A stretch of DNA of 53,863 nucleotides, taken from a virus. Under the pieces are notes generated by a model. That model did no database searches, had not been told where the DNA came from, and worked only from the letters and a program-made list of their open reading frames with translations. Below, in pieces: positions 1 to 53,863 of this stretch. The stretch's first letter is position 1, and the number at the start of each line of letters is the position of its first letter. The position numbers and the translations under genes were made by a program. The stretch is from IMG/VR virus record IMGVR_UViG_3300025910_000011, positions 1 to 53,863 of that record. One strand, given 5' to 3'.

Positions 1-129
1 TACGGCGACGGCAACGGCTACGGCAACGGCTACGGCAACGGCGACGGCTACGGCAACGGCTACGGCAACGGCGACGGCTACGGCTACGGCAACGGCGACG
101 GCAACGGCAACGGCGACGGCAACGGCTGA
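1..129 (+). CDS. C-terminal end of a Tyr/Asn/Asp-Gly dipeptide repeat protein (5' part outside window)
   Basis: Frame 1 is open from the first base to TGA at 127-129 and encodes 42 residues that are strictly X-Gly dipeptides, where X is Tyr, Asn or Asp. Codon use is invariant: every Gly is GGC and every X is TAC, AAC or GAC, so the DNA is itself a tandem array of NACGGC hexamers. Such tracts are low-complexity tails or linkers of surface or virion proteins. The function cannot be told from the tail. The array is prone to slippage, so its length may differ between related genomes. It is followed by a strong terminator at 311-358. Confidence 0.6.
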   Translation, partial: YGDGNGYGNGYGNGDGYGNGYGNGDGYGYGNGDGNGNGDGNG

Positions 130-310
130 TCGGGTATACTAAAGACACAGTTTGGATCAGTGGTCTACTGTCCGCGTTTCATGGAAGTGGTTTGCCGGAA
201 GCCCTCAATGACCGGCACTTATGGAGATACGGGACAATGGGAGATTTCAATCTCCATGTTGCCTGGCCAGCGTATATTTTGATGCAGGACTGATCGCCGT
301 CGGCCGCGGC
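130..310. other. Intergenic gap with a small hairpin
   Basis: No convincing gene. A 33-codon ORF at 181-282 lacks a ribosome binding site. A small inverted repeat, GGAGATT at 240-246 and AATCTCC at 249-255, precedes the stronger terminator. TATACT at 135-140 resembles a -10 box but has no matching -35. Confidence 0.4.
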
Positions 311-358
311 AGAACCAGCGAAGTGGCTGAATCGCCCTGCCCTTCGCTGGTTCTTTTC
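311..358. terminator. Strong hairpin terminator between convergent genes
   Basis: A 13-bp perfect stem, AGAACCAGCGAAG (311-323) with CTTCGCTGGTTCT (342-354), followed on the + strand by a short T-rich run. It lies between the repeat gene ending at 129 (+) and the minus-strand gene ending at 357, so it probably stops + transcription and may act in both directions. Confidence 0.8.
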
Positions 359-1064
359 ATGCGCTAGCAACATCATTTCGTACCGTCCGTCGCATTCGAC
401 CTTCCCCCGTCGTTTCCTTCTTCGGCCTGCCCCCCACATCAATTGCCGGTCGTTCTTTCTTCACCAGAAATGATTTCGGGTCCAGCAGGTCGTACAGCAC
501 GCGGCAGCCCGGTTCCAGTCCGTCCCCGTCTCCCCGCTGTGCTGCTTCTTCCAATTCGTACACCGTGTAGGTATGCCGTATCCCGTCCAGCGTGTACAGC
601 AACGGCGTCGTTGCTTTGATCTCAGTCAGGTCGTTCGCTGCGCACAACTGTAGCAGGTTGTCCTTGCCCGCTGTCACCAATGACAGGAAGAAACGCCGTG
701 GCGGGTTCAGCAGCCGCTCCCACAGCTTCGGGTAATCGTCGGGCAGGATCGCCAGGGCGTCCGTCCCATCGCACCACCATGAGTGCTTGAGGATGGCCTG
801 ACGGTCCGCGAAGATACCGCGCAGGAACCAGACGGTGCAGCGCGTCCGTCGCCACAGATCACAGCCATCGCAAACGTAGAGCGAATTGGGGTTGAGGGCG
901 GTTGTACGGGTGCGGCAGAAGGGTACGGGGTAGGGATCATCGTGTTGACGGTTGCGATTGCATTTTGAGCGGCACCAGTGACAGAGCTGATCCCCTTCGT
1001 TTTTGCGGCTCTGACTGAGGGCGTACAGGTCGCTGGCTGTGAGAGCGTGGCCGTTCGTTGACAT
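357..1064 (-). CDS. Cys-rich zinc-binding protein, possibly Csf1-like
   Basis: 235 residues. Cys pairs at 28/31 (plus Cys35) and 65/68 look like a split zinc ribbon; further Cys at 50, 76 and 98. A hydrophobic strand followed by AGKDNLL (about 124-138) and a segment LLYTLDGIRHTYTV (about 155-168) complete the recognisable part; the tail is basic. This order (N-terminal CxxC pair, second CxxC, then a G-K-x-x-L strand) recalls Csf1, the small Cas8-like subunit of type IV CRISPR complexes, which is of similar length. That match is from memory of the family pattern and is weak. No other cas gene or CRISPR array is visible, and a phage zinc-finger DNA-binding protein is equally possible. It is divergent from the 1213 gene, sharing the upstream region that holds element A. 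Confidence 0.55.
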   Translation of the reverse strand: MSTNGHALTASDLYALSQSRKNEGDQLCHWCRSKCNRNRQHDDPYPVPFCRTRTTALNPNSLYVCDGCDLWRRTRCTVWFLRGIFADRQAILKHSWWCDGTDALAILPDDYPKLWERLLNPPRRFFLSLVTAGKDNLLQLCAANDLTEIKATTPLLYTLDGIRHTYTVYELEEAAQRGDGDGLEPGCRVLYDLLDPKSFLVKKERPAIDVGGRPKKETTGEGRMRRTVRNDVASA

Positions 1065-1118
1065 CAGACGGTCCTCATTGGATAAGGGGGCCAGTAGGGA
1101 CAGCGTTGCAACGTTCCG

Positions 1119-1154
1119 CTAGACGGAAACCCCGTCAGGACGTTAGGCTATAAG
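1119..1154 (+). promoter_or_regulatory. Recurrent element A (candidate phage promoter)
   Basis: First of four copies of a conserved element: CTAGACGGAAACCCCG at 1119-1134, ACGTTAGGCTA at 1140-1150, TATAAG at 1149-1154. GACGG/CCGTC can pair (loop AAACC), and CTA(G)ACG can pair with CGTTAG. It lies in the divergent gap, 59 bases before the 1213 start. The TATAAG spacing is identical to copy B. Promoter function is inferred from position and conservation. Confidence 0.55.
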
Positions 1155-1212
1155 GGATTATCATACGCGGGCTAACGCATGCCCGCTAAGGAAAACTGCA
1201 AAGGAGCAGTAC

Positions 1213-1683
1213 ATGGATCGGCGCGGGTTTGTAGGGCGTTTGCTGGCAGGGGTAGCGGGGTTCTTCGGATTGGGGACGGTGAAGGCGTCTGGCCCGCTAT
1301 GGGCTGATTCCAAACAAAGGCCGCATTCACCATTTGCCGAACTATTTTTCAAGTTGGAGGGGCTGTTCCCGCGAGAGTTTCGTCGGTTGGATCAGTTGCA
1401 TGTTGCGCTGAGTCAGCGTCCTGGCAACGGCCGTCGCATAGTGCAGGCTGCGGGCTATTTACCTGAAGGTGATTTCGACCAGACGACTTTTCGCGGCAAT
1501 GTTATGCAGCCCCGCATTGCTCATTGGCAAGGTTTTCGTTGGCGAATTGTTCCTGAGCGACTGGACGACGTTCAGAGCGCGGAAGGACGGTGCGGCTTCG
1601 TATGGTTGGCTGAGATCGAGAAGATTGAAGAAGTGGCTGCCCCAATGTCGTGGCTGGACGCGCAGCCGCCCTATATCATGTAA
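1213..1683 (+). CDS. Conserved hypothetical protein with Tat-like N-terminus
   Basis: 156 residues, ATG preceded by AAAGGAG at a good distance. The N-terminus DRRGFVGRLLAGVAGFFGLG has a twin arginine followed by a hydrophobic stretch, as in Tat signal peptides (RRxF), with a possible V-x-A cleavage site near residue 25. The rest is soluble and mixed, with no domain I recognise. It is the first gene after element A and lies just before the portal, where a terminase subunit would often be; it is too short for a large terminase and shows no ATPase motif. If exported, it would act in the host periplasm or be virion-associated. Function unknown. Confidence 0.7.
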   Translation: MDRRGFVGRLLAGVAGFFGLGTVKASGPLWADSKQRPHSPFAELFFKLEGLFPREFRRLDQLHVALSQRPGNGRRIVQAAGYLPEGDFDQTTFRGNVMQPRIAHWQGFRWRIVPERLDDVQSAEGRCGFVWLAEIEKIEEVAAPMSWLDAQPPYIM

Positions 1684-1710
1684 ATACTTCCCGAGAGACA
1701 AAGGCGTCTC

Positions 1711-3378
1711 ATGGGCTTCATCTCAGAATTCATCGCAGCTACCAAGGACGCAGCGGCCCCGTTGTCGCCGGAAGCGTCCCGTTCCCGTTGGCGTGATACC
1801 TTCGGCCTGTCTACCGCAACGGACAAGGAACGCGGTAGCGTCATCCCCTCATCCACGTCACGCCCAACGCTGTACAACCCACGCAACAAGGCCAACGAAG
1901 CTGCCTACGTCCGGTTGCTGGCGGCGATGCAATCGCGTGCCCCCGGCACATGGTCGGACAACAGATGGGTTCAGACAGACAGCTTCGAGGGTGCTCAGTA
2001 TCTTTGCATCCATCGCATCGGTGAACAGCTGGCTCAGAGTGAAATCAAGCTCTACAAACGCGATCCAAAGCATCCGGACGGCAAGCGGTTGGTAACACCG
2101 CATGATCCGCCCGAAGGCGGGCGGTTGGTACGTCCGTATGATCTGGTGCGGCTGCTGGAACGTCCCAACCCACAAGAGGGCTGGGGCGATCTGGTCTACA
2201 AATACAATCAACAAAACAGCTTGACCGGCACATGGCTCACATGGATGGTGCCGAATCGTCTGGGCATTCCATTCCAGCTCTATTCCATTCCGACTGCCAT
2301 CGCCGTTCCGCAGGCCGTCGCCAGCCCTGAATTCCCTGACGGTTTCTATCGCATCCAGCCCGTTTACCCCTACGGTCCGTTTTCATCGTCACCGACGCCC
2401 TACAGTGCAGTTGGCGCTGCCATTCCCGCGCAATGGATGATGCGAACCAAGTACCCGCACCCGCTACTGCACTATGACGGCTATTCACCGTTGACGGGAT
2501 TGCGGCTGCATATCGACGAGATGGAGATGATGGACCGATCCCGCCATGCTACCATGCGGGGCGCTATCAATCCGTCCGCTGTGTTGAACATGAGTGAGAT
2601 GGAGGGGAATGCACCGCTACCTCATGAGGAAATCGAACGTATCCGTGCTGAGTTTGAGGATGCCATTCAGGGACCGGAAAATCAGGGGCAGCTCTTCGTT
2701 GCGACCCCTGGCGCCGAACTGGAACCGTGGGGCCGGTCTGCCGTTGATATGGATTACGTCAACGGCTGGGAGCAGTTGCTGGGCTTCATCATGGCGGCGT
2801 TGGGCATCTCCAAACCCGCCGCCATGATGGTTGAAACATCGTCCTACTCAACGCTCTTCGCGACGCTGAAGCAATTGCATCTGCTGACGCTGAAACCGAT
2901 CTGCAATCGTGTCGCGACGGCCATCACCATTCAGCTGGCTCCGTTCTTCGGCGACGATCTGATCGTTGAAGTAACAACGCCGCGTATTGACGATCATGAA
3001 CTAACCAAGGCGCAGCTTGATACCGCGATCACTGCCAAGTGCATCACGAAGAATGAGGTACGCAAGCGGCTGGAAGAACTGAAGCTGCCGCCAACGAAGG
3101 AAGAGTGGGGCGACGAGATCGCCGGCTATGAAGCACCGCCGGAAGGGGCTGCTGGCGGAATGCCTGGCATGCCCGGTGCTGAAGGACAGCCGCTGCAAGG
3201 TGGACCGGGCAGTGTTCCGCCCCCGCCACAGCCACCGGAATTGGAACGGGCGCGGCCGCAGCCGGATAGTTTGGGCGCCGGCAGTCTGGGACCGAAGAAG
3301 AGGCTGCCCCCGCTGGAACATCGCATGAAGTCGTTTTACCAGCAGGTACAGGAGGCTTGTCGCAATGGCTCCCACTAA
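1711..3378 (+). CDS. Phage portal protein (HK97-type)
   Basis: 555 residues, a usual length for the family. Portal hallmarks are present: an N-terminal region leading to RPNPQEGWGDL, then an aromatic-rich GTWLTWMVPNRLGIP stretch giving way to position-labelled strands (YSIPTAIAVPQ), a central HPLLHYDGYSPLTGL helix-turn, and the stem-like GFIMAALGISKPAAMM near 360. The C-terminus is Gly/Pro-rich and probably disordered. The portal dodecamer forms the DNA entry vertex of the head and nucleates assembly. The 3' end overlaps the next gene by 14 bases, implying coupled translation. It is unusual that protease and capsid genes are not next to it but about 37 kb downstream. Confidence 0.88.
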   Translation: MGFISEFIAATKDAAAPLSPEASRSRWRDTFGLSTATDKERGSVIPSSTSRPTLYNPRNKANEAAYVRLLAAMQSRAPGTWSDNRWVQTDSFEGAQYLCIHRIGEQLAQSEIKLYKRDPKHPDGKRLVTPHDPPEGGRLVRPYDLVRLLERPNPQEGWGDLVYKYNQQNSLTGTWLTWMVPNRLGIPFQLYSIPTAIAVPQAVASPEFPDGFYRIQPVYPYGPFSSSPTPYSAVGAAIPAQWMMRTKYPHPLLHYDGYSPLTGLRLHIDEMEMMDRSRHATMRGAINPSAVLNMSEMEGNAPLPHEEIERIRAEFEDAIQGPENQGQLFVATPGAELEPWGRSAVDMDYVNGWEQLLGFIMAALGISKPAAMMVETSSYSTLFATLKQLHLLTLKPICNRVATAITIQLAPFFGDDLIVEVTTPRIDDHELTKAQLDTAITAKCITKNEVRKRLEELKLPPTKEEWGDEIAGYEAPPEGAAGGMPGMPGAEGQPLQGGPGSVPPPPQPPELERARPQPDSLGAGSLGPKKRLPPLEHRMKSFYQQVQEACRNGSH

Positions 3379-4045
3379 CCGGCTGGTGAAATCGGTAGCA
3401 CAGTACGCAACCAAAGGTGACATGCTCTCGGCTGCGAAAGCTGTTCATGATGAAATCAAGTCGGCGGTCGAAGGACGATTGGATGACGTTGAGACAGAAC
3501 TGGTTCTGCGCCTGGGCAAAAGTTTGGACGCACGGGTAACGAAGACGTTGGATAGTCAGCTGGAAAAGCGGCTGAATGCGTTGCAGACGCATTACGAAAA
3601 ACGTCTGGCGGATACCGAGGCTCGTTTGCTGGACGCGGAAGTACGCAACGCCGATGCTTTGCGACAGATCGAACAGCGACATGAGAGACAGCTGGAGCAG
3701 TTGCAGCAAGCTCATTCGGAGCACGTAGGATTTTTGCTGTCGGCCAATCAGGCGGCGTTGGGACAGGTACAGACGTTGTTGGAGCGGCTGGTTTTGCCAG
3801 TGCCGATGGTGGAAGTGAATGTGCCAGAAGCGGCGGTGACAGTAAACGTCCCGCAAGGACTGGCGCCCATTGTCAACGTAGCGGTTCCCGAAGGACTGCC
3901 CCCGGTTGTCAACGTGGCGATGCCGGAACAGCCTGCCCCGCAGGTAACGATCAAGAACGCCCCGCCGCGGCTGGTGCGCAAGTCCATTAGCTACGACGAA
4001 TTTTCGCGTCCGAGTGTAATCGTGGAGCAGGACGCCAACGAATAG
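3365..4045 (+). CDS. Coiled-coil protein with VNVxVPE repeats, portal-adjacent
   Basis: 226 residues; AGGAGG lies before the ATG, inside the portal gene end. Residues about 20-125 are heptad-like and charged (predicted coiled coil); about 140-195 hold repeats of the form P-x-V-N-V-x-V-P-E, then a tail RKSISYDEFSRPSVIVEQ. Proteins with this coiled coil plus VNV-P repeat design are often found beside phage portal or tail-fibre genes. A structural or connector role in the virion is inferred; no enzyme motif is present. Confidence 0.7.
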   Translation: MAPTNRLVKSVAQYATKGDMLSAAKAVHDEIKSAVEGRLDDVETELVLRLGKSLDARVTKTLDSQLEKRLNALQTHYEKRLADTEARLLDAEVRNADALRQIEQRHERQLEQLQQAHSEHVGFLLSANQAALGQVQTLLERLVLPVPMVEVNVPEAAVTVNVPQGLAPIVNVAVPEGLPPVVNVAMPEQPAPQVTIKNAPPRLVRKSISYDEFSRPSVIVEQDANE

Positions 4046-4061
4046 GGGCTAGTCGAAAACA

Positions 4062-6725
4062 ATGTCTACGGTGTTTCCGGGTGCATTGGATACGTTCACC
4101 AATCCGTTGAGCACGGACAAGCTCAACGCGCCAAGTCATGCTACGCAGCATACGCATAGTAATGACGCAGTTCTCGCGCTGGAAACGAAGGTCGGTATCG
4201 ACGGTTCCGCCGTAATCACCACCCTCGACTACCTGCTCCGCAACTCCGCATCGTCCAACCCCGGACACAAGCACACGCTCGCCGCGATCACCGACTTCCC
4301 ATCCCAGACCGGCAACAACGGCAAGTACCTCACCACAGACGGCAACACCCCGTCCTGGGGCACGGTGACGGTTCCCGGTGCCGCCAACCCCACCGCCACC
4401 ATCGGCCTCGCCGCCGTGAACGGTGTGGCGACGACGTTCCTGCGGAGTGATGGGGCGCCGGCGTTGAGTCTGGCGATCAACCCGACGTGGGTGCCAACGT
4501 CGACGTCCGGGCACATCTTCCAGGCTGCCACATCCGGCAAGGCTGCGATCTTCCGGGCTGCGGGGACGACGCCGGACAGCATCACTGATTGGCAGGACGC
4601 TAGTGCGGTGTCGCAGTTGAGTGTTTCTCCTCTCGGAAAGATCGTAGCCGGGACTGCTGCTCGCAAAGCCTTGATCTTTGCTGTCAATGACAATGGGGGC
4701 ACCACTGTTAGCAATACAGTTGGGACGCACGAACTTGGCTTGATCTACAGCACGTCCGGTGGAGGCAGCGTCCTTTACTTTTTGACCGGGGCTACCTCAT
4801 ATGCGTTTACCGACTCGACTGGCAGCGCTGGACATCCGGTCGGAGTGGGGGACTTTACAGCCAGTGGCGCTTCAGTCCTGAGTGGCCAAGTGGTTGGCAG
4901 TACCGTCCTCACGGTGAAGGGAGCCACCTCCCAAACTGCCAATCTCCAGGAGTGGCAAAACTCTTCTGGAACGCCTTTGGCCTTTGTTACTGCTGCTGGT
5001 GTGATAGAGACTTTGGCAATTCAATCCTACGGCTCGGGTACAACCCTAACGGTTGGTGGAGGAAATCAAAATAACCTGTTCTTGCAAGCATACAATGTTA
5101 TCAGCATTGGTACTTCTTCGTCAGCACCAGCAATCCAAATCAACAACATGCAAGGAGGCGGGACACCCTACGGGCACGTCGATATTAACAGACCACTAGC
5201 TGTAGCCCCCGGTGTAGCTGTCCTGTCCTTCTCTGATACCTACAATCCGGCTTTGACCGTTACCGGCGCAGCCCACCTAACGCTACCAGCAAGCACTGAA
5301 AATATCGGTGCCAACTTCAACTTCAGCGCGACGAAGCAGTGGGCCACGGGCGCCATCACCACTCAGCGTGAGGTGGTGTTCCAGGCCCCGACCTACGCTT
5401 TCGTGGGCGCCTCTACCATTACTACCGCCGCCACCGTAGAGATTACCGGAGCGCCCGTTGCTGGCACGAACACAACCTTGACTGAAGCGGTGGCCCTGCG
5501 GATCAAGACAGGTGCTGATGCAGCCAAAGGATTCGTTGTCAGGGCTAACAGTGATTCGCAATCCGGCACTCTTTGGGAGGCTCAAGACAGCGCCGGCAAC
5601 CGATTGGCCAAGTTGACTCTGGGCAACACAATCGCCAACGTCAACCGCAGCATCCTGACGCTGATCTATCGCGAGGCGGGCGGCGGTGGAACGCTGGTGC
5701 TGGACCCGCTGTCCACGGGCGGCGGGACTTGTGTGACGATGAACTCCGGCTCGGGCGTCTCAGGTGGCATCGGTATCAACACGAGTTGGGGCGCCTTTTT
5801 TGGCGGGCACAACGGGTCGGGGCTCGTCTTTTCCAGCGGCGTAATCCGCCCAAGCGATTCTAGCGGCAACGCCAGTGATGTTGGCGATGTACTGGGCACT
5901 AGCTCACACCGTTTCGGGCCGAGCTACTTCACCGGGCTAAGCCTACTGAACAATACCGCAGGCAACGTCGTGTTGACGGTTCAGGGGGCAAGCTCGCAGT
6001 CTGGCAACTTGACAGAGTGGCGGGATTCATCAGGAGGAATGCTATTAGCCATTAGCCCTGCCGGCAAAATCGTGGCCAGTACGGCTAACACTGCTGCTGT
6101 CGTCACCATTTCTTGTAACGATACGGGAGCGCCTACCGCCGTCAGTACAAACGAAATTGGGTTTGTGCGCAGCAGCAGCATGCTTCAGATTTCCACTGCC
6201 GCTGCGGCAGGGTTTGGTTTCGTTACTTCGGGAAGTGCCGCCTACGCTCCGCTAGCGACTGGTGCGTTAGCGGTAACCGGTAGTGCGACTGTTGTGCAAG
6301 AAACATTGGGCAGTGCGGCTACGACCATTAGAAGCGTCGCTACCAACGACGATCCCACCGTTACCACATACCAAAACCGTGTCGCCACCACCGACGCCAC
6401 GGTCACGACCCTGCACGCCGTCACTCTGACCGATGAGACGGCGTATCTCATCACAGCACGAGTGTTGGCACGCAGAACGGGCGGTGTAGCTGGAGCGGCC
6501 GGAGATTCAGCTATCTACGAGAGGGCAGTGAAGGCCAAGCGTACTGGCGGCGGTGGTGCAGCTATCGGTGCAGTGAAAGACATCTTCACCGACGAAGATC
6601 AGGCCGGATGGGATTGCACGTTTGACGCCAGCAGCAACGACGTGCGGGTGCGCGTAACGGGAGCGGTGGATAACGCAGTGACGTGGCATTTGCTTAAAAT
6701 CGAACTATCGCCCTTGAGTACATAA
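4062..6725 (+). CDS. Large tail-fibre-like structural protein
   Basis: 887 residues. The N-terminus carries a motif common in phage fibres (ATQHTHSNDAVLALE then NPGHKHTLAAI...GKYLTTDGNTPSW). The body is built of Thr/Ala/Gly-rich beta repeats; a recurring unit LTVKGATSQTANLQEW / LTVQGASSQSGNLTEW (with K-I-V-A near its end) appears at least three times. The C-terminal 150 residues (from about 735) look like a distinct globular beta domain, as in receptor-binding or stem proteins. The synthesis site has only a weak ribosome binding site. It starts the fibre module 4062-13551. Confidence 0.75.
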   Translation: MSTVFPGALDTFTNPLSTDKLNAPSHATQHTHSNDAVLALETKVGIDGSAVITTLDYLLRNSASSNPGHKHTLAAITDFPSQTGNNGKYLTTDGNTPSWGTVTVPGAANPTATIGLAAVNGVATTFLRSDGAPALSLAINPTWVPTSTSGHIFQAATSGKAAIFRAAGTTPDSITDWQDASAVSQLSVSPLGKIVAGTAARKALIFAVNDNGGTTVSNTVGTHELGLIYSTSGGGSVLYFLTGATSYAFTDSTGSAGHPVGVGDFTASGASVLSGQVVGSTVLTVKGATSQTANLQEWQNSSGTPLAFVTAAGVIETLAIQSYGSGTTLTVGGGNQNNLFLQAYNVISIGTSSSAPAIQINNMQGGGTPYGHVDINRPLAVAPGVAVLSFSDTYNPALTVTGAAHLTLPASTENIGANFNFSATKQWATGAITTQREVVFQAPTYAFVGASTITTAATVEITGAPVAGTNTTLTEAVALRIKTGADAAKGFVVRANSDSQSGTLWEAQDSAGNRLAKLTLGNTIANVNRSILTLIYREAGGGGTLVLDPLSTGGGTCVTMNSGSGVSGGIGINTSWGAFFGGHNGSGLVFSSGVIRPSDSSGNASDVGDVLGTSSHRFGPSYFTGLSLLNNTAGNVVLTVQGASSQSGNLTEWRDSSGGMLLAISPAGKIVASTANTAAVVTISCNDTGAPTAVSTNEIGFVRSSSMLQISTAAAAGFGFVTSGSAAYAPLATGALAVTGSATVVQETLGSAATTIRSVATNDDPTVTTYQNRVATTDATVTTLHAVTLTDETAYLITARVLARRTGGVAGAAGDSAIYERAVKAKRTGGGGAAIGAVKDIFTDEDQAGWDCTFDASSNDVRVRVTGAVDNAVTWHLLKIELSPLST

Positions 6726-6736
6726 GGAGGTGCATC

Positions 6737-7039
6737 ATGGCACAAATCGTGATCGACATTCCGAACGCCGTACAGGCGCGCGTACTTGACGCCTTCTCGC
6801 GGGAGTACGGGCGTCCCGACACCGTGCCCAACCCGGCGTTCAACCCAGCGCTGCCTGTGGACCCAACTACGAATCCGCAGACGATACCGAACCCCGAGAC
6901 GAAAGGAGCGTTTGCAAAAAAGCAAGTCGCCCGCTTCATCAGGGAGGTGGTGCAGGCGAGTGAGGCGAAGGTGGCAGCCGAAGCGGCTCGCGTTGCAGCG
7001 TTGAATACGGCCGCAACGGACACGACGGCGATCAGCTAA
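6737..7039 (+). CDS. Small phage structural/assembly protein
   Basis: 100 residues with AAGGAGGTG upstream of the ATG. Begins with a beta strand AQIVIDIPNAVQARVLDAF, has a Pro/Asn-rich middle, and ends in an Ala/Glu-rich helix. Small proteins with this IDIPxAVxxRVxDAF start occur in many siphovirus structural operons, but their role is not known to me. It is followed after nine bases by the 7049 gene with the same style of leader, so the two are co-expressed. Confidence 0.65.
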   Translation: MAQIVIDIPNAVQARVLDAFSREYGRPDTVPNPAFNPALPVDPTTNPQTIPNPETKGAFAKKQVARFIREVVQASEAKVAAEAARVAALNTAATDTTAIS

Positions 7040-7048
7040 GGAGACAAC

Positions 7049-7438
7049 ATGAAGGCCACTCTCAAGCGCAGCGAGGTGCGGCTGCTGTCCATCGCCATCA
7101 CGCAGTTGGAGGGCCGGCGCGAGCCGGTCTATGACAGGGACAAGAACCTCGTCGAGGTCATCACGAAGCCGTTCGACTTCGCCCCGGGGGTGCGCTACGC
7201 CCTGGCGAAGACAGCCCGGAAGTTGCAGGACGAGGTGGACGCTGTCGAGGCCGAGATCAAGGCGCAGCGCGCGAAGGCGAACGGCGATGCTGCACTGGTC
7301 GAGGAGATATTGCAGAAATGGATAATGGAGAAGGTCGAGATCGAGATGCATCAGATAAGGGCGGTCGACCTGCGCGCGGACGAGAACAAGCTGTCACCGA
7401 CCACGCTGAGCTGGCTCTTGCCGCTGCTGGAGGAATGA
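7049..7438 (+). CDS. Hypothetical helical protein
   Basis: 129 residues, ATG after AAGGAGACAAC. Mostly helical and charged, with a likely coiled coil at about 55-105 (QDEVDAVEAEIKAQRAKA...KWIMEKVEIEM). No catalytic motif or membrane segment. Sits between small structural genes and is probably a virion or assembly component. Not recognised. Confidence 0.6.
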   Translation: MKATLKRSEVRLLSIAITQLEGRREPVYDRDKNLVEVITKPFDFAPGVRYALAKTARKLQDEVDAVEAEIKAQRAKANGDAALVEEILQKWIMEKVEIEMHQIRAVDLRADENKLSPTTLSWLLPLLEE

Positions 7439-7466
7439 GGGGACGACGTAAAACTGGAGGAGTAGA

Positions 7467-7778
7467 GTGGCGGTTTATCTGTCCTACGACGACGCCTTTA
7501 CTAGTTACAACGATGGTGACGTTACCTACGATGGTATTCGCACCGGGCGGGGCAAAGGTTATGGTGGGGCAGAAGCGGATGAGCGTAAGAAACAAACCAT
7601 CCGTCGTTTGTTAGCGATGGAGATGGCTCGCGAGATGGAAGAATTTCAGTTGTCCTGCGTTGATACAGAACACGCCGTCGCCGTAGCAGATCGTCGGGCA
7701 GAATGGGATCAGGAAATCAAGCGGCGGCAGAAGGTTGTCAGTGCGGCTACTTACGCGGTGCTGTTCAGCGAGTTGTAG
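7467..7778 (+). CDS. Hypothetical protein, GTG start
   Basis: 103 residues; GTG is placed after AGGAGTAGA. The N-terminal 35 residues are Tyr/Asp/Gly-rich (two copies of a YDDAFTSYNDG / YDGIRTGRG type turn); the rest is helical and charged. No known domain. Same direction and spacing as its structural neighbours. Confidence 0.55.
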   Translation: MAVYLSYDDAFTSYNDGDVTYDGIRTGRGKGYGGAEADERKKQTIRRLLAMEMAREMEEFQLSCVDTEHAVAVADRRAEWDQEIKRRQKVVSAATYAVLFSEL

Positions 7779-7789
7779 AGGGATAGGCC

Positions 7790-8134
7790 ATGCCAAGCGT
7801 TTTGATCGGTAGCCCACTCGCATCGGGCGCCCAGATCATAGTTTCGGGGTTTCCGTGGTCAGGCCAGCCCGCTACTCCGCAAGGTGGCATTCAACTCCGT
7901 TTGTCGCCGACGTCGAGCGGGAATATCTACATCGGTTTGTCTGGCAATATCACGATGACCAGTGGCGGCATGTTCCTTTCCGGCGGCGGCCTAGCGGATG
8001 GGATGATTCTGGCACCCGGTGATCCCTACTGGATTCCTCGCATTGCTACCGGACTGTCTGGAAACATCACCATCTATGCTCGACATGACGTCGCTTGTTC
8101 TGGTCAGGCGCGATTATTTTATGAGAAGTTTTGA
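7790..8134 (+). CDS. Small Ser-Gly-rich beta protein, virion-like
   Basis: 114 residues of beta-type sequence with many Ser-Gly pairs, a repeated GLSGNITM/GLSGNITI motif (about 48-54 and 86-92) and an ending SGQARLFYEKF. The ending resembles SGQAVLFYD inside the 28322 protein, so the two probably share a small beta-sandwich fold used in decoration or fibre proteins. Function inferred from composition and location. Confidence 0.6.
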   Translation: MPSVLIGSPLASGAQIIVSGFPWSGQPATPQGGIQLRLSPTSSGNIYIGLSGNITMTSGGMFLSGGGLADGMILAPGDPYWIPRIATGLSGNITIYARHDVACSGQARLFYEKF

Positions 8135-8170
8135 TATGTTCATGCGTCGAAGCGTTGCTGCGGAGGCATA

Positions 8171-8875
8171 ATGCAAGGCTACATTACCCCGTTTGGTGGC
8201 GGTACGTTTGACGCAAGCAAGATCGTTTCCGGCAACGTCACGTCCGGCGATCTGGGCGATGCCGTTGTCAACAGCGGCAACGTCGCTTCGGGTGCCATCA
8301 CGGGTGCAGCCGGTGGCGGTTCTTTCAACATCGCATCGGGAACATTGGGCACGAATGATCTGGGCAGCGGCGCTATTGTTTCTGGGCTGGTCGCGTCGGG
8401 GCAGCTTGGGCGCTACCATCGCAACAGTGGCACCGTTGTTGATCTGATCGCTTGCGAAATGGCGATATCGGGCATCATCGCGGTGGCATGGGGAAGCGGT
8501 GGTTGTTTTGTGGTTGCTGCACAGCCGGCTTCGGGCCTGCGCTTGCCGGCGATTGGGGTCGTGGCTGGCAATTTTTTGTCAGGGGCCGTAGTTCCCATTG
8601 TTCGCCGCGGTTGGGTCACGTCTACCAATAGCGGCGTCATCGCCAGCGGATTCCCCGGTCAGAATCTGTTTGTTGGTAGCGGCGGGTTGATCGTCAATCA
8701 AAGCGGGTTCATGGCAGGGGCATCTTCGGGGGCGGGACCGGGCGGTTGCGCGTTCGCTTCTGGCCTGTCTGGGGCATTGGTGCAGCGCATTGGGGTAGCG
8801 GTGTCTGGCGGTATCGACGTCCGCGTAGGTGAAGTGACCAGCGGATTGCTGAGCGGATTGCTGGGGGCGTATTGA
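8171..8875 (+). CDS. Short Ser-Gly solenoid fibre protein with shared C-terminal domain
   Basis: 234 residues with GGAGG before the ATG. Residues about 15-90 are the same Ser-Gly solenoid repeats as in the 9124 protein (VVNSGNVASGAI, TLGTNDLGSGAI). From about 100 a globular domain follows (PASGLRLPAIGV, LFVGSGGLIVNQSGF, GPGGCAFASGLSGALVQRIG) that is nearly the same as the C-terminus of the 9124 protein. It therefore looks like a short paralog of the giant fibre: repeat stalk plus tip or cap domain. Confidence 0.72.
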   Translation: MQGYITPFGGGTFDASKIVSGNVTSGDLGDAVVNSGNVASGAITGAAGGGSFNIASGTLGTNDLGSGAIVSGLVASGQLGRYHRNSGTVVDLIACEMAISGIIAVAWGSGGCFVVAAQPASGLRLPAIGVVAGNFLSGAVVPIVRRGWVTSTNSGVIASGFPGQNLFVGSGGLIVNQSGFMAGASSGAGPGGCAFASGLSGALVQRIGVAVSGGIDVRVGEVTSGLLSGLLGAY

Positions 8876-8903
8876 AAAAGTACGTATGCGGACGTGAAGA
8901 CGT

Positions 8904-9107
8904 ATGGCCAGAATCTCTGATATTTCCGCGTGGGCGATGGGGCAGACGTCAGGAACGCTACAAACCAATGATTTTGCGTCAGGTTGCGTTCATGCTTACC
9001 ATTTTGCGTCGGGCGCGATTGTTGGTGTTTCGGGGCTGATCGTTTCAATGAACAGCAGCGGTCAGCTAGTTTTGAGCTTGGACCCGGAAGTGGTCAAAAT
9101 CAAGTAA
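8904..9107 (+). CDS. Small Ser-Gly-rich protein between fibre paralogs
   Basis: 67 residues. Contains one solenoid-like stretch (TLQTNDFASGCVHAYHFASGAIVGVSG) and a short beta tail. The upstream region has no clear ribosome binding site, so expression is less certain. It looks like a fragment or minimal form of the neighbouring repeat proteins. Confidence 0.5.
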   Translation: MARISDISAWAMGQTSGTLQTNDFASGCVHAYHFASGAIVGVSGLIVSMNSSGQLVLSLDPEVVKIK

Positions 9108-9123
9108 CGGGGGCGGGCGGGAT

Positions 9124-12100
9124 GTGCTCTATTACCTCTCACCGGATCAACCGATGCTCGTAGGTGCATTGATACTCTCGGGCCAGATAACCAGCGGCTA
9201 CGTAGGCAACGGCGCCATTGTTTCTGGTTCCATCGCATCCGGCCAGATTGCCCATCCGGCGTTCGGCTCAGGTGGAATCCTAAGCGGTGATATTGCATCC
9301 GGCCAGATTGGCGCCTATCACATCGCGTCCGGTGCGGTGATTGCGGGCGCTGCTGGTTCCGGCGCCATCATCTCAGGGAACATCGCCTCAGGCCAGATTG
9401 GGACAACGCACATCGGTTCGGGTGGGCTGGGCAGCGGTGCTCTGGGCAGCGGTCAGATCAGTTGGGCGCATCTGTCGTCGGGCGCCGCACGCTCTGGGCA
9501 CATTGCCAACGCTGCGGTCAACAGCGGCAACATCGCTTCCGGTTCCATTTACTTCCATCACATCGGCAGTGGCGGCGTCAACAGCGGCAACATCGCCTCC
9601 GGCGCAGTTGGGCACGGCCATCTTGCTGACGCAGGTGTGCAATCGGGGACCATTGCATCAGGCATCATCTTCCCGATGCACATTGTTAGCGGCGGTCTGG
9701 GTAGTGGCGCCATCGGTTCTGGTCAGATTGGGCCGTCGCATCTCGCCAGCGGCCTGATGGGCAATTCGTCCGGTTCGTTGGGTAGCGGGCTGCTGGCGAA
9801 CAATAGCGTTGTTTCTGGTTCCATTGCATCCGGGCAGGTCGCTTGGCCACACCTGTCGTCAGGAACGGTTCGCAGCGGTCATATCGCCAACGCAGCGGTA
9901 ACGTCCGGGAATGTCGCTTCTGGCGATCTGGGTACGGTCCATATCAGCAGCGGTGGTTTGGGTAGTGGCGCCATCGGTTCGGGACAGCTTGCCTGGGTCC
10001 ACATGGCTTCCGGTGCTATCCGTTCCGGGAACGTCGCCAATGCCGCGGTCAATAGCGGCAACGTCGCATCTGGTAGCATCGGTTCCGTTCATGTCGCCAG
10101 CGGCGGGTTAGGATCGGGCGCCATCGGTTCCGGTCAGATCAGTCAGCTGCATCTCGCGTCCGGTACGTTGGTGCTGACCAGCGGTGCGGCACAGAGTGGC
10201 TACTTGGGTGATGGTTCCGTCAACAGCGGCAATCTGTCTAGCGGTATCGTATCCCGCTTTCATATGGCCAGCGGGGCGATCAACAGCGGCCACATCGGTA
10301 ATGCTGCGGTTGTCAGCGGTTCATTCGCATCTGGGTCTATTGGTACGGTCCATATCACGTCGGGCGGTTTGCTGTCCGGCGCATTTGGTAGTGGTCAGAT
10401 TGGACAGGATCATCTGGGCAGCGGGGCCATTCGTTCGGGAGCTATCGCGTCCGGTCAGATCGGCACAACGCACATCGCATCGGGTGGTGTTCGCAGTGGC
10501 AATATCGCGTCTGGCCAGATTGGGCAGACTCATCTCGCTTCTGGTCTGCTGGGCAATACGTCGGGTAGCATTGGTAGCGGTCTGTTGGCGGATGCTTCTG
10601 TTGTTTCCGGCAGCATCGGTTCAGGGCAGCTAACTACGTTTCACGTTGCATCTGGCGGGCTGTTGAGCGGTGCATTCGGCAGCGGTCAGATTGGTCAGAC
10701 ACATCTTGCTTCTGGTGCGGTTCGCAGCGGTCAGCTGGCGAATGCGTCGGTCGTTTCGGGAAGTGTTGCGTCTGGCGTATTGGGTGCGGTCCATATTGGC
10801 TCAGGTGGCCTTGGCAGCGGCGCCATTGGCAGCGGTCAAATTGGTTCCGTTCATCTGTCGTCGGGCGTCATCCAGAGCGGACACATTGGCAATGGGGCCG
10901 TTGTGTCCGGCTCTGTTGGTTCGGGACAGCTGGGTACGATCCACTTCGGTAGCGGCGGTCTAGGTAGCGGTGCCATTGGTTCCGGTCAGATCAGCTGGGC
11001 TCACCTGTCGTCAGGAACGGTCCGCAGCGGCCATCTGGCGAACGCCAGCGTGACATCTGGCAATGTCGCGTCAGGTAGCCTGGGAACGCTGCACGTTGCG
11101 TCTGGGGGCCTGTTCAGCGGGGCCGTCGGTAGCGGGCAGATTGGCCAGGCCCATCTCGCTTCCGGTGCTGTGCTATCGGGCCATATTGGCGATGCTGCGG
11201 TTGTTGCTGGTTCGCTGGCATCCGGTTCGGTCGGAACGACGGCCATTGCTAGCGGTGGGCTGGGTTCTGGTTCCGTTGCGTCCGGGACGTTGATTAGCCT
11301 CAACTTCGTATCCGGTGGTACGCTCCCCGCATCCGGCTCGGTACAGCGTTTTCAGATGGGCAGCGGTGCCATCAACAGTGGTCACGTCGCATCTGGCGCT
11401 GTGGCTGGTTCGCTTGCTGGTGCTACACGGAATATCGCATCCGGTTCGATTGGTCCGCTGGAACTGGGCAGCGGTAGTATCCTGTCTGGTGCCATTGCAT
11501 CGGGGCAGGTTGGCTGGCGGCATCTTGCGTCCGGTGCTGCTATTGGCAACATGATTTCCGGAGCGATCACGTCCGGCTATCAGGCGTCAGGCTCATTGGC
11601 TTGGCCAGCGTTTGCTGATGCCGGGGTATTGAGCGGTACGGTTGCGTCGGGCGTTATCATCGGGGCGCATCTGGCGTCCGGTGCTGTTCTGTCCGGTCAT
11701 GTTGGTAGCGGTGCGGTGCTGGGCGCCAACAGCAGCGGTGCCCATGTAATCGCGTCTGGAACCATTGGCACGAATGATATCGGTGCTGGCGGTATTCAGT
11801 CGGGCAACGTTGCATCGGGTAGCCTGTTCGGCTATCACATGGTGTCTGGTAGCACCGTTACCCGCGCCCGCTACACCGGCCCATTCTTCAGCGGCTACTC
11901 AGGCAGCATGTGGCAGGTGGTGACAGGGGAACGCATCTCCGGCGTTCGCGCCGTTGCCATCAGTCAAAGCGGGACGTTGATTCAGGCGATGGCATCTGTC
12001 TCGGGGCGGATGCCCGCCATCGGTGTTGTGCTGGAAAACGTTGCGTCTGGCATTGAGGCCAACGTTTACACCGCAGGCTTGCATATCTTCACGTCGGGCT

Positions 12101-13551
12101 TGGCCGATTTCAGTGGTTATCTCGGACAACCCCTCTACGTTGGTCGCTCTGGTGAAGTGGTTACGTTCAGCGGCGCAGCCAACAGCGGCGGCTTCCTGTC
12201 CGGGGATATCATTCAGATCGTCGGGGCTGCTTTCACGTCCGGGACCGCGATTATCGAAATGGGTGACATCGCTCATTCGCTAACGCAACTGGCATCTGGC
12301 TCGGTATCGTCCGGGATGCTGAACGACGGTAGCGTTGTTAGCGGTTCCATCGCCAGCGGCTCAGTAGCATGGCCGCACCATGCGAGCGGCGCAGTGCGTT
12401 CTGGACACATTGCCAACGCTGCGGTCAACAGTGGTAACATCGGCAGCGGTCAGCTGGGCGGGATGCATTATTCGTCGGGTAGCGTCAACAGCGGCCACCT
12501 TGCCGACAATTCCGTGGTCAGCGGTTCCATCGGATCGGGGCAGTTGACTACTTTCCATATCGCTTCGGGCGGGTTGCTGTCGGGTGCTTTTGGTTCGGGT
12601 GTCATCGGCAATTTCCATCTCGCGTCCGGCGCCGTTACCAGCGGTCGCATCGCATCCGGAGCGGTTGGCCAGTTCCATATGGCGTCCGGGGCCGTTGGTT
12701 CTGGTGATCTTGGCAACAATTCCGTGGTCAGCGGTTCCATTGCATCGGGTCAGATTGCGCAGAACCATATCGCCAACGCAGGCGTGGTCAGCGGTAATTT
12801 GGCATCCGGGGTTGTCTCCCGCTTCCATCTTGCGTCGGGTGCGGTCAACAGCGGGCAGGTTGGTGACGCTGCGGTTGTTTCAGGTAGCTATGCCAGCGGG
12901 TCCATCAGTCAGTTCGCACTGGCCAGTGGTACGGTCAACAGTGGTCAGATCGGTTCTGGTGCGATTCAAGGCTACGGCGGGACGGGCGCCAGGAACATTG
13001 GCAGTGGCCAGGTCGGCAAGTTCGATCTGGCGTCTGGGGCGGTCGCATCCGGTCATCAGGCTAGCGGCTTGCCTGCGACCTATGCTCGCAACGTGTTCAT
13101 TGACAGCATGGTTGCGGGACAGGATATCTCCGGGGTTGTCGCCGTCTGTCTCAACAGTGGTGGCGGTAACATCGTTCCCGCGCAGCCAGCTAGTGGCCTA
13201 CGTCTGCCTGCTATTGGCGTCAATCTGGACAACGTATTGAGCGGGGCATCCTGCCGCTTCCTGCGGTATGGTTTGTTGCTAACGCCGAACAGCGGTACAG
13301 TCGCTTCGGGCTGGGCTGGCAACGGATTCAAGGGACAGTTGTTTGTGGGTAGTGGTGGCTTGCTTGTCAATCAATCTGGTTTTGGAGATGGTCCTTCGTC
13401 TGGTCCTGGTCCTGGTGGATGCGCATTTGGTTCTGGTCTGTCGGGAGCCTTGGTTCAACGGATTGGTTTGTCTATGAGCGGCGCTATATTGGTGCAGTTG
13501 GATATGCAAGTGACTTCTGGATTGTTCAGCGGTGTTTTGGGGGCTTACTAA
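9124..13551 (+). CDS. Giant Ser-Gly beta-solenoid fibre protein
   Basis: 1475 residues from GTG at 9124 after a G-rich leader; ATG at 9154 is an alternative start without a good binding site. Nearly the whole chain is a degenerate repeat in which SG recurs every 5-8 residues, with unit types such as HLASGAVRSGHIANAAV and SGGLGSGAIGSGQI. The spacing of small residues and Val/Ile suggests a beta-solenoid stalk. Two non-repeat domains interrupt it: one near 900-1040, and one at the C-terminus (about 1320-1475) nearly the same as the end of the 8171 protein, with LRLPAIGV, GSGGLLVNQSGF and GALVQRIG. Likely a long tail or head fibre. Synonymous codons are scrambled between repeats. Confidence 0.75.
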   Translation: MLYYLSPDQPMLVGALILSGQITSGYVGNGAIVSGSIASGQIAHPAFGSGGILSGDIASGQIGAYHIASGAVIAGAAGSGAIISGNIASGQIGTTHIGSGGLGSGALGSGQISWAHLSSGAARSGHIANAAVNSGNIASGSIYFHHIGSGGVNSGNIASGAVGHGHLADAGVQSGTIASGIIFPMHIVSGGLGSGAIGSGQIGPSHLASGLMGNSSGSLGSGLLANNSVVSGSIASGQVAWPHLSSGTVRSGHIANAAVTSGNVASGDLGTVHISSGGLGSGAIGSGQLAWVHMASGAIRSGNVANAAVNSGNVASGSIGSVHVASGGLGSGAIGSGQISQLHLASGTLVLTSGAAQSGYLGDGSVNSGNLSSGIVSRFHMASGAINSGHIGNAAVVSGSFASGSIGTVHITSGGLLSGAFGSGQIGQDHLGSGAIRSGAIASGQIGTTHIASGGVRSGNIASGQIGQTHLASGLLGNTSGSIGSGLLADASVVSGSIGSGQLTTFHVASGGLLSGAFGSGQIGQTHLASGAVRSGQLANASVVSGSVASGVLGAVHIGSGGLGSGAIGSGQIGSVHLSSGVIQSGHIGNGAVVSGSVGSGQLGTIHFGSGGLGSGAIGSGQISWAHLSSGTVRSGHLANASVTSGNVASGSLGTLHVASGGLFSGAVGSGQIGQAHLASGAVLSGHIGDAAVVAGSLASGSVGTTAIASGGLGSGSVASGTLISLNFVSGGTLPASGSVQRFQMGSGAINSGHVASGAVAGSLAGATRNIASGSIGPLELGSGSILSGAIASGQVGWRHLASGAAIGNMISGAITSGYQASGSLAWPAFADAGVLSGTVASGVIIGAHLASGAVLSGHVGSGAVLGANSSGAHVIASGTIGTNDIGAGGIQSGNVASGSLFGYHMVSGSTVTRARYTGPFFSGYSGSMWQVVTGERISGVRAVAISQSGTLIQAMASVSGRMPAIGVVLENVASGIEANVYTAGLHIFTSGLADFSGYLGQPLYVGRSGEVVTFSGAANSGGFLSGDIIQIVGAAFTSGTAIIEMGDIAHSLTQLASGSVSSGMLNDGSVVSGSIASGSVAWPHHASGAVRSGHIANAAVNSGNIGSGQLGGMHYSSGSVNSGHLADNSVVSGSIGSGQLTTFHIASGGLLSGAFGSGVIGNFHLASGAVTSGRIASGAVGQFHMASGAVGSGDLGNNSVVSGSIASGQIAQNHIANAGVVSGNLASGVVSRFHLASGAVNSGQVGDAAVVSGSYASGSISQFALASGTVNSGQIGSGAIQGYGGTGARNIGSGQVGKFDLASGAVASGHQASGLPATYARNVFIDSMVAGQDISGVVAVCLNSGGGNIVPAQPASGLRLPAIGVNLDNVLSGASCRFLRYGLLLTPNSGTVASGWAGNGFKGQLFVGSGGLLVNQSGFGDGPSSGPGPGGCAFGSGLSGALVQRIGLSMSGAILVQLDMQVTSGLFSGVLGAY
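9169..13080 (+). repeat. Protein-level tandem repeat array with scrambled codons
   Basis: The coding repeats of the 9124 gene. Equivalent units recur dozens of times, but Ser-Gly is written as AGCGGC, TCTGGT, TCCGGC, TCGGGC, TCAGGC and others, so long exact DNA repeats are scarce. This is not a CRISPR array: there are no fixed repeats with unique spacers. Confidence 0.75.
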
Positions 13552-13609
13552 TCAAGCGGTTTACTATAGAATGAAAGGGGGTATTCAAATTTTGCTGAAG
13601 GATACGGAC

Positions 13610-14377
13610 ATGACAACTTCGCAAGAACGGGATGCATGGGCCATCCAGAATCAAGGCAAAATTGTTTGTGCATGCGGTTGCGGGACGCCGGTTCGGTTGA
13701 TCGGTGCATACTGGTACAAACGACACAGGCCGTTTTATTTATTTGCGCACAGGGGGCGGGCGAAAAAGAGTATCCCTGTCATACAAGCATGGGTCGAGTT
13801 TCATCAAGATCGACATTTTTGTGCATGCGGTTGCGGACAGTTTGTTGTAGTGAACCGAAATCATCACTGGCGGGGAATCCCGCGGTTCATTGATGGACAT
13901 AAAGGCGTGCATACACCAGATGAATTTTGGAAGCGGGTTCAGAAAGAATCGGGTGACGGATGTTGGAATTGGATTCCGAAGCATCACAAGAGCGGTCGCG
14001 GATTCTTTCGATTGCCTGCTAATGGGCCAATGGTGTACGCGTATCGGTATTCCTACGAACTGCATCATGGCCCCATTCCCGAAGGGCTGGAAGTCTGTCA
14101 CCATTGCGATAATCCGCGTTGTGTTCGGCCAGATCATTTGTTTGCTGGCACCCATGCAGAAAATATGGCCGATCGCGCGCGAAAGGGTAACGCTGGAATG
14201 AAACTTTCGGCTGCGGTTGCTCGTGCCGTTGCTGAAGAAATGAAGGCTGGTGTTCCCACCAAAGACGTCGCCGCCAAGTATGGGATTTCGTTGAGTACGG
14301 CACTCAATATTAGCTACGGGCGAATTTGGGGAGCGATAACCGGGATTCCGCGGCGTCCGCGAGTTTCAAGAAAGTAG
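13610..14377 (+). CDS. HNH homing endonuclease with duplicated zinc knuckle
   Basis: 255 residues from ATG 13610 (AAGGATA upstream); the frame is open further 5', and ATG 13571 or GTG 13532 are weaker alternatives. Two N-terminal CACGCG knuckles, each with a following Trp/Arg/His-rich loop, precede the HNH core EVCHHCDNPRCVRPDHLF, then NMADRARKG. The C-terminal 55 residues form a helix-turn-helix (TKDVAAKYGISLSTALNI) for target recognition. This is the standard free-standing phage HNH family, also represented at 17419. It lies between the giant fibre gene and a small ORF whose GTG overlaps its stop (TAGTG), an arrangement like that of the 17419 cassette. Confidence 0.85.
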   Translation: MTTSQERDAWAIQNQGKIVCACGCGTPVRLIGAYWYKRHRPFYLFAHRGRAKKSIPVIQAWVEFHQDRHFCACGCGQFVVVNRNHHWRGIPRFIDGHKGVHTPDEFWKRVQKESGDGCWNWIPKHHKSGRGFFRLPANGPMVYAYRYSYELHHGPIPEGLEVCHHCDNPRCVRPDHLFAGTHAENMADRARKGNAGMKLSAAVARAVAEEMKAGVPTKDVAAKYGISLSTALNISYGRIWGAITGIPRRPRVSRK

Positions 14378-14484
14378 TGGTGGACAAATTGTATCGCAGT
14401 CGGGGTTCATGGACGGACAGCGAAGTGTACGATGAAGCGCGGGGGCACTACGTCCCGTTATGGGAAGCCGGAGAAGCCCAATGA
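14377..14484 (+). CDS. Short ORF overlapping HNH stop, possible gene remnant
   Basis: 35 residues from GTG 14377, overlapping the HNH stop codon, to TGA 14482-14484, where it overlaps the ATG of the HAD gene (ATGA). Sequence has W-T-D-S-E-V-Y-D and H-Y-V-P-L-W-E-A-G. The tight overlaps on both sides argue that the frame is translated. It may be a complete mini-protein or the 3' part of a gene whose start was replaced by the HNH insertion. No function assigned. Confidence 0.4.
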   Translation: MVDKLYRSRGSWTDSEVYDEARGHYVPLWEAGEAQ

Positions 14485-14837
14485 GGTGCTACGCTTTCGA
14501 TGTCGATGAAACACTAGAAGGCTTTGGCGGTCCAGTTTCGTTGCAATCGTTGATGGACCTGCGCAATGAAGGACATATCGTCGGGCTGTGCGGTAATTGG
14601 GGTGCGTTTTGTTCGTCGGTCAGCGGCTGGCAGCATCTGATTTCGGTCATCGTAAATCTCGGGACGCCGAAGGATTGGGCAATGTCTCATTTCCGTCAGC
14701 ATGTTGGCGGCTGCGACGATTATGTGCTGGTAGGGAACCGTCTGGGCGTGACCGGCGCTAGTGATGATGAAGGTGCCGCGCAGCGGGCTCGCTGGCGGTT
14801 CATCCTTGAGCGGGATTTTGCAGCGGGGGAGAGGTAG
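14481..14837 (+). CDS. HAD-superfamily hydrolase, short
   Basis: 118 residues. Start chosen at ATG 14481 (overlapping the upstream stop as ATGA) rather than 14460, because the HAD motif I then sits at the very start: CYAFDVDET with Asp7 and Asp9 as nucleophile and acid/base. The later YVLVGNR and TGASDDEGAAQRARWRF match the motif IV region of the small HAD family that has a Ser/Asp-x-D-x-x-A-A signature. Motif III Lys is not obvious. Probably a phosphatase acting on a small phosphorylated substrate. Confidence 0.7.
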   Translation: MRCYAFDVDETLEGFGGPVSLQSLMDLRNEGHIVGLCGNWGAFCSSVSGWQHLISVIVNLGTPKDWAMSHFRQHVGGCDDYVLVGNRLGVTGASDDEGAAQRARWRFILERDFAAGER

Positions 14838-14839
14838 TA

Positions 14840-15517
14840 ATGGCCAACGAGATACAAACGCCGGGTACTGGTACTGGGCGTACTATTTATGCCACGCTGC
14901 ATAACCGCACTAGCGGCTACGTTTGGAACACATCTGGCGGCACGGGCGCGTTTGAATCATTTGTGTCTGGCAATTGGGGGAATTACCAGATTTCCCTCAC
15001 GGAACAGGGCGTGTCCAACTACTACGTTGGTAATATGCCCGCAGCGATCCCCGCAGGCGTCTATGACATTCAGGCGCGACAACAGGTTGGTGGCAGCGCA
15101 GCCCAGACCGATCCGCACGTTGCAGGCGGTGAAGTGCAATGGAATGGGTCCGCGCCGTTGCCATTGTCCGATCTGGCGACCAGTGGACAGTTAGGGCTGC
15201 TGTCTCCGATTCGGTTGGCGCGGGGCACGATGATTTTGAACATGCCCCTCTATCTGCGGTCGTCGGTGGACCACATCACGCCGTTCACCAGTGGTGTGCT
15301 TTCTGGGCAAATCAGTCGCGATGGTGCCGCGTTCGGGGTATTGCAAAGCGGGGCGTTCACTGAGATCGGGCAGGGCTGGTACAAACTGGCCGCATTGACG
15401 AGCGGAGATTTGCTGGCGAATACGGCTGCGTTGATCTTCAGTGCCAATGGCATCAGTGGCGGCGCTGCTGATCCGTTGCCGCTGAGCTTCCTACTAAATC
15501 GCACGTCGGGGCAGTAA
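14840..15517 (+). CDS. Ser-Gly-rich beta structural protein
   Basis: 225 residues, GGAGAGG upstream of the ATG. Starts with a beta domain (ATLHNRTSGYVWNTSGGTGAFESF, then VSNYYVGNMPAAIPAGVYDIQ), a linker, then a second domain with MILNMPLYLRSSVDHITPFTSG. A layout of two small beta domains is common in phage virion or fibre accessory proteins. The stop overlaps the next ATG (TAATG). Confidence 0.6.
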   Translation: MANEIQTPGTGTGRTIYATLHNRTSGYVWNTSGGTGAFESFVSGNWGNYQISLTEQGVSNYYVGNMPAAIPAGVYDIQARQQVGGSAAQTDPHVAGGEVQWNGSAPLPLSDLATSGQLGLLSPIRLARGTMILNMPLYLRSSVDHITPFTSGVLSGQISRDGAAFGVLQSGAFTEIGQGWYKLAALTSGDLLANTAALIFSANGISGGAADPLPLSFLLNRTSGQ

Positions 15518-15726
15518 TGATTATCAGCTACGCAGACCCCTACCCGGATGGTTCCGCTTTGGTGTTCGCCGCTTCGCCAGTTCAGGCGATCTACGTGGAT
15601 GCGCCAACGCCCCCGCCAGTACAGGAGACGGTGTTGTTAATGGGTGATTCTGGAACAGCCGTTACCATCTTCGGCAGCGCTGATCTGCCGGGCGGCAACG
15701 TTCCGATTCCCGGGAACGTCCCCTAG
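15517..15726 (+). CDS. Small hypothetical protein
   Basis: 69 residues, translationally coupled to the previous gene. Beta-rich start (IISYADPYPDGSALVFAASPVQAIYVDAP), a Pro-rich linker, and a short tail. The stop TAG lies inside element B. Not recognised; probably a small virion accessory protein. Confidence 0.55.
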   Translation: MIISYADPYPDGSALVFAASPVQAIYVDAPTPPPVQETVLLMGDSGTAVTIFGSADLPGGNVPIPGNVP

Positions 15727-15758
15727 ACGGAAACCCCGCATGGACGTTAGGGTATAAG
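15723..15758 (+). promoter_or_regulatory. Recurrent element B (candidate phage promoter)
   Basis: CTAGACGGAAACCCCG at 15723-15738, identical over 16 bases to copy A, then ACGTTAG at 15744-15750 and TATAAG at 15753-15758, with the same 30-base offset as in A. It overlaps the end of the 15517 gene and lies 15 bases before the 15774 start. Confidence 0.6.
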
Positions 15759-15773
15759 GAAAGGGAGAGGAAC

Positions 15774-15890
15774 ATGGGAACGGCAATCGCATTGGACATG
15801 ATGGACGATCCCGCAAAGGTTCGCCCGGTCCTTGCTGAAATCATGGCGGCTGTCGTTGCCGCTTATACCATTTTCCCGTTGAGGGTCTGA
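15774..15890 (+). CDS. 38-residue mini-protein after element B
   Basis: ATG at 15774 follows GGGAGAGG at good spacing; the frame ends at TGA 15888-15890, which overlaps the next ATG (TGATG). The sequence is amphipathic with a hydrophobic C-terminal half (EIMAAVVAAYTIFPL). Placement directly behind a candidate promoter plus coupling to the next gene makes translation likely. Function unknown. Confidence 0.55.
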   Translation: MGTAIALDMMDDPAKVRPVLAEIMAAVVAAYTIFPLRV

Positions 15891-16093
15891 TGGCTGATAA
15901 GAGTTTGCTCGAAGGCATGCAGATCAAGGAACAGGGCTTCCCGCTGTCGGACAAGGTCAGTCACGGCAAGTCGGACAAACTGGAAGTTGTTAGTCATTGT
16001 CCGAAATGCAACAATCCCATCTACGGTCCGAAGCAGGCGACGGTAGGACCGCCGATCAACGCGCAGCGGACCTGTTCGTGCCAGATGTACTAG
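15890..16093 (+). CDS. Small zinc-knuckle protein
   Basis: 67 residues, coupled to the 38-residue ORF. C-terminal Cys motif CPKC near residue 37 and CSC near 63 could bind zinc. The N-terminal half is charged and helical. Similar small Cys-pair proteins recur in this operon region (19695, 19937, 23111). Function unknown. Confidence 0.6.
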   Translation: MADKSLLEGMQIKEQGFPLSDKVSHGKSDKLEVVSHCPKCNNPIYGPKQATVGPPINAQRTCSCQMY

Positions 16094-16097
16094 GACG

Positions 16098-16123
16098 AGA
16101 GGGCGGGGTCATCCCGCTCTTTT
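16098..16123 (+). terminator. Possible weak terminator
   Basis: AGAGGGCGGG (16098-16107) pairs with CCCGCTCT (16113-16120) with a two-base bulge, followed by TTT. It sits just after the zinc-knuckle gene. Confidence 0.5.
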
Positions 16124-16135
16124 GCGGACCTGACC

Positions 16136-16153
16136 ATACTTAAAAAATACTTA
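16136..16153 (+). promoter_or_regulatory. Direct repeat ATACTTA x2, 11-bp period (candidate operator)
   Basis: ATACTTA occurs at 16136-16142 and 16147-16153, start-to-start 11 bp, about one helical turn, in an A-rich leader ending one base before the ATG of the ribbon-helix-helix-like gene. Such phased half-sites suit a dimeric RHH autorepressor. Inferred only. Confidence 0.45.
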
Positions 16154-16154
16154 C

Positions 16155-16343
16155 ATGGGCGAATACAAGTTCAACTGCCATCTGGACCGTGACCACGAAA
16201 GCCGTCTGCGCTGCCTGGCGGAAACCGGCAACTGGACGATGACGGAGACGGTGCGGCGACTGCTGGACCATTGTTCGCAGGAACGGGTCTGGAATGAGAT
16301 GATGCCAACGCTGTCGGGACGTTTGAGCAATGGAATGAAGTAG
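16155..16343 (+). CDS. Ribbon-helix-helix-like small regulator
   Basis: 62 residues. A strand YKFNCHLD followed by two helices (HESRLRCLAETG, then TMTETVRRLLDHC) matches the RHH/CopG plan: beta strand for the DNA groove and a G-x-W/S-x-T-E-x-V-R-x-L-L second helix. Length is typical. There is no Shine-Dalgarno motif before the ATG; instead the leader is A-rich and carries two phased ATACTTA repeats, consistent with autoregulation. It could alternatively be an RHH-type scaffold with no DNA role. Confidence 0.55.
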   Translation: MGEYKFNCHLDRDHESRLRCLAETGNWTMTETVRRLLDHCSQERVWNEMMPTLSGRLSNGMK

Positions 16344-16390
16344 GATGGGCTCAATGACGAGCGGTAATCAACAATTCAGGAGACGTTAAC

Positions 16391-17053
16391 ATGCCGGGGT
16401 CGTGGGAAGTGGCGTATCGCCCTTACGTTCTGACCGCTGTACTGCATACGGAAACTACGTCGATTGCATGGGCATTTGGTTTGCGTTCATTGCAATTGCC
16501 GGGGCCGGTGATTGGCATTGCGGGAATGCCCTTCGACCATGCGAGGAATACTGCGTGTATGCGTGCTCTCGAAGGGGGCTTTACACATCTTTTCTTTCTC
16601 GACAGTGACGTGATTCCGCCGCCGGATACCGTACCGCGATTGTTGGCGCATCGCCAGCAGTTCATTTCCGGTGTCTATCACCGGCGTTCTCCGCCGCATG
16701 GCATCCCGGTTATGCTGCGCAAGGGGCAATGGATCGTCAAGTACCCACCCAATCGTGTGATTGAAGTAGACCTCGTTGGCGCCGGCTGCTTGTTGATTGC
16801 TCGTGAGGTGTTGGAGAAATTACCACCGTCCCGACCAGAGGCCGGCAAACATTGGTTCGATTGGCGGGTGGATATGGGATCGATGCTGCCGCCGGGTGAA
16901 GCAACCAGCGAAGATTTCACAACGTGTCTGAACGTCAAGAGACAATTGGGCGTTCCGGTGCTCGTCGATACCAGCATCATCTGCCGTCATGTCGGGCTCG
17001 CGCAAGCGGGGTTGCATAGTATGGTTCCTTGCGAAGCTGGGCATGTGGCATAG
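16391..17053 (+). CDS. GT-A type glycosyltransferase
   Basis: 220 residues with AGGAG upstream. Core features: HARNTAC helix (about 50-57), strand THLFFLDSDV with the metal-binding Asp71-Ser-Asp73, then GVYHRR and VDLVGAGCLLIAREVL, which fit phage-encoded GT-A enzymes. A late E-D-F (about 178) and H (about 205) could be catalytic. Likely transfers a sugar from a nucleotide donor to a virion protein, DNA base or host surface glycan. The other two glycosyltransferases (20171, 21217) and the methyltransferase lie in the same run. Confidence 0.75.
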   Translation: MPGSWEVAYRPYVLTAVLHTETTSIAWAFGLRSLQLPGPVIGIAGMPFDHARNTACMRALEGGFTHLFFLDSDVIPPPDTVPRLLAHRQQFISGVYHRRSPPHGIPVMLRKGQWIVKYPPNRVIEVDLVGAGCLLIAREVLEKLPPSRPEAGKHWFDWRVDMGSMLPPGEATSEDFTTCLNVKRQLGVPVLVDTSIICRHVGLAQAGLHSMVPCEAGHVA

Positions 17054-17062
17054 GAGCATCCA

Positions 17063-17350
17063 ATGGTCTCTGAGTTGTTGAAGACGATACTTCGCGACTG
17101 TGAAAAAGCACGTCTGGCGGCCAAAGCTGCTCAAGAACGCGAAGAGGAAGCGATCAGTCAGCGAAGTCTCGCATGGAACCATGTTCATGAGTTGGAAGGG
17201 CAGTTGTACACACGTGCTGTTGCGGAATGGGGCATGCCCTTCGAGCCGCGTGTTGTTCAGACGGAAGATGGGGCCTTTTTGCTTCGGCTGGATTACAACA
17301 CGGACACGGCAATACGCCCGCGGTTGGTGATGGTGGAAAACGATGGATGA
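17063..17350 (+). CDS. Hypothetical protein with N-terminal coiled coil
   Basis: 95 residues. Residues about 8-55 are helical and charged (KTILRDCEKARLAAKAAQEREEEA), then a small beta region (EPRVVQTEDGAFLLRLDYNTDT). Its stop (17348-17350) overlaps the ATG of the truncated ORF at 17343, showing that the latter was once the next cistron. Not recognised. Confidence 0.55.
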   Translation: MVSELLKTILRDCEKARLAAKAAQEREEEAISQRSLAWNHVHELEGQLYTRAVAEWGMPFEPRVVQTEDGAFLLRLDYNTDTAIRPRLVMVENDG

Positions 17351-17435
17351 TCTACCGCCGCCGATCCTGTACAAGAGCCAGATGTATCATCTGCTCTCCA
17401 CCGGACAAGGAATGAAAAATGGCAGCCAGACTTAA
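17343..17435 (+). pseudogene. Remnant of the original 5' end of the 18065 gene
   Basis: ATG 17343 opens a 30-residue frame whose residues 3-22 match residues 8-27 of the intact gene at 18065: 16 of 20 are identical, including PPP and YKSQMYH, ending in LSTGQ. At the identical residues, 9 of 16 codons differ, all synonymously. After STGQ the similarity stops and the HNH gene begins at 17419. This is best read as the pre-insertion gene start, left behind when the HNH cassette entered near STGQ. Confidence 0.75.
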
Positions 17436-18075
17436 ACAAAAGTGGTTGCGAACACGCAAGTTGAAAAATGGGGCGTATGCAGGATGGACATGCGAAGAAA
17501 AATTCCGATCACGGTACGTCGAATCCGCTGACGAATCGTGTTGGGAATGGTTGGGGAAGAAATTACCGAAAACAGGATACGGGTTGTTCGGTGTTAGCAT
17601 CGATTCTTATTTAGCGCATCGCGTTGCTTACACGCTTGCGTATGGCAACATTCCTCGCGGCATGTTGGTATGCCATCGATGCGACAACCCCAAGTGTGTC
17701 CGTCCGGATCATTTGTTTTTGGGAACTCAGACAGACAACATGCGGGATGCGAGAGAAAAGGGGCGTTCCAGAGGCGCCCCAGCAAAGTTCTCGCTAGATC
17801 AACGTCTGCGAATGTGCGAAGAACACAAATCAGGAATCCCTGTTTCGGATATCGCGATCCGTTACGGGATCACTGATTTTTACTTCTACAAGACTTATAG
17901 GAGCTTGACGGGGGCAGGGTGCCAAACAAATAAACTGAATCCAGATAAAGTCCGTCGCATATTTGTGATGCACGCATCCGGCACGTCGCGAAAAGTCATT
18001 GCAAAAGAAATGAACGTTACCCCTACATTGATCGGCATGGTGCTTCGCGGGAGGATATGGAAACATGTCAAATGA
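17419..18075 (+). CDS. HNH homing endonuclease inserted at a gene start
   Basis: 218 residues; AAGGA precedes the ATG. An N-terminal region with CWEW, then the HNH core LVCHRCDNPKCVRPDHLF and NMRDAREKGR, then two helix-turn-helix-like segments (VSDIAIRYGI; RKVIAKEMNVTPTLIGMVLRGRIW). Same family as the 13610 enzyme. Its stop (TGA 18073-18075) overlaps the ATG 18065 of the interrupted gene, so the cassette supplies both the nuclease and a replacement start for its target, while the original start survives upstream at 17343. Confidence 0.87.
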   Translation: MAARLKQKWLRTRKLKNGAYAGWTCEEKFRSRYVESADESCWEWLGKKLPKTGYGLFGVSIDSYLAHRVAYTLAYGNIPRGMLVCHRCDNPKCVRPDHLFLGTQTDNMRDAREKGRSRGAPAKFSLDQRLRMCEEHKSGIPVSDIAIRYGITDFYFYKTYRSLTGAGCQTNKLNPDKVRRIFVMHASGTSRKVIAKEMNVTPTLIGMVLRGRIWKHVK

Positions 18076-18667
18076 CAAAATCGAAGATCGTCCTCCTCCG
18101 CTTTTTTATAAAAGTCAGATGTATCATGCTCTTTCAACTGGACAGCTAGGAAATTCGGTGCCGATGTTTTTCGGACTGGAAGAATGGCTACACGAAAAGG
18201 ACGATTGCAACCACTACGGTTTATGGGGCGTTCGCAGCTTGACGCCGGGGGACCGCAAACGCTGCCGCCTGAACGTGCCAACGGGCGAAGTAGCTGAATA
18301 CTGGTGCAAATGGTTCGGTAGCGGCGGAGGCAACATTTCCCCGATGCTGGACCGCTGGGCGGTATTGCGGGGGCAGGTACTGGAGCCTAGACATCCGCCG
18401 TTCGGTTTGACACTGGACTACGTTCCGCCTGGCAAGGTAGACGAGGAAAGCCCCTGGCATGGCAGCTTCAACAAGTACGGCACGACGGCACGCGGTATCG
18501 TTGCCTGGGAGATACTGAGGTGTTATCTCTGGCCATCCGATCTGGAGGATTTGCGAGTGTTGCTGGAACGGTATCCGGGGCACGTCGTGGAATTCAGTGC
18601 ATGTGATCGGGCAGTAGGGTTGATTGCGAACAGGAACACGGTCTGGTGGGAGGTGCGTTTGTATTGA
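18065..18667 (+). CDS. Hypothetical protein with rebuilt, recoded N-terminus
   Basis: 200 residues; ATG lies inside the HNH 3' end. Residues 8-27 repeat the start of the remnant at 17343 with different synonymous codons and a changed N-terminal extension (MSNDKIE). The body is Trp/Gly/Pro-rich, with EEWLHEKDDCNHYGLWGVRSLTPGDRKRCRLNVPTG near the start; I recognise no family. The stop overlaps the next ATG (TGATG). Its start was evidently important enough to be reconstructed after insertion. Confidence 0.65.
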   Translation: MSNDKIEDRPPPLFYKSQMYHALSTGQLGNSVPMFFGLEEWLHEKDDCNHYGLWGVRSLTPGDRKRCRLNVPTGEVAEYWCKWFGSGGGNISPMLDRWAVLRGQVLEPRHPPFGLTLDYVPPGKVDEESPWHGSFNKYGTTARGIVAWEILRCYLWPSDLEDLRVLLERYPGHVVEFSACDRAVGLIANRNTVWWEVRLY

Positions 18668-19173
18668 TGGCAAAGAACAACATCGACAAATGGTTGCTGA
18701 AAACAACGGGTAAGGACTCAGAATACTGGTTGGATTTCATCGGCCATGCCATCGTCAAGCGGTCCCATCCGATTCGCGGCGCCAAGGGACTACAGAATAC
18801 GAAGTCCGATTTATGGATGGGTGATCTGGCGACAGCGTTGTTCAAAGCGGCCCGTCCAAAGATGCTGCAATTGGCAGACGAGAACATTTCGCTGTCGCGC
18901 ATCATGGGACTGGTATTGTCGCTGTGGTCTTGCCGTGTCATCCGCGCGAAGGCTTATGATCCGCGACGCAATCCAAAGCATCGCCGCATGGCATTGGAGC
19001 GGCTGGTGCAGTACGGACGGTTGCTGACTGATTGCCTGACGGATGAATCATTGGATGCCGTCTACTTTCCATCGCAGGAATGGGATTCGCCCTACAGTCC
19101 GAACGCCAGACATGAACCGGATGAGGCGGAGAAGCGGCGACAGGACTACGGCAAACGAAAGGGGACGCGATGA
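18667..19173 (+). CDS. Hypothetical helical protein
   Basis: 168 residues from ATG 18667, which overlaps the preceding stop; the in-frame codon at 18646 is rejected because it lies inside the neighbour. Helical and basic, with SEYWLDFIGHAIVKRSHPIRG and ENISLSRIMGLVLSLWSCRVIRAKAYDP; the tail is strongly charged. No motif recognised. Overlaps the nucleotidase by four bases. Confidence 0.6.
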   Translation: MAKNNIDKWLLKTTGKDSEYWLDFIGHAIVKRSHPIRGAKGLQNTKSDLWMGDLATALFKAARPKMLQLADENISLSRIMGLVLSLWSCRVIRAKAYDPRRNPKHRRMALERLVQYGRLLTDCLTDESLDAVYFPSQEWDSPYSPNARHEPDEAEKRRQDYGKRKGTR

Positions 19174-19676
19174 AATGTCTCGTTGACCTCGATGGCGTGC
19201 TGGCCAACTTTGTCCAAGGGGCCATGCGCGTCCACAACACATGGTTCTCGTTCGACGATGTCCGGTGGGGCATTGAGGAACAATTTGGGATGGACCCCAA
19301 GAAGTTCTGGGCGAAATGCGACGAAGCCTTCTGGGCTGAACTGGAACCTACTGAGGAAAAGGTCGCACTGCTGGCGCTGGTCGAATCCTATTTTGATCCA
19401 GCCGAAATCTATATCTGCTCTTCGCCTTGCGCGACAATGGGTTCTGCTACGGGCAAGATACGGTGGGTGGAAAAGCACATACCCAATTACCGTCGCCAGC
19501 TGATACTGACTGGCCGCAAGGAACATTTCGCCAATTCCGGACGCTTGTTGATTGATGACAGCGATAGCAATTGCGAGAAATGGAGAGCAGCGGGTGGGGA
19601 TGCGTTGCTGGTGCCGCGGCCGTGGAATGACAATCGCGGCGAAAACACGATGGACTACATCCGCGGCTGGTTTTGA
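19170..19676 (+). CDS. 5'(3')-deoxyribonucleotidase-like HAD phosphatase
   Basis: 168 residues, typical for the family. Motif I VDLDGVLANF (Asp6, Asp8) starts the protein; the ICSSP segment (about 87) is motif II; KEHFA supplies the motif III Lys (about 114) and LLIDDSDSN (about 126-134) is motif IV. This order matches phage and bacterial 5'-nucleotidases of the HAD superfamily that dephosphorylate deoxynucleoside monophosphates in the cytosol. It could tune dNTP pools or remove a host nucleotide. Confidence 0.8.
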   Translation: MKCLVDLDGVLANFVQGAMRVHNTWFSFDDVRWGIEEQFGMDPKKFWAKCDEAFWAELEPTEEKVALLALVESYFDPAEIYICSSPCATMGSATGKIRWVEKHIPNYRRQLILTGRKEHFANSGRLLIDDSDSNCEKWRAAGGDALLVPRPWNDNRGENTMDYIRGWF

Positions 19677-19694
19677 AGCAGGGAGGGATTGCGA

Positions 19695-19937
19695 ATGATC
19701 CGAAGGTGTCGTGCATGCGGGGTCATAGAGGGCGGGCTCGTGTCCAAAGACATTCCCATGCAACCGTGGCCGCAACCTGATCTTTGCCCTCAATGTCCAG
19801 CCGATACGCTGTCTGATGCGGATGTTGCCATCGCTGCCATTATTGAAGCGGCGATACAGAGTACCAAAAAAGTGAGAGAGGCAGAACGTGCTGGGGAAGT
19901 CACATCTGCGGACATCATGGAAATGAGGTCGCGCTAA
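19695..19937 (+). CDS. Small zinc-knuckle protein
   Basis: 80 residues from ATG 19695 (GGGAGGG upstream; TTG at 19689 is less likely). CRACG near the N-terminus and CPQCP near residue 32 form a four-Cys zinc site; the rest is helical. Its stop overlaps the next start. Function unknown. Confidence 0.6.
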   Translation: MIRRCRACGVIEGGLVSKDIPMQPWPQPDLCPQCPADTLSDADVAIAAIIEAAIQSTKKVREAERAGEVTSADIMEMRSR

Positions 19938-20167
19938 TGGCCAAGGATTACGGTAGCTTCCAGACGCCCAAAACGATACGTCCCAATCGTTCCGATCACG
20001 TCTGGATCATTCACAACGGCAGCTACAAATACAAATGCTGCCTTTGCGGTGCTCTGACCGATCAACCGCCACCCTATCCAACACCGCCGGAATGGCTGCC
20101 GCACAAATGCGAGCCGCTGACTGATGAAGAGCGGGCGATGTCTCCCTACCTTCCTACCAAGGTCTAA
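19937..20167 (+). CDS. Small CxxC protein
   Basis: 76 residues, coupled to the previous gene. HVWIIHNGSYKYKCCLCG followed by a Pro-rich loop and HKCEPLTDEE gives a possible Cys/His zinc site. Similar short proteins are frequent in phage accessory operons; no role known. Confidence 0.6.
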   Translation: MAKDYGSFQTPKTIRPNRSDHVWIIHNGSYKYKCCLCGALTDQPPPYPTPPEWLPHKCEPLTDEERAMSPYLPTKV

Positions 20168-20170
20168 TTC

Positions 20171-21217
20171 ATGCGCATTCTGGTTGTCAGTTCCACGGTA
20201 TTTGCCTGTCCGCCGTCTGGCTATTCTGGTTTGGAGATGATCGCATGGCAGCAGGCAGACGGTCTGGTGAAGAAGGGCCATCAGGTAACGCTGATCGCAC
20301 CGCAAGGATCAGTCCTGCCGGGCGGTTCCGTCATCGCTCCGTTCCCGCCCGGTCAGGCTGATGAGCGGATGGTCTATGAGAAAACATGGCAGGAATTGCC
20401 CAAGCACGATTGCATCGTCGACCATTCCTGGCAGAAGTATGCTTATCTGCTCAAGGCCGAAGGGAAGCTCAAATCCCCAGTCCTTTCGTGGCTACATGCC
20501 CCCGTCAACACCATGATGCAGTCCCTGCCGCCGGTCGAAAAGCCGTGCATGGTTTGCATCAGCGAAGATCAACGGGCGCATCTGGAAGCGTTGTTTGCGC
20601 CCGCTCAGGCCCGTACCTGCTACAACGGCATTGATGCTCCCGGTTTCTACAAACCGATTCAGCTGCCCCGCACCCGAAGGTTCCTGTTCCTGGCAAGATT
20701 TTCAACGGTGAAGGGACCGGACATCTCAATTGACGTTTGCCGCAAGGCCGGTGTCGAATTGGACCTTGTTGGGGATACCAAGCTGACGGGGGAAGCGGAA
20801 TTCCTGCAAAGCATCATCGGTAAGGGCGACGGCAAGCAGATACGCTTTGTTGGTCCCGCTACCCGCGGCAATTGCGTTTGGTGGTATGGGCAGGCGCATG
20901 CGATGGTGCATCACAATTCTCGGTTCCGAGAGCCCTATGGACTGGCGCCCGTTGAAGCGCAGGCGTGTGGTTTGCCGGTTTGCGCCTGGGATTTTGGGGC
21001 AATGCGCGAGACGGTACAGCATGGCAAGACGGGGCTGCTGTGTCATAATTTCGATGAAGCAATCGAGCACGTCAAGATGATGGCGAACCTGTCCGACAAG
21101 GAAATGAAGGACATCCGCCAGAACTGTGTCGATAACGCTCAGAAGTTCACGGTTCAGAAGATGGTTGATCGCGTCGAATCACTTTGCAATGAAGCTGTCG
21201 AGAAGGGGGGCTGGTGA
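20171..21217 (+). CDS. Glycosyltransferase, GT4 (GT-B) type
   Basis: 348 residues. N-terminal Rossmann half starts MRILVVSSTVFACPPSGYSGLE. The C-terminal half has FLARFSTVKGPD, a GxxT/T-G turn, and the donor-site signature EPYGLAPVE (E-x7-E, about 256-264) followed by ACGLPV and KTGLL. These are classic features of retaining GT4 enzymes using a nucleotide sugar. It forms a pair with the next gene, overlapping its start by one base. Acceptor unknown: virion glycan, modified base or host surface. Confidence 0.85.
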   Translation: MRILVVSSTVFACPPSGYSGLEMIAWQQADGLVKKGHQVTLIAPQGSVLPGGSVIAPFPPGQADERMVYEKTWQELPKHDCIVDHSWQKYAYLLKAEGKLKSPVLSWLHAPVNTMMQSLPPVEKPCMVCISEDQRAHLEALFAPAQARTCYNGIDAPGFYKPIQLPRTRRFLFLARFSTVKGPDISIDVCRKAGVELDLVGDTKLTGEAEFLQSIIGKGDGKQIRFVGPATRGNCVWWYGQAHAMVHHNSRFREPYGLAPVEAQACGLPVCAWDFGAMRETVQHGKTGLLCHNFDEAIEHVKMMANLSDKEMKDIRQNCVDNAQKFTVQKMVDRVESLCNEAVEKGGW

Positions 21218-22311
21218 TGACGGTCCTCTATCTCACGGCTGATCGTGTCGGCATCGAAACTGGCGGCGGCGTCGTAACGCGCAACGAGGCCATCGCCTTG
21301 CGTGAACTGGCTGTTGAGCGCAATGAGGAATTCATCTGCTTGGGCCGCGATGAATTGCAAGCGACCGTGCGTGAAGGTGAGACGTACTTGATGGAACCGT
21401 GGCTCTGGGATGATCTGGCATGTAGCCAGATACGTGGTCGCAGCTATTCCCTCTGCCATGTCTACGCTGGTACGTTCAGTGACACCGTCGCTGAACTGCA
21501 ACGCGACGGCTGCCGCGTGGTCTACACCGCTGCTGCGCACGACGTTGCCGTCAGCAGGCGTGAACATGAAAAGCTCGGTATGCCTTATCATTACCCACAT
21601 ATCACTGATCCGCAACAGTGGCAGCAGTACGTCGCTGGCTACCTGAATGCGGACGCCCTTGTCTGTCCCTCAACGCATTCCGCCAACGTGATGCGTGGCT
21701 TTGGCGCAACGAAACCGATCCATGTCATTCCGCACGGTGTCGATCTGCCCCCTGCGGATGCGATCAAGCCGCTACCGAAGACTTTCACTGTGGGGTATCT
21801 TGGCAGCTGTGGGGCGCCGGACAAGGGCGTTATCTACCTGTTGCAAGCGTGGAAGAAACTGGCCCACCCCGATGCGTTGTTGGTGCTGGGCGGCCGTGAT
21901 TCAACGTCGCCGTGGGTACAACATTTGGTTGAGCAGTACGGCGGCAGCAATATCGTCATGACAGGATGGATTGACAGCGTCGCTGACTTTTATAATCGGC
22001 TTTCGCTGCTGGTGCAGCCGTCAGCTAGTGAGGGCTTTGGCATTGAGGTACTGGAAGCGTGTGCGATGGCCCGGCCGGTTGTTTGTAGTGATGGTGCAGG
22101 TGCGGCGGATACGCTGCCATCAGGATGGCGATTCGCCGCTACCAACGTTGATGGGTTGGCGAAATTGATAGCTCTCTCAAAAAGATGTTGTGACCATGAC
22201 ATGAACCAGTTCAGCGACTGGGGGAAAAGCATCTTTCGATCAATCGCGGAACAGCATACCTGGGACAAAATCCGTGAACGTTACAAAAGGCTATGGAGGT
22301 CGTTGCTGTGA
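21217..22311 (+). CDS. Glycosyltransferase, GT4 (GT-B) type, second copy
   Basis: 364 residues from ATG 21217 (TGATG overlap; GTG 21214 is an alternative). GT-B fold: VYTAAAHDVAVSRREHEKLG in the acceptor half, ALVCPSTHSANVMRGFG, VIPHGVDLP, GYLGSCGAPDKGV, and donor motif SEGFGIEVLE (E-x7-E) followed by ACAMARPVV. It differs clearly from its neighbour, so the two probably add different sugars in sequence. The stop overlaps the GTG of the next small gene. Confidence 0.85.
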   Translation: MTVLYLTADRVGIETGGGVVTRNEAIALRELAVERNEEFICLGRDELQATVREGETYLMEPWLWDDLACSQIRGRSYSLCHVYAGTFSDTVAELQRDGCRVVYTAAAHDVAVSRREHEKLGMPYHYPHITDPQQWQQYVAGYLNADALVCPSTHSANVMRGFGATKPIHVIPHGVDLPPADAIKPLPKTFTVGYLGSCGAPDKGVIYLLQAWKKLAHPDALLVLGGRDSTSPWVQHLVEQYGGSNIVMTGWIDSVADFYNRLSLLVQPSASEGFGIEVLEACAMARPVVCSDGAGAADTLPSGWRFAATNVDGLAKLIALSKRCCDHDMNQFSDWGKSIFRSIAEQHTWDKIRERYKRLWRSLL

Positions 22312-22457
22312 ACAAAGAAGAAGACAGCGTCCCAGGCTGCGTACTGGCTACCGCATGGGTGTTTTTCCTCGTTGTCCTTGCTGTATTGTTCACCCATCTG
22401 GACAACCGGATCAAGGCATTGGAACAGAAAGCGGCTTCGACGGAGACAGCCAAATGA
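22308..22457 (+). CDS. Tiny single-pass membrane protein, copy 1
   Basis: 49 residues from GTG 22308, which overlaps the preceding TGA; GGAGG lies nine bases upstream. One strong hydrophobic segment (about 11-31: VLATAWVFFLVVLAVLF) followed by LDNRIKALEQKA and a short polar tail. The downstream gene repeats this design and the IKALEQKA / LKALEQKA motif. Candidate for a holin-like, spanin-like or small anchor protein; no classical lysis signature is decisive. Confidence 0.6.
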   Translation: MNKEEDSVPGCVLATAWVFFLVVLAVLFTHLDNRIKALEQKAASTETAK

Positions 22458-22618
22458 CGGACGGCAAGAAATTTGACGCCTTTCAAGGCGTGATATGCGT
22501 GCTGTTTCTCGTGGTCGTATGCAGTGGATTGTTGTATTGCGCAGTCAGGGACTACCGCGACATGAAGGAACGGCTCAAGGCGCTGGAACAAAAAGCAACA
22601 ACTGAGGTGAGCAAATGA
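22454..22618 (+). CDS. Tiny single-pass membrane protein, copy 2
   Basis: 54 residues, ATGA overlap with copy 1 and with the following gene. Hydrophobic segment at about 11-29 (VICVLFLVVVCSGLLYCAV), then RDYRDMKERLKALEQKA. Clearly a diverged tandem duplicate of the 22308 protein: one transmembrane helix with a short C-terminal coiled-coil-like tail. A two-component lysis or membrane-anchoring pair is possible but not shown. Confidence 0.6.
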   Translation: MTDGKKFDAFQGVICVLFLVVVCSGLLYCAVRDYRDMKERLKALEQKATTEVSK

Positions 22619-22833
22619 ATTGGACGCAAACGGTTCCGACTGTCCCTGGCCTTTACTGGTTTGTTCGGGCGGGCTGGTCGCATCCGGAAGTAGTGCAGTT
22701 GGGCACCAATGGCAAAGGGAATTGGTGGATTTTTTATCTGGGGTCAGATGAAGATGATGGACCTGCTCGGGCCGGCGACTGGTGGATGGGACCGCTGACC
22801 GTTCCAGATATGCCTGTGGAGACTGCCAAGTGA
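22615..22833 (+). CDS. Small Trp-rich hypothetical protein
   Basis: 72 residues. PGLYWFVRAG, NWWIFYLGSD and DWWMGPL give a compact Trp-rich beta fold of the type seen in small phage proteins of unknown role. Coupled at both ends (ATGA, GTGA). Confidence 0.6.
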   Translation: MNWTQTVPTVPGLYWFVRAGWSHPEVVQLGTNGKGNWWIFYLGSDEDDGPARAGDWWMGPLTVPDMPVETAK

Positions 22834-23114
22834 CTGAAATCAAGGAACTGGCGGAATTCCTGAAAGCCTGCGAGAATGAGTTCTGGCACGACAACCCCGG
22901 CGTCCGCGCCGCTTATTCTTATCACATTGGCAAGCTGATTGCGCAGGTACAGAAGGGGGCACTGGACGAAGAAGAATACACCCGTCGCTGGCGCTGTGAA
23001 TCGCCGCAGGCTGTACCAACGTTCCCGATCAATGATGCGGCGTTCAACGAATTGAAAGCGGAACTGGACAAGCTGCGACGGTTGGTAGTGGATACGGAAC
23101 GGGGGGCGGTATGA
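22830..23114 (+). CDS. Hypothetical helical protein
   Basis: 94 residues from GTG 22830, overlapping the previous stop as GTGA. Charged and helical with a C-terminal coiled-coil-like stretch (NELKAELDKLRRLVVDTE). No motif recognised; part of the same coupled cluster, overlapping the next ATG. Confidence 0.5.
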   Translation: MTEIKELAEFLKACENEFWHDNPGVRAAYSYHIGKLIAQVQKGALDEEEYTRRWRCESPQAVPTFPINDAAFNELKAELDKLRRLVVDTERGAV

Positions 23115-23539
23115 GCCAGATTGGGCATGGAACGCAATTGCACATGGGCGGTTCCGTCGCTTCAGGCGGGCTAACGTCGGGTTTGCCCACGCCTCTCAGG
23201 ATAGAATGGCTGACGCTTACTAGCGGCGACATTGCGGGGCCGGGCGTTTCATACCAATTTCCGCAATGTGTTCGATGCAAGTTGATTTGGGCGGCAGCAA
23301 ACTGCGTGGCAGTTCATGGAATCTCCGGTTTGCAGGAATGGTGGTGCTGGCGCTGTGCTGGTTACAAGTATGAACAAGGCGGGGCCGTTCGTGGTTTTGA
23401 AACGCGCGAAGATTGGATACGTGAATCCGCCCCGTTTGTCAGCGGCGCCAATCCGTTCATGGTCGCGGATTGGTGCGAGGAACAGGGGCGGCAGAAGGAT
23501 GCTGAATACCTGAGACACCGTTACATGAGTGGAGGTTAG
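23111..23539 (+). CDS. Zinc-binding hypothetical protein
   Basis: 142 residues. CVRCK near residue 53 and CWRC near 79 form a probable zinc site; the C-terminal part has ADWCEEQGRQKDAEYLRHRY, a motif common in small proteins that carry a D-W-x-x-E-x-G helix. The N-terminus is Ser-Gly-rich as in neighbouring virion proteins. Function unknown. Confidence 0.6.
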   Translation: MSQIGHGTQLHMGGSVASGGLTSGLPTPLRIEWLTLTSGDIAGPGVSYQFPQCVRCKLIWAAANCVAVHGISGLQEWWCWRCAGYKYEQGGAVRGFETREDWIRESAPFVSGANPFMVADWCEEQGRQKDAEYLRHRYMSGG

Positions 23540-23541
23540 AC

Positions 23542-23811
23542 ATGGGCAAGATCGGTCTGAAGTTCTTCCTTGAGCATGGTCATTTCCTGGCGGTCATCCT
23601 GTCGCAACGGGAAGCCGAAGGCTATCTCAAGATGCTGGCGCAGGATACCCCGCCCAAGACGTTGCGGGGTATGGATGGCGATCAGATCGCGTGGCTGCTG
23701 GACACGAAGAAGATCGTCGGTGTCCATACGTTCGATCCGACCGAGATGATGGAGTCGCAGAAGCAAACTACTCAGCAGCCGTGGCCGGGTATGTATCGGT
23801 CGGGGAACTAA
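23542..23811 (+). CDS. Small hypothetical protein
   Basis: 89 residues, GGAGG upstream. LKFFLEHGHFLAVILSQREAEGYLKML then a mixed alpha/beta region (IAWLLDTKKIVGVHTFDP). Possibly a small alpha/beta regulator or structural protein; no family recognised. It closes the coupled cluster before the structured gap. Confidence 0.55.
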   Translation: MGKIGLKFFLEHGHFLAVILSQREAEGYLKMLAQDTPPKTLRGMDGDQIAWLLDTKKIVGVHTFDPTEMMESQKQTTQQPWPGMYRSGN

Positions 23812-23816
23812 ACGGC

Positions 23817-23914
23817 CGTATACCAACGCGCCAGGATCGCGTAGGAACGCTTCCAATCGCAAAAGCGGGATTCCCCTAGTTGCGGACGACACAACGCGGT
23901 ATACGCGATCCTGG
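23817..23914 (+). ncRNA. Structured intergenic region with 13-bp long-range stem
   Basis: CCAGGATCGCGTA (23831-23843) and TACGCGATCCTGG (23902-23914) are perfect inverted repeats separated by 58 bases. Inside the loop, GGAACGCTTCC (23844-23854) and GTTG...CAAC could form smaller hairpins. A second dyad GTATACC (23817-23823) and GGTATAC (23898-23904) competes with the main stem. The region lies in a 146-base gap before the methyltransferase gene. It could be a structured leader RNA or riboswitch-like switch, a small RNA or a DNA cruciform/attachment site; the sequence alone does not decide. Confidence 0.5.
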
Positions 23915-23957
23915 AACGATTACGGGGTATTCCAACGGGTACAAGGAACCAAAAACG

Positions 23958-25907
23958 ATGATTCAGATTAACAAGCAGCCCGGTCAGCGTGTTCTGGAGC
24001 TTGGCGGCGGGGACGCTCGTAATTCCGCCGCTGATTGCATGGTGGACGTTCGCCAGACGGCGCAGACCGATTTCACTTGCGACTTGTCCAATCCGCCGTG
24101 GCCGCTCATGAACAATGAGTGGGATTGTGTGCTGGCTCATTTCCTATTGGAACACATCTCATTCGCCAAGCTGCCTGCGGTACTGCGTGAGGTTGTGCGC
24201 ATCCTGAAACCGGGCGGACGGTTCATCGCCTGCACGCCGAACCACGACGCGCAGATCAAATGGCTCAAAGATCATCCTGAAGGTTGGGACGGTAAGGATG
24301 CCTTCACTGCAACCAGCGAGCTGCTATATGGATCGCAGGATATGGAACTGGACGCCAACGTTCACCGCTGTTTCCTGACGCCTGAGATTGTGGTGAAGCT
24401 GTGTCGTGACGCTGGCTTCGTTGACGTGACGGTGTCGCCTTACGGCGAACGCAGTACCGACATGGCCGTTGTCGCGCGGAAGAGTGCTGACGCCGGAACA
24501 ACGAGCGGCCCCTACCCGACTGATATGGCGGAAGCGGCAACCGCCCCGCCACTCACCACTGGTGACATACATGCAGTGGCGGCCGCATGCGAAGAGAGCA
24601 CGCAGAAGACATTAGCCGAAACCGATCCCGCCAAACTGATGCAGACGACGGAGGGCCGTCAGCTGGTGTTCGGCAAAGAGTATTTCAACGGCGGCGGCAA
24701 GTTCGGTGGCTACGCACGCGAGGGCATGCGTGATTTTCCCATCCATCAGGTGACGTTCGAGCACGTCATGCGTCGTCGGCCGCAGAGCGTATTGGAGATC
24801 GGGGCAGGCCGCGGCTACATTGGCAAGCGACTGGAAGACGTCGGCGTCCGTTACTGCGGCCTGGAGATTTCCCGCCACTGCGTCATGACGCGGGTGTCAG
24901 ACAACGTTCAGCAGTGCGATATCTGCGAAATGCCGTGGCCCATAACTGGTTCGGAAGGCAGCCCGTCAGGGGAATCCGGACACACCATCGATCACTATGC
25001 TCTGTTCGATTTGGCATTCAGCATCGCGACGCTTGAGCACATCCCCGAACAGTTCCTGCCGGCCGTCATCAAGGAAATGGCCCGTACCTGCAAACGCGGT
25101 TTGCATGGCGTCGACTTTGGCTTCGGCGACGACGGCTTCGACAAGAGCCACGTGTCGCTTCACGACAAGGGCTGGTGGGACAAGATGTTCGCGGAACATG
25201 CGCCCGGCTGGCCTGTCGAGATTGTGGACAAGGAAGAGCTGGAGCAAGGAGCACTGGCGCCTGAGTGCCTCCGTGGTGATGGCCGGCTGAAACTAAACGT
25301 AGGCTGCTACCTGACACAATTCCACGGCTGGACAAATATCGACGTTCATGATCTGGCGAAGTACGCAGCCCAGAACGGCTACGCTTATCTGCGTCATGAC
25401 GTGCGGCAGGGGCTACCGTTCCAGACGGGGACGGTTGATTTGATCTTCGCTCATCACTTCATTGAGCATCTGTCCTATGCCGACGGAATCGCCTTCCTGC
25501 GTGAGTGCCGGCGTGTGCTGAAGCCGGGGACGGGGGCGTTGCGGTTGGTGTGCCCTGACGCAGAATTGTTGTGCGGCCTGTACCATAATCAGAATTGTGA
25601 TCCTACCAATCCCGAAACTGAGCGGTATGCTGGGGGGCTGTCACAATTCGCTGAAATCTCTGACGGTGTTGCCAACGCCCCGACCGACGCGGTGCGATTG
25701 TGGGAACTGCTGCTTGCCGGCCATCAAGCGGCCTATGATGACGAGACGTTGATTCACGCCCTGAAGGACGCCGGGTTCGCCGGGGCAAGGGCCGCATTCC
25801 GTTCGACTGGTTCATATCCCGGTCTGGTGCAAATTCAGAGGGAAACAATCGAGATGCCGCTGGGGGGCTTGTCGTTGTTCTGCGACGGGCTGCCGCTGGT
25901 AGGCTAG
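23958..25907 (+). CDS. Three-domain SAM-dependent methyltransferase protein
   Basis: 649 residues from ATG 23958 (AAGGAA upstream), preferred over the open frame from 23880, which would run through the structured gap. Three class I Rossmann domains occur in series: VLELGGGDARN (about 12) with ILKPGGRFI; VLEIGAGRGYIGKRL (about 278) with FSIATLEHIPEQF; and LKLNVGCYLTQFHGWTNID (about 445) with FAHHFIEHLSYADG and VLKPGTG. The first and third keep typical acidic and LKPGG-like motifs. Substrates unknown; with three glycosyltransferases and a sulfotransferase-like gene nearby, glycan tailoring is the simplest idea. A terminator follows directly. Confidence 0.82.
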   Translation: MIQINKQPGQRVLELGGGDARNSAADCMVDVRQTAQTDFTCDLSNPPWPLMNNEWDCVLAHFLLEHISFAKLPAVLREVVRILKPGGRFIACTPNHDAQIKWLKDHPEGWDGKDAFTATSELLYGSQDMELDANVHRCFLTPEIVVKLCRDAGFVDVTVSPYGERSTDMAVVARKSADAGTTSGPYPTDMAEAATAPPLTTGDIHAVAAACEESTQKTLAETDPAKLMQTTEGRQLVFGKEYFNGGGKFGGYAREGMRDFPIHQVTFEHVMRRRPQSVLEIGAGRGYIGKRLEDVGVRYCGLEISRHCVMTRVSDNVQQCDICEMPWPITGSEGSPSGESGHTIDHYALFDLAFSIATLEHIPEQFLPAVIKEMARTCKRGLHGVDFGFGDDGFDKSHVSLHDKGWWDKMFAEHAPGWPVEIVDKEELEQGALAPECLRGDGRLKLNVGCYLTQFHGWTNIDVHDLAKYAAQNGYAYLRHDVRQGLPFQTGTVDLIFAHHFIEHLSYADGIAFLRECRRVLKPGTGALRLVCPDAELLCGLYHNQNCDPTNPETERYAGGLSQFAEISDGVANAPTDAVRLWELLLAGHQAAYDDETLIHALKDAGFAGARAAFRSTGSYPGLVQIQRETIEMPLGGLSLFCDGLPLVG

Positions 25908-25914
25908 AAACGCA

Positions 25915-25943
25915 AACGCCCCGCATTCATCGTGCGGGGCGTT
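25915..25943. terminator. Bidirectional terminator between convergent operons
   Basis: AACGCCCCGC (25915-25924) pairs perfectly with GCGGGGCGTT (25934-25943). It follows the stop of the methyltransferase gene and precedes the end of the minus-strand operon (25970). On the minus strand the stem is followed by TTTGCGTTTCTAG. The flank GCTAGAAACGCAAA (25903-25916) is repeated exactly at 27548-27561 before another terminator. Confidence 0.8.
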
Positions 25944-25969
25944 GTCGTTGGTGGCGATTCTCGGCCTTT

Positions 25970-26200
25970 TCATTTCCCGTAGGCGGCCAAGCGGATCATG
26001 AGGTTATCACTCACGTCCAGTACGGATTGTAGCGTTTTGCTGACGGCCGGTTCCTGCCCCGTCCACTGCCGCAGGTAATTCAGACACTCACCATAGGCCC
26101 CATGCAAACCGTAAATTTGCACGGACGCCCAGTATGCCTTCATGCCGTTGTGCCAGGCTTCGACAAAGCGGCGGTCATCGGAAATGTCGATCAGGTTCAT
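25970..26200 (-). CDS. Small hypothetical protein, minus operon
   Basis: 76 residues from the ATG at 26200, with GGAGG upstream on the minus strand; the longer frame to 26587 is rejected because it runs through the neighbouring gene with arginine-rich shadow sequence. Aromatic helical protein (AWHNGMKAYWASVQIYGLHGAYGECLNYL). Overlaps the next upstream cistron by four bases. Function unknown. Confidence 0.6.
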   Translation of the reverse strand: MNLIDISDDRRFVEAWHNGMKAYWASVQIYGLHGAYGECLNYLRQWTGQEPAVSKTLQSVLDVSDNLMIRLAAYGK

Positions 26201-26457
26201 CGCCGATCCTCCGGTGTCAAAGTAAGGTTGTAGGCGCGGATGATGTCCATGATCTCCTGCGCGGACTTGTGCCCGCCCTTGGCGGCGCAGTCCAGCAGTT
26301 CCGTCATGGCTGCTTCTCGAAGCCTGAGCAGTTCCATTTGCGGACGCAGGCGATTCAGTTCTCGCACCAGCGGCTCCTGCCCCTGCTCGATCTGTTTTCG
26401 CAGGCAGGCGAGCAGTTCTTTCGCCCATGTGGGCAGCTTGGCTTCGCGATTGTCCAT
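26197..26457 (-). CDS. Small helical hypothetical protein, minus operon
   Basis: 86 residues, highly helical and charged: WAKELLACLRKQIEQGQEPLVRELNRLRPQ, then CAAKGGHKSAQEIMDIIRAYNLTLTPEDRR. No catalytic motif. Overlap with the 26200 gene shows coupling within the operon. Confidence 0.6.
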   Translation of the reverse strand: MDNREAKLPTWAKELLACLRKQIEQGQEPLVRELNRLRPQMELLRLREAAMTELLDCAAKGGHKSAQEIMDIIRAYNLTLTPEDRR

Positions 26458-26472
26458 GTCGTTCTCCTGTGG

Positions 26473-26730
26473 TCAGAATTCGCTCCCGATCAATCCCCAG
26501 GCGACCAGCGCCAGAGCATGATTGCAGCCACCCGGACGCAGATGCTTCGCGGGCGGGCAGGTGCAATGCAGTATCCCTGTCGTCCATTCGCTGACGCGGT
26601 AGGTGCGGCCGTCGCTGGCCCGCAGCCCTACCGCTTTCGCTTCGGCTGAAGTTGGCTGGAGACGGACGACGCGGTAGACGCCGTCGCCCTCAATCTCCAG
26701 CGTCAGTTTGCAGGTGCCGGTAGCGGGCAT
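26473..26730 (-). CDS. SWIM-type zinc-finger protein
   Basis: 85 residues. Residues about 53-75 contain CTCPPAKHLRPGGCNHALAL, the C-x-C...C-x-H pattern of the SWIM zinc finger, preceded by beta strands (YRVVRLQP, RTYRVSEWT). SWIM domains bind DNA or proteins and turn up in phage and plasmid accessory proteins. A regulatory role within this minus-strand operon is a reasonable inference. Confidence 0.7.
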   Translation of the reverse strand: MPATGTCKLTLEIEGDGVYRVVRLQPTSAEAKAVGLRASDGRTYRVSEWTTGILHCTCPPAKHLRPGGCNHALALVAWGLIGSEF

Positions 26731-26815
26731 GGATAGTTCTTGTCGCGTGGTATCGGGCCGTTCGCCGGCCTACGAGGGTGGCGCTCACGATGTACGCGCT
26801 GCGGGGTCGGGGTGA

Positions 26816-27166
26816 TTAGCGGGCAATCCGACGGTCGCACTTGCGCCGCCCGTTTTGCTGAGCCTGCTGATTCAGGTAGTCCTCGATACGATACGGCACG
26901 GCCGCATAGACCCAAGCGAACCCATTCCCCGGCAGCAGTCCGGGCTGAAGGTCGTTTGCTGCGGCGGCGATGGCCTCCGCTTCGGTGCGGGTATCGACGC
27001 GCGTCACGAGGGACGCCGTGGCGCTGGTGATGCCGTCGCCGATGGCCGCGCTGCTCATCCACTGCTTGCTCCCGACGATGGCTACGGCGTACCGGCCGTG
27101 GTTCAGTTCCTGAGGCAGGCGCTCGAAGAATTCGCGGTGCAACTCGACCAGTCGATGCCCGGCCAA
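26816..27166 (-). CDS. Hypothetical protein, probably broken by a frameshift near its start
   Basis: 116-residue frame, only opened by a TTG. Upstream, ATG 27210 with AGGAG opens another frame that gives MNTSETMAIEYMTHR and then hits a stop at 27103-27105. Joining the two near 27165 gives a smooth protein start (...EYMTHR then LAGHRLVELHREFFERLPQEL). A one-base loss near CACCGTTGGCC would explain this, as a real mutation or sequencing error. The body has GRYAVAIVGSKQW and TRVDTRTEAEAIAAA. Function unknown. Confidence 0.5.
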   Translation of the reverse strand: MAGHRLVELHREFFERLPQELNHGRYAVAIVGSKQWMSSAAIGDGITSATASLVTRVDTRTEAEAIAAAANDLQPGLLPGNGFAWVYAAVPYRIEDYLNQQAQQNGRRKCDRRIAR

Positions 27167-27234
27167 CGGTGAGTCATGTACTCGATGGCCATCGTTTCGC
27201 TTGTGTTCATTGTCCTACTCCTGTTTGAATGTCA

Positions 27235-27393
27235 TTATTCGCCATCGGCCTTACGGCAGGCAGCATTGACGGACTGCGGATCATAGCCCAGCTGACGCAG
27301 CTGCCAGTCCATCAGCATCCGCAGTTGTTCCAGCGTCAGGCGGGTGATCCGCTTTTCGCTACCGTTGATGCCCCGTACGATGAAAACGCCCAT
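27235..27393 (-). CDS. Small hypothetical protein, first in minus operon
   Basis: 52 residues from ATG 27393 (GGGAGA upstream on the minus strand; TTG 27420 is less likely). GVFIVRGINGSEKRITRLTLEQLRMLMDWQLRQLGYDP: a short beta hairpin then a helix. It is the first gene of the minus operon, directly behind the palindrome at 27438-27463. Confidence 0.5.
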   Translation of the reverse strand: MGVFIVRGINGSEKRITRLTLEQLRMLMDWQLRQLGYDPQSVNAACRKADGE

Positions 27394-27437
27394 GTCTGTC
27401 TCCCGTTTTCCCGTTGCCAACCGTTCCCTTACCTACC

Positions 27438-27463
27438 TTAATCTTACCGTCAGGTTAGATTAA
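27438..27463 (-). promoter_or_regulatory. Palindromic operator or hairpin before the minus operon
   Basis: TTAATCT (27438-27444) and AGATTAA (27457-27463), with an additional inner ACC/GGT pairing around GTCA, form a nearly perfect 26-bp dyad. On the minus strand it falls between a weak TTGCTT and AAGATT, and 45 bases before the 27393 start, so it could be an operator. Confidence 0.5.
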
Positions 27464-27526
27464 AGCAAGGTCATTTTCACGCTTTTTCTGGAATAATTTA
27501 CCCTCTTGCCGCGTAAGGAGTTACGT

Positions 27527-27598
27527 TGACGGCCGGTGGATTTGATCGCTAGAAACGCAAAGAGCCGCAAACGGTTTGACCCGCCTACGGCTCTTTTT
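27527..27598 (+). terminator. Micro-ORF followed by a rho-independent terminator
   Basis: AAGGAG, then TTG 27525-27533 region opening a short frame (TAGGFDR stop) ending at TAG 27550-27552, followed by AAAGAGCCG (27559-27567) and CGGCTCTTT (27588-27596) with a T-run. The flank GCTAGAAACGCAAA (27548-27561) equals that at 25903. The micro-ORF may be the end of a deleted gene or an attenuator leader. Terminator is firm; the micro-ORF is not. Confidence 0.65.
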
Positions 27599-27638
27599 GA
27601 ACGTTGCCGTTCACGGTGAAACCCAATAGAGTATTCTT

Positions 27639-28172
27639 ATGGCATCACCCCTCGATTCGCTGGCGAAAGAGATCGGTTACGCAGATTATGAAGCGTACCT
27701 CGCGTCTTCATGCTGGAAAGCGTTCAAGTCCCGCTATCGCAAATCCGGCCTACCTATGCAGTGCCGCGTATGCGGACGGGAACGGGCTGAATTGCATCAT
27801 GTCAATTATCGTCGTTTGGGCAAAGAAGAATTCGAGGACGTCATCCCCCTTTGTAGAAAGCATCATGCTGGGGCGCATGGGCGCAACAAAAGCAGCGGAA
27901 TCGTCAAACGTGTCGTCGCCTACGCAAAAGCGCAGCGGGCATCACCGATATCAGCGAAGCCACTAACGCTAGACAATTCGACGAAAGCAGAACGGCGGGG
28001 CGTTCATCGCAAACGTCAGCAATTGCGGAGAGGGGCAGCCCGAAGTAAAACGGCTCCGTGCATTGGTCAGTATTTCATCCAATGCGATTGCGGTCGAAGA
28101 GCATGGCAAGATGGACCGCATTGCTGCTTATGCGGTCAGTTGGCGAAAGTCCTCCGCCGCAAAGTCCGATAG
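27639..28172 (+). CDS. HNH endonuclease with zinc sites
   Basis: 177 residues. N-terminal helix (SPLDSLAKEIGYADYEAYLASSCWKAFKSRY), then the HNH core CRVCGRERAELHHVNYRRLGKEEFEDVIPLCRKHHAGAHG, with CxxC, HH and the final CRKHH. A basic linker leads to a second zinc-ribbon-like part CDCGRRAWQDGPHCCLCG near the C-terminus. It belongs to the general HNH nuclease class but differs from the CHHCDNP family at 13610 and 17419. The ribosome binding site is weak. No duplicated flank was found around it. Confidence 0.75.
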   Translation: MASPLDSLAKEIGYADYEAYLASSCWKAFKSRYRKSGLPMQCRVCGRERAELHHVNYRRLGKEEFEDVIPLCRKHHAGAHGRNKSSGIVKRVVAYAKAQRASPISAKPLTLDNSTKAERRGVHRKRQQLRRGAARSKTAPCIGQYFIQCDCGRRAWQDGPHCCLCGQLAKVLRRKVR

Positions 28173-28200
28173 CAATGGATGGGTTATGCCCATTAGTAAT

Positions 28201-28232
28201 CTAGACGAAAACCCCGTCCTATCCGGTAAAAT
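28201..28232 (+). promoter_or_regulatory. Recurrent element D (diverged copy)
   Basis: CTAGACGAAAACCCCG at 28201-28216 is identical over 16 bases to copy C. The ACGTTAG half is not conserved; instead CCGGTAAAAT (TAAAAT at 28227-28232) offers a -10-like box. It precedes the 28322 gene by 120 bases, with a hairpin between. Confidence 0.5.
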
Positions 28233-28244
28233 ACCCCTAGCGTT

Positions 28245-28278
28245 CGAGAGCCGTCGATACAACGCCGTATCGCTCTCG
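28245..28278 (+). promoter_or_regulatory. 5' leader hairpin of the 28322 gene
   Basis: CGAGAG (28245-28250), CGATAC (28255-28260), GTATCG (28267-28272), CTCTCG (28273-28278): a two-part 12-bp stem with a four-base bulge and hexaloop. Placed in the leader between element D and the start codon; may stabilise the mRNA. Confidence 0.55.
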
Positions 28279-28321
28279 ATTGTGCGCTCCAAAGCAGTTT
28301 GCTAGGCACAAGGGGAAAACC

Positions 28322-28849
28322 ATGTCCGTCAGCACACGCAATCCGCTCCGCATGGCTGGAGCCGTCTTCTCGGGCAATCCTGCCACTGGTGAGGTTTCCT
28401 ACACCCGCGGTGGTCAGCAGAACGGTACTGTCTGGTCTGGTGATCTGGCGCCCGCACTGCGGGGTCTGCCCGCCGGTAGCGCAACGTCCGGCAATCAGAT
28501 TCGCGTCTGGTCCGGTGCTGGTCGTCTGCACACCATCATGCCGCACACCTACATGACGTCAGGTCAGGCTGTCCTGTTCTACGACGCTGCCCTGCCCGCC
28601 CGTTCCGGTGCTGGTCCGGTCGCGTCCCTGATCGCGGAATCGGGCGCCCGCGTCATCGGTATCATCCCGCTGGTCAATCGTGGTGTACTGTCGGTGATTT
28701 CCGGCCAGACGCAGACCGCGGTGAACTGGGATAACGTCATCAACGTTGACATGCCGTTCAACAGCGGTTTGAACATCGCCTGCCCGTCCGGTAGCCCCGG
28801 TTTCTCGTTCGCGTTCACTCCAGAGATTCAGCCGAACGCGGTGCAGTAA
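28322..28849 (+). CDS. Ser-Gly-rich decoration-type virion protein
   Basis: 175 residues from ATG 28322 (AAGGGG upstream; GTG 28280 lies in the leader). Beta-rich with motifs AMGAVF-like start, HTYMTSGQAVLFYD (about 78-91), ARVIGIIPL and a terminal FSFAFTPEIQ. The SGQAVLFYD motif is shared with the 7790 protein. Small beta proteins of this type coat phage heads or tails. A strong leader (element D, hairpin) suggests high expression. The stop overlaps the next ATG. Confidence 0.6.
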   Translation: MSVSTRNPLRMAGAVFSGNPATGEVSYTRGGQQNGTVWSGDLAPALRGLPAGSATSGNQIRVWSGAGRLHTIMPHTYMTSGQAVLFYDAALPARSGAGPVASLIAESGARVIGIIPLVNRGVLSVISGQTQTAVNWDNVINVDMPFNSGLNIACPSGSPGFSFAFTPEIQPNAVQ

Positions 28850-29529
28850 TGCGCATCCTCATTACCTGTTGCGGACGCGCCGGGTCGCAATATGTGGCCC
28901 GGCTGCTGTCCGCTTGCGGGTTGTTCACGTCTCACGAACGGGTCTACCGTCCCGATCTGGAGCCGCAGTACCCGGAACGCTATCAGCTGGAGATTCAGGA
29001 TCGCTGGAACGGTCGGGACGCCTGGGGGGGCCGTCCCTGGGAAGCATGTGTATCATGGCTGGCAGCCCCGTTTCTGGGAACGTTACCGAAAGATGTGGTC
29101 GCGTTTCATCAGCTACGCGATCCGCTGAAGGTGGTCCGCTGCTGGGCCAGTCACGATCTGCTAGAGAATGCCAGGCGTGACGTCGGGGTGTTCATTCACG
29201 CGGTATTGCCGCAGTGCAATCACGGTAGCCGACTGGAGCGTGCGATTCAGTACGTGCTGGGCTGGACGAAGATGATTCAGCAGCATGATTTGTTGTGTCA
29301 TCGCGTTGAGGATTTCGACGCCGCACGACTGACTGCTGTCCTGCGTCGTGCGGAACTGTACGATTTCATGCCGCACGCAACCAACGCCTTCGGTGAGTTG
29401 GGTCAGGACGCCACCGTCGGCCATTGCCCCCTTGATATGCATATGCGGCTGACATGGGATGACATCGTCAAGGAATCGGGCGGGAAAGAGTTGCGCGAAC
29501 TGGCCCAGCATTATGGCTATGAAACATGA
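28849..29529 (+). CDS. Sulfotransferase-like P-loop protein
   Basis: 226 residues, TAATG coupling to the previous gene. N-terminal strand-loop-helix ILITCCGRAGSQYVARLL resembles the 5'-phosphosulfate binding loop of PAPS sulfotransferases, and VAFHQLRDPLKVVRCW resembles the R-D-P helix region that contacts the 3'-phosphate. Further on, LGWTKMIQQHDLLCHRVEDF fits the family's later strand. If right, it sulfates a glycan or protein, and would complement the glycosyl- and methyltransferases. It could instead be another P-loop transferase. Ends in an ATGA overlap with the metallopeptidase-like gene. Confidence 0.55.
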   Translation: MRILITCCGRAGSQYVARLLSACGLFTSHERVYRPDLEPQYPERYQLEIQDRWNGRDAWGGRPWEACVSWLAAPFLGTLPKDVVAFHQLRDPLKVVRCWASHDLLENARRDVGVFIHAVLPQCNHGSRLERAIQYVLGWTKMIQQHDLLCHRVEDFDAARLTAVLRRAELYDFMPHATNAFGELGQDATVGHCPLDMHMRLTWDDIVKESGGKELRELAQHYGYET

Positions 29530-30677
29530 GCAGCATTCCTCCTTCCTGCTTGACTAGCACGTCCAAACGCATATCACCGGCACGGGTGCCGCCTTCCCAT
29601 TTCTTCCATGCTCGACAGAAGGCGGCGCCCGTCGCAACTTTTGGAACGAAATCGCAAGGGCAGCCATGCAAACAGGGGGAGACGGCGGAACAGAGTGGGT
29701 GCATTCCAGCTAGTGGTGAAACAACTTCGACCAAGCTCGATTCAACAGATGTCGCAGAATTTGTTCGGGGGTTGAATGTAGGCACGAAAGTAGAAATCAA
29801 TCCATCTGGTAGGCGGATCAAACTTGTTGGGGACCTCGGTTCTGCTGAGGTACAACAAGGCGCCGGTGATGGCAAGTGGCGATTGCGGCTGCAAAACGGT
29901 TGGGTCGACATCGTACCGAGTCGAGATGAAGGACTGCGCCTAGCCGTAGCTCATGTATCATCCGCGCAGAAACCGTCCAAACCGTCTGATAAGGTGTCAA
30001 CGCCTGTTGAATCCCCCGCCGTTCCAACTGAACAATTAGTAGAATCGTCAGTTCCGTCAAAAGTTTCTGATGATCGTCAGAAATATGCGGAACTGATTGA
30101 TCGTCGCGTGAGCAAAGGTCTTACAAAGCGATCAAACTTGTCGTCAGAGCAACAAGCGAAAGTTAGGCAGACTCTTACTGGTGTACTGAATCGCATGCCA
30201 GATTCGGCGCTCAAGATGTTGCATCGCAACACTCTGAGCTACCGCTTCTATGAAGATGAGTTTGCGTTGACCAAATCGGCTATGGAGCACAGTCGCGGTT
30301 TTCGTGAGAGATTGGGGGATACCGCTGCTACAGAACGGGGGCAGTCCGGCGTGCTGATAGCCGGGTACTATGACACGGTTTCGACAGCGGTGCATTTGGT
30401 TGCTGAAGGGAATTGGCCTGAAGAAACCTACGCTCATGAATTGACTCACTGTTTGGACGGTCCGAATGGAGCGATCAGTCGCAGTCCTGAGTGGAAAGAA
30501 GCGTTTGGCGAAGAGATATTGGGTGGGGATTTAGGAGTGTATGCGGAAACTAACGATCAGGAAGGTCTTGCTGAATTCGGACGATTGGTCTATGCGGTCG
30601 ATTCGGTATTAGCTCGTGCGAAATACCCGAAATGTAGTGCAGTTTTCATCAAGCATGGACTAATGCCGGAGAAGTGA
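29526..30677 (+). CDS. Multidomain virion protein with HExxH metallopeptidase-like domain
   Basis: 383 residues. Residues 48-64 hold the Cys motif CKQGETAEQSGCIPASG, also present twice in the 30677 protein. Residues about 80-145 form a small beta domain. The C-terminal domain contains YAHELTHCLDG (HELTH at 304-308), the HExxH zinc signature, with ETNDQEGLAEFG (about 341-352) offering the downstream glutamate, as in gluzincin-type peptidases. Likely a zinc protease delivered with the virion or acting on host or capsid proteins. The stop overlaps the next ATG (TGATG). Confidence 0.65.
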   Translation: MSSIPPSCLTSTSKRISPARVPPSHFFHARQKAAPVATFGTKSQGQPCKQGETAEQSGCIPASGETTSTKLDSTDVAEFVRGLNVGTKVEINPSGRRIKLVGDLGSAEVQQGAGDGKWRLRLQNGWVDIVPSRDEGLRLAVAHVSSAQKPSKPSDKVSTPVESPAVPTEQLVESSVPSKVSDDRQKYAELIDRRVSKGLTKRSNLSSEQQAKVRQTLTGVLNRMPDSALKMLHRNTLSYRFYEDEFALTKSAMEHSRGFRERLGDTAATERGQSGVLIAGYYDTVSTAVHLVAEGNWPEETYAHELTHCLDGPNGAISRSPEWKEAFGEEILGGDLGVYAETNDQEGLAEFGRLVYAVDSVLARAKYPKCSAVFIKHGLMPEK

Positions 30678-33600
30678 TGTCTGATCTGCTTCAAATTTTT
30701 GCCGAGCCGTTGGCGACGGAAGATGGCCTGCTTGTTGATACTGTAGTTGCACGTAGCAGAAACCATCCAATCGTTCCGCCGAAGGTTCCTCCTTCCTCAT
30801 TAGTTCAGCACAAAGCCCTTGACAAGCCACACAAGTTCGGCTGTTTGATGCTGCTTCTGCCTCAAGACGTCACCAAGGAAATTACTGATTGGGCAATCGA
30901 GAACGTCCCTGATGTTCACCTGGGACCGGGCGGCCGTGAATTACGCAGCCATGTTACCTGCGCCTACGGATTCGAGGATGATGCGGGGCTGACGGATGAA
31001 TTAAACAAATTAATGAGTCGCAACGGCCCCGTTACCATCGCGCTGTCCGCCCTGTCGATTTTCGAGGGAGACAATCCGGACGGAACGCCGCTCAAGATCG
31101 ACGTTACATCACCGGAATTGATCGCATTGCATGAGGCCATCGCGGGGACGTTTCCGCTGCCAGGCAGCAAGTGGCCGGATTTCAAGCCGCACCTTACCCT
31201 GGCATTTCTTCAACCTGAAGTAGCTGCGTCCTACGTTGGTCTGCCTGCCCCGTTCATTGGCAAACAGGTAACGCTGACACAAGCAGAATACAGTGCGGCC
31301 GACGGCACAATGACGCCGATCCCGCTGACGTTTCTACCGATGTTTGGTCGCAAAGCTGCGCCGACACAACAGCATGCGGCCGGCGTGCCATTCAAAGGTC
31401 CGTCCGGCTCTTGGTTCATGGTCGATCCCAAATCCAATCGCGTTGTTCCCACAAAAGCACCCGGCAGTCAGCAACAACAGTCCGCCCCCAATGCTCTGCA
31501 ACAGGAAGAACCGCAGGAACCGTTGCCTGCGGAACAGGCGGACGCGACCGGCTACAACTATACCCCTGAAGAAGCGCAGGCCGAGAAGAAGTGGCAGGGG
31601 GAATACGCTGATTACGCACTGAAGAACAAGGGGCAGGAACCCGAACCGGGTTTGTTCAAGCGCTTTGTGACGGGCCTCATCAATCCGATCCTGTCCACGT
31701 TGGAACATCTGGCAGAATTGTCAGCCAAGGTTGGGGTCAAGGAAGGAGAAGAGGCAGACGCTCGCATTGATGGGATGCTGAATCAACTCAACCCCGCCGG
31801 TAAGGGCAAGGTCAATTTTTTCGCAACGCTCATCCTGACGCTGTTGTTTGGTAAGGACAAGGTAACTGCGTTGTTGCAGGAACAGGTTGCGAAGAAACCG
31901 AAGCCGCCAGAAACCACCCCGTCATTGCCCGAACAGGCTGACGCAGAAGAGAACGCACGCGAAGCGGCCAAGGAAGAGGAAACGCTGCCGCCCGAACAGA
32001 AGCCCGCAGCAGAAGCACAGGCGGCTGGCGGACAGCCCGAACGTCCCAAAAGCCCATTACGCGCTGACCAGCTGCCACCGGCTGCGGTAGGCGCTGCGCT
32101 GGCCGATTGGGTGCGGGATTATCGCGGGCAATGGCTGGAACTGGCCATGTCCCCACAAGACCTGGCCAATTGGGATGCGGCATTCGACGATCCCAACACA
32201 ACCGATTCCGTTCCCGAACCGCCGGGATGGGTAGACCGTCATCCCAACTGGCAGGAAGAGGAACAGAAAAAGCGCAGTCAACGTCCGGCTGACTGGTATC
32301 CATCAGCAGAAGAATATCTGGACAATTTGTCAGATGAGGAACGTCAGCGACTGAAAGATGAGTTCAATAAAGAAACGGGAGGCGCAACCAAACCCGGTTC
32401 GTTTGAGAAGTGGGTTCAGCGGCGTCGCAATGAACAAAAAGATGAGGCCAAACAGCAAAACACCAAGATAGAAACAAAGCCCACAACTAAGGTAGATCAG
32501 CCTGAACAGCGCCCCAACGCCGATCTTGATGAGATCATGCAGCAAAAGCCGTTGCAGCCGCCCAAGGTGCCACCAGGCAAGCTGCGACACAATCCCGATC
32601 TGGACGACGTTTTTGGCAAGGGGCTGAAGGCGCTGTCCTGGCTGAACAGCAACAACGGCGGGGCATTGGTCGAACCGCCAGCGCAGAAGCGAACGACGAT
32701 CAAGCTGCTGCGAGCGAAATACGGCCGCAAATCCGTTGGTACTTGCAAGCCCGGCGAACGCTCTGATCTAACTGGCTGCACTCCTGCGTCTGGCCATCCG
32801 ACCGGAAAACCCGCCCTGCAACCTCCCGCAGTTCCGCCCATCCCCGGCATTCCTGCACGATTGAAAAACGTCGTCAGCAAGGGCTATGCAAAAGCCAAGC
32901 AGATCGTCGCAGCGTATACGCAGGCACTGGACGAAGCCACTGACGTGCTGGTCATTCGCGAAGCCAAGCAGATCAGCGCCAAACTGAAGAATCTTACGCA
33001 GGCGTTCGCTACCAAGGTAACAGATCGTTACGGTCGCGTAGGCGGTGTTTGCGTGCTGGCATCGGGGCAGATGCTGGGCTGGGGAACGTTTGCGGCTGGT
33101 AGCGCAATGGGCGTTCCGCTCTGGCTACCCGGTTCGAGCATCTGGGGCAGTTTGCCCGGTGCGGCGGTAGCGGAAGTGCTACTGCAAACGACACGCATGG
33201 TTCGCGGTGGCAAGGCGTTGACGCCGGCCGATGATACACGCAAACTGACACCGGAACTGGCCGAACGTTTGTGGAATGAGTTCATCGCTGATCTGATGCC
33301 AGTCTATTTCGCGGAATTGAAACGGGCTGGGGTGCTGCCCAACACTGGCGAAAAGCAGATGACGTATCAGACGAAGGATCGCAACGTTCCATGCAAACAG
33401 GGCGAAACTTCCGAACAGACAGGCTGCATTCCAGCGTCAGGTGATACCAAGAAGCCCCCTGCAAAAACGAATAAAGTAGGGGGGAAAGCACCACCAAAGA
33501 AGGTCGCGAAGCCCGCAGCCGTCCGGCTGGAAATGACCGCGGCCCGGCGAGAAGGCGAAGGCAAGGACGCGAAAATCGTGTTGGCAGATGGACAACCTGC

Positions 33601-34579
33601 TCCAGCACATATTACACCCGCGATGGTCCCGCCCGGCTGGGTTGATGTACAGGTCAGTACGGACCCGAACGCTGATGTACTGGTTACAGCGCGGGACGCC
33701 AAGGGCAACACGAAAACGGTCTACAGCGACAAATGGGATGAGGGGGCCGCTGCTAGAAAGTTTGCCCGCATCCACGATTGCATGCAACAAGGTCCGGCCA
33801 TCGCCGCACAGATTCAACGGGACCGGGCTGATCCGAAGAAAATGGATTCCGCCGATTGCGCCTGGCTGATGAATGTGCAGGGGACGCGGCCCGGTAGTGA
33901 AGCGGACAATAAGGGTGTCGGGCATCTGTTCGGGCAGCCGCTAAGTACAGAAAACGTCGTGCTGGGTGAACCGGACAAACAGGGCGTACCGTCGGTAACA
34001 TTGAAGGTCGGGAATGAGGAAATCCCGATTCGCGACAAGAAGGCCCGCGCCGAAATTGCCCGTCGTGTCAAGCAGGGTGATTCATTGGAGGATACCGGCT
34101 ACTGGCTGAAATCGCATGGGGCGACGACGCTGGAAGGTCGCAACGTGGTAGTAACGGGTGCCGGCGTACTGCTGCGATTCATGGGCAAAGAGTCCGTTTG
34201 GCACGAGCACTACGTTCGCGATCCAAAACTAGCTGAGATGCTGAAAGAACGCAAGAACGCTGCGGGGAACCGTGGTAAGTTGTTCCCTCGTACCAACGAT
34301 GCCAAGGTGAATGCTTACGTCTCTTCACTAGACGGCGGCAAGTTTACGCCGAAGGATTTGCGAACGCGCCGTGGTACTGAAATGGCATTGAAAGAAATTG
34401 CCCGCCGAGACGCACCGCAAACTGAGAAGGATTACAAGAAGACTGTCATGGAGATCGCCGGCATAGTGTCTGGTGTGTTGGGCAATGAGCCAGCTGTTTG
34501 CCTATCTACTTATATCAGTCCGGTAGTGTTCAGCGGCTGGCGCGCCGGGTTGGTCGCGGCGAAGAAAACAAGCGTCTGA
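30677..34579 (+). CDS. Polyprotein: 2H phosphoesterase plus type IB topoisomerase
   Basis: 1300 residues, ATG 30677 coupled to the previous stop. Domain 1 (about 45-220): two H-x-T motifs, HVTCAYG (92-94) and HLTLAFL (172-174), the 2H phosphoesterase signature. Middle: charged linkers, PPKVPP motifs, a piece of capsid N-arm (KALSWLN...NGGALV, from Lys651), Cys motifs at 690 and 906. C-terminal (about 970-1300): type IB topoisomerase with AHITPAMVPPGW, TARDAKGNTK, ATTLEGRNV, GK, FTPKDLRTRRGT and the catalytic Tyr1279 in TYISP. The last 22 codons are a recoded copy; the original end survives at 35414. Probably packaged and ejected with DNA. Confidence 0.75.
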   Translation: MSDLLQIFAEPLATEDGLLVDTVVARSRNHPIVPPKVPPSSLVQHKALDKPHKFGCLMLLLPQDVTKEITDWAIENVPDVHLGPGGRELRSHVTCAYGFEDDAGLTDELNKLMSRNGPVTIALSALSIFEGDNPDGTPLKIDVTSPELIALHEAIAGTFPLPGSKWPDFKPHLTLAFLQPEVAASYVGLPAPFIGKQVTLTQAEYSAADGTMTPIPLTFLPMFGRKAAPTQQHAAGVPFKGPSGSWFMVDPKSNRVVPTKAPGSQQQQSAPNALQQEEPQEPLPAEQADATGYNYTPEEAQAEKKWQGEYADYALKNKGQEPEPGLFKRFVTGLINPILSTLEHLAELSAKVGVKEGEEADARIDGMLNQLNPAGKGKVNFFATLILTLLFGKDKVTALLQEQVAKKPKPPETTPSLPEQADAEENAREAAKEEETLPPEQKPAAEAQAAGGQPERPKSPLRADQLPPAAVGAALADWVRDYRGQWLELAMSPQDLANWDAAFDDPNTTDSVPEPPGWVDRHPNWQEEEQKKRSQRPADWYPSAEEYLDNLSDEERQRLKDEFNKETGGATKPGSFEKWVQRRRNEQKDEAKQQNTKIETKPTTKVDQPEQRPNADLDEIMQQKPLQPPKVPPGKLRHNPDLDDVFGKGLKALSWLNSNNGGALVEPPAQKRTTIKLLRAKYGRKSVGTCKPGERSDLTGCTPASGHPTGKPALQPPAVPPIPGIPARLKNVVSKGYAKAKQIVAAYTQALDEATDVLVIREAKQISAKLKNLTQAFATKVTDRYGRVGGVCVLASGQMLGWGTFAAGSAMGVPLWLPGSSIWGSLPGAAVAEVLLQTTRMVRGGKALTPADDTRKLTPELAERLWNEFIADLMPVYFAELKRAGVLPNTGEKQMTYQTKDRNVPCKQGETSEQTGCIPASGDTKKPPAKTNKVGGKAPPKKVAKPAAVRLEMTAARREGEGKDAKIVLADGQPAPAHITPAMVPPGWVDVQVSTDPNADVLVTARDAKGNTKTVYSDKWDEGAAARKFARIHDCMQQGPAIAAQIQRDRADPKKMDSADCAWLMNVQGTRPGSEADNKGVGHLFGQPLSTENVVLGEPDKQGVPSVTLKVGNEEIPIRDKKARAEIARRVKQGDSLEDTGYWLKSHGATTLEGRNVVVTGAGVLLRFMGKESVWHEHYVRDPKLAEMLKERKNAAGNRGKLFPRTNDAKVNAYVSSLDGGKFTPKDLRTRRGTEMALKEIARRDAPQTEKDYKKTVMEIAGIVSGVLGNEPAVCLSTYISPVVFSGWRAGLVAAKKTSV

Positions 34580-35333
34580 AAGGCCAGCCCCGTTTGATCC
34601 TGTGGTGCAATGTGCTGTAGGAAAGGCCGGTATGGGCGCACCATTCGAGCAACGTCTTGGTTTCGCCGTTGATTGTGACGGCGGTCTGTTTCGTGAGCAC
34701 TCTTGCTGGCGTGGTCAATGCTTCTGCGACAGTCCAGCCTTTGGAGAGTCTGCCCCTAATGACGCCGGACGGAAGCCCGACGATTTCAGCCCATTCTGCA
34801 AGACATTTGGTCTTTCCATTATGTTCAATCAGGTGGTTGCGTTTCTGATTTCTTGCTTGTTGGGTATCGGTAGCCCAGCGACAGTTGCCCGGTTCGTAGT
34901 TACCGTCGCTGTCGATGCGGTCGATGGAATGACGAATGGATGGACGCGGCCCCATGTCAGCCAGAAACGCTGTGAAAGAGTCCAGCCACCTTTGGCAAAC
35001 TTTGATGCCCCGTTGACCGTAGCCGGGACATTCAGGGTCGAGGCATCGTCGTTTCATGGATGTCCAACTGCTGTGGGTAGAACGGTAGTGCCAACGGGGG
35101 CCTCGTCGTTTGATGCCCCTTCTTTTTCCAAAGCAACGAATGCAGCCGGTGCTCTTGCCACTGGTCAAGTTGCCGCCATAGACGACGCCTCGGCCACCGC
35201 ATCGGCACCGGCAGTTCCAATAGGAAAGCGTCTTCCTTTTGCCCGCGTAGCTTTCGACTGTCCATTCCCCAAAGGACTTCCCAATGAGGTTTTGGAACAG
35301 TGCGTGAACAGGGATAGGGTAAGAGGCGTTCAT
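34530..35333 (-). CDS. Homing endonuclease inserted at the topoisomerase active site
   Basis: 267 residues from ATG 35333 (GGAGG upstream on the minus strand). Free-standing phage endonuclease of the SIDRIDSDGNYEPGNCRWA family: an N-terminal domain with C-R-C-R-C-G and SGKSTGCIRC, a core with WTSMKRRCLDPECPGYGQRGIKVCQRWLDSF and the SIDRIDSDGNY motif, then two helix-turn-helix-like repeats (KTKCLAEWAEIVGLPSGVIRGRLSKGW; KTLLEWCAHTGLSYSTLHHRIKRGW). It is opposite to its neighbours, and its 3' end (34530-34579) is antisense to the recoded end of the topoisomerase gene. Confidence 0.85.
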   Translation of the reverse strand: MNASYPIPVHALFQNLIGKSFGEWTVESYAGKRKTLSYWNCRCRCGGRGVVYGGNLTSGKSTGCIRCFGKRRGIKRRGPRWHYRSTHSSWTSMKRRCLDPECPGYGQRGIKVCQRWLDSFTAFLADMGPRPSIRHSIDRIDSDGNYEPGNCRWATDTQQARNQKRNHLIEHNGKTKCLAEWAEIVGLPSGVIRGRLSKGWTVAEALTTPARVLTKQTAVTINGETKTLLEWCAHTGLSYSTLHHRIKRGWPFRRLFSSPRPTRRASR

Positions 35334-35413
35334 GGTCAATTCCTCCAAAGGGCAGAACCGGCGTTGTTCGCTTGCTCTGCATAGTTTACTGAATTGGGGA
35401 ACGGATGCCAATA

Positions 35414-35473
35414 TACATCAGCCCGGTGGTTTGGTCTGGTTGGCGTGCCCGCTTGCCGAAGGAAGGTGTTTGA
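35414..35473 (+). pseudogene. Remnant of the original 3' end of the topoisomerase gene
   Basis: Reads YISPVVWSGWRARLPKEGV, stop at 35471-35473. It matches the end of the 30677 protein from the catalytic Tyr (YISPVVFSGWRAGL...). Of 12 identical residues, 7 use different synonymous codons (for example TAT/TAC, AGT/AGC, GTA/GTG, AGC/TCT, CGC/CGT). The TGA overlaps ATG 35473 of the next gene, the normal coupling of this operon, so this copy occupies the ancestral position. Confidence 0.8.
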
Positions 35474-38436
35474 TGCCCCGTTTGCCTGGAATGGAAGATG
35501 CTGATGTGTATTTCGGCGACGCGGAAAAACCGCTACCGGATTGGCGCGCCCATGTCGAAGAAGATACCGCAGACGATGATACACTATCGGACGCTGAACA
35601 CGTAGCACTGGTGGCCATGTTGGGGTTTGATCCCAATGAAGGGGAAGACGGCGATACCGAACAGCCTGCGACGCAACCGCCCAAAGTTCCGCCCAGCCCA
35701 TTTAATGACAAGTCTCTGCCAGCGCAAAATGCCAAGCGATGGGTAACGATGGGCGGCCAGGCTTGTGCCGAAGGTGAAGAGGGCGAGCACTGTGGCGGTA
35801 CGCATGTTGAACTGGACGGAGAAGGACGTATTCGTAAAGGCCCCGCTAGCACCATCGGCAAGAAGCCCGATGAACTGCCGAAGCGGAATAGCCTCAAGCC
35901 GCCTTCCATTGATTCGCTGCTGACCAATCGGCCGCGCTGGTCCCCGAATAAGCCCGCTGCCCCCAAGATCGAAAAGCCGAAAGAGGAGAAGCCCAAGGAA
36001 GAACCAGCGGCCCAAACGTCCCCAACCGAAGAACCCAAAGCACCCGAACCGCAGCCGGAAGAAACGGTACTGGACGAAACACCAAAGCAGGAAGCGTTGC
36101 CCGAACAGCCTGCTACAGAAAAGCCGGAGGACAGCAATGGCGAGCAACGAGGACCAGCAAGCGGACCAGCTGCTGAATCGGCTGGAGAAACAGGCGAATC
36201 AGTGGAGACAACGCCTGAGCGACCCGTTGATTCAGCAGCAGATACGGGACGGCCGGATGGTAGTAAGCCCACTGGTGAAGGAACTGCTCGACCTGTTCCC
36301 GCAAAAGTCGAAGTAGTCAACAAGCGGCTGGATCGCTATGAGAAGCTGTTCCGTTCCCGCGGCAATCAGAAGGTCGCCGATTGGATGGGACAGCTGCGTA
36401 ACCATATTGGCGCAGTTGGTATTGATACTGCGTTGGAATCGTTGGGCGAAGAAGTTCAGGGGGAAGGGGAAGAGGTCCAATACGGCGGTCACGATCTGGA
36501 CGGTAATGGGGACGCCAATTTCATCGAAAAATATCTGGATCGTGCGGGCATCAGCTTGATTCATGGTACGGCCCCCAGCGGTTCCAAGCGGGCCATTTCC
36601 ACCGTCTCGCAATCGACTGATGATGAAGGCTTGCACGAACGCGGCGATGAACGAGACTACTTCCCGCAACTGCAAACGCTGCGGGATAAACTGGACGAAA
36701 CACAGCATCTGCCGGGGCTGGAGAACAGTGAAGACCTTGGCAAACTGATGGGCCAGGAGTTTGGTACGGCTGTTCCTGAATTCACGCCCGATGTTATCAA
36801 GAAACTTGACGCTACCTATGGGGAAGACAAATGGATTGTCAAATCCTACGGCGACGAGGCATACGCCGGCTATGGCATCTTCTTCCCGCAGCGTATCCGC
36901 CAAATCCAGCAGGATGCAAAAAATTCCATGTGGGCCAGTGGGGGTGAATTGGCGAAGCATGGTTTTGAGCATGTCCGTGAGAAGTTGGGGGACGATGGTT
37001 TTAGAGCTGCATTGGCTGGAGAAGGCAAAACGGTAGACGATGCTTTGTTTCGCGTCGGCGACAACGTCGGCGGTCAAGAGCAGGACGTTTACTACGACGA
37101 GAAGAACGACCGTTACAACAAGATCGCCAAATCCGCCAGCGGCCAGAACGCCACACAGCAGGAATTCTTGGAACGCCACGCCGCGCTCAACGCCCTCTGG
37201 CCCGAGTTAGGCTACAAGTTCGAGGGGCAGACGCGAGACGGGAAACCGATCATCTCCATGAACAGCATCGGCGGCGAAACGCCCACGGCACAAGAGGTAG
37301 ACGACTGGCTCTGGGACAACGACTGGGAGCCGGCCGATAAGGGCTGGGAGCGCGGCGGCTACGAAGCTGCCGAAGGGCCGGATGCCTGGCGAAACCGCCG
37401 CACGGGCATTACGATCGGGGACACCCATCAGGGCAATTGGAAGAAGGTCGATAACGAGTTGGTGCCGATCGACGTGGACGTAAGCAACATCAACGTCAAC
37501 AAGCTACCCAAGAGGCTCACGCATGATCGTGTCGTAGGCGTGAAGCACAAGGACGGTGAAGTGTTTCGCTTCGGGAGTCGTAAGTACGAAAAGCTCTACG
37601 GAGACGCCCGAGCCGCTGCCGATTCGGCATGGCGAGCAGCCCCCAATGAGGCCGCAACGGCTGTATCCAAAGGCCGTTTCATGGCCTCCCCGGCGTTTCC
37701 TGTGGTAGGCATCACCAACGAGGAGCGGGCGCAGGGCATTACGTTCAAGAAGGGACAGGAAGGCCGCGTCCATATCGTCACCCGCAATGGCAAAGCAGAG
37801 ATTGTCCCGCATTCGACGTGGCTGAAGATGGAACCGATGCCAGTAGTGTTTGAGGATGATGACACAAAAGCGATGGCGCAGGCTGCGGTAGACGCGATCA
37901 ACGCGCTGCCTGAATCAGAACGGAACGGGCAGTTGTACGCTCCGGATATCGTCAAGACGACGGATGGCTACCGTGTCGTTGAGGCGAACCCAGCGAATCA
38001 AGCCGGAGCGAGCGGCTACCTCCAAGATAATCCCATAATCATAGATTCATATGTTAGTTCGTTGACTGGTCGGGAACCGGCACACGTGTCCTTCATTCGC
38101 AAGCTGCTCAGTTCGCGAAAGAAGGAAGGACACAAATCGTTCCCAATGCCACCGCTTCTGAAGTCAATGCAGGAAGGGCTTCTTATGAACAAGCACGTTA
38201 AGGCGGCTGAAGAAGCCCGTCGGCTAGAAGCCAAGTTGAAGGCGCAACGGAAGCCTGCTGTGTATACTCTGCATTGGCAGTATCACGATAATAAGCCCAT
38301 CAATGGTTGGAAATTCTCAACGCTGAGTGGTGCCGAAGCGGCGGCCGATACCTATTTGTCGGAAAATCACGAACGGGGTGTCGGTGTTTATATCGAAGGC
38401 ACAGACGGTAGCAGCAGTTTCTACGGAAGGGATTGA
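35473..38436 (+). CDS. Polyvalent virion protein with kinase-like and ATP-grasp-like domains
   Basis: 987 residues from ATG 35473 (AAGGAAGG, TGATG coupling); the frame upstream of this is a shadow. N-terminal acidic region, PPKVPPS and a KSL site (80-82), a Cys-rich GEEGEHCGGTHVELDGEGRIRKGP segment (about 100-125), then a Pro/Glu-rich linker to about 280. About 454: WIVKSYGDEAYAGYGIF. About 535-680: a domain resembling the kinase found in polyvalent phage proteins, with DTHQGNW (about 650) and LVPIDVDV as catalytic loop and metal motif. About 740-850: ATP-grasp-like, with GRVHIV and YAPDIV...VVEANPANQAG. Likely virion-borne enzymes acting on host targets at infection. Confidence 0.6.
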   Translation: MPRLPGMEDADVYFGDAEKPLPDWRAHVEEDTADDDTLSDAEHVALVAMLGFDPNEGEDGDTEQPATQPPKVPPSPFNDKSLPAQNAKRWVTMGGQACAEGEEGEHCGGTHVELDGEGRIRKGPASTIGKKPDELPKRNSLKPPSIDSLLTNRPRWSPNKPAAPKIEKPKEEKPKEEPAAQTSPTEEPKAPEPQPEETVLDETPKQEALPEQPATEKPEDSNGEQRGPASGPAAESAGETGESVETTPERPVDSAADTGRPDGSKPTGEGTARPVPAKVEVVNKRLDRYEKLFRSRGNQKVADWMGQLRNHIGAVGIDTALESLGEEVQGEGEEVQYGGHDLDGNGDANFIEKYLDRAGISLIHGTAPSGSKRAISTVSQSTDDEGLHERGDERDYFPQLQTLRDKLDETQHLPGLENSEDLGKLMGQEFGTAVPEFTPDVIKKLDATYGEDKWIVKSYGDEAYAGYGIFFPQRIRQIQQDAKNSMWASGGELAKHGFEHVREKLGDDGFRAALAGEGKTVDDALFRVGDNVGGQEQDVYYDEKNDRYNKIAKSASGQNATQQEFLERHAALNALWPELGYKFEGQTRDGKPIISMNSIGGETPTAQEVDDWLWDNDWEPADKGWERGGYEAAEGPDAWRNRRTGITIGDTHQGNWKKVDNELVPIDVDVSNINVNKLPKRLTHDRVVGVKHKDGEVFRFGSRKYEKLYGDARAAADSAWRAAPNEAATAVSKGRFMASPAFPVVGITNEERAQGITFKKGQEGRVHIVTRNGKAEIVPHSTWLKMEPMPVVFEDDDTKAMAQAAVDAINALPESERNGQLYAPDIVKTTDGYRVVEANPANQAGASGYLQDNPIIIDSYVSSLTGREPAHVSFIRKLLSSRKKEGHKSFPMPPLLKSMQEGLLMNKHVKAAEEARRLEAKLKAQRKPAVYTLHWQYHDNKPINGWKFSTLSGAEAAADTYLSENHERGVGVYIEGTDGSSSFYGRD

Positions 38437-38504
38437 TGTTCTATGAACTTGCCTTCTCCCTCAATTGGAATCTCGATCATGCGATGCGTGATGTAATGCT
38501 CTAA
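38436..38504 (+). CDS. 22-residue micro-ORF coupled to the polyvalent gene
   Basis: ATG 38436 overlaps the previous stop (TGATG), with GAAGG just upstream. Encodes MFYELAFSLNWNLDHAMRDV and two more residues. The coupling geometry is that of real genes in this genome, but there is no other support. Confidence 0.3.
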   Translation: MFYELAFSLNWNLDHAMRDVML

Positions 38505-38537
38505 ACTGCCTCAGCAATGCCAGTGGAGGGTGCGGCG

Positions 38538-39245
38538 ATGGAACCACTGACGGTACGGCAAAATCATCTGGTACGCAAGAATTTCGGTCTGGTCGGCTGC
38601 ATCATCAAGCAACGCCTGCGTCGTAATGATCCGTTCGTTCATCGCCTGGAATGGGAAGAGAACTACCAAAACGGCGTGCTGGGCTTGATTGCTGCCGCCC
38701 AGCAATTCGACCCCACCCGCGGCTATCAATTCAGCACCTACGCCGGTCGTGTCATTGTGCGCTATCTGACGTTACTGGCCGCACGAACCTGTCTACCGGG
38801 CTGGCCCGCCTACCTGTTCCAGCCACACGCATCAACCAAATCTCTGAGCGAAAAAGAACGGGGGCGCTGGGAGCAACGCCATGCGGCGATGCTGCACCAG
38901 CTGGCTACCGAACCACAGGACGAGATGGACGCCGCGGTCGCGTCCCGCCTGATCGACGATCTGCCGGTGGATCATCTTGAGTGGGAAGATGAGATCACCT
39001 TGCTGCATTCCCGTTTGCAGCTGCTAACGCTTCCGCAGCAGCAATCGGTGCAGTCGTACTATTGGGATGGGGAGACTGCGAATACAATCAGCGTGAAGGC
39101 TGGCGTGACCAGAGAAACGATACGACAACGGCTGCTGAGTGCTGTGAATACGCTGCGGGAAGCCTATGGCCTGCCACGCATTCGACGGAAGCGCAGGAAA
39201 AAGACGGTTTCCCTAGACGAAAACCCCGCGTCAACGTTAGGCTAA
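38538..39245 (+). CDS. Phage RNA polymerase sigma factor (sigma-70 family)
   Basis: 235 residues from ATG 38538 (GGAGGG upstream); ATG 38517 is the alternative. Region 2: NHLVRKNFGLVGCIIKQRL...GVLGLIAAAQQFDPTRGYQFSTYAGRVIVRYL, the core RNA polymerase and -10 binding region with the typical FDP-x-R-G-x-x-F-S-T-Y. Region 4: LLTLPQQQSVQSYYWDGETANTISVKAGVTRETIRQRLLSAVNTLRE, a helix-turn-helix for -35 recognition. No region 1.1 and only a short region 3. It should redirect host RNA polymerase to phage promoters. Element C overlaps its last 12 codons, making elements A-D attractive targets. Confidence 0.85.
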   Translation: MEPLTVRQNHLVRKNFGLVGCIIKQRLRRNDPFVHRLEWEENYQNGVLGLIAAAQQFDPTRGYQFSTYAGRVIVRYLTLLAARTCLPGWPAYLFQPHASTKSLSEKERGRWEQRHAAMLHQLATEPQDEMDAAVASRLIDDLPVDHLEWEDEITLLHSRLQLLTLPQQQSVQSYYWDGETANTISVKAGVTRETIRQRLLSAVNTLREAYGLPRIRRKRRKKTVSLDENPASTLG

Positions 39246-39248
39246 TCA
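39213..39248 (+). promoter_or_regulatory. Recurrent element C, overlapping the sigma gene 3' end
   Basis: CTAGACGAAAACCCCG at 39213-39228 and ACGTTAGGCTA at 39234-39244, which encode the last residues of the sigma factor; the -10 position reads TAATCA (39243-39248) instead of TATAAG. It lies 17 bases before the 39265 gene and upstream of the protease-capsid operon. Confidence 0.6.
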
Positions 39249-39264
39249 ACAGGACGAGGAAATC

Positions 39265-39474
39265 ATGGCAAGTGACGGCCAGAGCAAGGAAGAACTGTTT
39301 CGGGATGGGCTAGGAGATGTGGTAGGTATCGCGGAGAAATTCATCGCGTTATGCCCTACTACAGCAGAACTGGTCGCAGTGTTGCGATTAGGTCTGGAAA
39401 ATGACGCCCAGCTGAACTTTCTGATGCGTACCGTGGAATTGGTACGTTCAGTCGACGTGAAGAGGCGTTCGTGA
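39265..39474 (+). CDS. Small hypothetical protein, first gene of capsid operon
   Basis: 69 residues, mildly acidic and helical (KEELFRDGLGDVVGIAEKFIALCPTTAELVAVLRLGLENDAQLNF). Starts the run behind element C and overlaps the protease gene by four bases (GTGA). No motif recognised. Confidence 0.55.
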   Translation: MASDGQSKEELFRDGLGDVVGIAEKFIALCPTTAELVAVLRLGLENDAQLNFLMRTVELVRSVDVKRRS

Positions 39475-42400
39475 GTTACGACGTCAAAGACCTGTTCAAC
39501 GCACGCCAGGAGCGGCTGCCCGGCTACGGCTACAAACTGACCGAAGGTGGTCAGTATGGCCAGTTCGGGATGGACGTCGTCACCGATGGCGATCCCGAAG
39601 TCGATGAACAGGAAATGAGTTTTCTGCTGCCCTATGCTTGTGGGCTACGCAGAGACGGCGTCGGTGATCTGGTAGAAATCGAAGGCATAGACTATTCCCG
39701 CCACAGACTCAATCCAGTGTCTCTCATAGACCACGGCAAGCAGGTCGTGCTGCCGTTGGGCAAGACGGAAAATCCTACAACGGGCGAATACGCAAGCTAT
39801 TCCGATCCAGTTACCAAGATGGCGACGGATCGCGTGTGGGTGTATCAGGGCAAGGGACTGGCCAACGTAGATCGCGGACAGGAATACGATCATGCCGTTC
39901 TGTGCGAACAAATCTTTGACTTGTGGCGGCAGAAGTTCCTACGCAGCGGATCGCTGGGCTATCAGGTAATCGACGCCCGCCCGCTGGAACCGGATTACAT
40001 TCGCGGTCTGCCGGCTGGTGCCCATCTGCTGAAGGTGCTCAAGCTGGAATCGTCTGTAGTGGTGATGCCAGCAAACATGGATACCGTCAGCAAGATGCTG
40101 TCGCCGGGCAATCGCGTTTGCGGCAAGGTGTTGTCGCCAGTGCTGGTCAAAAGCCTGACACTGTTCGTTCCTGCAAAGACGAAGACGATCAGTGGGTATG
40201 AAGGCAAGGGACTGACCGAGGATGAAGCCGCCGCCAAAGTGGAAGCACAGAAATCTCAGTTGCCGCACGTTCGCGAAGGCATGCACCAGTGTGGTAAGTG
40301 CCAGAAACGGTATTACACCGATGCCAAAGCGTCTGCTTGTTGCGGCAACGGCGTGGTTCGTTTACGGGGTAAATCCCTCGAAGTGCCGGTGCCCATGACA
40401 GAAGACCTGTCCGAAACCAACACGCCCCCAGCTGTGTTCGAGCCGGGCGTGGGCGCCAAAGAAATTCCCGGTGATCTGAACTGGCTCAAGGAAGAACAAA
40501 CGGAAGCCGAACACAAGGCCATCCGTATGAAATACCGCAAGAAAAGCGATTTCATGGTCACGTCTGACCAGGCCGGCGGTTATGTCCGCTGGTGGGTCGA
40601 AGACATCATGGGGAATGGTCAATCGGCTGCTGGTCCGTTCAAGACGAAGGAAGAAGCGGAAGCACGCGCACGCGACAATGAAGAGAATCGCCAGCGTCAA
40701 CTACGGGAGAGGGGAAATCGACGCAGTCCGCCGTGGCGGAAAGCACTGCCTTCCGATGACATCAGCCCCGAAAAGGCCAAAGAGGTGCTCAAGGATGGTG
40801 AAGTGCATGGCCATCCTCTCACTGAAAAACAGCGCGGGATGTTTGGTGCTGCTGCGGGGAAAGACAAGGAACTGAAGGCTCTCCGCAAGAAGTATCGCAA
40901 GGGGCTAGGACAGGGCCGTGCAGAGAACATCATCTACACGCACAATGTCAATGAGCGGGTGCAAGTTGGGATGAAGTTGACTGCCCGCGAGGCCATTTGG
41001 GTTAACGGCCAATCCGGGAACCCCGGCTCGAAGGTCGCTTCAGCTGGCGATAAAGTGCGGGTAGTGGAAATTACTCCTGACCGTATGTTGCGTGTTGAGA
41101 ATGCGGCGGGCATGCGGGCATTGATTCATCCGACTGCCATACGCAAGAGTTTGCCGCAACAGGGGCAAAAATCCTGGGACGTTGACTATGAGGTCGACGT
41201 TACCAAGCCCAACGGCGATACGGTCATGCTGGCGGTAGGCAACGGACAGGTTGAGGGGGATAGCAGCGTTCCGCCCGCAGTACGTCAGGCCATCGCCAAG
41301 AATCCGCAACGGGGCAGTATGGGCAGTGGCGGAGACGTGTATCGTTGGGAAGGGCATGGGAAATCGCTGCCAACAACTGAAACCAAATCCCTCGACGTCC
41401 GCCGCAAGTACCGTGGGGCCAAATCGGTTCGACGGCGACTGAAGTGCAGCAGTCCCGGCAGCAGCTTGGTTCATGTTGGCAAGAAGGACATCGACAATGC
41501 TCGCACGGAAGCTGAGAGCAAAGGCGTCAAATTCGATGAGATGGGTCCGGTAGGGCTGGACGCCGTCAAGGTGAAGATGACGGGCGACGATGGCGCAATT
41601 GATGCGCTGGCGCAGAAATTCGGCAAAAGGATCAAGTCGATGACCGCCTACAAAGCAGTAGGGGCAGGTACGGTACGCGATTACATCAACCGTGCCGGCG
41701 TCGCCAATCCAGGCGACATCAAATGGTACTTTGACCATCACAAAGACACAATTCTTATCAACGGCACCCCGGCGAGCCATCTCGATCAGATTGTCCAGCA
41801 GGGCGATACGGTTTCCATCGAAGGACGCAAATTCAAATCCCTCAATGGCGAGGCGACACATATGGCTAAGGAACTGAAACGCGAAGTCAAATCAGCCCCG
41901 GATGGTCTGCCCGAAGGCGGCACCGATACCGCACTGGACGCAGCCCCACCGGAGGAAGTTTTCAGCGCTCAGCTGGGCCGGCGCATGCACGCCGATCATG
42001 CCCATCTGATGAAGGACTACGACGATCTGCTGCGCCATAACGAACATGAAGGCATGGGGCAGGCGTTCGCCAAGGTCATGGAAGGACTGGACGCGAACAT
42101 GAGCCATATCGAAACTGCCTTCGGTACGCATCACAAGGATTTGCCCCCGCTGGAAGGGGCGATGGACGACGAAGAGGAAGCAGAAGAAACCGATGAGGGG
42201 ACTGAGGAAGAAGCCCCCGAAGAGGAAGCGGACAGCGGCGAAGAGGCCCCTGCTGAAGAGGTGCTGGACGGGGAGACGAAGGGGCTGAAGGGCAAGAAGA
42301 AAGCCTTGCCCGCCAAGAAGAAAAGTGTCTGTCCTGAGTGCGGCAAGGAGAACTGCACCTGCGGGGAAAAGGCGTTGACCGAAGACGAAGCCGACAAGGT

Positions 42401-43268
42401 CGAAGAGGACATCGACGCCGTCGGCGATGAACTGGTCGAGGAAACGGAAGATACCGAACCGAAGGCCAAGGGACTGGAACCGCATGAAGTGCAGCACGTC
42501 AACGAAGCGGCTGGTTTCATGAAGGAACTGGCCCAGCCGGACAGTCCGTTCGAGGATGAACACCGCATGAAGGCGTATCATCATCACAAGAACCTCGAAC
42601 CGATTGGCATGGAAGATGATGGGGACGAATACCCCATGAAGGCGATGGATGAAGTGACGGAACCGCTGATGGACGTGCTGCCCGAAGGCGACAAGGCCAT
42701 GCACCATCGCAAGGGCATTGCGGCCGCCAGCAAGTATCTCAAGGCGCTTTCAACGGAACGTGCGTTCGGTGACCAGCATCGCGAAGAGGCTGCTCTGCAC
42801 GGCAAGGCATTGGAAGGGGCTACCAATACGCCCGATCCTGAGACGGAAGGCGTTCCTGATGATGCCTTGGAAGGGGCGCCAACGTCTGAGGAAGCTGCGG
42901 AAGATTTGGAGGGCAGCGCTGAAGCGACCTTCGAGCCGGGGGAGATGGGTGAAAAGGGGTTGGGCCGTTTTGGGGAAATCAAGCCTGGAGATCGGTTTTC
43001 CCATCCGGCTTTCGGCGAATTGACGTTTGTGAAATTGACTGGCGATCCTGCGAATACAACTGAAGCGTTGTTCCGCGATTCCCGCAACGAAAACGTCACT
43101 TTGAAAATGACCGATGGCCGGTTGCAGAAGAAATCTCTTCCAGGCAAGAAGTCTGCACCCAAGCCCAAGACGAAGTCTCTGTCTGTTGAACAGCGTACCA
43201 TCGCACTGGCGCGACGTACTCAGGAAGCCGCCCGCAAGATCGCCCAGCTGAACGCACTGTTGGGCTAA
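39471..43268 (+). CDS. Prohead protease fused to a long, repeatedly K-[SAG]-L-marked polyprotein
   Basis: 1265 residues from GTG 39471. Residues about 1-205 are an HK97-type (S78) prohead protease: His88 (SLIDHGK), Ser161 (RSGSLGYQVI) and Glu193 (LESSVVVMPAN) are the likely triad. The remaining 1060 residues contain Cys knuckles (274-291; 954-964), RxKYR-type basic motifs (about 352, 473, 645), several small beta domains and a long acidic, helical scaffold-like part (820-1190). By my count 20 K-S-L, K-A-L or K-G-L triplets occur, often at domain borders, e.g. 227, 301, 424, 559, 631, 639, 944, 1112, 1221, 1235. HK97 protease cuts after a Lys before Ser-Leu, so self-processing into several products is likely. 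The capsid gene follows. Confidence 0.8.
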   Translation: MSYDVKDLFNARQERLPGYGYKLTEGGQYGQFGMDVVTDGDPEVDEQEMSFLLPYACGLRRDGVGDLVEIEGIDYSRHRLNPVSLIDHGKQVVLPLGKTENPTTGEYASYSDPVTKMATDRVWVYQGKGLANVDRGQEYDHAVLCEQIFDLWRQKFLRSGSLGYQVIDARPLEPDYIRGLPAGAHLLKVLKLESSVVVMPANMDTVSKMLSPGNRVCGKVLSPVLVKSLTLFVPAKTKTISGYEGKGLTEDEAAAKVEAQKSQLPHVREGMHQCGKCQKRYYTDAKASACCGNGVVRLRGKSLEVPVPMTEDLSETNTPPAVFEPGVGAKEIPGDLNWLKEEQTEAEHKAIRMKYRKKSDFMVTSDQAGGYVRWWVEDIMGNGQSAAGPFKTKEEAEARARDNEENRQRQLRERGNRRSPPWRKALPSDDISPEKAKEVLKDGEVHGHPLTEKQRGMFGAAAGKDKELKALRKKYRKGLGQGRAENIIYTHNVNERVQVGMKLTAREAIWVNGQSGNPGSKVASAGDKVRVVEITPDRMLRVENAAGMRALIHPTAIRKSLPQQGQKSWDVDYEVDVTKPNGDTVMLAVGNGQVEGDSSVPPAVRQAIAKNPQRGSMGSGGDVYRWEGHGKSLPTTETKSLDVRRKYRGAKSVRRRLKCSSPGSSLVHVGKKDIDNARTEAESKGVKFDEMGPVGLDAVKVKMTGDDGAIDALAQKFGKRIKSMTAYKAVGAGTVRDYINRAGVANPGDIKWYFDHHKDTILINGTPASHLDQIVQQGDTVSIEGRKFKSLNGEATHMAKELKREVKSAPDGLPEGGTDTALDAAPPEEVFSAQLGRRMHADHAHLMKDYDDLLRHNEHEGMGQAFAKVMEGLDANMSHIETAFGTHHKDLPPLEGAMDDEEEAEETDEGTEEEAPEEEADSGEEAPAEEVLDGETKGLKGKKKALPAKKKSVCPECGKENCTCGEKALTEDEADKVEEDIDAVGDELVEETEDTEPKAKGLEPHEVQHVNEAAGFMKELAQPDSPFEDEHRMKAYHHHKNLEPIGMEDDGDEYPMKAMDEVTEPLMDVLPEGDKAMHHRKGIAAASKYLKALSTERAFGDQHREEAALHGKALEGATNTPDPETEGVPDDALEGAPTSEEAAEDLEGSAEATFEPGEMGEKGLGRFGEIKPGDRFSHPAFGELTFVKLTGDPANTTEALFRDSRNENVTLKMTDGRLQKKSLPGKKSAPKPKTKSLSVEQRTIALARRTQEAARKIAQLNALLG

Positions 43269-43281
43269 CAACGCAACCGTT

Positions 43282-43315
43282 CCGGCAACGACAAGCCGGG
43301 GGACAATGGCGTCCC
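43282..43315 (+). promoter_or_regulatory. Two small hairpins in the capsid leader
   Basis: CCGGC (43282-43286) with GCCGG (43295-43299), then GGGAC (43300-43304) with GTCCC (43311-43315), between the protease stop and AAGAGAGG before the capsid ATG. May tune or stabilise capsid mRNA. Confidence 0.4.
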
Positions 43316-43352
43316 TTACTAAAAACTGTCCCGTTCCCAAGAGAGGTATACG

Positions 43353-44795
43353 ATGGCTGTGTTGACTGTGGAGGATCGCCTCCAGAAGAACGAGGAGCAG
43401 ATGTCCTCGTTGACCAAGTCTTTGGACGGCCTCGTCAAGAAGCTGTCCGCTACTCCCGCAGCCGGTCAACCCGGCGTCCAGCAGGTCTTCGGCACGCCGT
43501 GGGCGCGCAATGGCGAAGACCCCCTCACTTCTCGCGGCTTTTCGTTCATGAAGATGCTTGGTTTGTTGACTGGCGGCTGCACGCCAGACAACGCCAAGGT
43601 CGAACTGGACGTACACAACCGCCTGCACAACGCCTTCGTCAAGGAACTGGGCGGCGCTGCTTACGCCTATCAGGGGCTGGGCCGCGACGGCGTCAACCGT
43701 TTCCTGGCGCCGCTGGCGTCATCTTTCCTGCCCGACTACATTGTGGATCGCAAGTTCCGCAATGAGATCAAATCGCTGGTCCTTGCGGGTACGGACGGAG
43801 CCGATCAGGACCATATGGCCTGGATTCGCGGCCGCCAGCTCAAGGCGATGGGCTACGGGCAGAAGGCGCTGTCCTGGCTCAACGAACTGAACGGCGGCGC
43901 TTTGGTTCCGCCTGCGGAACAGGGCGAACTCATCGAACTGCTGCGCAACAAGGAAGCGTGCGTCAACGCCGGCGCCCGCGTGGTGCCGTTGCCGCCGCAG
44001 GGACGTATCAAGTATCCGCGCCAGACCGCAGCTTCGACAACGTACTGGATCGGCGAGAACCGCCCCATTACCGAAAGCAGCATCGGTACGGGTGAAGTGA
44101 CCTTGCAGGCCAAGAAGCTCGCCGTGCTCATCAAGGCCCCGAATGAACTCATCCGCTTCGCTTCCCCGGCTGCGGAAGCATTGATGCGCGATGATATGAC
44201 AAAGGGCCTGGCACTGGGCCTGGACCTGGCTGCGTTGCAGGGTGCTGGCACGGATACGACGCCACGCGGCCTCATCAACATGCCGAACATCACCACCATC
44301 TCCAGCAGCATCACGGCGGCCAACGGTGATCGGCTGGTCGGACAGGATGTCTACCGTATGATCGCGGCCGTGGAAGAGGCCAACGCGGAGTTTGAAGGCT
44401 TCGTGATGCGGCCGAAAACGCTGTACAAGTTCTACCAGCTGCGTGCGGACGCGGTGGCGCAGGGCGATTCGGCAGGGCCATTCCTGTACAATCTGATCCG
44501 CGAAGCTGGCATGGGCATCGAGCCCACGTTGGCCGGCTACCCGGTCACGAAGTCCACGCAGGTCAATCAGGCCCGCGCCAAGGGCAGCGCAACGAACCTG
44601 ACCTACATCATCGGCGGCATGTGGAGCGAATTGCTCATCGGTATGTTCGGTGCGATTGAATTCGCGGCGACTACGCTGGGCGATACGCCGTTCCAGAATG
44701 ACCAGACGTGGGTGCGAGGCATCCTGTCCGCGGACGTGGCCGTGCGGCATGAAGCGGCGTTCTGCTTCCTGGATCAGCTCGACACAACGCTGTGA
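43353..44795 (+). CDS. Major capsid protein (HK97 fold)
   Basis: 480 residues. The N-terminal 170 residues are helical and charged (delta-domain-like, acting as scaffold); then KALSWLNELNGGALVPP at 171-187, the usual start of a mature HK97 capsid chain (glycine-rich N-arm followed by VPP), and IELLRN. After it come the E-loop region (WIGENRPITESSIGTGEVTLQAKKLAVLI), the spine helix and P/A domains (ALQGAGTDTTPRGLIN, EFEGFVMRPKTLYKF, GYPVTKSTQV) and a C-terminal DVAVRHEAAFCFL strand. Cleavage after Lys171 would leave 309 residues. The upstream fused protease is the obvious processing enzyme. Followed by a homing endonuclease gene. Confidence 0.9.
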   Translation: MAVLTVEDRLQKNEEQMSSLTKSLDGLVKKLSATPAAGQPGVQQVFGTPWARNGEDPLTSRGFSFMKMLGLLTGGCTPDNAKVELDVHNRLHNAFVKELGGAAYAYQGLGRDGVNRFLAPLASSFLPDYIVDRKFRNEIKSLVLAGTDGADQDHMAWIRGRQLKAMGYGQKALSWLNELNGGALVPPAEQGELIELLRNKEACVNAGARVVPLPPQGRIKYPRQTAASTTYWIGENRPITESSIGTGEVTLQAKKLAVLIKAPNELIRFASPAAEALMRDDMTKGLALGLDLAALQGAGTDTTPRGLINMPNITTISSSITAANGDRLVGQDVYRMIAAVEEANAEFEGFVMRPKTLYKFYQLRADAVAQGDSAGPFLYNLIREAGMGIEPTLAGYPVTKSTQVNQARAKGSATNLTYIIGGMWSELLIGMFGAIEFAATTLGDTPFQNDQTWVRGILSADVAVRHEAAFCFLDQLDTTL

Positions 44796-44800
44796 TAATG

Positions 44801-44860
44801 AAGTTTGCGTACATTGCAAACTTTTGGTATCCTATGAATGGCAAGGACTACTTTCATAGG
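44801..44860 (+). promoter_or_regulatory. Twin hairpins; the second covers the ribosome binding site of the next gene
   Basis: Hairpin 1: AAGTTTGC (44801-44808) and GCAAACTT (44816-44823), right after the capsid stop. Hairpin 2: CCTATGAA (44831-44838) and TTCATAGG (44853-44860), whose right arm includes three bases of AGGAG (44858-44862), the binding site for GTG 44869. Read-through transcripts would hide the site. TTGCGT/TATCCT with a 17-base spacer in the same stretch could be a promoter whose transcript lacks the left arm. Confidence 0.6.
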
Positions 44861-44868
44861 AGTGTCAA

Positions 44869-45804
44869 GTGGCTGGAATACCAAAAGAACTACGCGAATA
44901 CCGGCGGAACATGATTGCGATGCGGTACGAATCCGAAGGATCAGTTCCCATAGCGCGTGATCTCGGCATCACTCGTGATGGTGTTTTGGCTATGGCCAAA
45001 CGTATGGGGCTGGTCTATCGGGATCGATACAAGCATCATGGCGACAAAGTTCGAGCCGCGTCAAAGCGGCCCGGTAATGGGTATCGCAAGCGGGCGGAAA
45101 ACAACGTCTCTTGCAATATCCACTACTTCGACAAGTGGACGCCAAACATGGCGTATGTCTTAGGGTATCTGTTCGCCGATGGTTGCGTTGGGAAGAGCGG
45201 GCTGAGTGTTCGCTTGTGGCTCAGCGACAAAGACATGGAGGTACTGAAGTTCGTGAAGCATGAATTGAAATCGGTGTTGCCGATTCATCATGTGCCGGCA
45301 AAAGGATCGACCGGCCCATCATCGTACATCGATTTGTGCAGCATCGTGCTGATTGAACGTCTCGCTGAATTGGGATTGTATCACCGCAAAACGTTTGCGG
45401 ATTATCCATATCCGCAAATACCCGATCAATGTCAACCGCATTTCATTCGAGGTGTGTTTGATGGAGATGGGAGCACTTCCGCAGAAGGCGGTGGATGCTA
45501 CGTCAAATTCATCGGCCCTGTTCGATTTATCAATGGATTGATTGCTGCACTAGTGCGTTGCGCCGGTTTGATGGTGAAGACGCCGCAAATCGATCATGGG
45601 GTGGAAGCAACATGGGCGACTGTCACATGGACGCATCAAGACGATTTGCGTGCGTTCTACAACTACATCTACCCGCAAGATGCCCTTGTGTTTTGCCTGG
45701 AACGCAAAAAGAAAGTCCTGACAAAGTGGCTGGCGGTTCCCAGAAATCGCAATCGGATTCCGCCCAAATATCGTCGCACTGAACACAAACCCGAGGAGGA
45801 CTAG
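44869..45804 (+). CDS. LAGLIDADG homing endonuclease
   Basis: 311 residues from GTG 44869. Two LAGLIDADG motifs, AYVLGYLFADGCV (about 104-116) and HFIRGVFDGDGST (about 187-199), each with its catalytic Asp, define a monomeric two-repeat enzyme. The N-terminal 60 residues form a helix-turn-helix (VPIARDLGITRDGVLAMAKRMG). It is free-standing, placed between the capsid and decoration genes without disrupting either, and its 3' end provides GAGGAGG for the next gene. Translation seems controlled by the hairpin over its binding site. Confidence 0.85.
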   Translation: MAGIPKELREYRRNMIAMRYESEGSVPIARDLGITRDGVLAMAKRMGLVYRDRYKHHGDKVRAASKRPGNGYRKRAENNVSCNIHYFDKWTPNMAYVLGYLFADGCVGKSGLSVRLWLSDKDMEVLKFVKHELKSVLPIHHVPAKGSTGPSSYIDLCSIVLIERLAELGLYHRKTFADYPYPQIPDQCQPHFIRGVFDGDGSTSAEGGGCYVKFIGPVRFINGLIAALVRCAGLMVKTPQIDHGVEATWATVTWTHQDDLRAFYNYIYPQDALVFCLERKKKVLTKWLAVPRNRNRIPPKYRRTEHKPEED

Positions 45805-46350
45805 ATGTCCGCCAATTTGTTGATCGATCTCGACAGCACGGCACATGTACCGTTGCTGAGCGTTGCCCCCGCGGCGGGGGTGGCGTCCACGCCCGCGTCT
45901 GGTGCCATCATTGGCAACATCGTGGACCTGCTGAACTATGACACCTACTGCAACTTCTTCGTTGCAGGCAGTTCGTCTGGTTCCATCCGTGTGGCGGTGC
46001 AGTTTTCGGACGACACCACGTCCGGCAACTTCACCGATCCGACGTCGGGCCTGGCGGCTGACACGTTTCCGACGTTGCAATCGGGCGGTATTCTGCACGT
46101 CAACAGCGGCCTGTGGCCGTCGGGCGGCCTGCCCAAGAACTGCCCCATCAGCGGCGGTCCTCTGTTCGCATCCGGCGGTGTCCAGTTCGGTTCGGTCATC
46201 CGACCCAACCGTTACGGCCGCCTGAACATTCTGTCCGGCAGCGCCAACGTTGGTCCGGTCACGGCAGGGTTCATCAGCCAGTTGCGCACGACGGGCAGCG
46301 GCGGTGGCTTCTCGTGGTCGCCCATCAGCGGCAACGCTATCAACGTCTAG
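45805..46350 (+). CDS. Capsid decoration or head protein, Ser-Gly-rich
   Basis: 181 residues; GAGGAGG in the nuclease 3' end serves as binding site. Beta-rich with VAVQFSDDTTSGNFTDPTSG and VTAGFISQLRTTGSGGGFSW. Position directly downstream of the capsid gene (ignoring the inserted nuclease) and before the connectors fits a head decoration or stabilisation protein. A strong terminator follows it, marking the end of the head operon. Confidence 0.65.
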   Translation: MSANLLIDLDSTAHVPLLSVAPAAGVASTPASGAIIGNIVDLLNYDTYCNFFVAGSSSGSIRVAVQFSDDTTSGNFTDPTSGLAADTFPTLQSGGILHVNSGLWPSGGLPKNCPISGGPLFASGGVQFGSVIRPNRYGRLNILSGSANVGPVTAGFISQLRTTGSGGGFSWSPISGNAINV

Positions 46351-46369
46351 TCGTCTCCTCCTCCGTGTC

Positions 46370-46404
46370 ACGCCTGCGGTGGGAGGAACCCCGCAGGCGT
46401 TTTT
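46370..46404 (+). terminator. Strong rho-independent terminator
   Basis: ACGCCTGCGG (46370-46379) pairs perfectly with CCGCAGGCGT (46391-46400), followed by TTTTT. It separates the head genes from the connector and tail genes. Confidence 0.9.
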
Positions 46405-46424
46405 CATAGTACGGGGAAACGACT

Positions 46425-47111
46425 GTGATCCTGTGCGATATCCGTGAAGTCAAAAGTTTACTCGAAGTGGACATGGAAGACCACTCCGAGGACAAGCTAT
46501 TGCTATTCTTCACGGAGATGATTTCTGCATGGATCGAGGAATTCCTCAATCGCAAGCTGGTGAAGAAGTCCCGCACGGAATTCTATGGCGGGACGGGCAC
46601 CGTCAAGTTGCGCTTGCGGGCACGGCCAGTCTTCACGACTCCAACGATTCAGGTCTACGTCGATGAGGGAGGTTTGTTCGGAGAAGCAACGGGAGCCTTC
46701 GATCCTACCACGACGTTGTTGACCTATGGCGATGATTACGGCTTGTGGATCGATCAGGACGACGGTACGTCCAGGTGCGGTATCCTGTTGCGAAATGACG
46801 GTATCTGGACGCGGCCGTTCGTGCGGACGCAGGGATTGCTGACGCCGTATCTGGGACGATCACCCGGCACGATCAAGGTGGTTTACACCGCTGGTTACAC
46901 CCCCGATCAGCTACCGGCACAGTTGCGTCTGGCCTGTGCAATGGCTGTCGCGAAGCTGCGCTACCTCATGCCGTTGGGACTGGAACTGACGTCCGATTCG
47001 TTCGGCGAAAAGTCGATTTCATGGGCAATGAGTGAGAAAGAGCCGATCCTGCGGCTGGTCAAGCCCATGTTGTTGACACTGCGGAACTGGAATTTTACAG
47101 GGGTCAATTGA
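46425..47111 (+). CDS. Head-tail connector (gp6-like) protein
   Basis: 228 residues from GTG 46425. Helical N-terminus (EVKSLLEVDMEDHSEDKLLLFFTEMISAWIEEFLNRKLV) followed by a beta insertion with TEFYGGTGTVKLRLRARPV, then KVVYTAGYTPDQLPAQLRLACAMAVAKL. This is the standard layout of HK97 gp6-type adaptor proteins: helices, the R-P-V strand, YTAGY-x-x-x-x-x-P and a C-terminal helix pair. It should form a ring under the portal. Confidence 0.82.
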   Translation: MILCDIREVKSLLEVDMEDHSEDKLLLFFTEMISAWIEEFLNRKLVKKSRTEFYGGTGTVKLRLRARPVFTTPTIQVYVDEGGLFGEATGAFDPTTTLLTYGDDYGLWIDQDDGTSRCGILLRNDGIWTRPFVRTQGLLTPYLGRSPGTIKVVYTAGYTPDQLPAQLRLACAMAVAKLRYLMPLGLELTSDSFGEKSISWAMSEKEPILRLVKPMLLTLRNWNFTGVN

Positions 47112-47503
47112 TGCCCCTGCGCAAGAACAACACGAGGCGCTTTTCCAAGGTGCTGTGGGCGGGCATCGCCGAAAAAGTCGTACTCTTCAAGCGGAAGGAC
47201 GGCCAGAAGCAGGGCACCATCACCGCTTATACGATCTTCGGTTGCTTGTGGGGACCAAGCATTACCAAGGATGGGCAGACGTTGGGCGGAGAGATGGAAA
47301 CGAATCACAAACGCACGCTGTACATCCCGCAGTACCAGCTGACCAAGGTCGGTGTTCCGTACATCACCGCGGGCGACTATTTCGAGGACAAGGAAGGACG
47401 ACGCTGGACACCGCTGGCACCAGAAACGTTGGACGCCAATCTTTTCGAGAATTTCTGGATCGTGGACTGTGAAATGCTGATCGGTCGGCAGTTGCAGGGG
47501 TAA
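47111..47503 (+). CDS. Head-tail joining or stopper-like protein
   Basis: 130 residues from ATG 47111 (TGATG; the TTG just before is rejected). Beta-type with KVVLFKRKDGQKQGTITAYTIFGCLWGPSI and KVGVPYITAGDYFEDKEGRRWTPL, consistent with a small stopper or tail-completion fold. Assigned mostly by position between the adaptor and tail tube-like genes. Confidence 0.6.
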   Translation: MPLRKNNTRRFSKVLWAGIAEKVVLFKRKDGQKQGTITAYTIFGCLWGPSITKDGQTLGGEMETNHKRTLYIPQYQLTKVGVPYITAGDYFEDKEGRRWTPLAPETLDANLFENFWIVDCEMLIGRQLQG

Positions 47504-47506
47504 TAC

Positions 47507-48211
47507 GTGGGCAGGGCATACCAAGTCAATGGCGAGACAATGGTATACGCGAAGGGCGGATCGCACATGAGCGGTCGTGCCATTGGCCAGCTCACCGAAT
47601 TGGGATTGTGCGAAGGTCCGGTCCGCGTCAGGCCCCGTTTCTTCCATCACGACATCCATACTGACGATTTCGGTCCCAACGCAGCCGCGGAAGTGCAGGC
47701 GAATCTCTCGGAAGTGACGATTGAGATGACGCTGTTGCACTATGACAAAGAAGCGCTGGACGCTTGCTGGGCAGAAAGTCTAGGCGGCTGCGGTGGTTCT
47801 CCTGCGCAGCAAGCCTTGCACGCAGGCGGCTATCGCGCTGGTATCGCTGCGGGTGCGGGGCAGTTGCTGGGTAACGGCCTGCCCATGTTTTCCAGCGGCT
47901 GCCACTATATCAGCCTCAGCCTGTCCAGTCAGCAGCTGGCGTATCCGTGGCGCTTTCGCACGTGCCATCTGGCAGAGCCGCCTGTGGATATCCCGCTGGG
48001 TACAGAGAAAAGCGCCGTCAAGTTGAACTGGCGGGCCATCCCTTACGCCCCATTGTTGGTCAGCGGGGCAACTACCAGTTATTTCGCCCTACCCAGCAAT
48101 AGCGGGCTGTTCCTGTCCGGTTCAGCAGTGACCATCAATGGACAGGCGTATGCACTTGCCGAACAGCTGTCGTCTGGCAAGGTGCTGTTTGACCATACCC
48201 TTGACACATGA
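47507..48211 (+). CDS. Tail tube-like protein, paralog 1
   Basis: 234 residues from GTG 47507. Shares with the next protein: an early Y-Q-[VI]-[NS]-G-E-[TS]-M-V-Y, a HYDKEALDACWAESLGG motif, and a late VDIPLGTEKSAVKLNWRAIPY. This one carries an extra insert near 185-210 (LVSGATTSYFALPSNSG). Placed where tail tube or terminator genes normally lie. Two related tube-like proteins could build tail tube and tail terminator, or a mixed tube. Confidence 0.65.
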   Translation: MGRAYQVNGETMVYAKGGSHMSGRAIGQLTELGLCEGPVRVRPRFFHHDIHTDDFGPNAAAEVQANLSEVTIEMTLLHYDKEALDACWAESLGGCGGSPAQQALHAGGYRAGIAAGAGQLLGNGLPMFSSGCHYISLSLSSQQLAYPWRFRTCHLAEPPVDIPLGTEKSAVKLNWRAIPYAPLLVSGATTSYFALPSNSGLFLSGSAVTINGQAYALAEQLSSGKVLFDHTLDT

Positions 48212-48223
48212 GGACGCTGTCCA

Positions 48224-48793
48224 ATGAGCAGGAACTATCAGATTTCCGGCGAGAGCATGGTCTATGTCAAGGGCGATCCCAATTCTGGTATCGCTTCCTT
48301 GAGTGAGCTGGGATTGCCCTATGACGCGATTCAGGTAACGGTGAACCCGTTGCACAAGGACGTCAAACTGGATGCCTGGGGTGGCGAAACGGGACCGCCG
48401 AATGATATTCAGGTGATGCTGGCGGACGTGACGTTGGTCATCAACCTGATCCATTACGATCCTAACATCCTCGACGCTTGCATGCGTGAGAGTATGGGAG
48501 GAACCGCTACCATCGGCACCGTTACCCGCGCCGGCCGGCTTCTGGGCGGCGGTGTAGCGCGTCTGACGGTAGGGAACCATTTCATCGGTTTGAACATCGC
48601 TGCCCCGCAATCGGGCAAACCCTACCGTTTCTACACCGCGTACCTGACGACGAATCCTGTCATGATTCCGCTGGGTACGGAGAAGAGCATCGTCAAGACG
48701 AGCTGGCGAGCGATTCCATATTCCACCGATCCTTGGGGAAGTGGCTCTGGTGCTTCGGGCGCTATCATATGGGATAATGTGCTCGACACTTAA
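48224..48793 (+). CDS. Tail tube-like protein, paralog 2
   Basis: 189 residues. GESMVYVKGD, ELGLPYDAIQVTVNPLHKDVKLDAWGG, LIHYDPNILDACMRESMGG, and VMIPLGTEKSIVKTSWRAIPY, all matching the 47507 protein at lower similarity; both end in LDT. The 48793 stop is followed by a 9-bp hairpin and then an endonuclease gene, a plausible later insertion between tube and chaperone genes. Confidence 0.7.
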   Translation: MSRNYQISGESMVYVKGDPNSGIASLSELGLPYDAIQVTVNPLHKDVKLDAWGGETGPPNDIQVMLADVTLVINLIHYDPNILDACMRESMGGTATIGTVTRAGRLLGGGVARLTVGNHFIGLNIAAPQSGKPYRFYTAYLTTNPVMIPLGTEKSIVKTSWRAIPYSTDPWGSGSGASGAIIWDNVLDT

Positions 48794-48813
48794 TATGGTA
48801 AGATAAACGGAAA

Positions 48814-48839
48814 GAGGAACGGATTTGGCCCCGTTCCTC
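48814..48839 (+). terminator. Hairpin after the tube genes
   Basis: GAGGAACGG (48814-48822) and CCGTTCCTC (48831-48839): a 9-bp perfect stem with an 8-base loop. No T-run follows, so it may attenuate or stabilise rather than terminate. Confidence 0.55.
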
Positions 48840-48878
48840 GATCCTGAACAAGCACCGACTGGTTAGGAGTCAGTGACA

Positions 48879-49466
48879 ATGTCTACCATTCATGTTACGC
48901 ACAATCGCCCCGATAGTAAAGAATCATGGAACGCGGTTCCTGGCTGCGTCGGTGAGTACGAAATTTCGTCCAGAGGAAGGGTGAAGAGTCTCAGTCGCGT
49001 CATTCACAGAAAAGACGGCAGCTCATGGAAAACCAAGGAACGCATACTCGTGCCTACGCTAGCGGGGCGTGGGTATCTTTGCATAGCAATACGGGGGACG
49101 CACTGCCGGCGTCGTTGGTATCTTCATCGTCTTGTCCTGGAAGCGTTCGTTGGTCCCTGCCCGCCTGGAATGGAATGCCGCCATCTGAACGGGAAGCGGA
49201 ATGACAATCGACTAGAAAATCTAGCATGGGGAACACCCAAGGAAAACGGCCTGGACAGGATTCGCCACGGGACAGTATCGCACGATCACGGGATGCCCGG
49301 TGAAAGGAATCACAAGGCGAAATTGACAGAAGACAACGTCAGAGAAATCCGCAAGGTGTACGCGGCGGGTGGTATGTCTCAAAGGGAAATCGGTTTGTTG
49401 TACAGCGTTGGGCAAGATACCATCAGCAGTATAGTGCGCCGCGGGACTTGGTCTCATATTGAATAG
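48879..49466 (+). CDS. NUMOD4-HNH homing endonuclease
   Basis: 195 residues from ATG 48879 (AGGAG at 48866-48870; GTG 48873 is too close). N-terminal NUMOD4 motif: ESWNAVPGCVGEYEISSRGRVKSL. HNH core: YLHRLVLEAFVGPCPPGMECRHLNGKRNDNRLENLAWGTPKEN. C-terminal helix-turn-helix: KLTEDNVREIRKVYAAGGMSQREIGLLYSVGQDTISSIVRRGTW. The order is standard for free-standing phage homing enzymes. I found no duplicated gene end around it. Confidence 0.87.
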   Translation: MSTIHVTHNRPDSKESWNAVPGCVGEYEISSRGRVKSLSRVIHRKDGSSWKTKERILVPTLAGRGYLCIAIRGTHCRRRWYLHRLVLEAFVGPCPPGMECRHLNGKRNDNRLENLAWGTPKENGLDRIRHGTVSHDHGMPGERNHKAKLTEDNVREIRKVYAAGGMSQREIGLLYSVGQDTISSIVRRGTWSHIE

Positions 49467-49473
49467 GTCGTTC

Positions 49474-50084
49474 ATGTTGATTCGTTTACTTCGCTGGCTG
49501 CTGTCCTTCTTCTACGCGCCTGCCACGGATGATCCGGGGCTGTTTCAGCCTGCGCAACGGCGGCTGTACAGGTATTTCGACGGGCAGGGTATGGTCACGG
49601 CCGATCCAATGGTGTTGTGGAAGCGTGTCCTGGACGTTGGACCAGAATTGAATCGGGCATGGCGACTGTCCAATTCGCCCAGCAAGGACGCTCGTTCGGG
49701 ATATGAGGATCTGCTGAAGAGCGTCCGTTCGATTTTCAACATCAAGCCGCTGGAAGAAGGGGGCCTGACCGAAGGGGAATCCACGGCGTTACTCAACCAC
49801 TTCTTCACTTACTGCGGTGAGGTAAAAAAAAACTGGAACCTCTCGCAGACAACGCCGCCGTCTATGGACTCCACGGCTTCATTCGCAAACCCCTTACCTA
49901 CTACCAATACTTCGGACTCTGGCTCAACCGGCAGCGGCAGCAACACCGAGCCGCCGACGTCGTCGCAACCGGGGCCGGCATTGCCATAGGGGCGATTGCA
50001 CCGACGCTGGATTACTGCCGGGACGTTGTAGATGGGGAGGGACAGGCTCGGCTGTTGAAGGGTAGTTACGATACACGGAGTTAG
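49474..50084 (+). CDS. Tail assembly chaperone with -1 programmed frameshift (lambda G/GT type)
   Basis: Zero-frame product: ATG 49474 to stop 49989, 171 residues. At A-AAA-AAC (49827-49833), inside a run of nine A, a -1 slip leads into a frame that reads LEPLADNAAVYGLHGF, with ALTYYQYFGLWL-like aromatic residues, to TAG 50082-50084, giving about 203 residues. The zero-frame tail beyond the slip is Ser/Thr/Pro low-complexity, typical of a shadow. The tape measure starts three bases later, exactly as in lambda-like tails, where the G and GT chaperones hold the tape measure protein. Confidence 0.82.
49827..49833 (+). promoter_or_regulatory. Slippery heptamer A AAA AAC
   Basis: Zero-frame codons AAA (49828) and AAC (49831) preceded by A match X-XXY-YYZ. 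The nine-A run makes the site very slippery. The ratio of the two products is normally critical for tail length. Confidence 0.75.
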
Positions 50085-50086
50085 CC

Positions 50087-51485
50087 ATGCCGGGCCTGTA
50101 CGACAATGTGAAAAAGACGCTTGGGGCTGCGTTCAGTCAGCTTACGAGCGTTCTGGGGCCACTGCCCCGTACCACGCAATCGCAACAGACTATTCCTGGC
50201 GCCACTGCTACCCCCGATGCGTTGGCGGGGCAGGGCTTTCTCCAATCCAACCGCAGCCTTCAGCAAACTGCCCAGTCTGCTCATGGGCGGTTGGGCAGAT
50301 CGTCCGCAGTTTTCAGGACCGCGCACAACAACCGCTCCGCCTGTACCGTCCACATCCATTCAGCCCGGAACGCAGCAACAAACTGTTACCCCGCCACCGT
50401 TACCTCCGTGGGTATTGCCTGCGAATCAACCGCACGGCAATCTGTACGGTTTGTCTGGCCCGCAGTTTCAACAGCAATCCAGCCTGTCAGGAATGACCAA
50501 GCCTGCGGAACCGCCGTGGGCTACTTATGCGCCTGGCTTTTTTCAGAGCCTGACCAATCAACTCAAGTCAGGAACGGCGTTGCCGGGCGGGGTTGGATTG
50601 GATCAGAACAAGTTGGGCGCCAGTATCGGTGGCGCCATGTCGTCAGTGCTAGGCAAGGGGTTCGGCGACAACGCAGGGAACGTCGGCAAGGGCTTGGAGA
50701 ATGCTTCCAACCTGACCGGACAGGGTCCGGGCCTCATGGGCGATGTGGGGAAGGTGCTCAGTACCGGCGGTAAGGTAGCACGAGCAGTTGAAGGTGATCC
50801 TACTGCTTACGTGGAACTGGCTGTGGACGCAGCCAAGGAAGGTTACGAGCGGGCGCAAGCAGTTATGATGCGTTTAGGGCAGGCCGGGCAGCGCTACGGG
50901 AACATGATTCAGTCTGAACACGCGGGCGATATCGTCAGCAACTTCGCGGGGGCACAACAGGAACAAGTAGGTGCGGTTCAGGAAGCGATGGGGCCTCTAA
51001 AATGGTTGGTGCCGCAGTTGGAACTTATCAAAGGAACATGGAAGTTGATCGAGGTCTTCGGTGGTGCGGTAGAAAGGCTCCGTGGGTTCAACGAAGGCTT
51101 GCATCGGGCCAACATGCAATTCGCTGAATTCAGCGCAGCGATGGCATTGGTAGAAGTACGCCAGGAGATGCGTGATATTCAGTTCGGCCGTGAACGTGGC
51201 GACCGCCGCGCTGCAACCGCGGAACATCTGGCTACGTCCAAGAGTACCCTGGACCGCCAGCTGGCCCCGCTGGAAGACAAATGGGCCAATTTCAAGAATG
51301 AGCTGTTCTCCAAAATTACAATGGGACTGACGGTATTGATTGAGTTTGCCAAGATTGGCAGCCCGCTGCTGAATTTCTTGCTCAAGGATGATGGCAAGGA
51401 AGGGGCGGATTTCCGCAAGGCGACGTTTGCACAAGGACAGGATTGGTTCCAGAAACATGGGCAGCCGCAGCGCTTCAACAGGTGA
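50087..51485 (+). CDS. Tape measure-like protein, reading frame broken near 50237
   Basis: ATG 50087 has GGAG upstream and encodes MPGLYDNVKKTLGAAFSQL; good coding ends near ALAGQGF (about 50240), after which the +1 frame continues (SNPTAAFSKLPSLLMGGW...) to 51485. About 465 residues when joined. The internal ATG 50121 has no binding site. The later part is helical with hydrophobic patches (AMGPLKWLVPQLELIKGTWKLIEVFGGAVERL; MGLTVLIEFAKIGSPLLNFLL) and Gly/Ala-rich stretches, as in short tape measures. Position behind the G/GT chaperone supports the call. The break may be a sequencing or assembly error, a real mutation, or a +1 frameshift. Confidence 0.65.
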
Positions 51486-51488
51486 TGA

Positions 51489-52904
51489 ATGTCTGTCGTG
51501 ACGTATGACGGCGTGACTTTGCCGTACCCGGATTGCACTCGTTTCGATACGTCGTCGGTGTACGATCCATCGGGCACAGATCGTACCTTGACGAAGTTCG
51601 ACATTCAGGCGCAGTGCGTCGTTTCCGCCGCCTACCTGATTGCATTGGCGCCATCATTGATCGATGCTAATACTCTGCCAGTTACGAATGATCCTGCGGA
51701 TATCATGAATCTCTTGCGGGACAAGCTGCTTGTTGCCCGCAAGCGTCTGTCGTTCAAGGTTAACGGCGTGGAAATGATTCCACAAAGCCGTGATGCTGGC
51801 GGTAATCTGTTGACAGGAACGGTGGATGCGAAAAATGGACCGCAGCCACAAAGTTGTCCTATCAGTCAAATCAACGCCAACAGCTTTCTGCTGACGTATC
51901 ACATCGTTGCGCACTACTGGGAAAATCCATCAACGGGGGCAACGGTTCCCATTACCAATCGTGCTGGCAATCCCGTGCTGTCTAATCGTTGGACGGAAAC
52001 GGTGGATATGGACGACTGCGAATATACAACCCGTACCAGAACAGGCACTGTTACCATTCGCAGTGATAACGCGGAAGGCGTCACCCCCGATCAATTGCGT
52101 TCGACGATGGCTGTTGTTGGACTTCCGGTGGGTTTCCTGCGTCAAAGCCGCAAGTATGATCTTACGGCGGATGGCCTGTCCCTCAATTACAGTCTGGTGG
52201 ACAAGGAAGTGTTCTTCCTGCCCCCTGAACCGGCCTTTCGTGCTGAGGGAGAATTTACCGTAAGCGTAACAAAACAGTCGATCATGCACATGACTTGTGC
52301 GGTACGCCTACGTGGCACTGCACAAGGTAATCAAGCCAATCTGTTGCGAGCGGCCATTTCGGCTTGCACGCAGAAAATCACCAAGGCGCTGCCCAAACCA
52401 CCTCCAGTGAATAATCCCGCACTGCAACCGGCGAACGTTGGCATAGGCAACGCTATTGGAGCTGCCCTCAATCCACGTATTGCACTGGGTCAGATCGGCG
52501 ACGCCATTGGATTTGTACGTAACATGGTAGAGTCGCGATTGGGTCTGCAAGCCAATCCGTTGGCCGGCTACATCATGATGGACTTCACTGCTGTGTTGGG
52601 TATGTACGACAACACGGCGTCCTGTTCTATTCAGGTGTTGACTGCGCCACCTACTGAACCAACTCCAGAAGAATGGGCAGGCAATCCGCTGTCTGAGGGC
52701 GTTGGTCCCCCTGAGTATCATGATCGAGGCACCGCTGATTTGTTGTTGCAAGCCGCTGCTTATTATGACCCATCGGTACGCGGAACAGTGCTGGCTGGCG
52801 GCGTTATTCGCTCTGGGAACAATCCGCGGTCACCTGAAGGAACGGATAGCACACAGCTCAGTGCTGGCAAACAACCAGGCCAGGTTGGCAAGGATGGCGA
52901 ATAA
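51489..52904 (+). CDS. Distal tail structural protein
   Basis: 471 residues. Beta-rich, starting VTYDGVTLPYPDCTRFDTSSVYDPSGTDRTLTKFDIQAQCVVS and later LTYHIVAHYWENPS, YDLTADGLSLNYSLVDKEVFFLPP and FTVSVTKQSIMHMTCAVRLRG, resembling repeated tail-hub-type domains. C-terminal 60 residues are low-complexity. Follows the tape measure directly, where distal tail or hub proteins lie. Confidence 0.7.
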   Translation: MSVVTYDGVTLPYPDCTRFDTSSVYDPSGTDRTLTKFDIQAQCVVSAAYLIALAPSLIDANTLPVTNDPADIMNLLRDKLLVARKRLSFKVNGVEMIPQSRDAGGNLLTGTVDAKNGPQPQSCPISQINANSFLLTYHIVAHYWENPSTGATVPITNRAGNPVLSNRWTETVDMDDCEYTTRTRTGTVTIRSDNAEGVTPDQLRSTMAVVGLPVGFLRQSRKYDLTADGLSLNYSLVDKEVFFLPPEPAFRAEGEFTVSVTKQSIMHMTCAVRLRGTAQGNQANLLRAAISACTQKITKALPKPPPVNNPALQPANVGIGNAIGAALNPRIALGQIGDAIGFVRNMVESRLGLQANPLAGYIMMDFTAVLGMYDNTASCSIQVLTAPPTEPTPEEWAGNPLSEGVGPPEYHDRGTADLLLQAAAYYDPSVRGTVLAGGVIRSGNNPRSPEGTDSTQLSAGKQPGQVGKDGE

Positions 52905-53422
52905 TGGCAAACACCCTTTGGGTCAATCCAGGCGGTGATGGGCAATCGGTATTCACTGATTATCATTTCTTTTCCCGCTATGAGAAAGACCGCCACACCT
53001 ACCTGATGGGGCTGACAACGCCTACTGCTTTCAAAGGGGATACCGCGGCGATTGTACGTTTGGCCGCGCCTACAATGCTGTGGGTGCTCGATTGGACAGC
53101 GTCCCGCTTCAAAGTAATGCCACAAGTACCTGATCCAACCGCACCAGATGGCTGGGTTTGTTTGGCAGACGATTACGAACTGGCCGACGTGGCGCTGGAT
53201 AATTCGGGCAGCGTACCGTTGTATCGCATCAGCGGCACTTACATCTACGCACGACGCAAAGCTCCCGACAGCGTATTAAGCGAAGCAACGTTTCCGGTGC
53301 CCCCCTGTATTGATGGGACAGGGGTCATCCGTACTGTACCAGCAGATTTCATTGTGCGGGGCATCAAGGAAGATACGACGACCACGATCAATTTCCCATC
53401 GACGCAGGGCATGGGGAAGTAA
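52904..53422 (+). CDS. Tail-associated structural protein
   Basis: 172 residues, TAATG coupling. ANTLWVNPGGDGQSVFTDYHFFSRYEKDRHTYLMGL, a mid-part with PTMLWVLDWTASRFKVMPQVPDP and a tail ending TTTINFPSTQGMGK. Beta-type, no enzyme motif. Likely a minor distal-tail component. Confidence 0.6.
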   Translation: MANTLWVNPGGDGQSVFTDYHFFSRYEKDRHTYLMGLTTPTAFKGDTAAIVRLAAPTMLWVLDWTASRFKVMPQVPDPTAPDGWVCLADDYELADVALDNSGSVPLYRISGTYIYARRKAPDSVLSEATFPVPPCIDGTGVIRTVPADFIVRGIKEDTTTTINFPSTQGMGK

Positions 53423-53425
53423 ATC

Positions 53426-53863
53426 ATGCTGTCCTTCAGTTCAGCAATAGGTAATCTCTTCAATCGGCTTGGCCGTTTTGGTAAGGTCGTCGGACAAATT
53501 CGCACCTACCAAACGGCGCAACTGACCAACCTCACCGATACCGGCGTCGGCGCCGTTGGCCAGCTGGAAGCTGAATCAGACATCGAAGCCATCATCGGCG
53601 ATAATTACATCGGGCTGCTGAGTGGCCCCAACGGTGCTGGCGGTATCATGCAACAGGCTGCTGTAGCCGTAGCCAATCGTATGGTGTTCAGGGACAATCC
53701 CCGTCTGGGACAAACGCTCACGTCCAGCAACACCCCCGCATCATTGGCGGAAATCATCCGTCAGATGAAGGTAGCAGGAGCGACGGTGCTGGCCCAGACA
53801 ATCACCGCTACTCCTACGCTGTTCAGTGCGGATGTGCGCAACATCGGCAATGGTGCAGTAGTC
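53426..53863 (+). CDS. Tail protein, partial (runs off window)
   Basis: ATG 53426 opens a frame that continues through the window end, 146 codons visible. Begins MLSFSSAIGNLFNRLGRFGKVV, then YQTAQLTNLTDTGVGAVGQLEAESDIEAIIGDNYIGLLS, and later NPRLGQTLTSSNTPASLAEIIRQMK. Helical start, then mixed; may be a larger tail or hub protein. Function not assigned. Confidence 0.65.
   Translation, partial: MLSFSSAIGNLFNRLGRFGKVVGQIRTYQTAQLTNLTDTGVGAVGQLEAESDIEAIIGDNYIGLLSGPNGAGGIMQQAAVAVANRMVFRDNPRLGQTLTSSNTPASLAEIIRQMKVAGATVLAQTITATPTLFSADVRNIGNGAVV

Follow-up and report, generated by a model that had tools for sequence, protein, structure and literature searches.

The window analysed here, i.e. the whole stretch of DNA, is a 53.9-kb virus record. 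In it, an antisense homing endonuclease gene (HEG) lies between two copies of the segment coding for the end of a topoisomerase IB (TopIB). The following features were assigned at the locus.

30674–34579, plus strand: gene of a polyvalent phage protein, 1301 aa (Pfam PF13563, E 9.5e-10; PF01028, E 1.5e-9; alignment to phage TopIBs)
34511–34579, plus strand: putative functional, recoded 3′ end with the catalytic tyrosine, YISPVVFSGWRAGLVAAKKTSV and stop (in frame with the TopIB body; synonymous saturation versus the downstream copy)
34530–35333, minus strand: free-standing HEG of phrog_3377/374 type, about 267 aa (PHROG E 1.2e-64)
35341–35346, minus strand: ribosome-binding site GGAGGA ahead of the HEG start codon (from the sequence)
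35383–35411, minus strand: promoter-like TTGGCA-17-TAAACT for the HEG, at the remnant border (weak; 1 found versus 0.5 expected in shuffles)
35414–35473, plus strand: putative remnant of the original TopIB 3′ end, YISPVVWSGWRARLPKEGV and stop (stop overlaps the next start; same stop-start junction in uninterrupted relatives)
35473–38436, plus strand: next gene, 987 aa, N-terminus MPRLPGMEDADVYFGDAEKPLPDWR (directly follows TopIB in relatives; weak Kinase-PolyVal match)

The topoisomerase gene, its two tails and the endonuclease

The product of the 30674–34579 gene combines a 2′-5′ RNA ligase-like N-terminus (PF13563) with a C-terminal TopIB catalytic domain encoded at about 33626–34579 (PF01028). 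In alignments, the R-K-R-(H/N)-Y residues of TopIB enzymes are conserved in the window protein as R, K, R, N and Y, which satisfies the membership test for this family, and the catalytic tyrosine corresponds to the Y of the upstream tail. Judged by its sequence, the product is a topoisomerase IB; its enzyme activity is inferred only. Between its RPGS and DTG motifs, the TopIB domain has about 62 extra residues (window positions 33905–34090) that are missing from phage relatives L095–L099. A cysteine motif, CK(Q/P)GE(T/R)(A/S)..(S/T)GC(I/T)PASG, is common to the adjoining genes 29526–30677 and 30674–34579, and occurs twice in the latter.

The HEG is a stand-alone endonuclease ORF outside an intron or intein, as indicated by its complete reading frame, its ribosome-binding site, its matches to PHROG HNH/homing families and the lack of any Rfam match in a scan of positions 33500–36500. 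Its relatives comprise about 600 candidates in viral contigs, and 801 phage records. The nuclease fold is unsettled: PHROG families named HNH match the window HEG strongly and point to an HNH enzyme, without support from Pfam or PDB. Pfam HNH models matched none of 35 relatives, and no PDB fold was found for the window HEG at an E of 0.001 or better by structure search (model pLDDT 87.5), or by profile. The coding end of the HEG overlaps the upstream tail antisense by 50 bases (34530–34579), and the HEG and the recoded tail therefore occupy the same DNA.

As described in an earlier note on this window, the tail at 34511 recurs at 35414–35473, 834 bases further on, and this was correct base for base. 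The downstream copy was also confirmed to be coupled to the next gene: its TGA stop codon (35471–35473) overlaps the ATG at 35473. Comparison of 14 aligned codons in the two tails revealed 12 identical residues and 2 replacements. Seven of the 12 identical residues are specified by different synonymous codons (the same count as in the earlier note), and five by identical ones; first, second and third codon positions match in 12, 12 and 5 of 14 codons. Since independent codon choice would be expected to leave 4.4 of 12 codons identical, the tails are saturated for synonymous change. Such saturation, together with the conserved protein, implies that each tail was a working gene end before the two were joined. 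Simple duplication was rejected as the origin of the tails, as the codon is kept at only 5 of the 12 identical residues, approximately as with independent choice. The ungapped score of the peptide pair is 63. In a survey of 80 HEG loci (see below), two loci scored at least 60, while ca. 0.08 were predicted by pairing left and right flanks of different loci.

Uninterrupted relatives and other invasions of the same site

TopIB relatives were obtained only through alignments, which yielded a first set and then about 50 phage TopIBs at roughly 43–53% identity; tails were compared at 41 TopIB loci from viral contigs with a readable stop. At 34 of the 41, the gene runs uninterrupted into the same next gene, so that HEG-free cognate alleles exist, as required of a free-standing phage HEG. 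In these 34 loci, only a few residues separate the tyrosine motif from the TopIB stop, which overlaps or directly adjoins the start of a small acidic gene (..DAHFG..PLPDWR..DDPDPDDE); the window gene at 35473 is a relative of this gene. Because they share this stop-start junction, the downstream copy in the window occupies the place of the original end. Most simply, the upstream copy would have come with the HEG, and the downstream copy would stand at the ancestral junction. The earlier note had read the locus in the same way (a HEG inserted with its own recoded 3′ end, the old end left as a downstream remnant), and the shared junctions support that reading, as do three further loci considered below.

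The note had also suggested a search for uninterrupted relatives. Such relatives were found, with the same junction; the nucleotide distance of the tails favours neither copy. Similarity to 37 relatives averaged 18.9 of 33 nucleotides for the upstream tail versus 18.8 for the downstream copy, which does not separate old from new. At the protein level, the corresponding values were 7.1 (upstream, with F) and 6.2 (downstream, with W) of 11 residues. The upstream tail is thus somewhat nearer to the relatives, which counts mildly against the downstream copy being the original; where most relatives have F, we take the W to have arisen by drift once the remnant was no longer translated. Neither direct protein search, nor search with the next gene, nor a degenerate DNA pattern for the tail revealed an uninterrupted copy of the window's own topoisomerase. 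A contig scan for an uninterrupted copy revealed none, and capsid relatives (67% identity) had no TopIB match. As the best TopIB identity is about 53%, the original copy in the window is judged by the gene junction and by other loci only.

At three other TopIB loci, this site is likewise occupied by an insertion, preceded by a recoded tail and followed by a remnant. In L151, the insertion is a degenerate antisense relative of the window HEG, with YISPELFSDW in the tail and YINPELFSSW in the remnant. In L152 and L157, it is an intact antisense GIY-YIG HEG (PF01541, NUMOD3), unrelated to the window HEG. The tail of this pair is YISPVVFSSWREAIAA and stop, and the remnant is YISS(T/I)VFSEWRIA; the uninterrupted genes of L158 and L160 end in YISPVVFAEWRIAV and stop. 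From the remnant into the next gene, L152 and L157 are 90–95% identical over 171 bases to L158 and L160. L157 matches L158 at 90–97% until shortly before the tyrosine codon, and at 59% in the final segment of the comparison, within the tail, which marks a sharp cassette border. The TopIB genes of L152 and L157 are 100% identical over the last 60 columns of their alignment and 68–72% identical over the preceding 120; they thus represent one cassette in two TopIB backgrounds. As far as the alignments indicate, the recoded end and the HEG have moved jointly in this pair, which provides our best evidence for joint movement. The GIY-YIG ORF overlaps its own tail antisense by 52 bases, and we infer from such overlaps, here and in the window, that the tail and the nuclease gene would be hard to part by recombination.

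Two additional observations were made at TopIB loci. The first bases of the remnant in L152 (4244–4266) and in L157 are nearer to the cassette's own tail than to L158, as if the right-hand exchange had taken place inside the repeat. In L095 (745–3450), a MuF-like head protein is fused to TopIB and has an apparent intein-like interruption that contains an antisense ORF (1594–2367).

Duplicated gene ends at other endonuclease loci

The survey covered 80 HEG loci (the window HEG and its relatives, i.e. one HEG family) and used a border-restricted, ungapped peptide comparison; gapped and long-flank versions were swamped by low-complexity matches and were discarded. Peptide duplication across the HEG borders with a score of at least 40 was observed at six of the 80 loci. 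About 0.3 would be expected by chance, a value interpolated between 0.42 at a score of 38 and 0.17 at 42 (identity at least 50%, flanks of different loci paired). Besides the window, the cases concern the 3′ ends of a DnaB helicase gene (L061) and an unnamed gene (L004), and the 5′ ends of genes for an AAA ATPase (L043), a MuF head protein (L045) and a baseplate protein (L069); at the last three loci the copies were checked by hand to be gene starts. Ten HEG loci from cultured phages yielded two clear duplications, one at the 5′ end of a macro-domain gene in Xanthomonas phage LucasX (score 97) and one at the 3′ end of a head gene in Acinetobacter phage Ab69 (score 52), and the remaining eight were negative or low-complexity. 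Over 11 cases (171 codons), codon positions 1, 2 and 3 match at 77, 83 and 33%, respectively. Because the differences concentrate at third codon positions, we infer that the copies evolved as separate functional genes before they were joined.

A second case was found in the window itself, at a HEG of another family:

17343–17408, plus strand: putative remnant of the original 5′ end, MDDLPPPILYKSQMYHLLSTGQ (start coupled to the upstream stop)
17419–18075, plus strand: HNH_3 HEG, of a family different from that of 34530–35333 (Pfam HNH_3 E 2.8e-15; PHROG)
18065–18667, plus strand: gene with a putative functional, recoded 5′ end, IEDRPPPLFYKSQMYHALSTGQ at 18080–18145, overlapping the HEG end (score 94)

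Sixteen of 22 residues are identical between the two copies, nine of them through other codons. The arrangement mirrors that of the TopIB locus, with the remnant 5′ end before the HEG and the recoded 5′ end after it. The flank test on 16 relatives of this HNH_3 HEG revealed no clear case other than the one in the window. Elsewhere in the window, weak flank similarity (13351–13401 and 14376–14426; SGGLLVNQSGFGDGPSS and SGGQIVSQSGFMDGQRS, score 53) surrounds a HEG at 13532–14377; it may be due merely to the SG-rich repeats that this gene contains. At 47507–48793, just before another HNH gene (48873–49466), there is a pair of neighbouring genes that look paralogous (YQ(V/I)(N/S)GE(T/S)MVY(A/V)KG..).

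Among cultured Acinetobacter phages, AP22, Ab69 and their relatives (Obolenskvirus) carry a HEG after a head morphogenesis gene that ends in ..CKCRK(Y/C)LIIDIPETI and stop. Past the HEG, AP22 has RCRKKLIIEIPDKPYQNN and stop, followed by the DNA that is found after the uninterrupted gene of QH4, which itself ends in ..LIIDVPDNTYQNN and stop (..DNTYQNN and stop). The 3′ end of the head gene, its last 190 or so bases, is hypervariable (L123, L128–L132), in HEG-free phages too, with identities of about 40–80%, versus about 80–100% in the body of the gene. As HEG-free phages vary as much, the divergence is not tied to HEG carriage alone; the hypervariability fits repeated end replacement, and it fits other causes as well.

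A proposed selfish cassette and its significance

We consider it very probable that the locus carries a selfish cassette, in which a free-standing HEG is combined with a terminus of its target gene that is functional but spelled differently. The layout, the ancestral position of the remnant, the joint movement of tail and HEG in one pair and the recurrence of the pattern are demonstrated at the level of sequence; cleavage, homing and immunity are inferred. In the arrangement that can be read from the genomes, the reading frame of the target gene is continued by the recoded end; the HEG comes next, sharing bases with that end, and on its far side, still at the ancestral junction, lies the original end that was displaced. 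During mixed infection, the HEG would cut the intact end of a cassette-free phage, and repair would copy in the tail and the HEG, with the gene body serving as the left homology arm and the remnant and next gene as the right one. The target gene would never be lost, since the cassette supplies its end, and the carrier would be immune, since its only functional end would be too diverged for recognition. Most likely, the recoded end was originally acquired from a distant homologue and did not arise by rewriting at the locus itself. Against the cassette, data on cleavage and homing are lacking, the duplicated segment is not known to contain the target site of the HEG, and the flank test detected the pattern at only six of 80 HEG loci.

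It is possible, though we think it rather unlikely, that immunity was never selected and that the HEG acquired the end of a distant gene by illegitimate recombination, with divergence a mere by-product. A distant donor fits the synonymously saturated tails, and ends are hypervariable even in HEG-free Acinetobacter phages, but the repeated independent cases at exact gene ends, and the presence of two unrelated HEG families at one TopIB site, suggest that a diverged end is needed. This alternative and the immunity reading differ only in what is selected, and both could hold. The two adjacent copies of a short segment that flank the inserted gene could also have arisen by ordinary insertion with a target-site duplication, followed by drift. 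Drift in a dead copy would, however, strike all codon positions, whereas the observed differences are mainly at the third, and the upstream end of L157 departs from its HEG-free relatives at a sharp border; such an origin is highly improbable. Introns frequently carry HEGs, and the downstream segment encodes a tail of the same protein, as it would if the HEG lay inside an intron and the tail were joined by splicing. Yet with the upstream copy the protein is already complete up to its stop codon, and there is no Rfam match at positions 33500–36500, so that splicing is scarcely credible; a group I intron or an intein around the HEG was rejected on these grounds.

The cassette of HEG and recoded end has its nearest precedent in fungal mitochondrial mobile ORFs (mORFs) with C-terminal duplication, known from atp6 of Allomyces macrogynus and from atp6, atp9, cox2 and nad3 of Glomus (Beaudet et al. 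2013, PMC3630166), and also from cob and atp6 of Endoconidiophora (PMC6279837). In both, a HEG in the 3′ coding end brings a diverged functional end, in frame, and the native end is found downstream and resembles that of uninterrupted relatives. The window has the in-frame diverged end and the downstream native end; the match of the native end to uninterrupted relatives holds at the DNA level for L152 and L157 versus L158 and L160, and for AP22 versus QH4, and for the window by the junction only. The fungal elements differ in that they are organellar LAGLIDADG or GIY-YIG genes, several of them in phase with the host gene, while among the phage cases there are also HEGs of the phrog_3377 and HNH_3 families, HEGs that overlap the tail antisense, and 5′ ends that are recoded. 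As the window HEG is a phrog_3377-type phage gene and not a LAGLIDADG or GIY-YIG gene of a mitochondrial genome, the system works like the mORF type but is not a member of it.

Among phages, the nearest case is that of T4 MobA and the 50-nt bypass insert in gene 60. There, a free-standing HEG split a phage topoisomerase gene, and a DNA change that came with it is considered to shield the carrier against self-cleavage (PMC5009743, PMC2988022). The T4 enzyme is, however, a type II topoisomerase that stays split, and protection is due to a non-coding insert skipped by the ribosome, whereas in the window the gene is kept whole by the recoded end. The Seg and Mob enzymes of T-even intronless homing are likewise free-standing HEGs beside a host gene, expected to cut HEG-free alleles, but they cut at a distance of hundreds to thousands of bases from the HEG, and gene-end replacement with a remnant was not seen for them in the accessible part of PMC2988022. 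Engineered home-and-rescue gene drives with a recoded target, as far as PMC7968924 was available, also let the cutter travel with a rescue copy; they are man-made, use Cas9 and operate in flies, whereas the phage system is natural. Recoded ends with remnants go unmentioned in the available sections of a survey of phage HEGs near essential genes (PMC10448857) and of a Skunavirus study (PMC12724721). No phage description of a HEG with a recoded gene end was found in the open-access literature; a previous account elsewhere remains possible.

HEGs gain access to coding sequence by way of introns and inteins. The free-standing ones are commonly regarded as confined to intergenic targets, sparing host genes (e.g. 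PMC13405050). A recoded end would be a third route into coding sequence, taken at several unrelated phage genes by unrelated nucleases. It explains orphan gene-end fragments next to phage HEGs, points annotators to the gene that each HEG targets and to a candidate for its target site, and is a possible source of patchwork divergence in phage gene ends. We lean towards the view that recoded ends are a general, convergent strategy of free-standing phage HEGs (phrog_3377, HNH_3 and GIY-YIG; at 3′ and 5′ ends), and that repeated rounds of replacement drive the hypervariability of phage gene ends. Such cassettes would be natural counterparts of engineered home-and-rescue drives, invading coding sequence.

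What the first reader, a model, noticed from the sequence alone, without database searches (positions are those of the whole stretch)
39471..43268. About twenty K-[SAG]-L sites in the prohead-protease fusion protein
My count gives 20 such triplets in 1265 residues, far above a rough composition-based expectation of about two, and many fall at domain borders or before Pro. HK97 protease cuts between Lys and Ser-Leu, and the capsid protein of this phage has K-A-L exactly at its expected mature start. The fusion may be a polyprotein chopped into many small head-interior peptides or proteins.
Basis: partly seen in the sequence, partly recalled or inferred. Interest (0 to 1): 0.75.

Follow-up and report, generated by a model that had tools for sequence, protein, structure and literature searches.

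The report
Self-cutting phage head-protease polyprotein
An uncultivated phage makes its head protease as the front end of a 1265-residue chain of small domains dotted with about 20 copies of what looks like the protease's own cutting signal (Lys then Ser/Ala/Gly-Leu), and relatives do the same, so the chain is probably chopped inside the young virus head into the protease, a scaffold and a set of small internal proteins.

Summary
Observation confirmed. The ORF at 39471-43268 (1265 aa) has 20 K-[SAG]-L; shuffles give 1.87±1.36 (maximum 7 of 2000), a first-order Markov model 5.3. Half of its K-[SAG] are followed by L, against 0-15% for other residues before [SAG]. I found 15 homologous fusions just upstream of related capsid genes. 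With the window left out, KSL is the most over-represented of all 8000 tripeptides (54 vs 5.8). Pooled sites: 124 vs 24 expected, in about 73 positional groups, mostly unshared, so repeatedly gained. The capsid junction is K-[A/T]-L-S-W in every relative with a readable junction. The N-domain looks like an HK97-type (S78) prohead protease: conserved His, Ser and Glu, and structural matches to prohead proteases. It ends at a conserved LVK|SLTPY. Behind it come a basic chain of small modules (pI 9.4) and an acidic helical, scaffold-like part (pI 4.7). Best reading: a self-processed protease/internal-protein/scaffold polyprotein. No cleavage has been measured; whether pieces stay in the virion or leave as scaffold debris is open. 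"Domain borders" is only weakly supported. New: capsid N-arm look-alikes behind K sites in other large upstream proteins (strong in three genomes), possibly a packaging-and-cutting tag.

The parts
39471..40151 (+). Prohead protease domain (residues 1-227), about 25 kDa if released at K227|S228
   Evidence: Aligned in nine other genomes (42-57% identity; the L019 row covers only its end); His88 and Ser161 nearly invariant, Glu193 invariant. Relative L013 matches PF04586 Peptidase_S78, E 5.5e-4, just under the curated cut-off. Foldseek of the model: 36 viral matches at E<=1e-3, most of the named ones prohead/head maturation proteases
39732..39734 (+). His88 of DHGK, presumed catalytic
   Evidence: Nearly invariant
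39951..39953 (+). Ser161 of GS-[LI]-GY, presumed nucleophile
   Evidence: Nearly invariant
40047..40049 (+). Glu193, presumed third catalytic residue
   Evidence: Invariant
40152..41837 (+). Basic modular middle part (residues 228-789): Zn-ribbon-like piece, DUF2188-like piece, HGHPLT module, SSPG alpha/beta module and others
   Evidence: About net +19, pI 9.4; compact islands in the AlphaFold2 model; modules shared with and reordered in relatives
41838..43265 (+). Acidic, helical, scaffold-like C-terminal part (residues 790-1265), ending in a predicted helix
   Evidence: About net -50, pI 4.7; present in most relatives just upstream of the capsid gene; helices predicted
39852..39860 (+). K128-GL, inside the protease domain; may not be cut
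40149..40157 (+). K227-SL, conserved protease-release site LVK|SLTPY
   Evidence: K227 invariant, S228 nearly invariant; found as K[SAG]L in seven fusions
40206..40214 (+). K246-GL
40371..40379 (+). K301-SL
40740..40748 (+). K424-AL, left edge of HGHPLT module
40875..40883 (+). K469-AL, right edge of HGHPLT module
40899..40907 (+). K477-GL
41145..41153 (+). K559-SL
41361..41369 (+). K631-SL
41385..41393 (+). K639-SL, left edge of SSPG module
41835..41843 (+). K789-SL, start of the acidic part
42279..42287 (+). K937-GL, end of the long acidic helical module
42300..42308 (+). K944-AL
42369..42377 (+). K967-AL, after a CxxC...CxC motif
42468..42476 (+). K1000-GL
42741..42749 (+). K1091-AL, inside a predicted helix
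42804..42812 (+). K1112-AL, inside a predicted helix
42954..42962 (+). K1162-GL
43131..43139 (+). K1221-SL
43173..43181 (+). K1235-SL, releases the C-terminal helix
43353..44795 (+). HK97-type major capsid protein with a 171-residue N-terminal delta domain
   Evidence: PF05065 E 1.4e-34 from residue 181
43863..43871 (+). Capsid maturation junction K171|A-L-S-W
   Evidence: K-[AT]-L-S-W in all relatives with a readable junction
32615..32719 (+). Look-alike of the mature capsid N-arm (KALSWLNSNNGGALVEPP) inside a large 2H-phosphoesterase/topoisomerase protein; probable in-trans substrate
   Evidence: tblastn E 8e-9 to this phage's own capsid N-arm
30674..34579 (+). Large upstream protein holding the look-alike; 2H phosphoesterase (PF13563) and topoisomerase IB (PF01028) domains

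Best explanation
The gene makes a polyprotein. Its N-terminal ~227 residues look like an HK97-type (S78) prohead serine protease; the other ~1040 residues are a string of short modules joined by flexible linkers, first a basic set, then an acidic helical scaffold-like part with a C-terminal helix. The chain is probably carried into the prohead as one unit, held by the acidic helical end. Once the shell closes, the protease cuts after Lys in K|[S>A>G]-L, the same site type as at the capsid protein's delta-domain junction, freeing itself at K227|S228, removing the capsid delta domain, and cutting its own tail into roughly 15-20 pieces (about 1-16 kDa). I think scaffold pieces leave, and some basic modules may stay with the DNA as internal or ejected proteins. 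Shown here: the motif excess, its recurrence in relatives, the shared capsid motif, the protease resemblance, the three-part layout. Inferred: that the sites are cut, the order of events, the fate of the pieces.
For: 20 sites vs 1.87 by shuffling and 5.3 by first-order Markov. In relatives without the window, KSL is the top tripeptide of 8000 (54 vs 5.8) and K.L the top gapped pair (244 vs 95); individually strong in L015 (20 vs 2.5), L019 (16 vs 1.8), L024 (15 vs 3.5), L012 (6 vs 0.6). 124 sites in 16 fusions vs 24 expected; only 55 align with a site in a relative, about 73 groups. K[SAG]L observed/expected is 4.55 in fusions, 1.78 in large upstream proteins, 1.27 in other ORFs; R[SAG]L and L[SAG]K are near expectation in fusions. 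Capsid junction K-[AT]-L-S-W in all relatives with a readable junction, and HK97 cuts at K103/S104 (PMC10275583). Conserved His/Ser/Glu and structural matches to prohead proteases. The protease domain ends at a conserved LVK|SLTPY. Islands of confident structure in a low-confidence chain; basic middle, acidic C-term. Precedent: SPN3US gp245 removes its own C-terminal propeptide and cuts long propeptides at several motif sites (PMC10052503).
Against: No cleavage data. Some relatives are only weakly enriched in the strict motif (L016 2 vs 1.05, L018 5 vs 2.4, L003 0 vs 0.27), though the broader K[SAGT][LIM] is raised in most. The motif can also sit in folded protein: KSLALGL is conserved inside the mature capsid domain, K128 lies inside the protease, and K1091 and K1112 lie in predicted helices, so not every site need be cut. 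Sites are not significantly depleted from conserved cores across the family. The window protein itself has no significant S78 family match.
Confidence: 0.77

Rival explanations
1. Pure scaffold clearance: the whole tail is a protease-fused scaffold, and the many sites serve only to chop it small enough to leave the head through pores. No piece is kept or has a further job.
For: T4 gp22, gp67 and another core protein are cut into multiple fragments that mostly leave (PMC9026906); SPN3US long propeptides are cut several times (PMC10052503); the C-terminal third is acidic and helical.
Against: The middle part is basic, has compact modules that are conserved and reordered between relatives, and relatives carry RMF-like and KOW-like pieces, both below their curated cut-offs. 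A pure scaffold would not need these.
Confidence: 0.4
2. Internal-protein polyprotein: several tail modules, above all the basic ones, are kept in the capsid and enter the host with the DNA, like T4 internal proteins but encoded as one chain.
For: Basic pI of the middle; modular reshuffling between relatives; the neighbouring large proteins have the domain types of packaged polyvalent proteins: a 2H phosphoesterase with topoisomerase IB, and a Kinase-PolyVal hit below its cut-off, with a similar 2H phosphoesterase plus ADP-ribosyltransferase in L013.
Against: No tail module has a confident function; retention cannot be read from sequence.
Confidence: 0.4
3. The motif is a recurring binding motif (for shell, DNA or partner) and is not cut.
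For: A downstream R-x-K-Y motif is often found within 8 residues of the site (11 of 15 cases), hinting at a binding role of the new N-terminus or of the uncut motif.
Against: The three-residue pattern matches the capsid junction and the known HK97 site; R is not tolerated for K and S is preferred at P1', as expected of protease specificity.
Confidence: 0.1
4. Chance or composition bias of a Lys-, Ala- and Gly-rich linker protein, or internal DNA repeats.
For: The protein is rich in K, A, G and L.
Against: Shuffles, Markov model, reversed and Arg controls, varied codons, no internal BLAST repeats, recurrence in relatives.
Confidence: 0.01

Closest known systems
HK97 gp4 prohead protease and gp5 capsid protein (MEROPS S78)
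   Same: Protease gene just before an HK97-fold capsid gene with an N-terminal delta domain; capsid junction after Lys before a small residue and Leu (HK97 K103/S104).
   Different: A 32 kDa protease without a ~1000-residue tail (size from PMC12749128); here the tail carries about 19 further sites.
T4 gp21 protease with gp22 scaffold, gp67/gp68 and internal proteins IPI-III
   Same: Protease cuts scaffold into many fragments and trims internal proteins inside the prohead; internal proteins are basic (PMC9026906).
   Different: Separate genes; cut after L/I-X-E; internal proteins carry short N-terminal targeting peptides. Here the parts are covalently fused and the motif is K|[SAG]-L.
SPN3US gp245 and phiKZ gp175 prohead proteases
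   Same: Self-removal of a C-terminal propeptide; long propeptides of head proteins cut at several motif sites (PMC10052503).
   Different: A 64-residue propeptide and a glutamate motif, against ~1040 residues and a lysine motif here.
Lambda gpC/Nu3 and herpesvirus protease-scaffold fusions (from memory)
   Same: Protease fused to or overlapping the scaffold, released by self-cleavage.
   Different: Few cleavage sites and no chain of small basic modules as far as I recall; not tested here.
Phage polyvalent proteins (PMC5512222)
   Same: Neighbouring large proteins have the typical mixed domain types and are probably packaged.
   Different: Processing there is attributed to built-in zincin metallopeptidases; no zincin was found in the fusion, which has a prohead serine protease.

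Membership tests
Prohead serine protease, S78/HK97 type | Conserved His and Ser plus third acidic/His residue | tested here: met
   His88 and Ser161 nearly invariant, Glu193 invariant in the alignment; assignment as catalytic is by position, not assayed
Prohead serine protease, S78/HK97 type | Significant match to the family model or fold | tested here: met
   Window protein itself no match; relative L013 PF04586 E 5.5e-4, 20.6 bits vs cut-off 21; L015 phrog_80 head maturation protease E 0.001; Foldseek 36 viral matches E<=1e-3, most of the named ones prohead proteases. Model confidence is moderate (pLDDT 58.8); no PDB match
Prohead serine protease, S78/HK97 type | Gene directly upstream of the capsid gene | tested here: met
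   Fusion 39471-43268, capsid 43353-44795; same order in relatives
Prohead serine protease, S78/HK97 type | Proteolytic activity on capsid delta domain | not testable with these tools
   Needs expression or mass spectrometry
HK97-type capsid protein with delta-domain scaffold | Phage_capsid fold preceded by a removable N-terminal domain with a conserved junction | tested here: met
   PF05065 from residue 181; K-[AT]-L-S-W junction in relatives
T4 internal proteins with capsid targeting sequence | Short N-terminal targeting peptide removed at L/I-X-E | tested here: not met
   The enriched motif is K-[SAG]-L; E[SAG]L is not enriched; modules lie inside one chain
Polyvalent proteins | Processing by a built-in zincin-like metallopeptidase | tested here: inconclusive
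   No zincin family match in the fusion by Pfam; absence of a match does not exclude one
Protease-scaffold fusion (lambda gpC/Nu3, herpesvirus assemblin type) | Scaffold domain at the C-terminus of the protease and self-release | tested here: inconclusive
   Acidic helical C-terminal part and conserved K227 site fit; scaffold function not shown

The most novel reading that the evidence does not exclude
This phage group encodes its head interior as a true polyprotein: one gene makes protease, a changeable set of internal proteins and scaffold, released inside the closed shell at K|[S/A/G]-L. Other cargo (2H phosphoesterase/topoisomerase/ADP-ribosyltransferase proteins) is recruited and trimmed by the same protease through a copy of the capsid protein's own N-arm, K|ALSWLN...GGALV, acting as a packaging-and-cutting tag.
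Probability: 0.3. Interest if true: 0.85.

Novelty: new variant of a known kind. Interest (0 to 1): 0.68.

Why it matters
Phage prohead proteases are known to trim capsid, scaffold and internal proteins, but usually as separate genes. A protease carried on a single chain with about 20 copies of its apparent cutting motif and exchangeable modules would be an RNA-virus-like polyprotein strategy in a tailed DNA phage. It would give a sequence-readable list of predicted head-interior peptides, a K|S-L specificity profile from over 100 sites for a family close to HK97, and, if the N-arm look-alikes work as tags, a simple way to load chosen proteins into capsids.

Tried and rejected
Chance, composition and DNA-repeat explanations: rejected by shuffles, Markov model, reversed/Arg/Glu controls, codon variety and self-BLAST. 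Close relatives in named phages: none by tblastn for the whole fusion, two relatives' protease domains, the HGHPLT module or the SSPG module; none in genome contigs with the protease profile; none in viral contigs with P0003. Direct fusion query in viral contigs found nothing; the capsid profile did. 'Sites avoid conserved modules' as a family-wide rule: not significant. Functions of tail modules: no confident Pfam or PHROG match. A Foldseek search of the tail gave only weak KH-, PII- and microcompartment-like matches to the SSPG module (E about 0.1), and VIA-align Z 6-7 for the SSPG module and 8-10 for two helical segments; I treat these as common arrangements, not identifications. PDB search of the protease model gave only antibody-like noise. 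Literature: no paper found describing a prohead-protease polyprotein; the HK97 protease-domain paper PMC3709472 is not held.
Full report
What is there. The window is an IMG/VR virus record. The reading frame 39471-43268 is 1265 codons, open throughout, GTG start overlapping the stop of a small upstream gene. It lies 84 bases before an HK97-type major capsid gene (43353-44795, PF05065 from residue 181, E 1.4e-34).

The motif. I count 20 K-[SAG]-L. Two thousand composition shuffles give 1.87±1.36 with a maximum of 7. Among all 400 pairs of residues around a middle S, A or G, K..L deviates most. The reversed motif, and the motif with Arg or Glu in place of Lys, are at expectation. Keeping the dipeptide content raises the expectation to 5.3, still far below 20; 51% of all K-[SAG] are followed by L, against 0-15% for R, E, D, Q, T and L. 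No other ORF in the window shows it to this degree. Codons vary and there are no internal repeats.

Relatives. The fusion itself found no relatives directly, but profiles of the capsid protein did. Upstream of the capsid gene, 15 further loci hold a homologous fusion, complete or cut by the contig end. It is one open frame of 598 to 1956 codons in L013, L014, L020, L022 and L024 and two consecutive frames in L015 and L018. Leaving the window out, KSL is the most over-represented of all 8000 tripeptides in these proteins (54 against 5.8) and K.L the most over-represented gapped pair. In total 124 sites stand against 24 expected; 55 coincide with a site in a relative, 47 are aligned but unshared and 22 are in unaligned stretches, about 73 positional groups. 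So the motif has been gained many times, not just inherited. At the position after Lys, Ser is favoured over Ala and Gly. ORF-class control: observed/expected 4.55 for fusions, 1.27 for unrelated ORFs. The capsid class is also high (5.18), but mostly through a few conserved positions, one of them inside the folded mature domain, so the motif alone does not prove cutting.

Why a protease motif. In every relative with a readable junction the capsid sequence is K-[AT]-L-S-W-[LI]-[ND] just before the capsid fold. HK97 cuts its capsid protein at K103/S104 (PMC10275583). The N-terminal domain of the fusion has nearly invariant His88 and Ser161 and an invariant Glu193. Relative L013 gives PF04586 at E 5.5e-4, just below the curated cut-off, and the AlphaFold2 model (pLDDT 58.8) finds 36 viral structures at E<=1e-3, most of the named ones prohead or head maturation proteases. 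The domain ends at a conserved LVK|SLTPY, which would release a 25 kDa protease.

Layout of the tail. The tail model has low overall confidence (pLDDT 48) with islands of good confidence: about residues 270-290, 430-475, 665-717, 827-897, 1002-1045, 1072-1120 and the last helix. The middle (about 230-820) is basic, pI 9.4; the rest is acidic, pI 4.7; the same contrast holds in L018, L019 and L008. Two modules occur in swapped order: HGHPLT before SSPG in the window and L019, after it in L022 and L024. In the window these two modules are bracketed by sites (K424/K469; K639/KSM722). As a family-wide rule, bracketing is not significant with the test I used, and the tendency to predicted disorder is borderline.

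How it may work. Inferred sequence: the fusion joins the growing prohead, probably through the acidic helical C-terminal part; after closure the protease cuts itself free, removes the capsid delta domain and cuts the tail. T4 and SPN3US show that head proteases cut scaffold and propeptides at many short-motif sites inside the head (PMC9026906; PMC10052503). Whether the basic modules remain as internal proteins or everything leaves is open; I put these at about even odds.

A second feature found on the way. Large proteins upstream of the fusion contain a look-alike of the mature capsid N-arm directly behind a Lys: window 32615-32719 (KALSWLNSNNGGALVEPP, E 8e-9 to the phage's own capsid arm), L022 (E 7e-5), L010/L011 (4e-4), and more weakly L013 (0.003), L014 (0.02) and, inside the fusion, L019 (0.06). 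Ten shuffled-arm controls reached 0.003 once and otherwise 0.02 or more, so the first three stand well above chance and the others are suggestive. Host proteins include 2H phosphoesterases with topoisomerase IB or ADP-ribosyltransferase domains and a short Acb1-like 2H phosphoesterase with the look-alike at its C-terminus. A packaging-and-cutting tag is an attractive but untested reading.

Verdict. Observation confirmed and extended to a family; polyprotein reading likely (0.77); fate of the pieces undetermined. It is a new variant of a known kind: prohead proteolysis is known, but I found no described case of a prohead protease carrying its substrates as a long multi-site chain (literature library limited to open-licence papers).

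Noticed in passing
32615-32719 (in 30674-34579); L022 1372; L010/L011 3736; L013 2366; L014 1687; L019 824: Look-alikes of the mature capsid N-arm (K|[AS]LS..N...GGALV) inside large non-capsid proteins, possibly a packaging-and-cutting tag.
   Followed up: partly
L014 1051-1800: 250-residue 2H phosphoesterase matching Acb1 (anti-CBASS, PF23474) above cut-off, with the capsid N-arm look-alike at its C-terminus: a possible head-packaged anti-defence protein.
   Followed up: partly
fusions in window, L015, L018, L020, L024: R-x-K-Y basic mini-motif; 11 of 15 copies lie within 8 residues downstream of a K[SAGT][LIM] site.
   Followed up: partly
35332-38436: 1034-residue protein with a weak Kinase-PolyVal match (19.1 bits, cut-off 27) and one K-S-L site, probably another packaged polyvalent protein.
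   Followed up: no
44869-45804: LAGLIDADG-type endonuclease gene inserted directly after the capsid gene.
   Followed up: no
38517-39245: Phage sigma-70-like factor just upstream of the fusion gene.
   Followed up: no
1711-3378: Portal gene lies far from the protease/capsid block in the window coordinates.
   Followed up: no
L015 7599-9857: Second half of the split fusion begins with an RMF-like (ribosome modulation factor) domain, E 1.3e-5, slightly below the curated cut-off.
   Followed up: no
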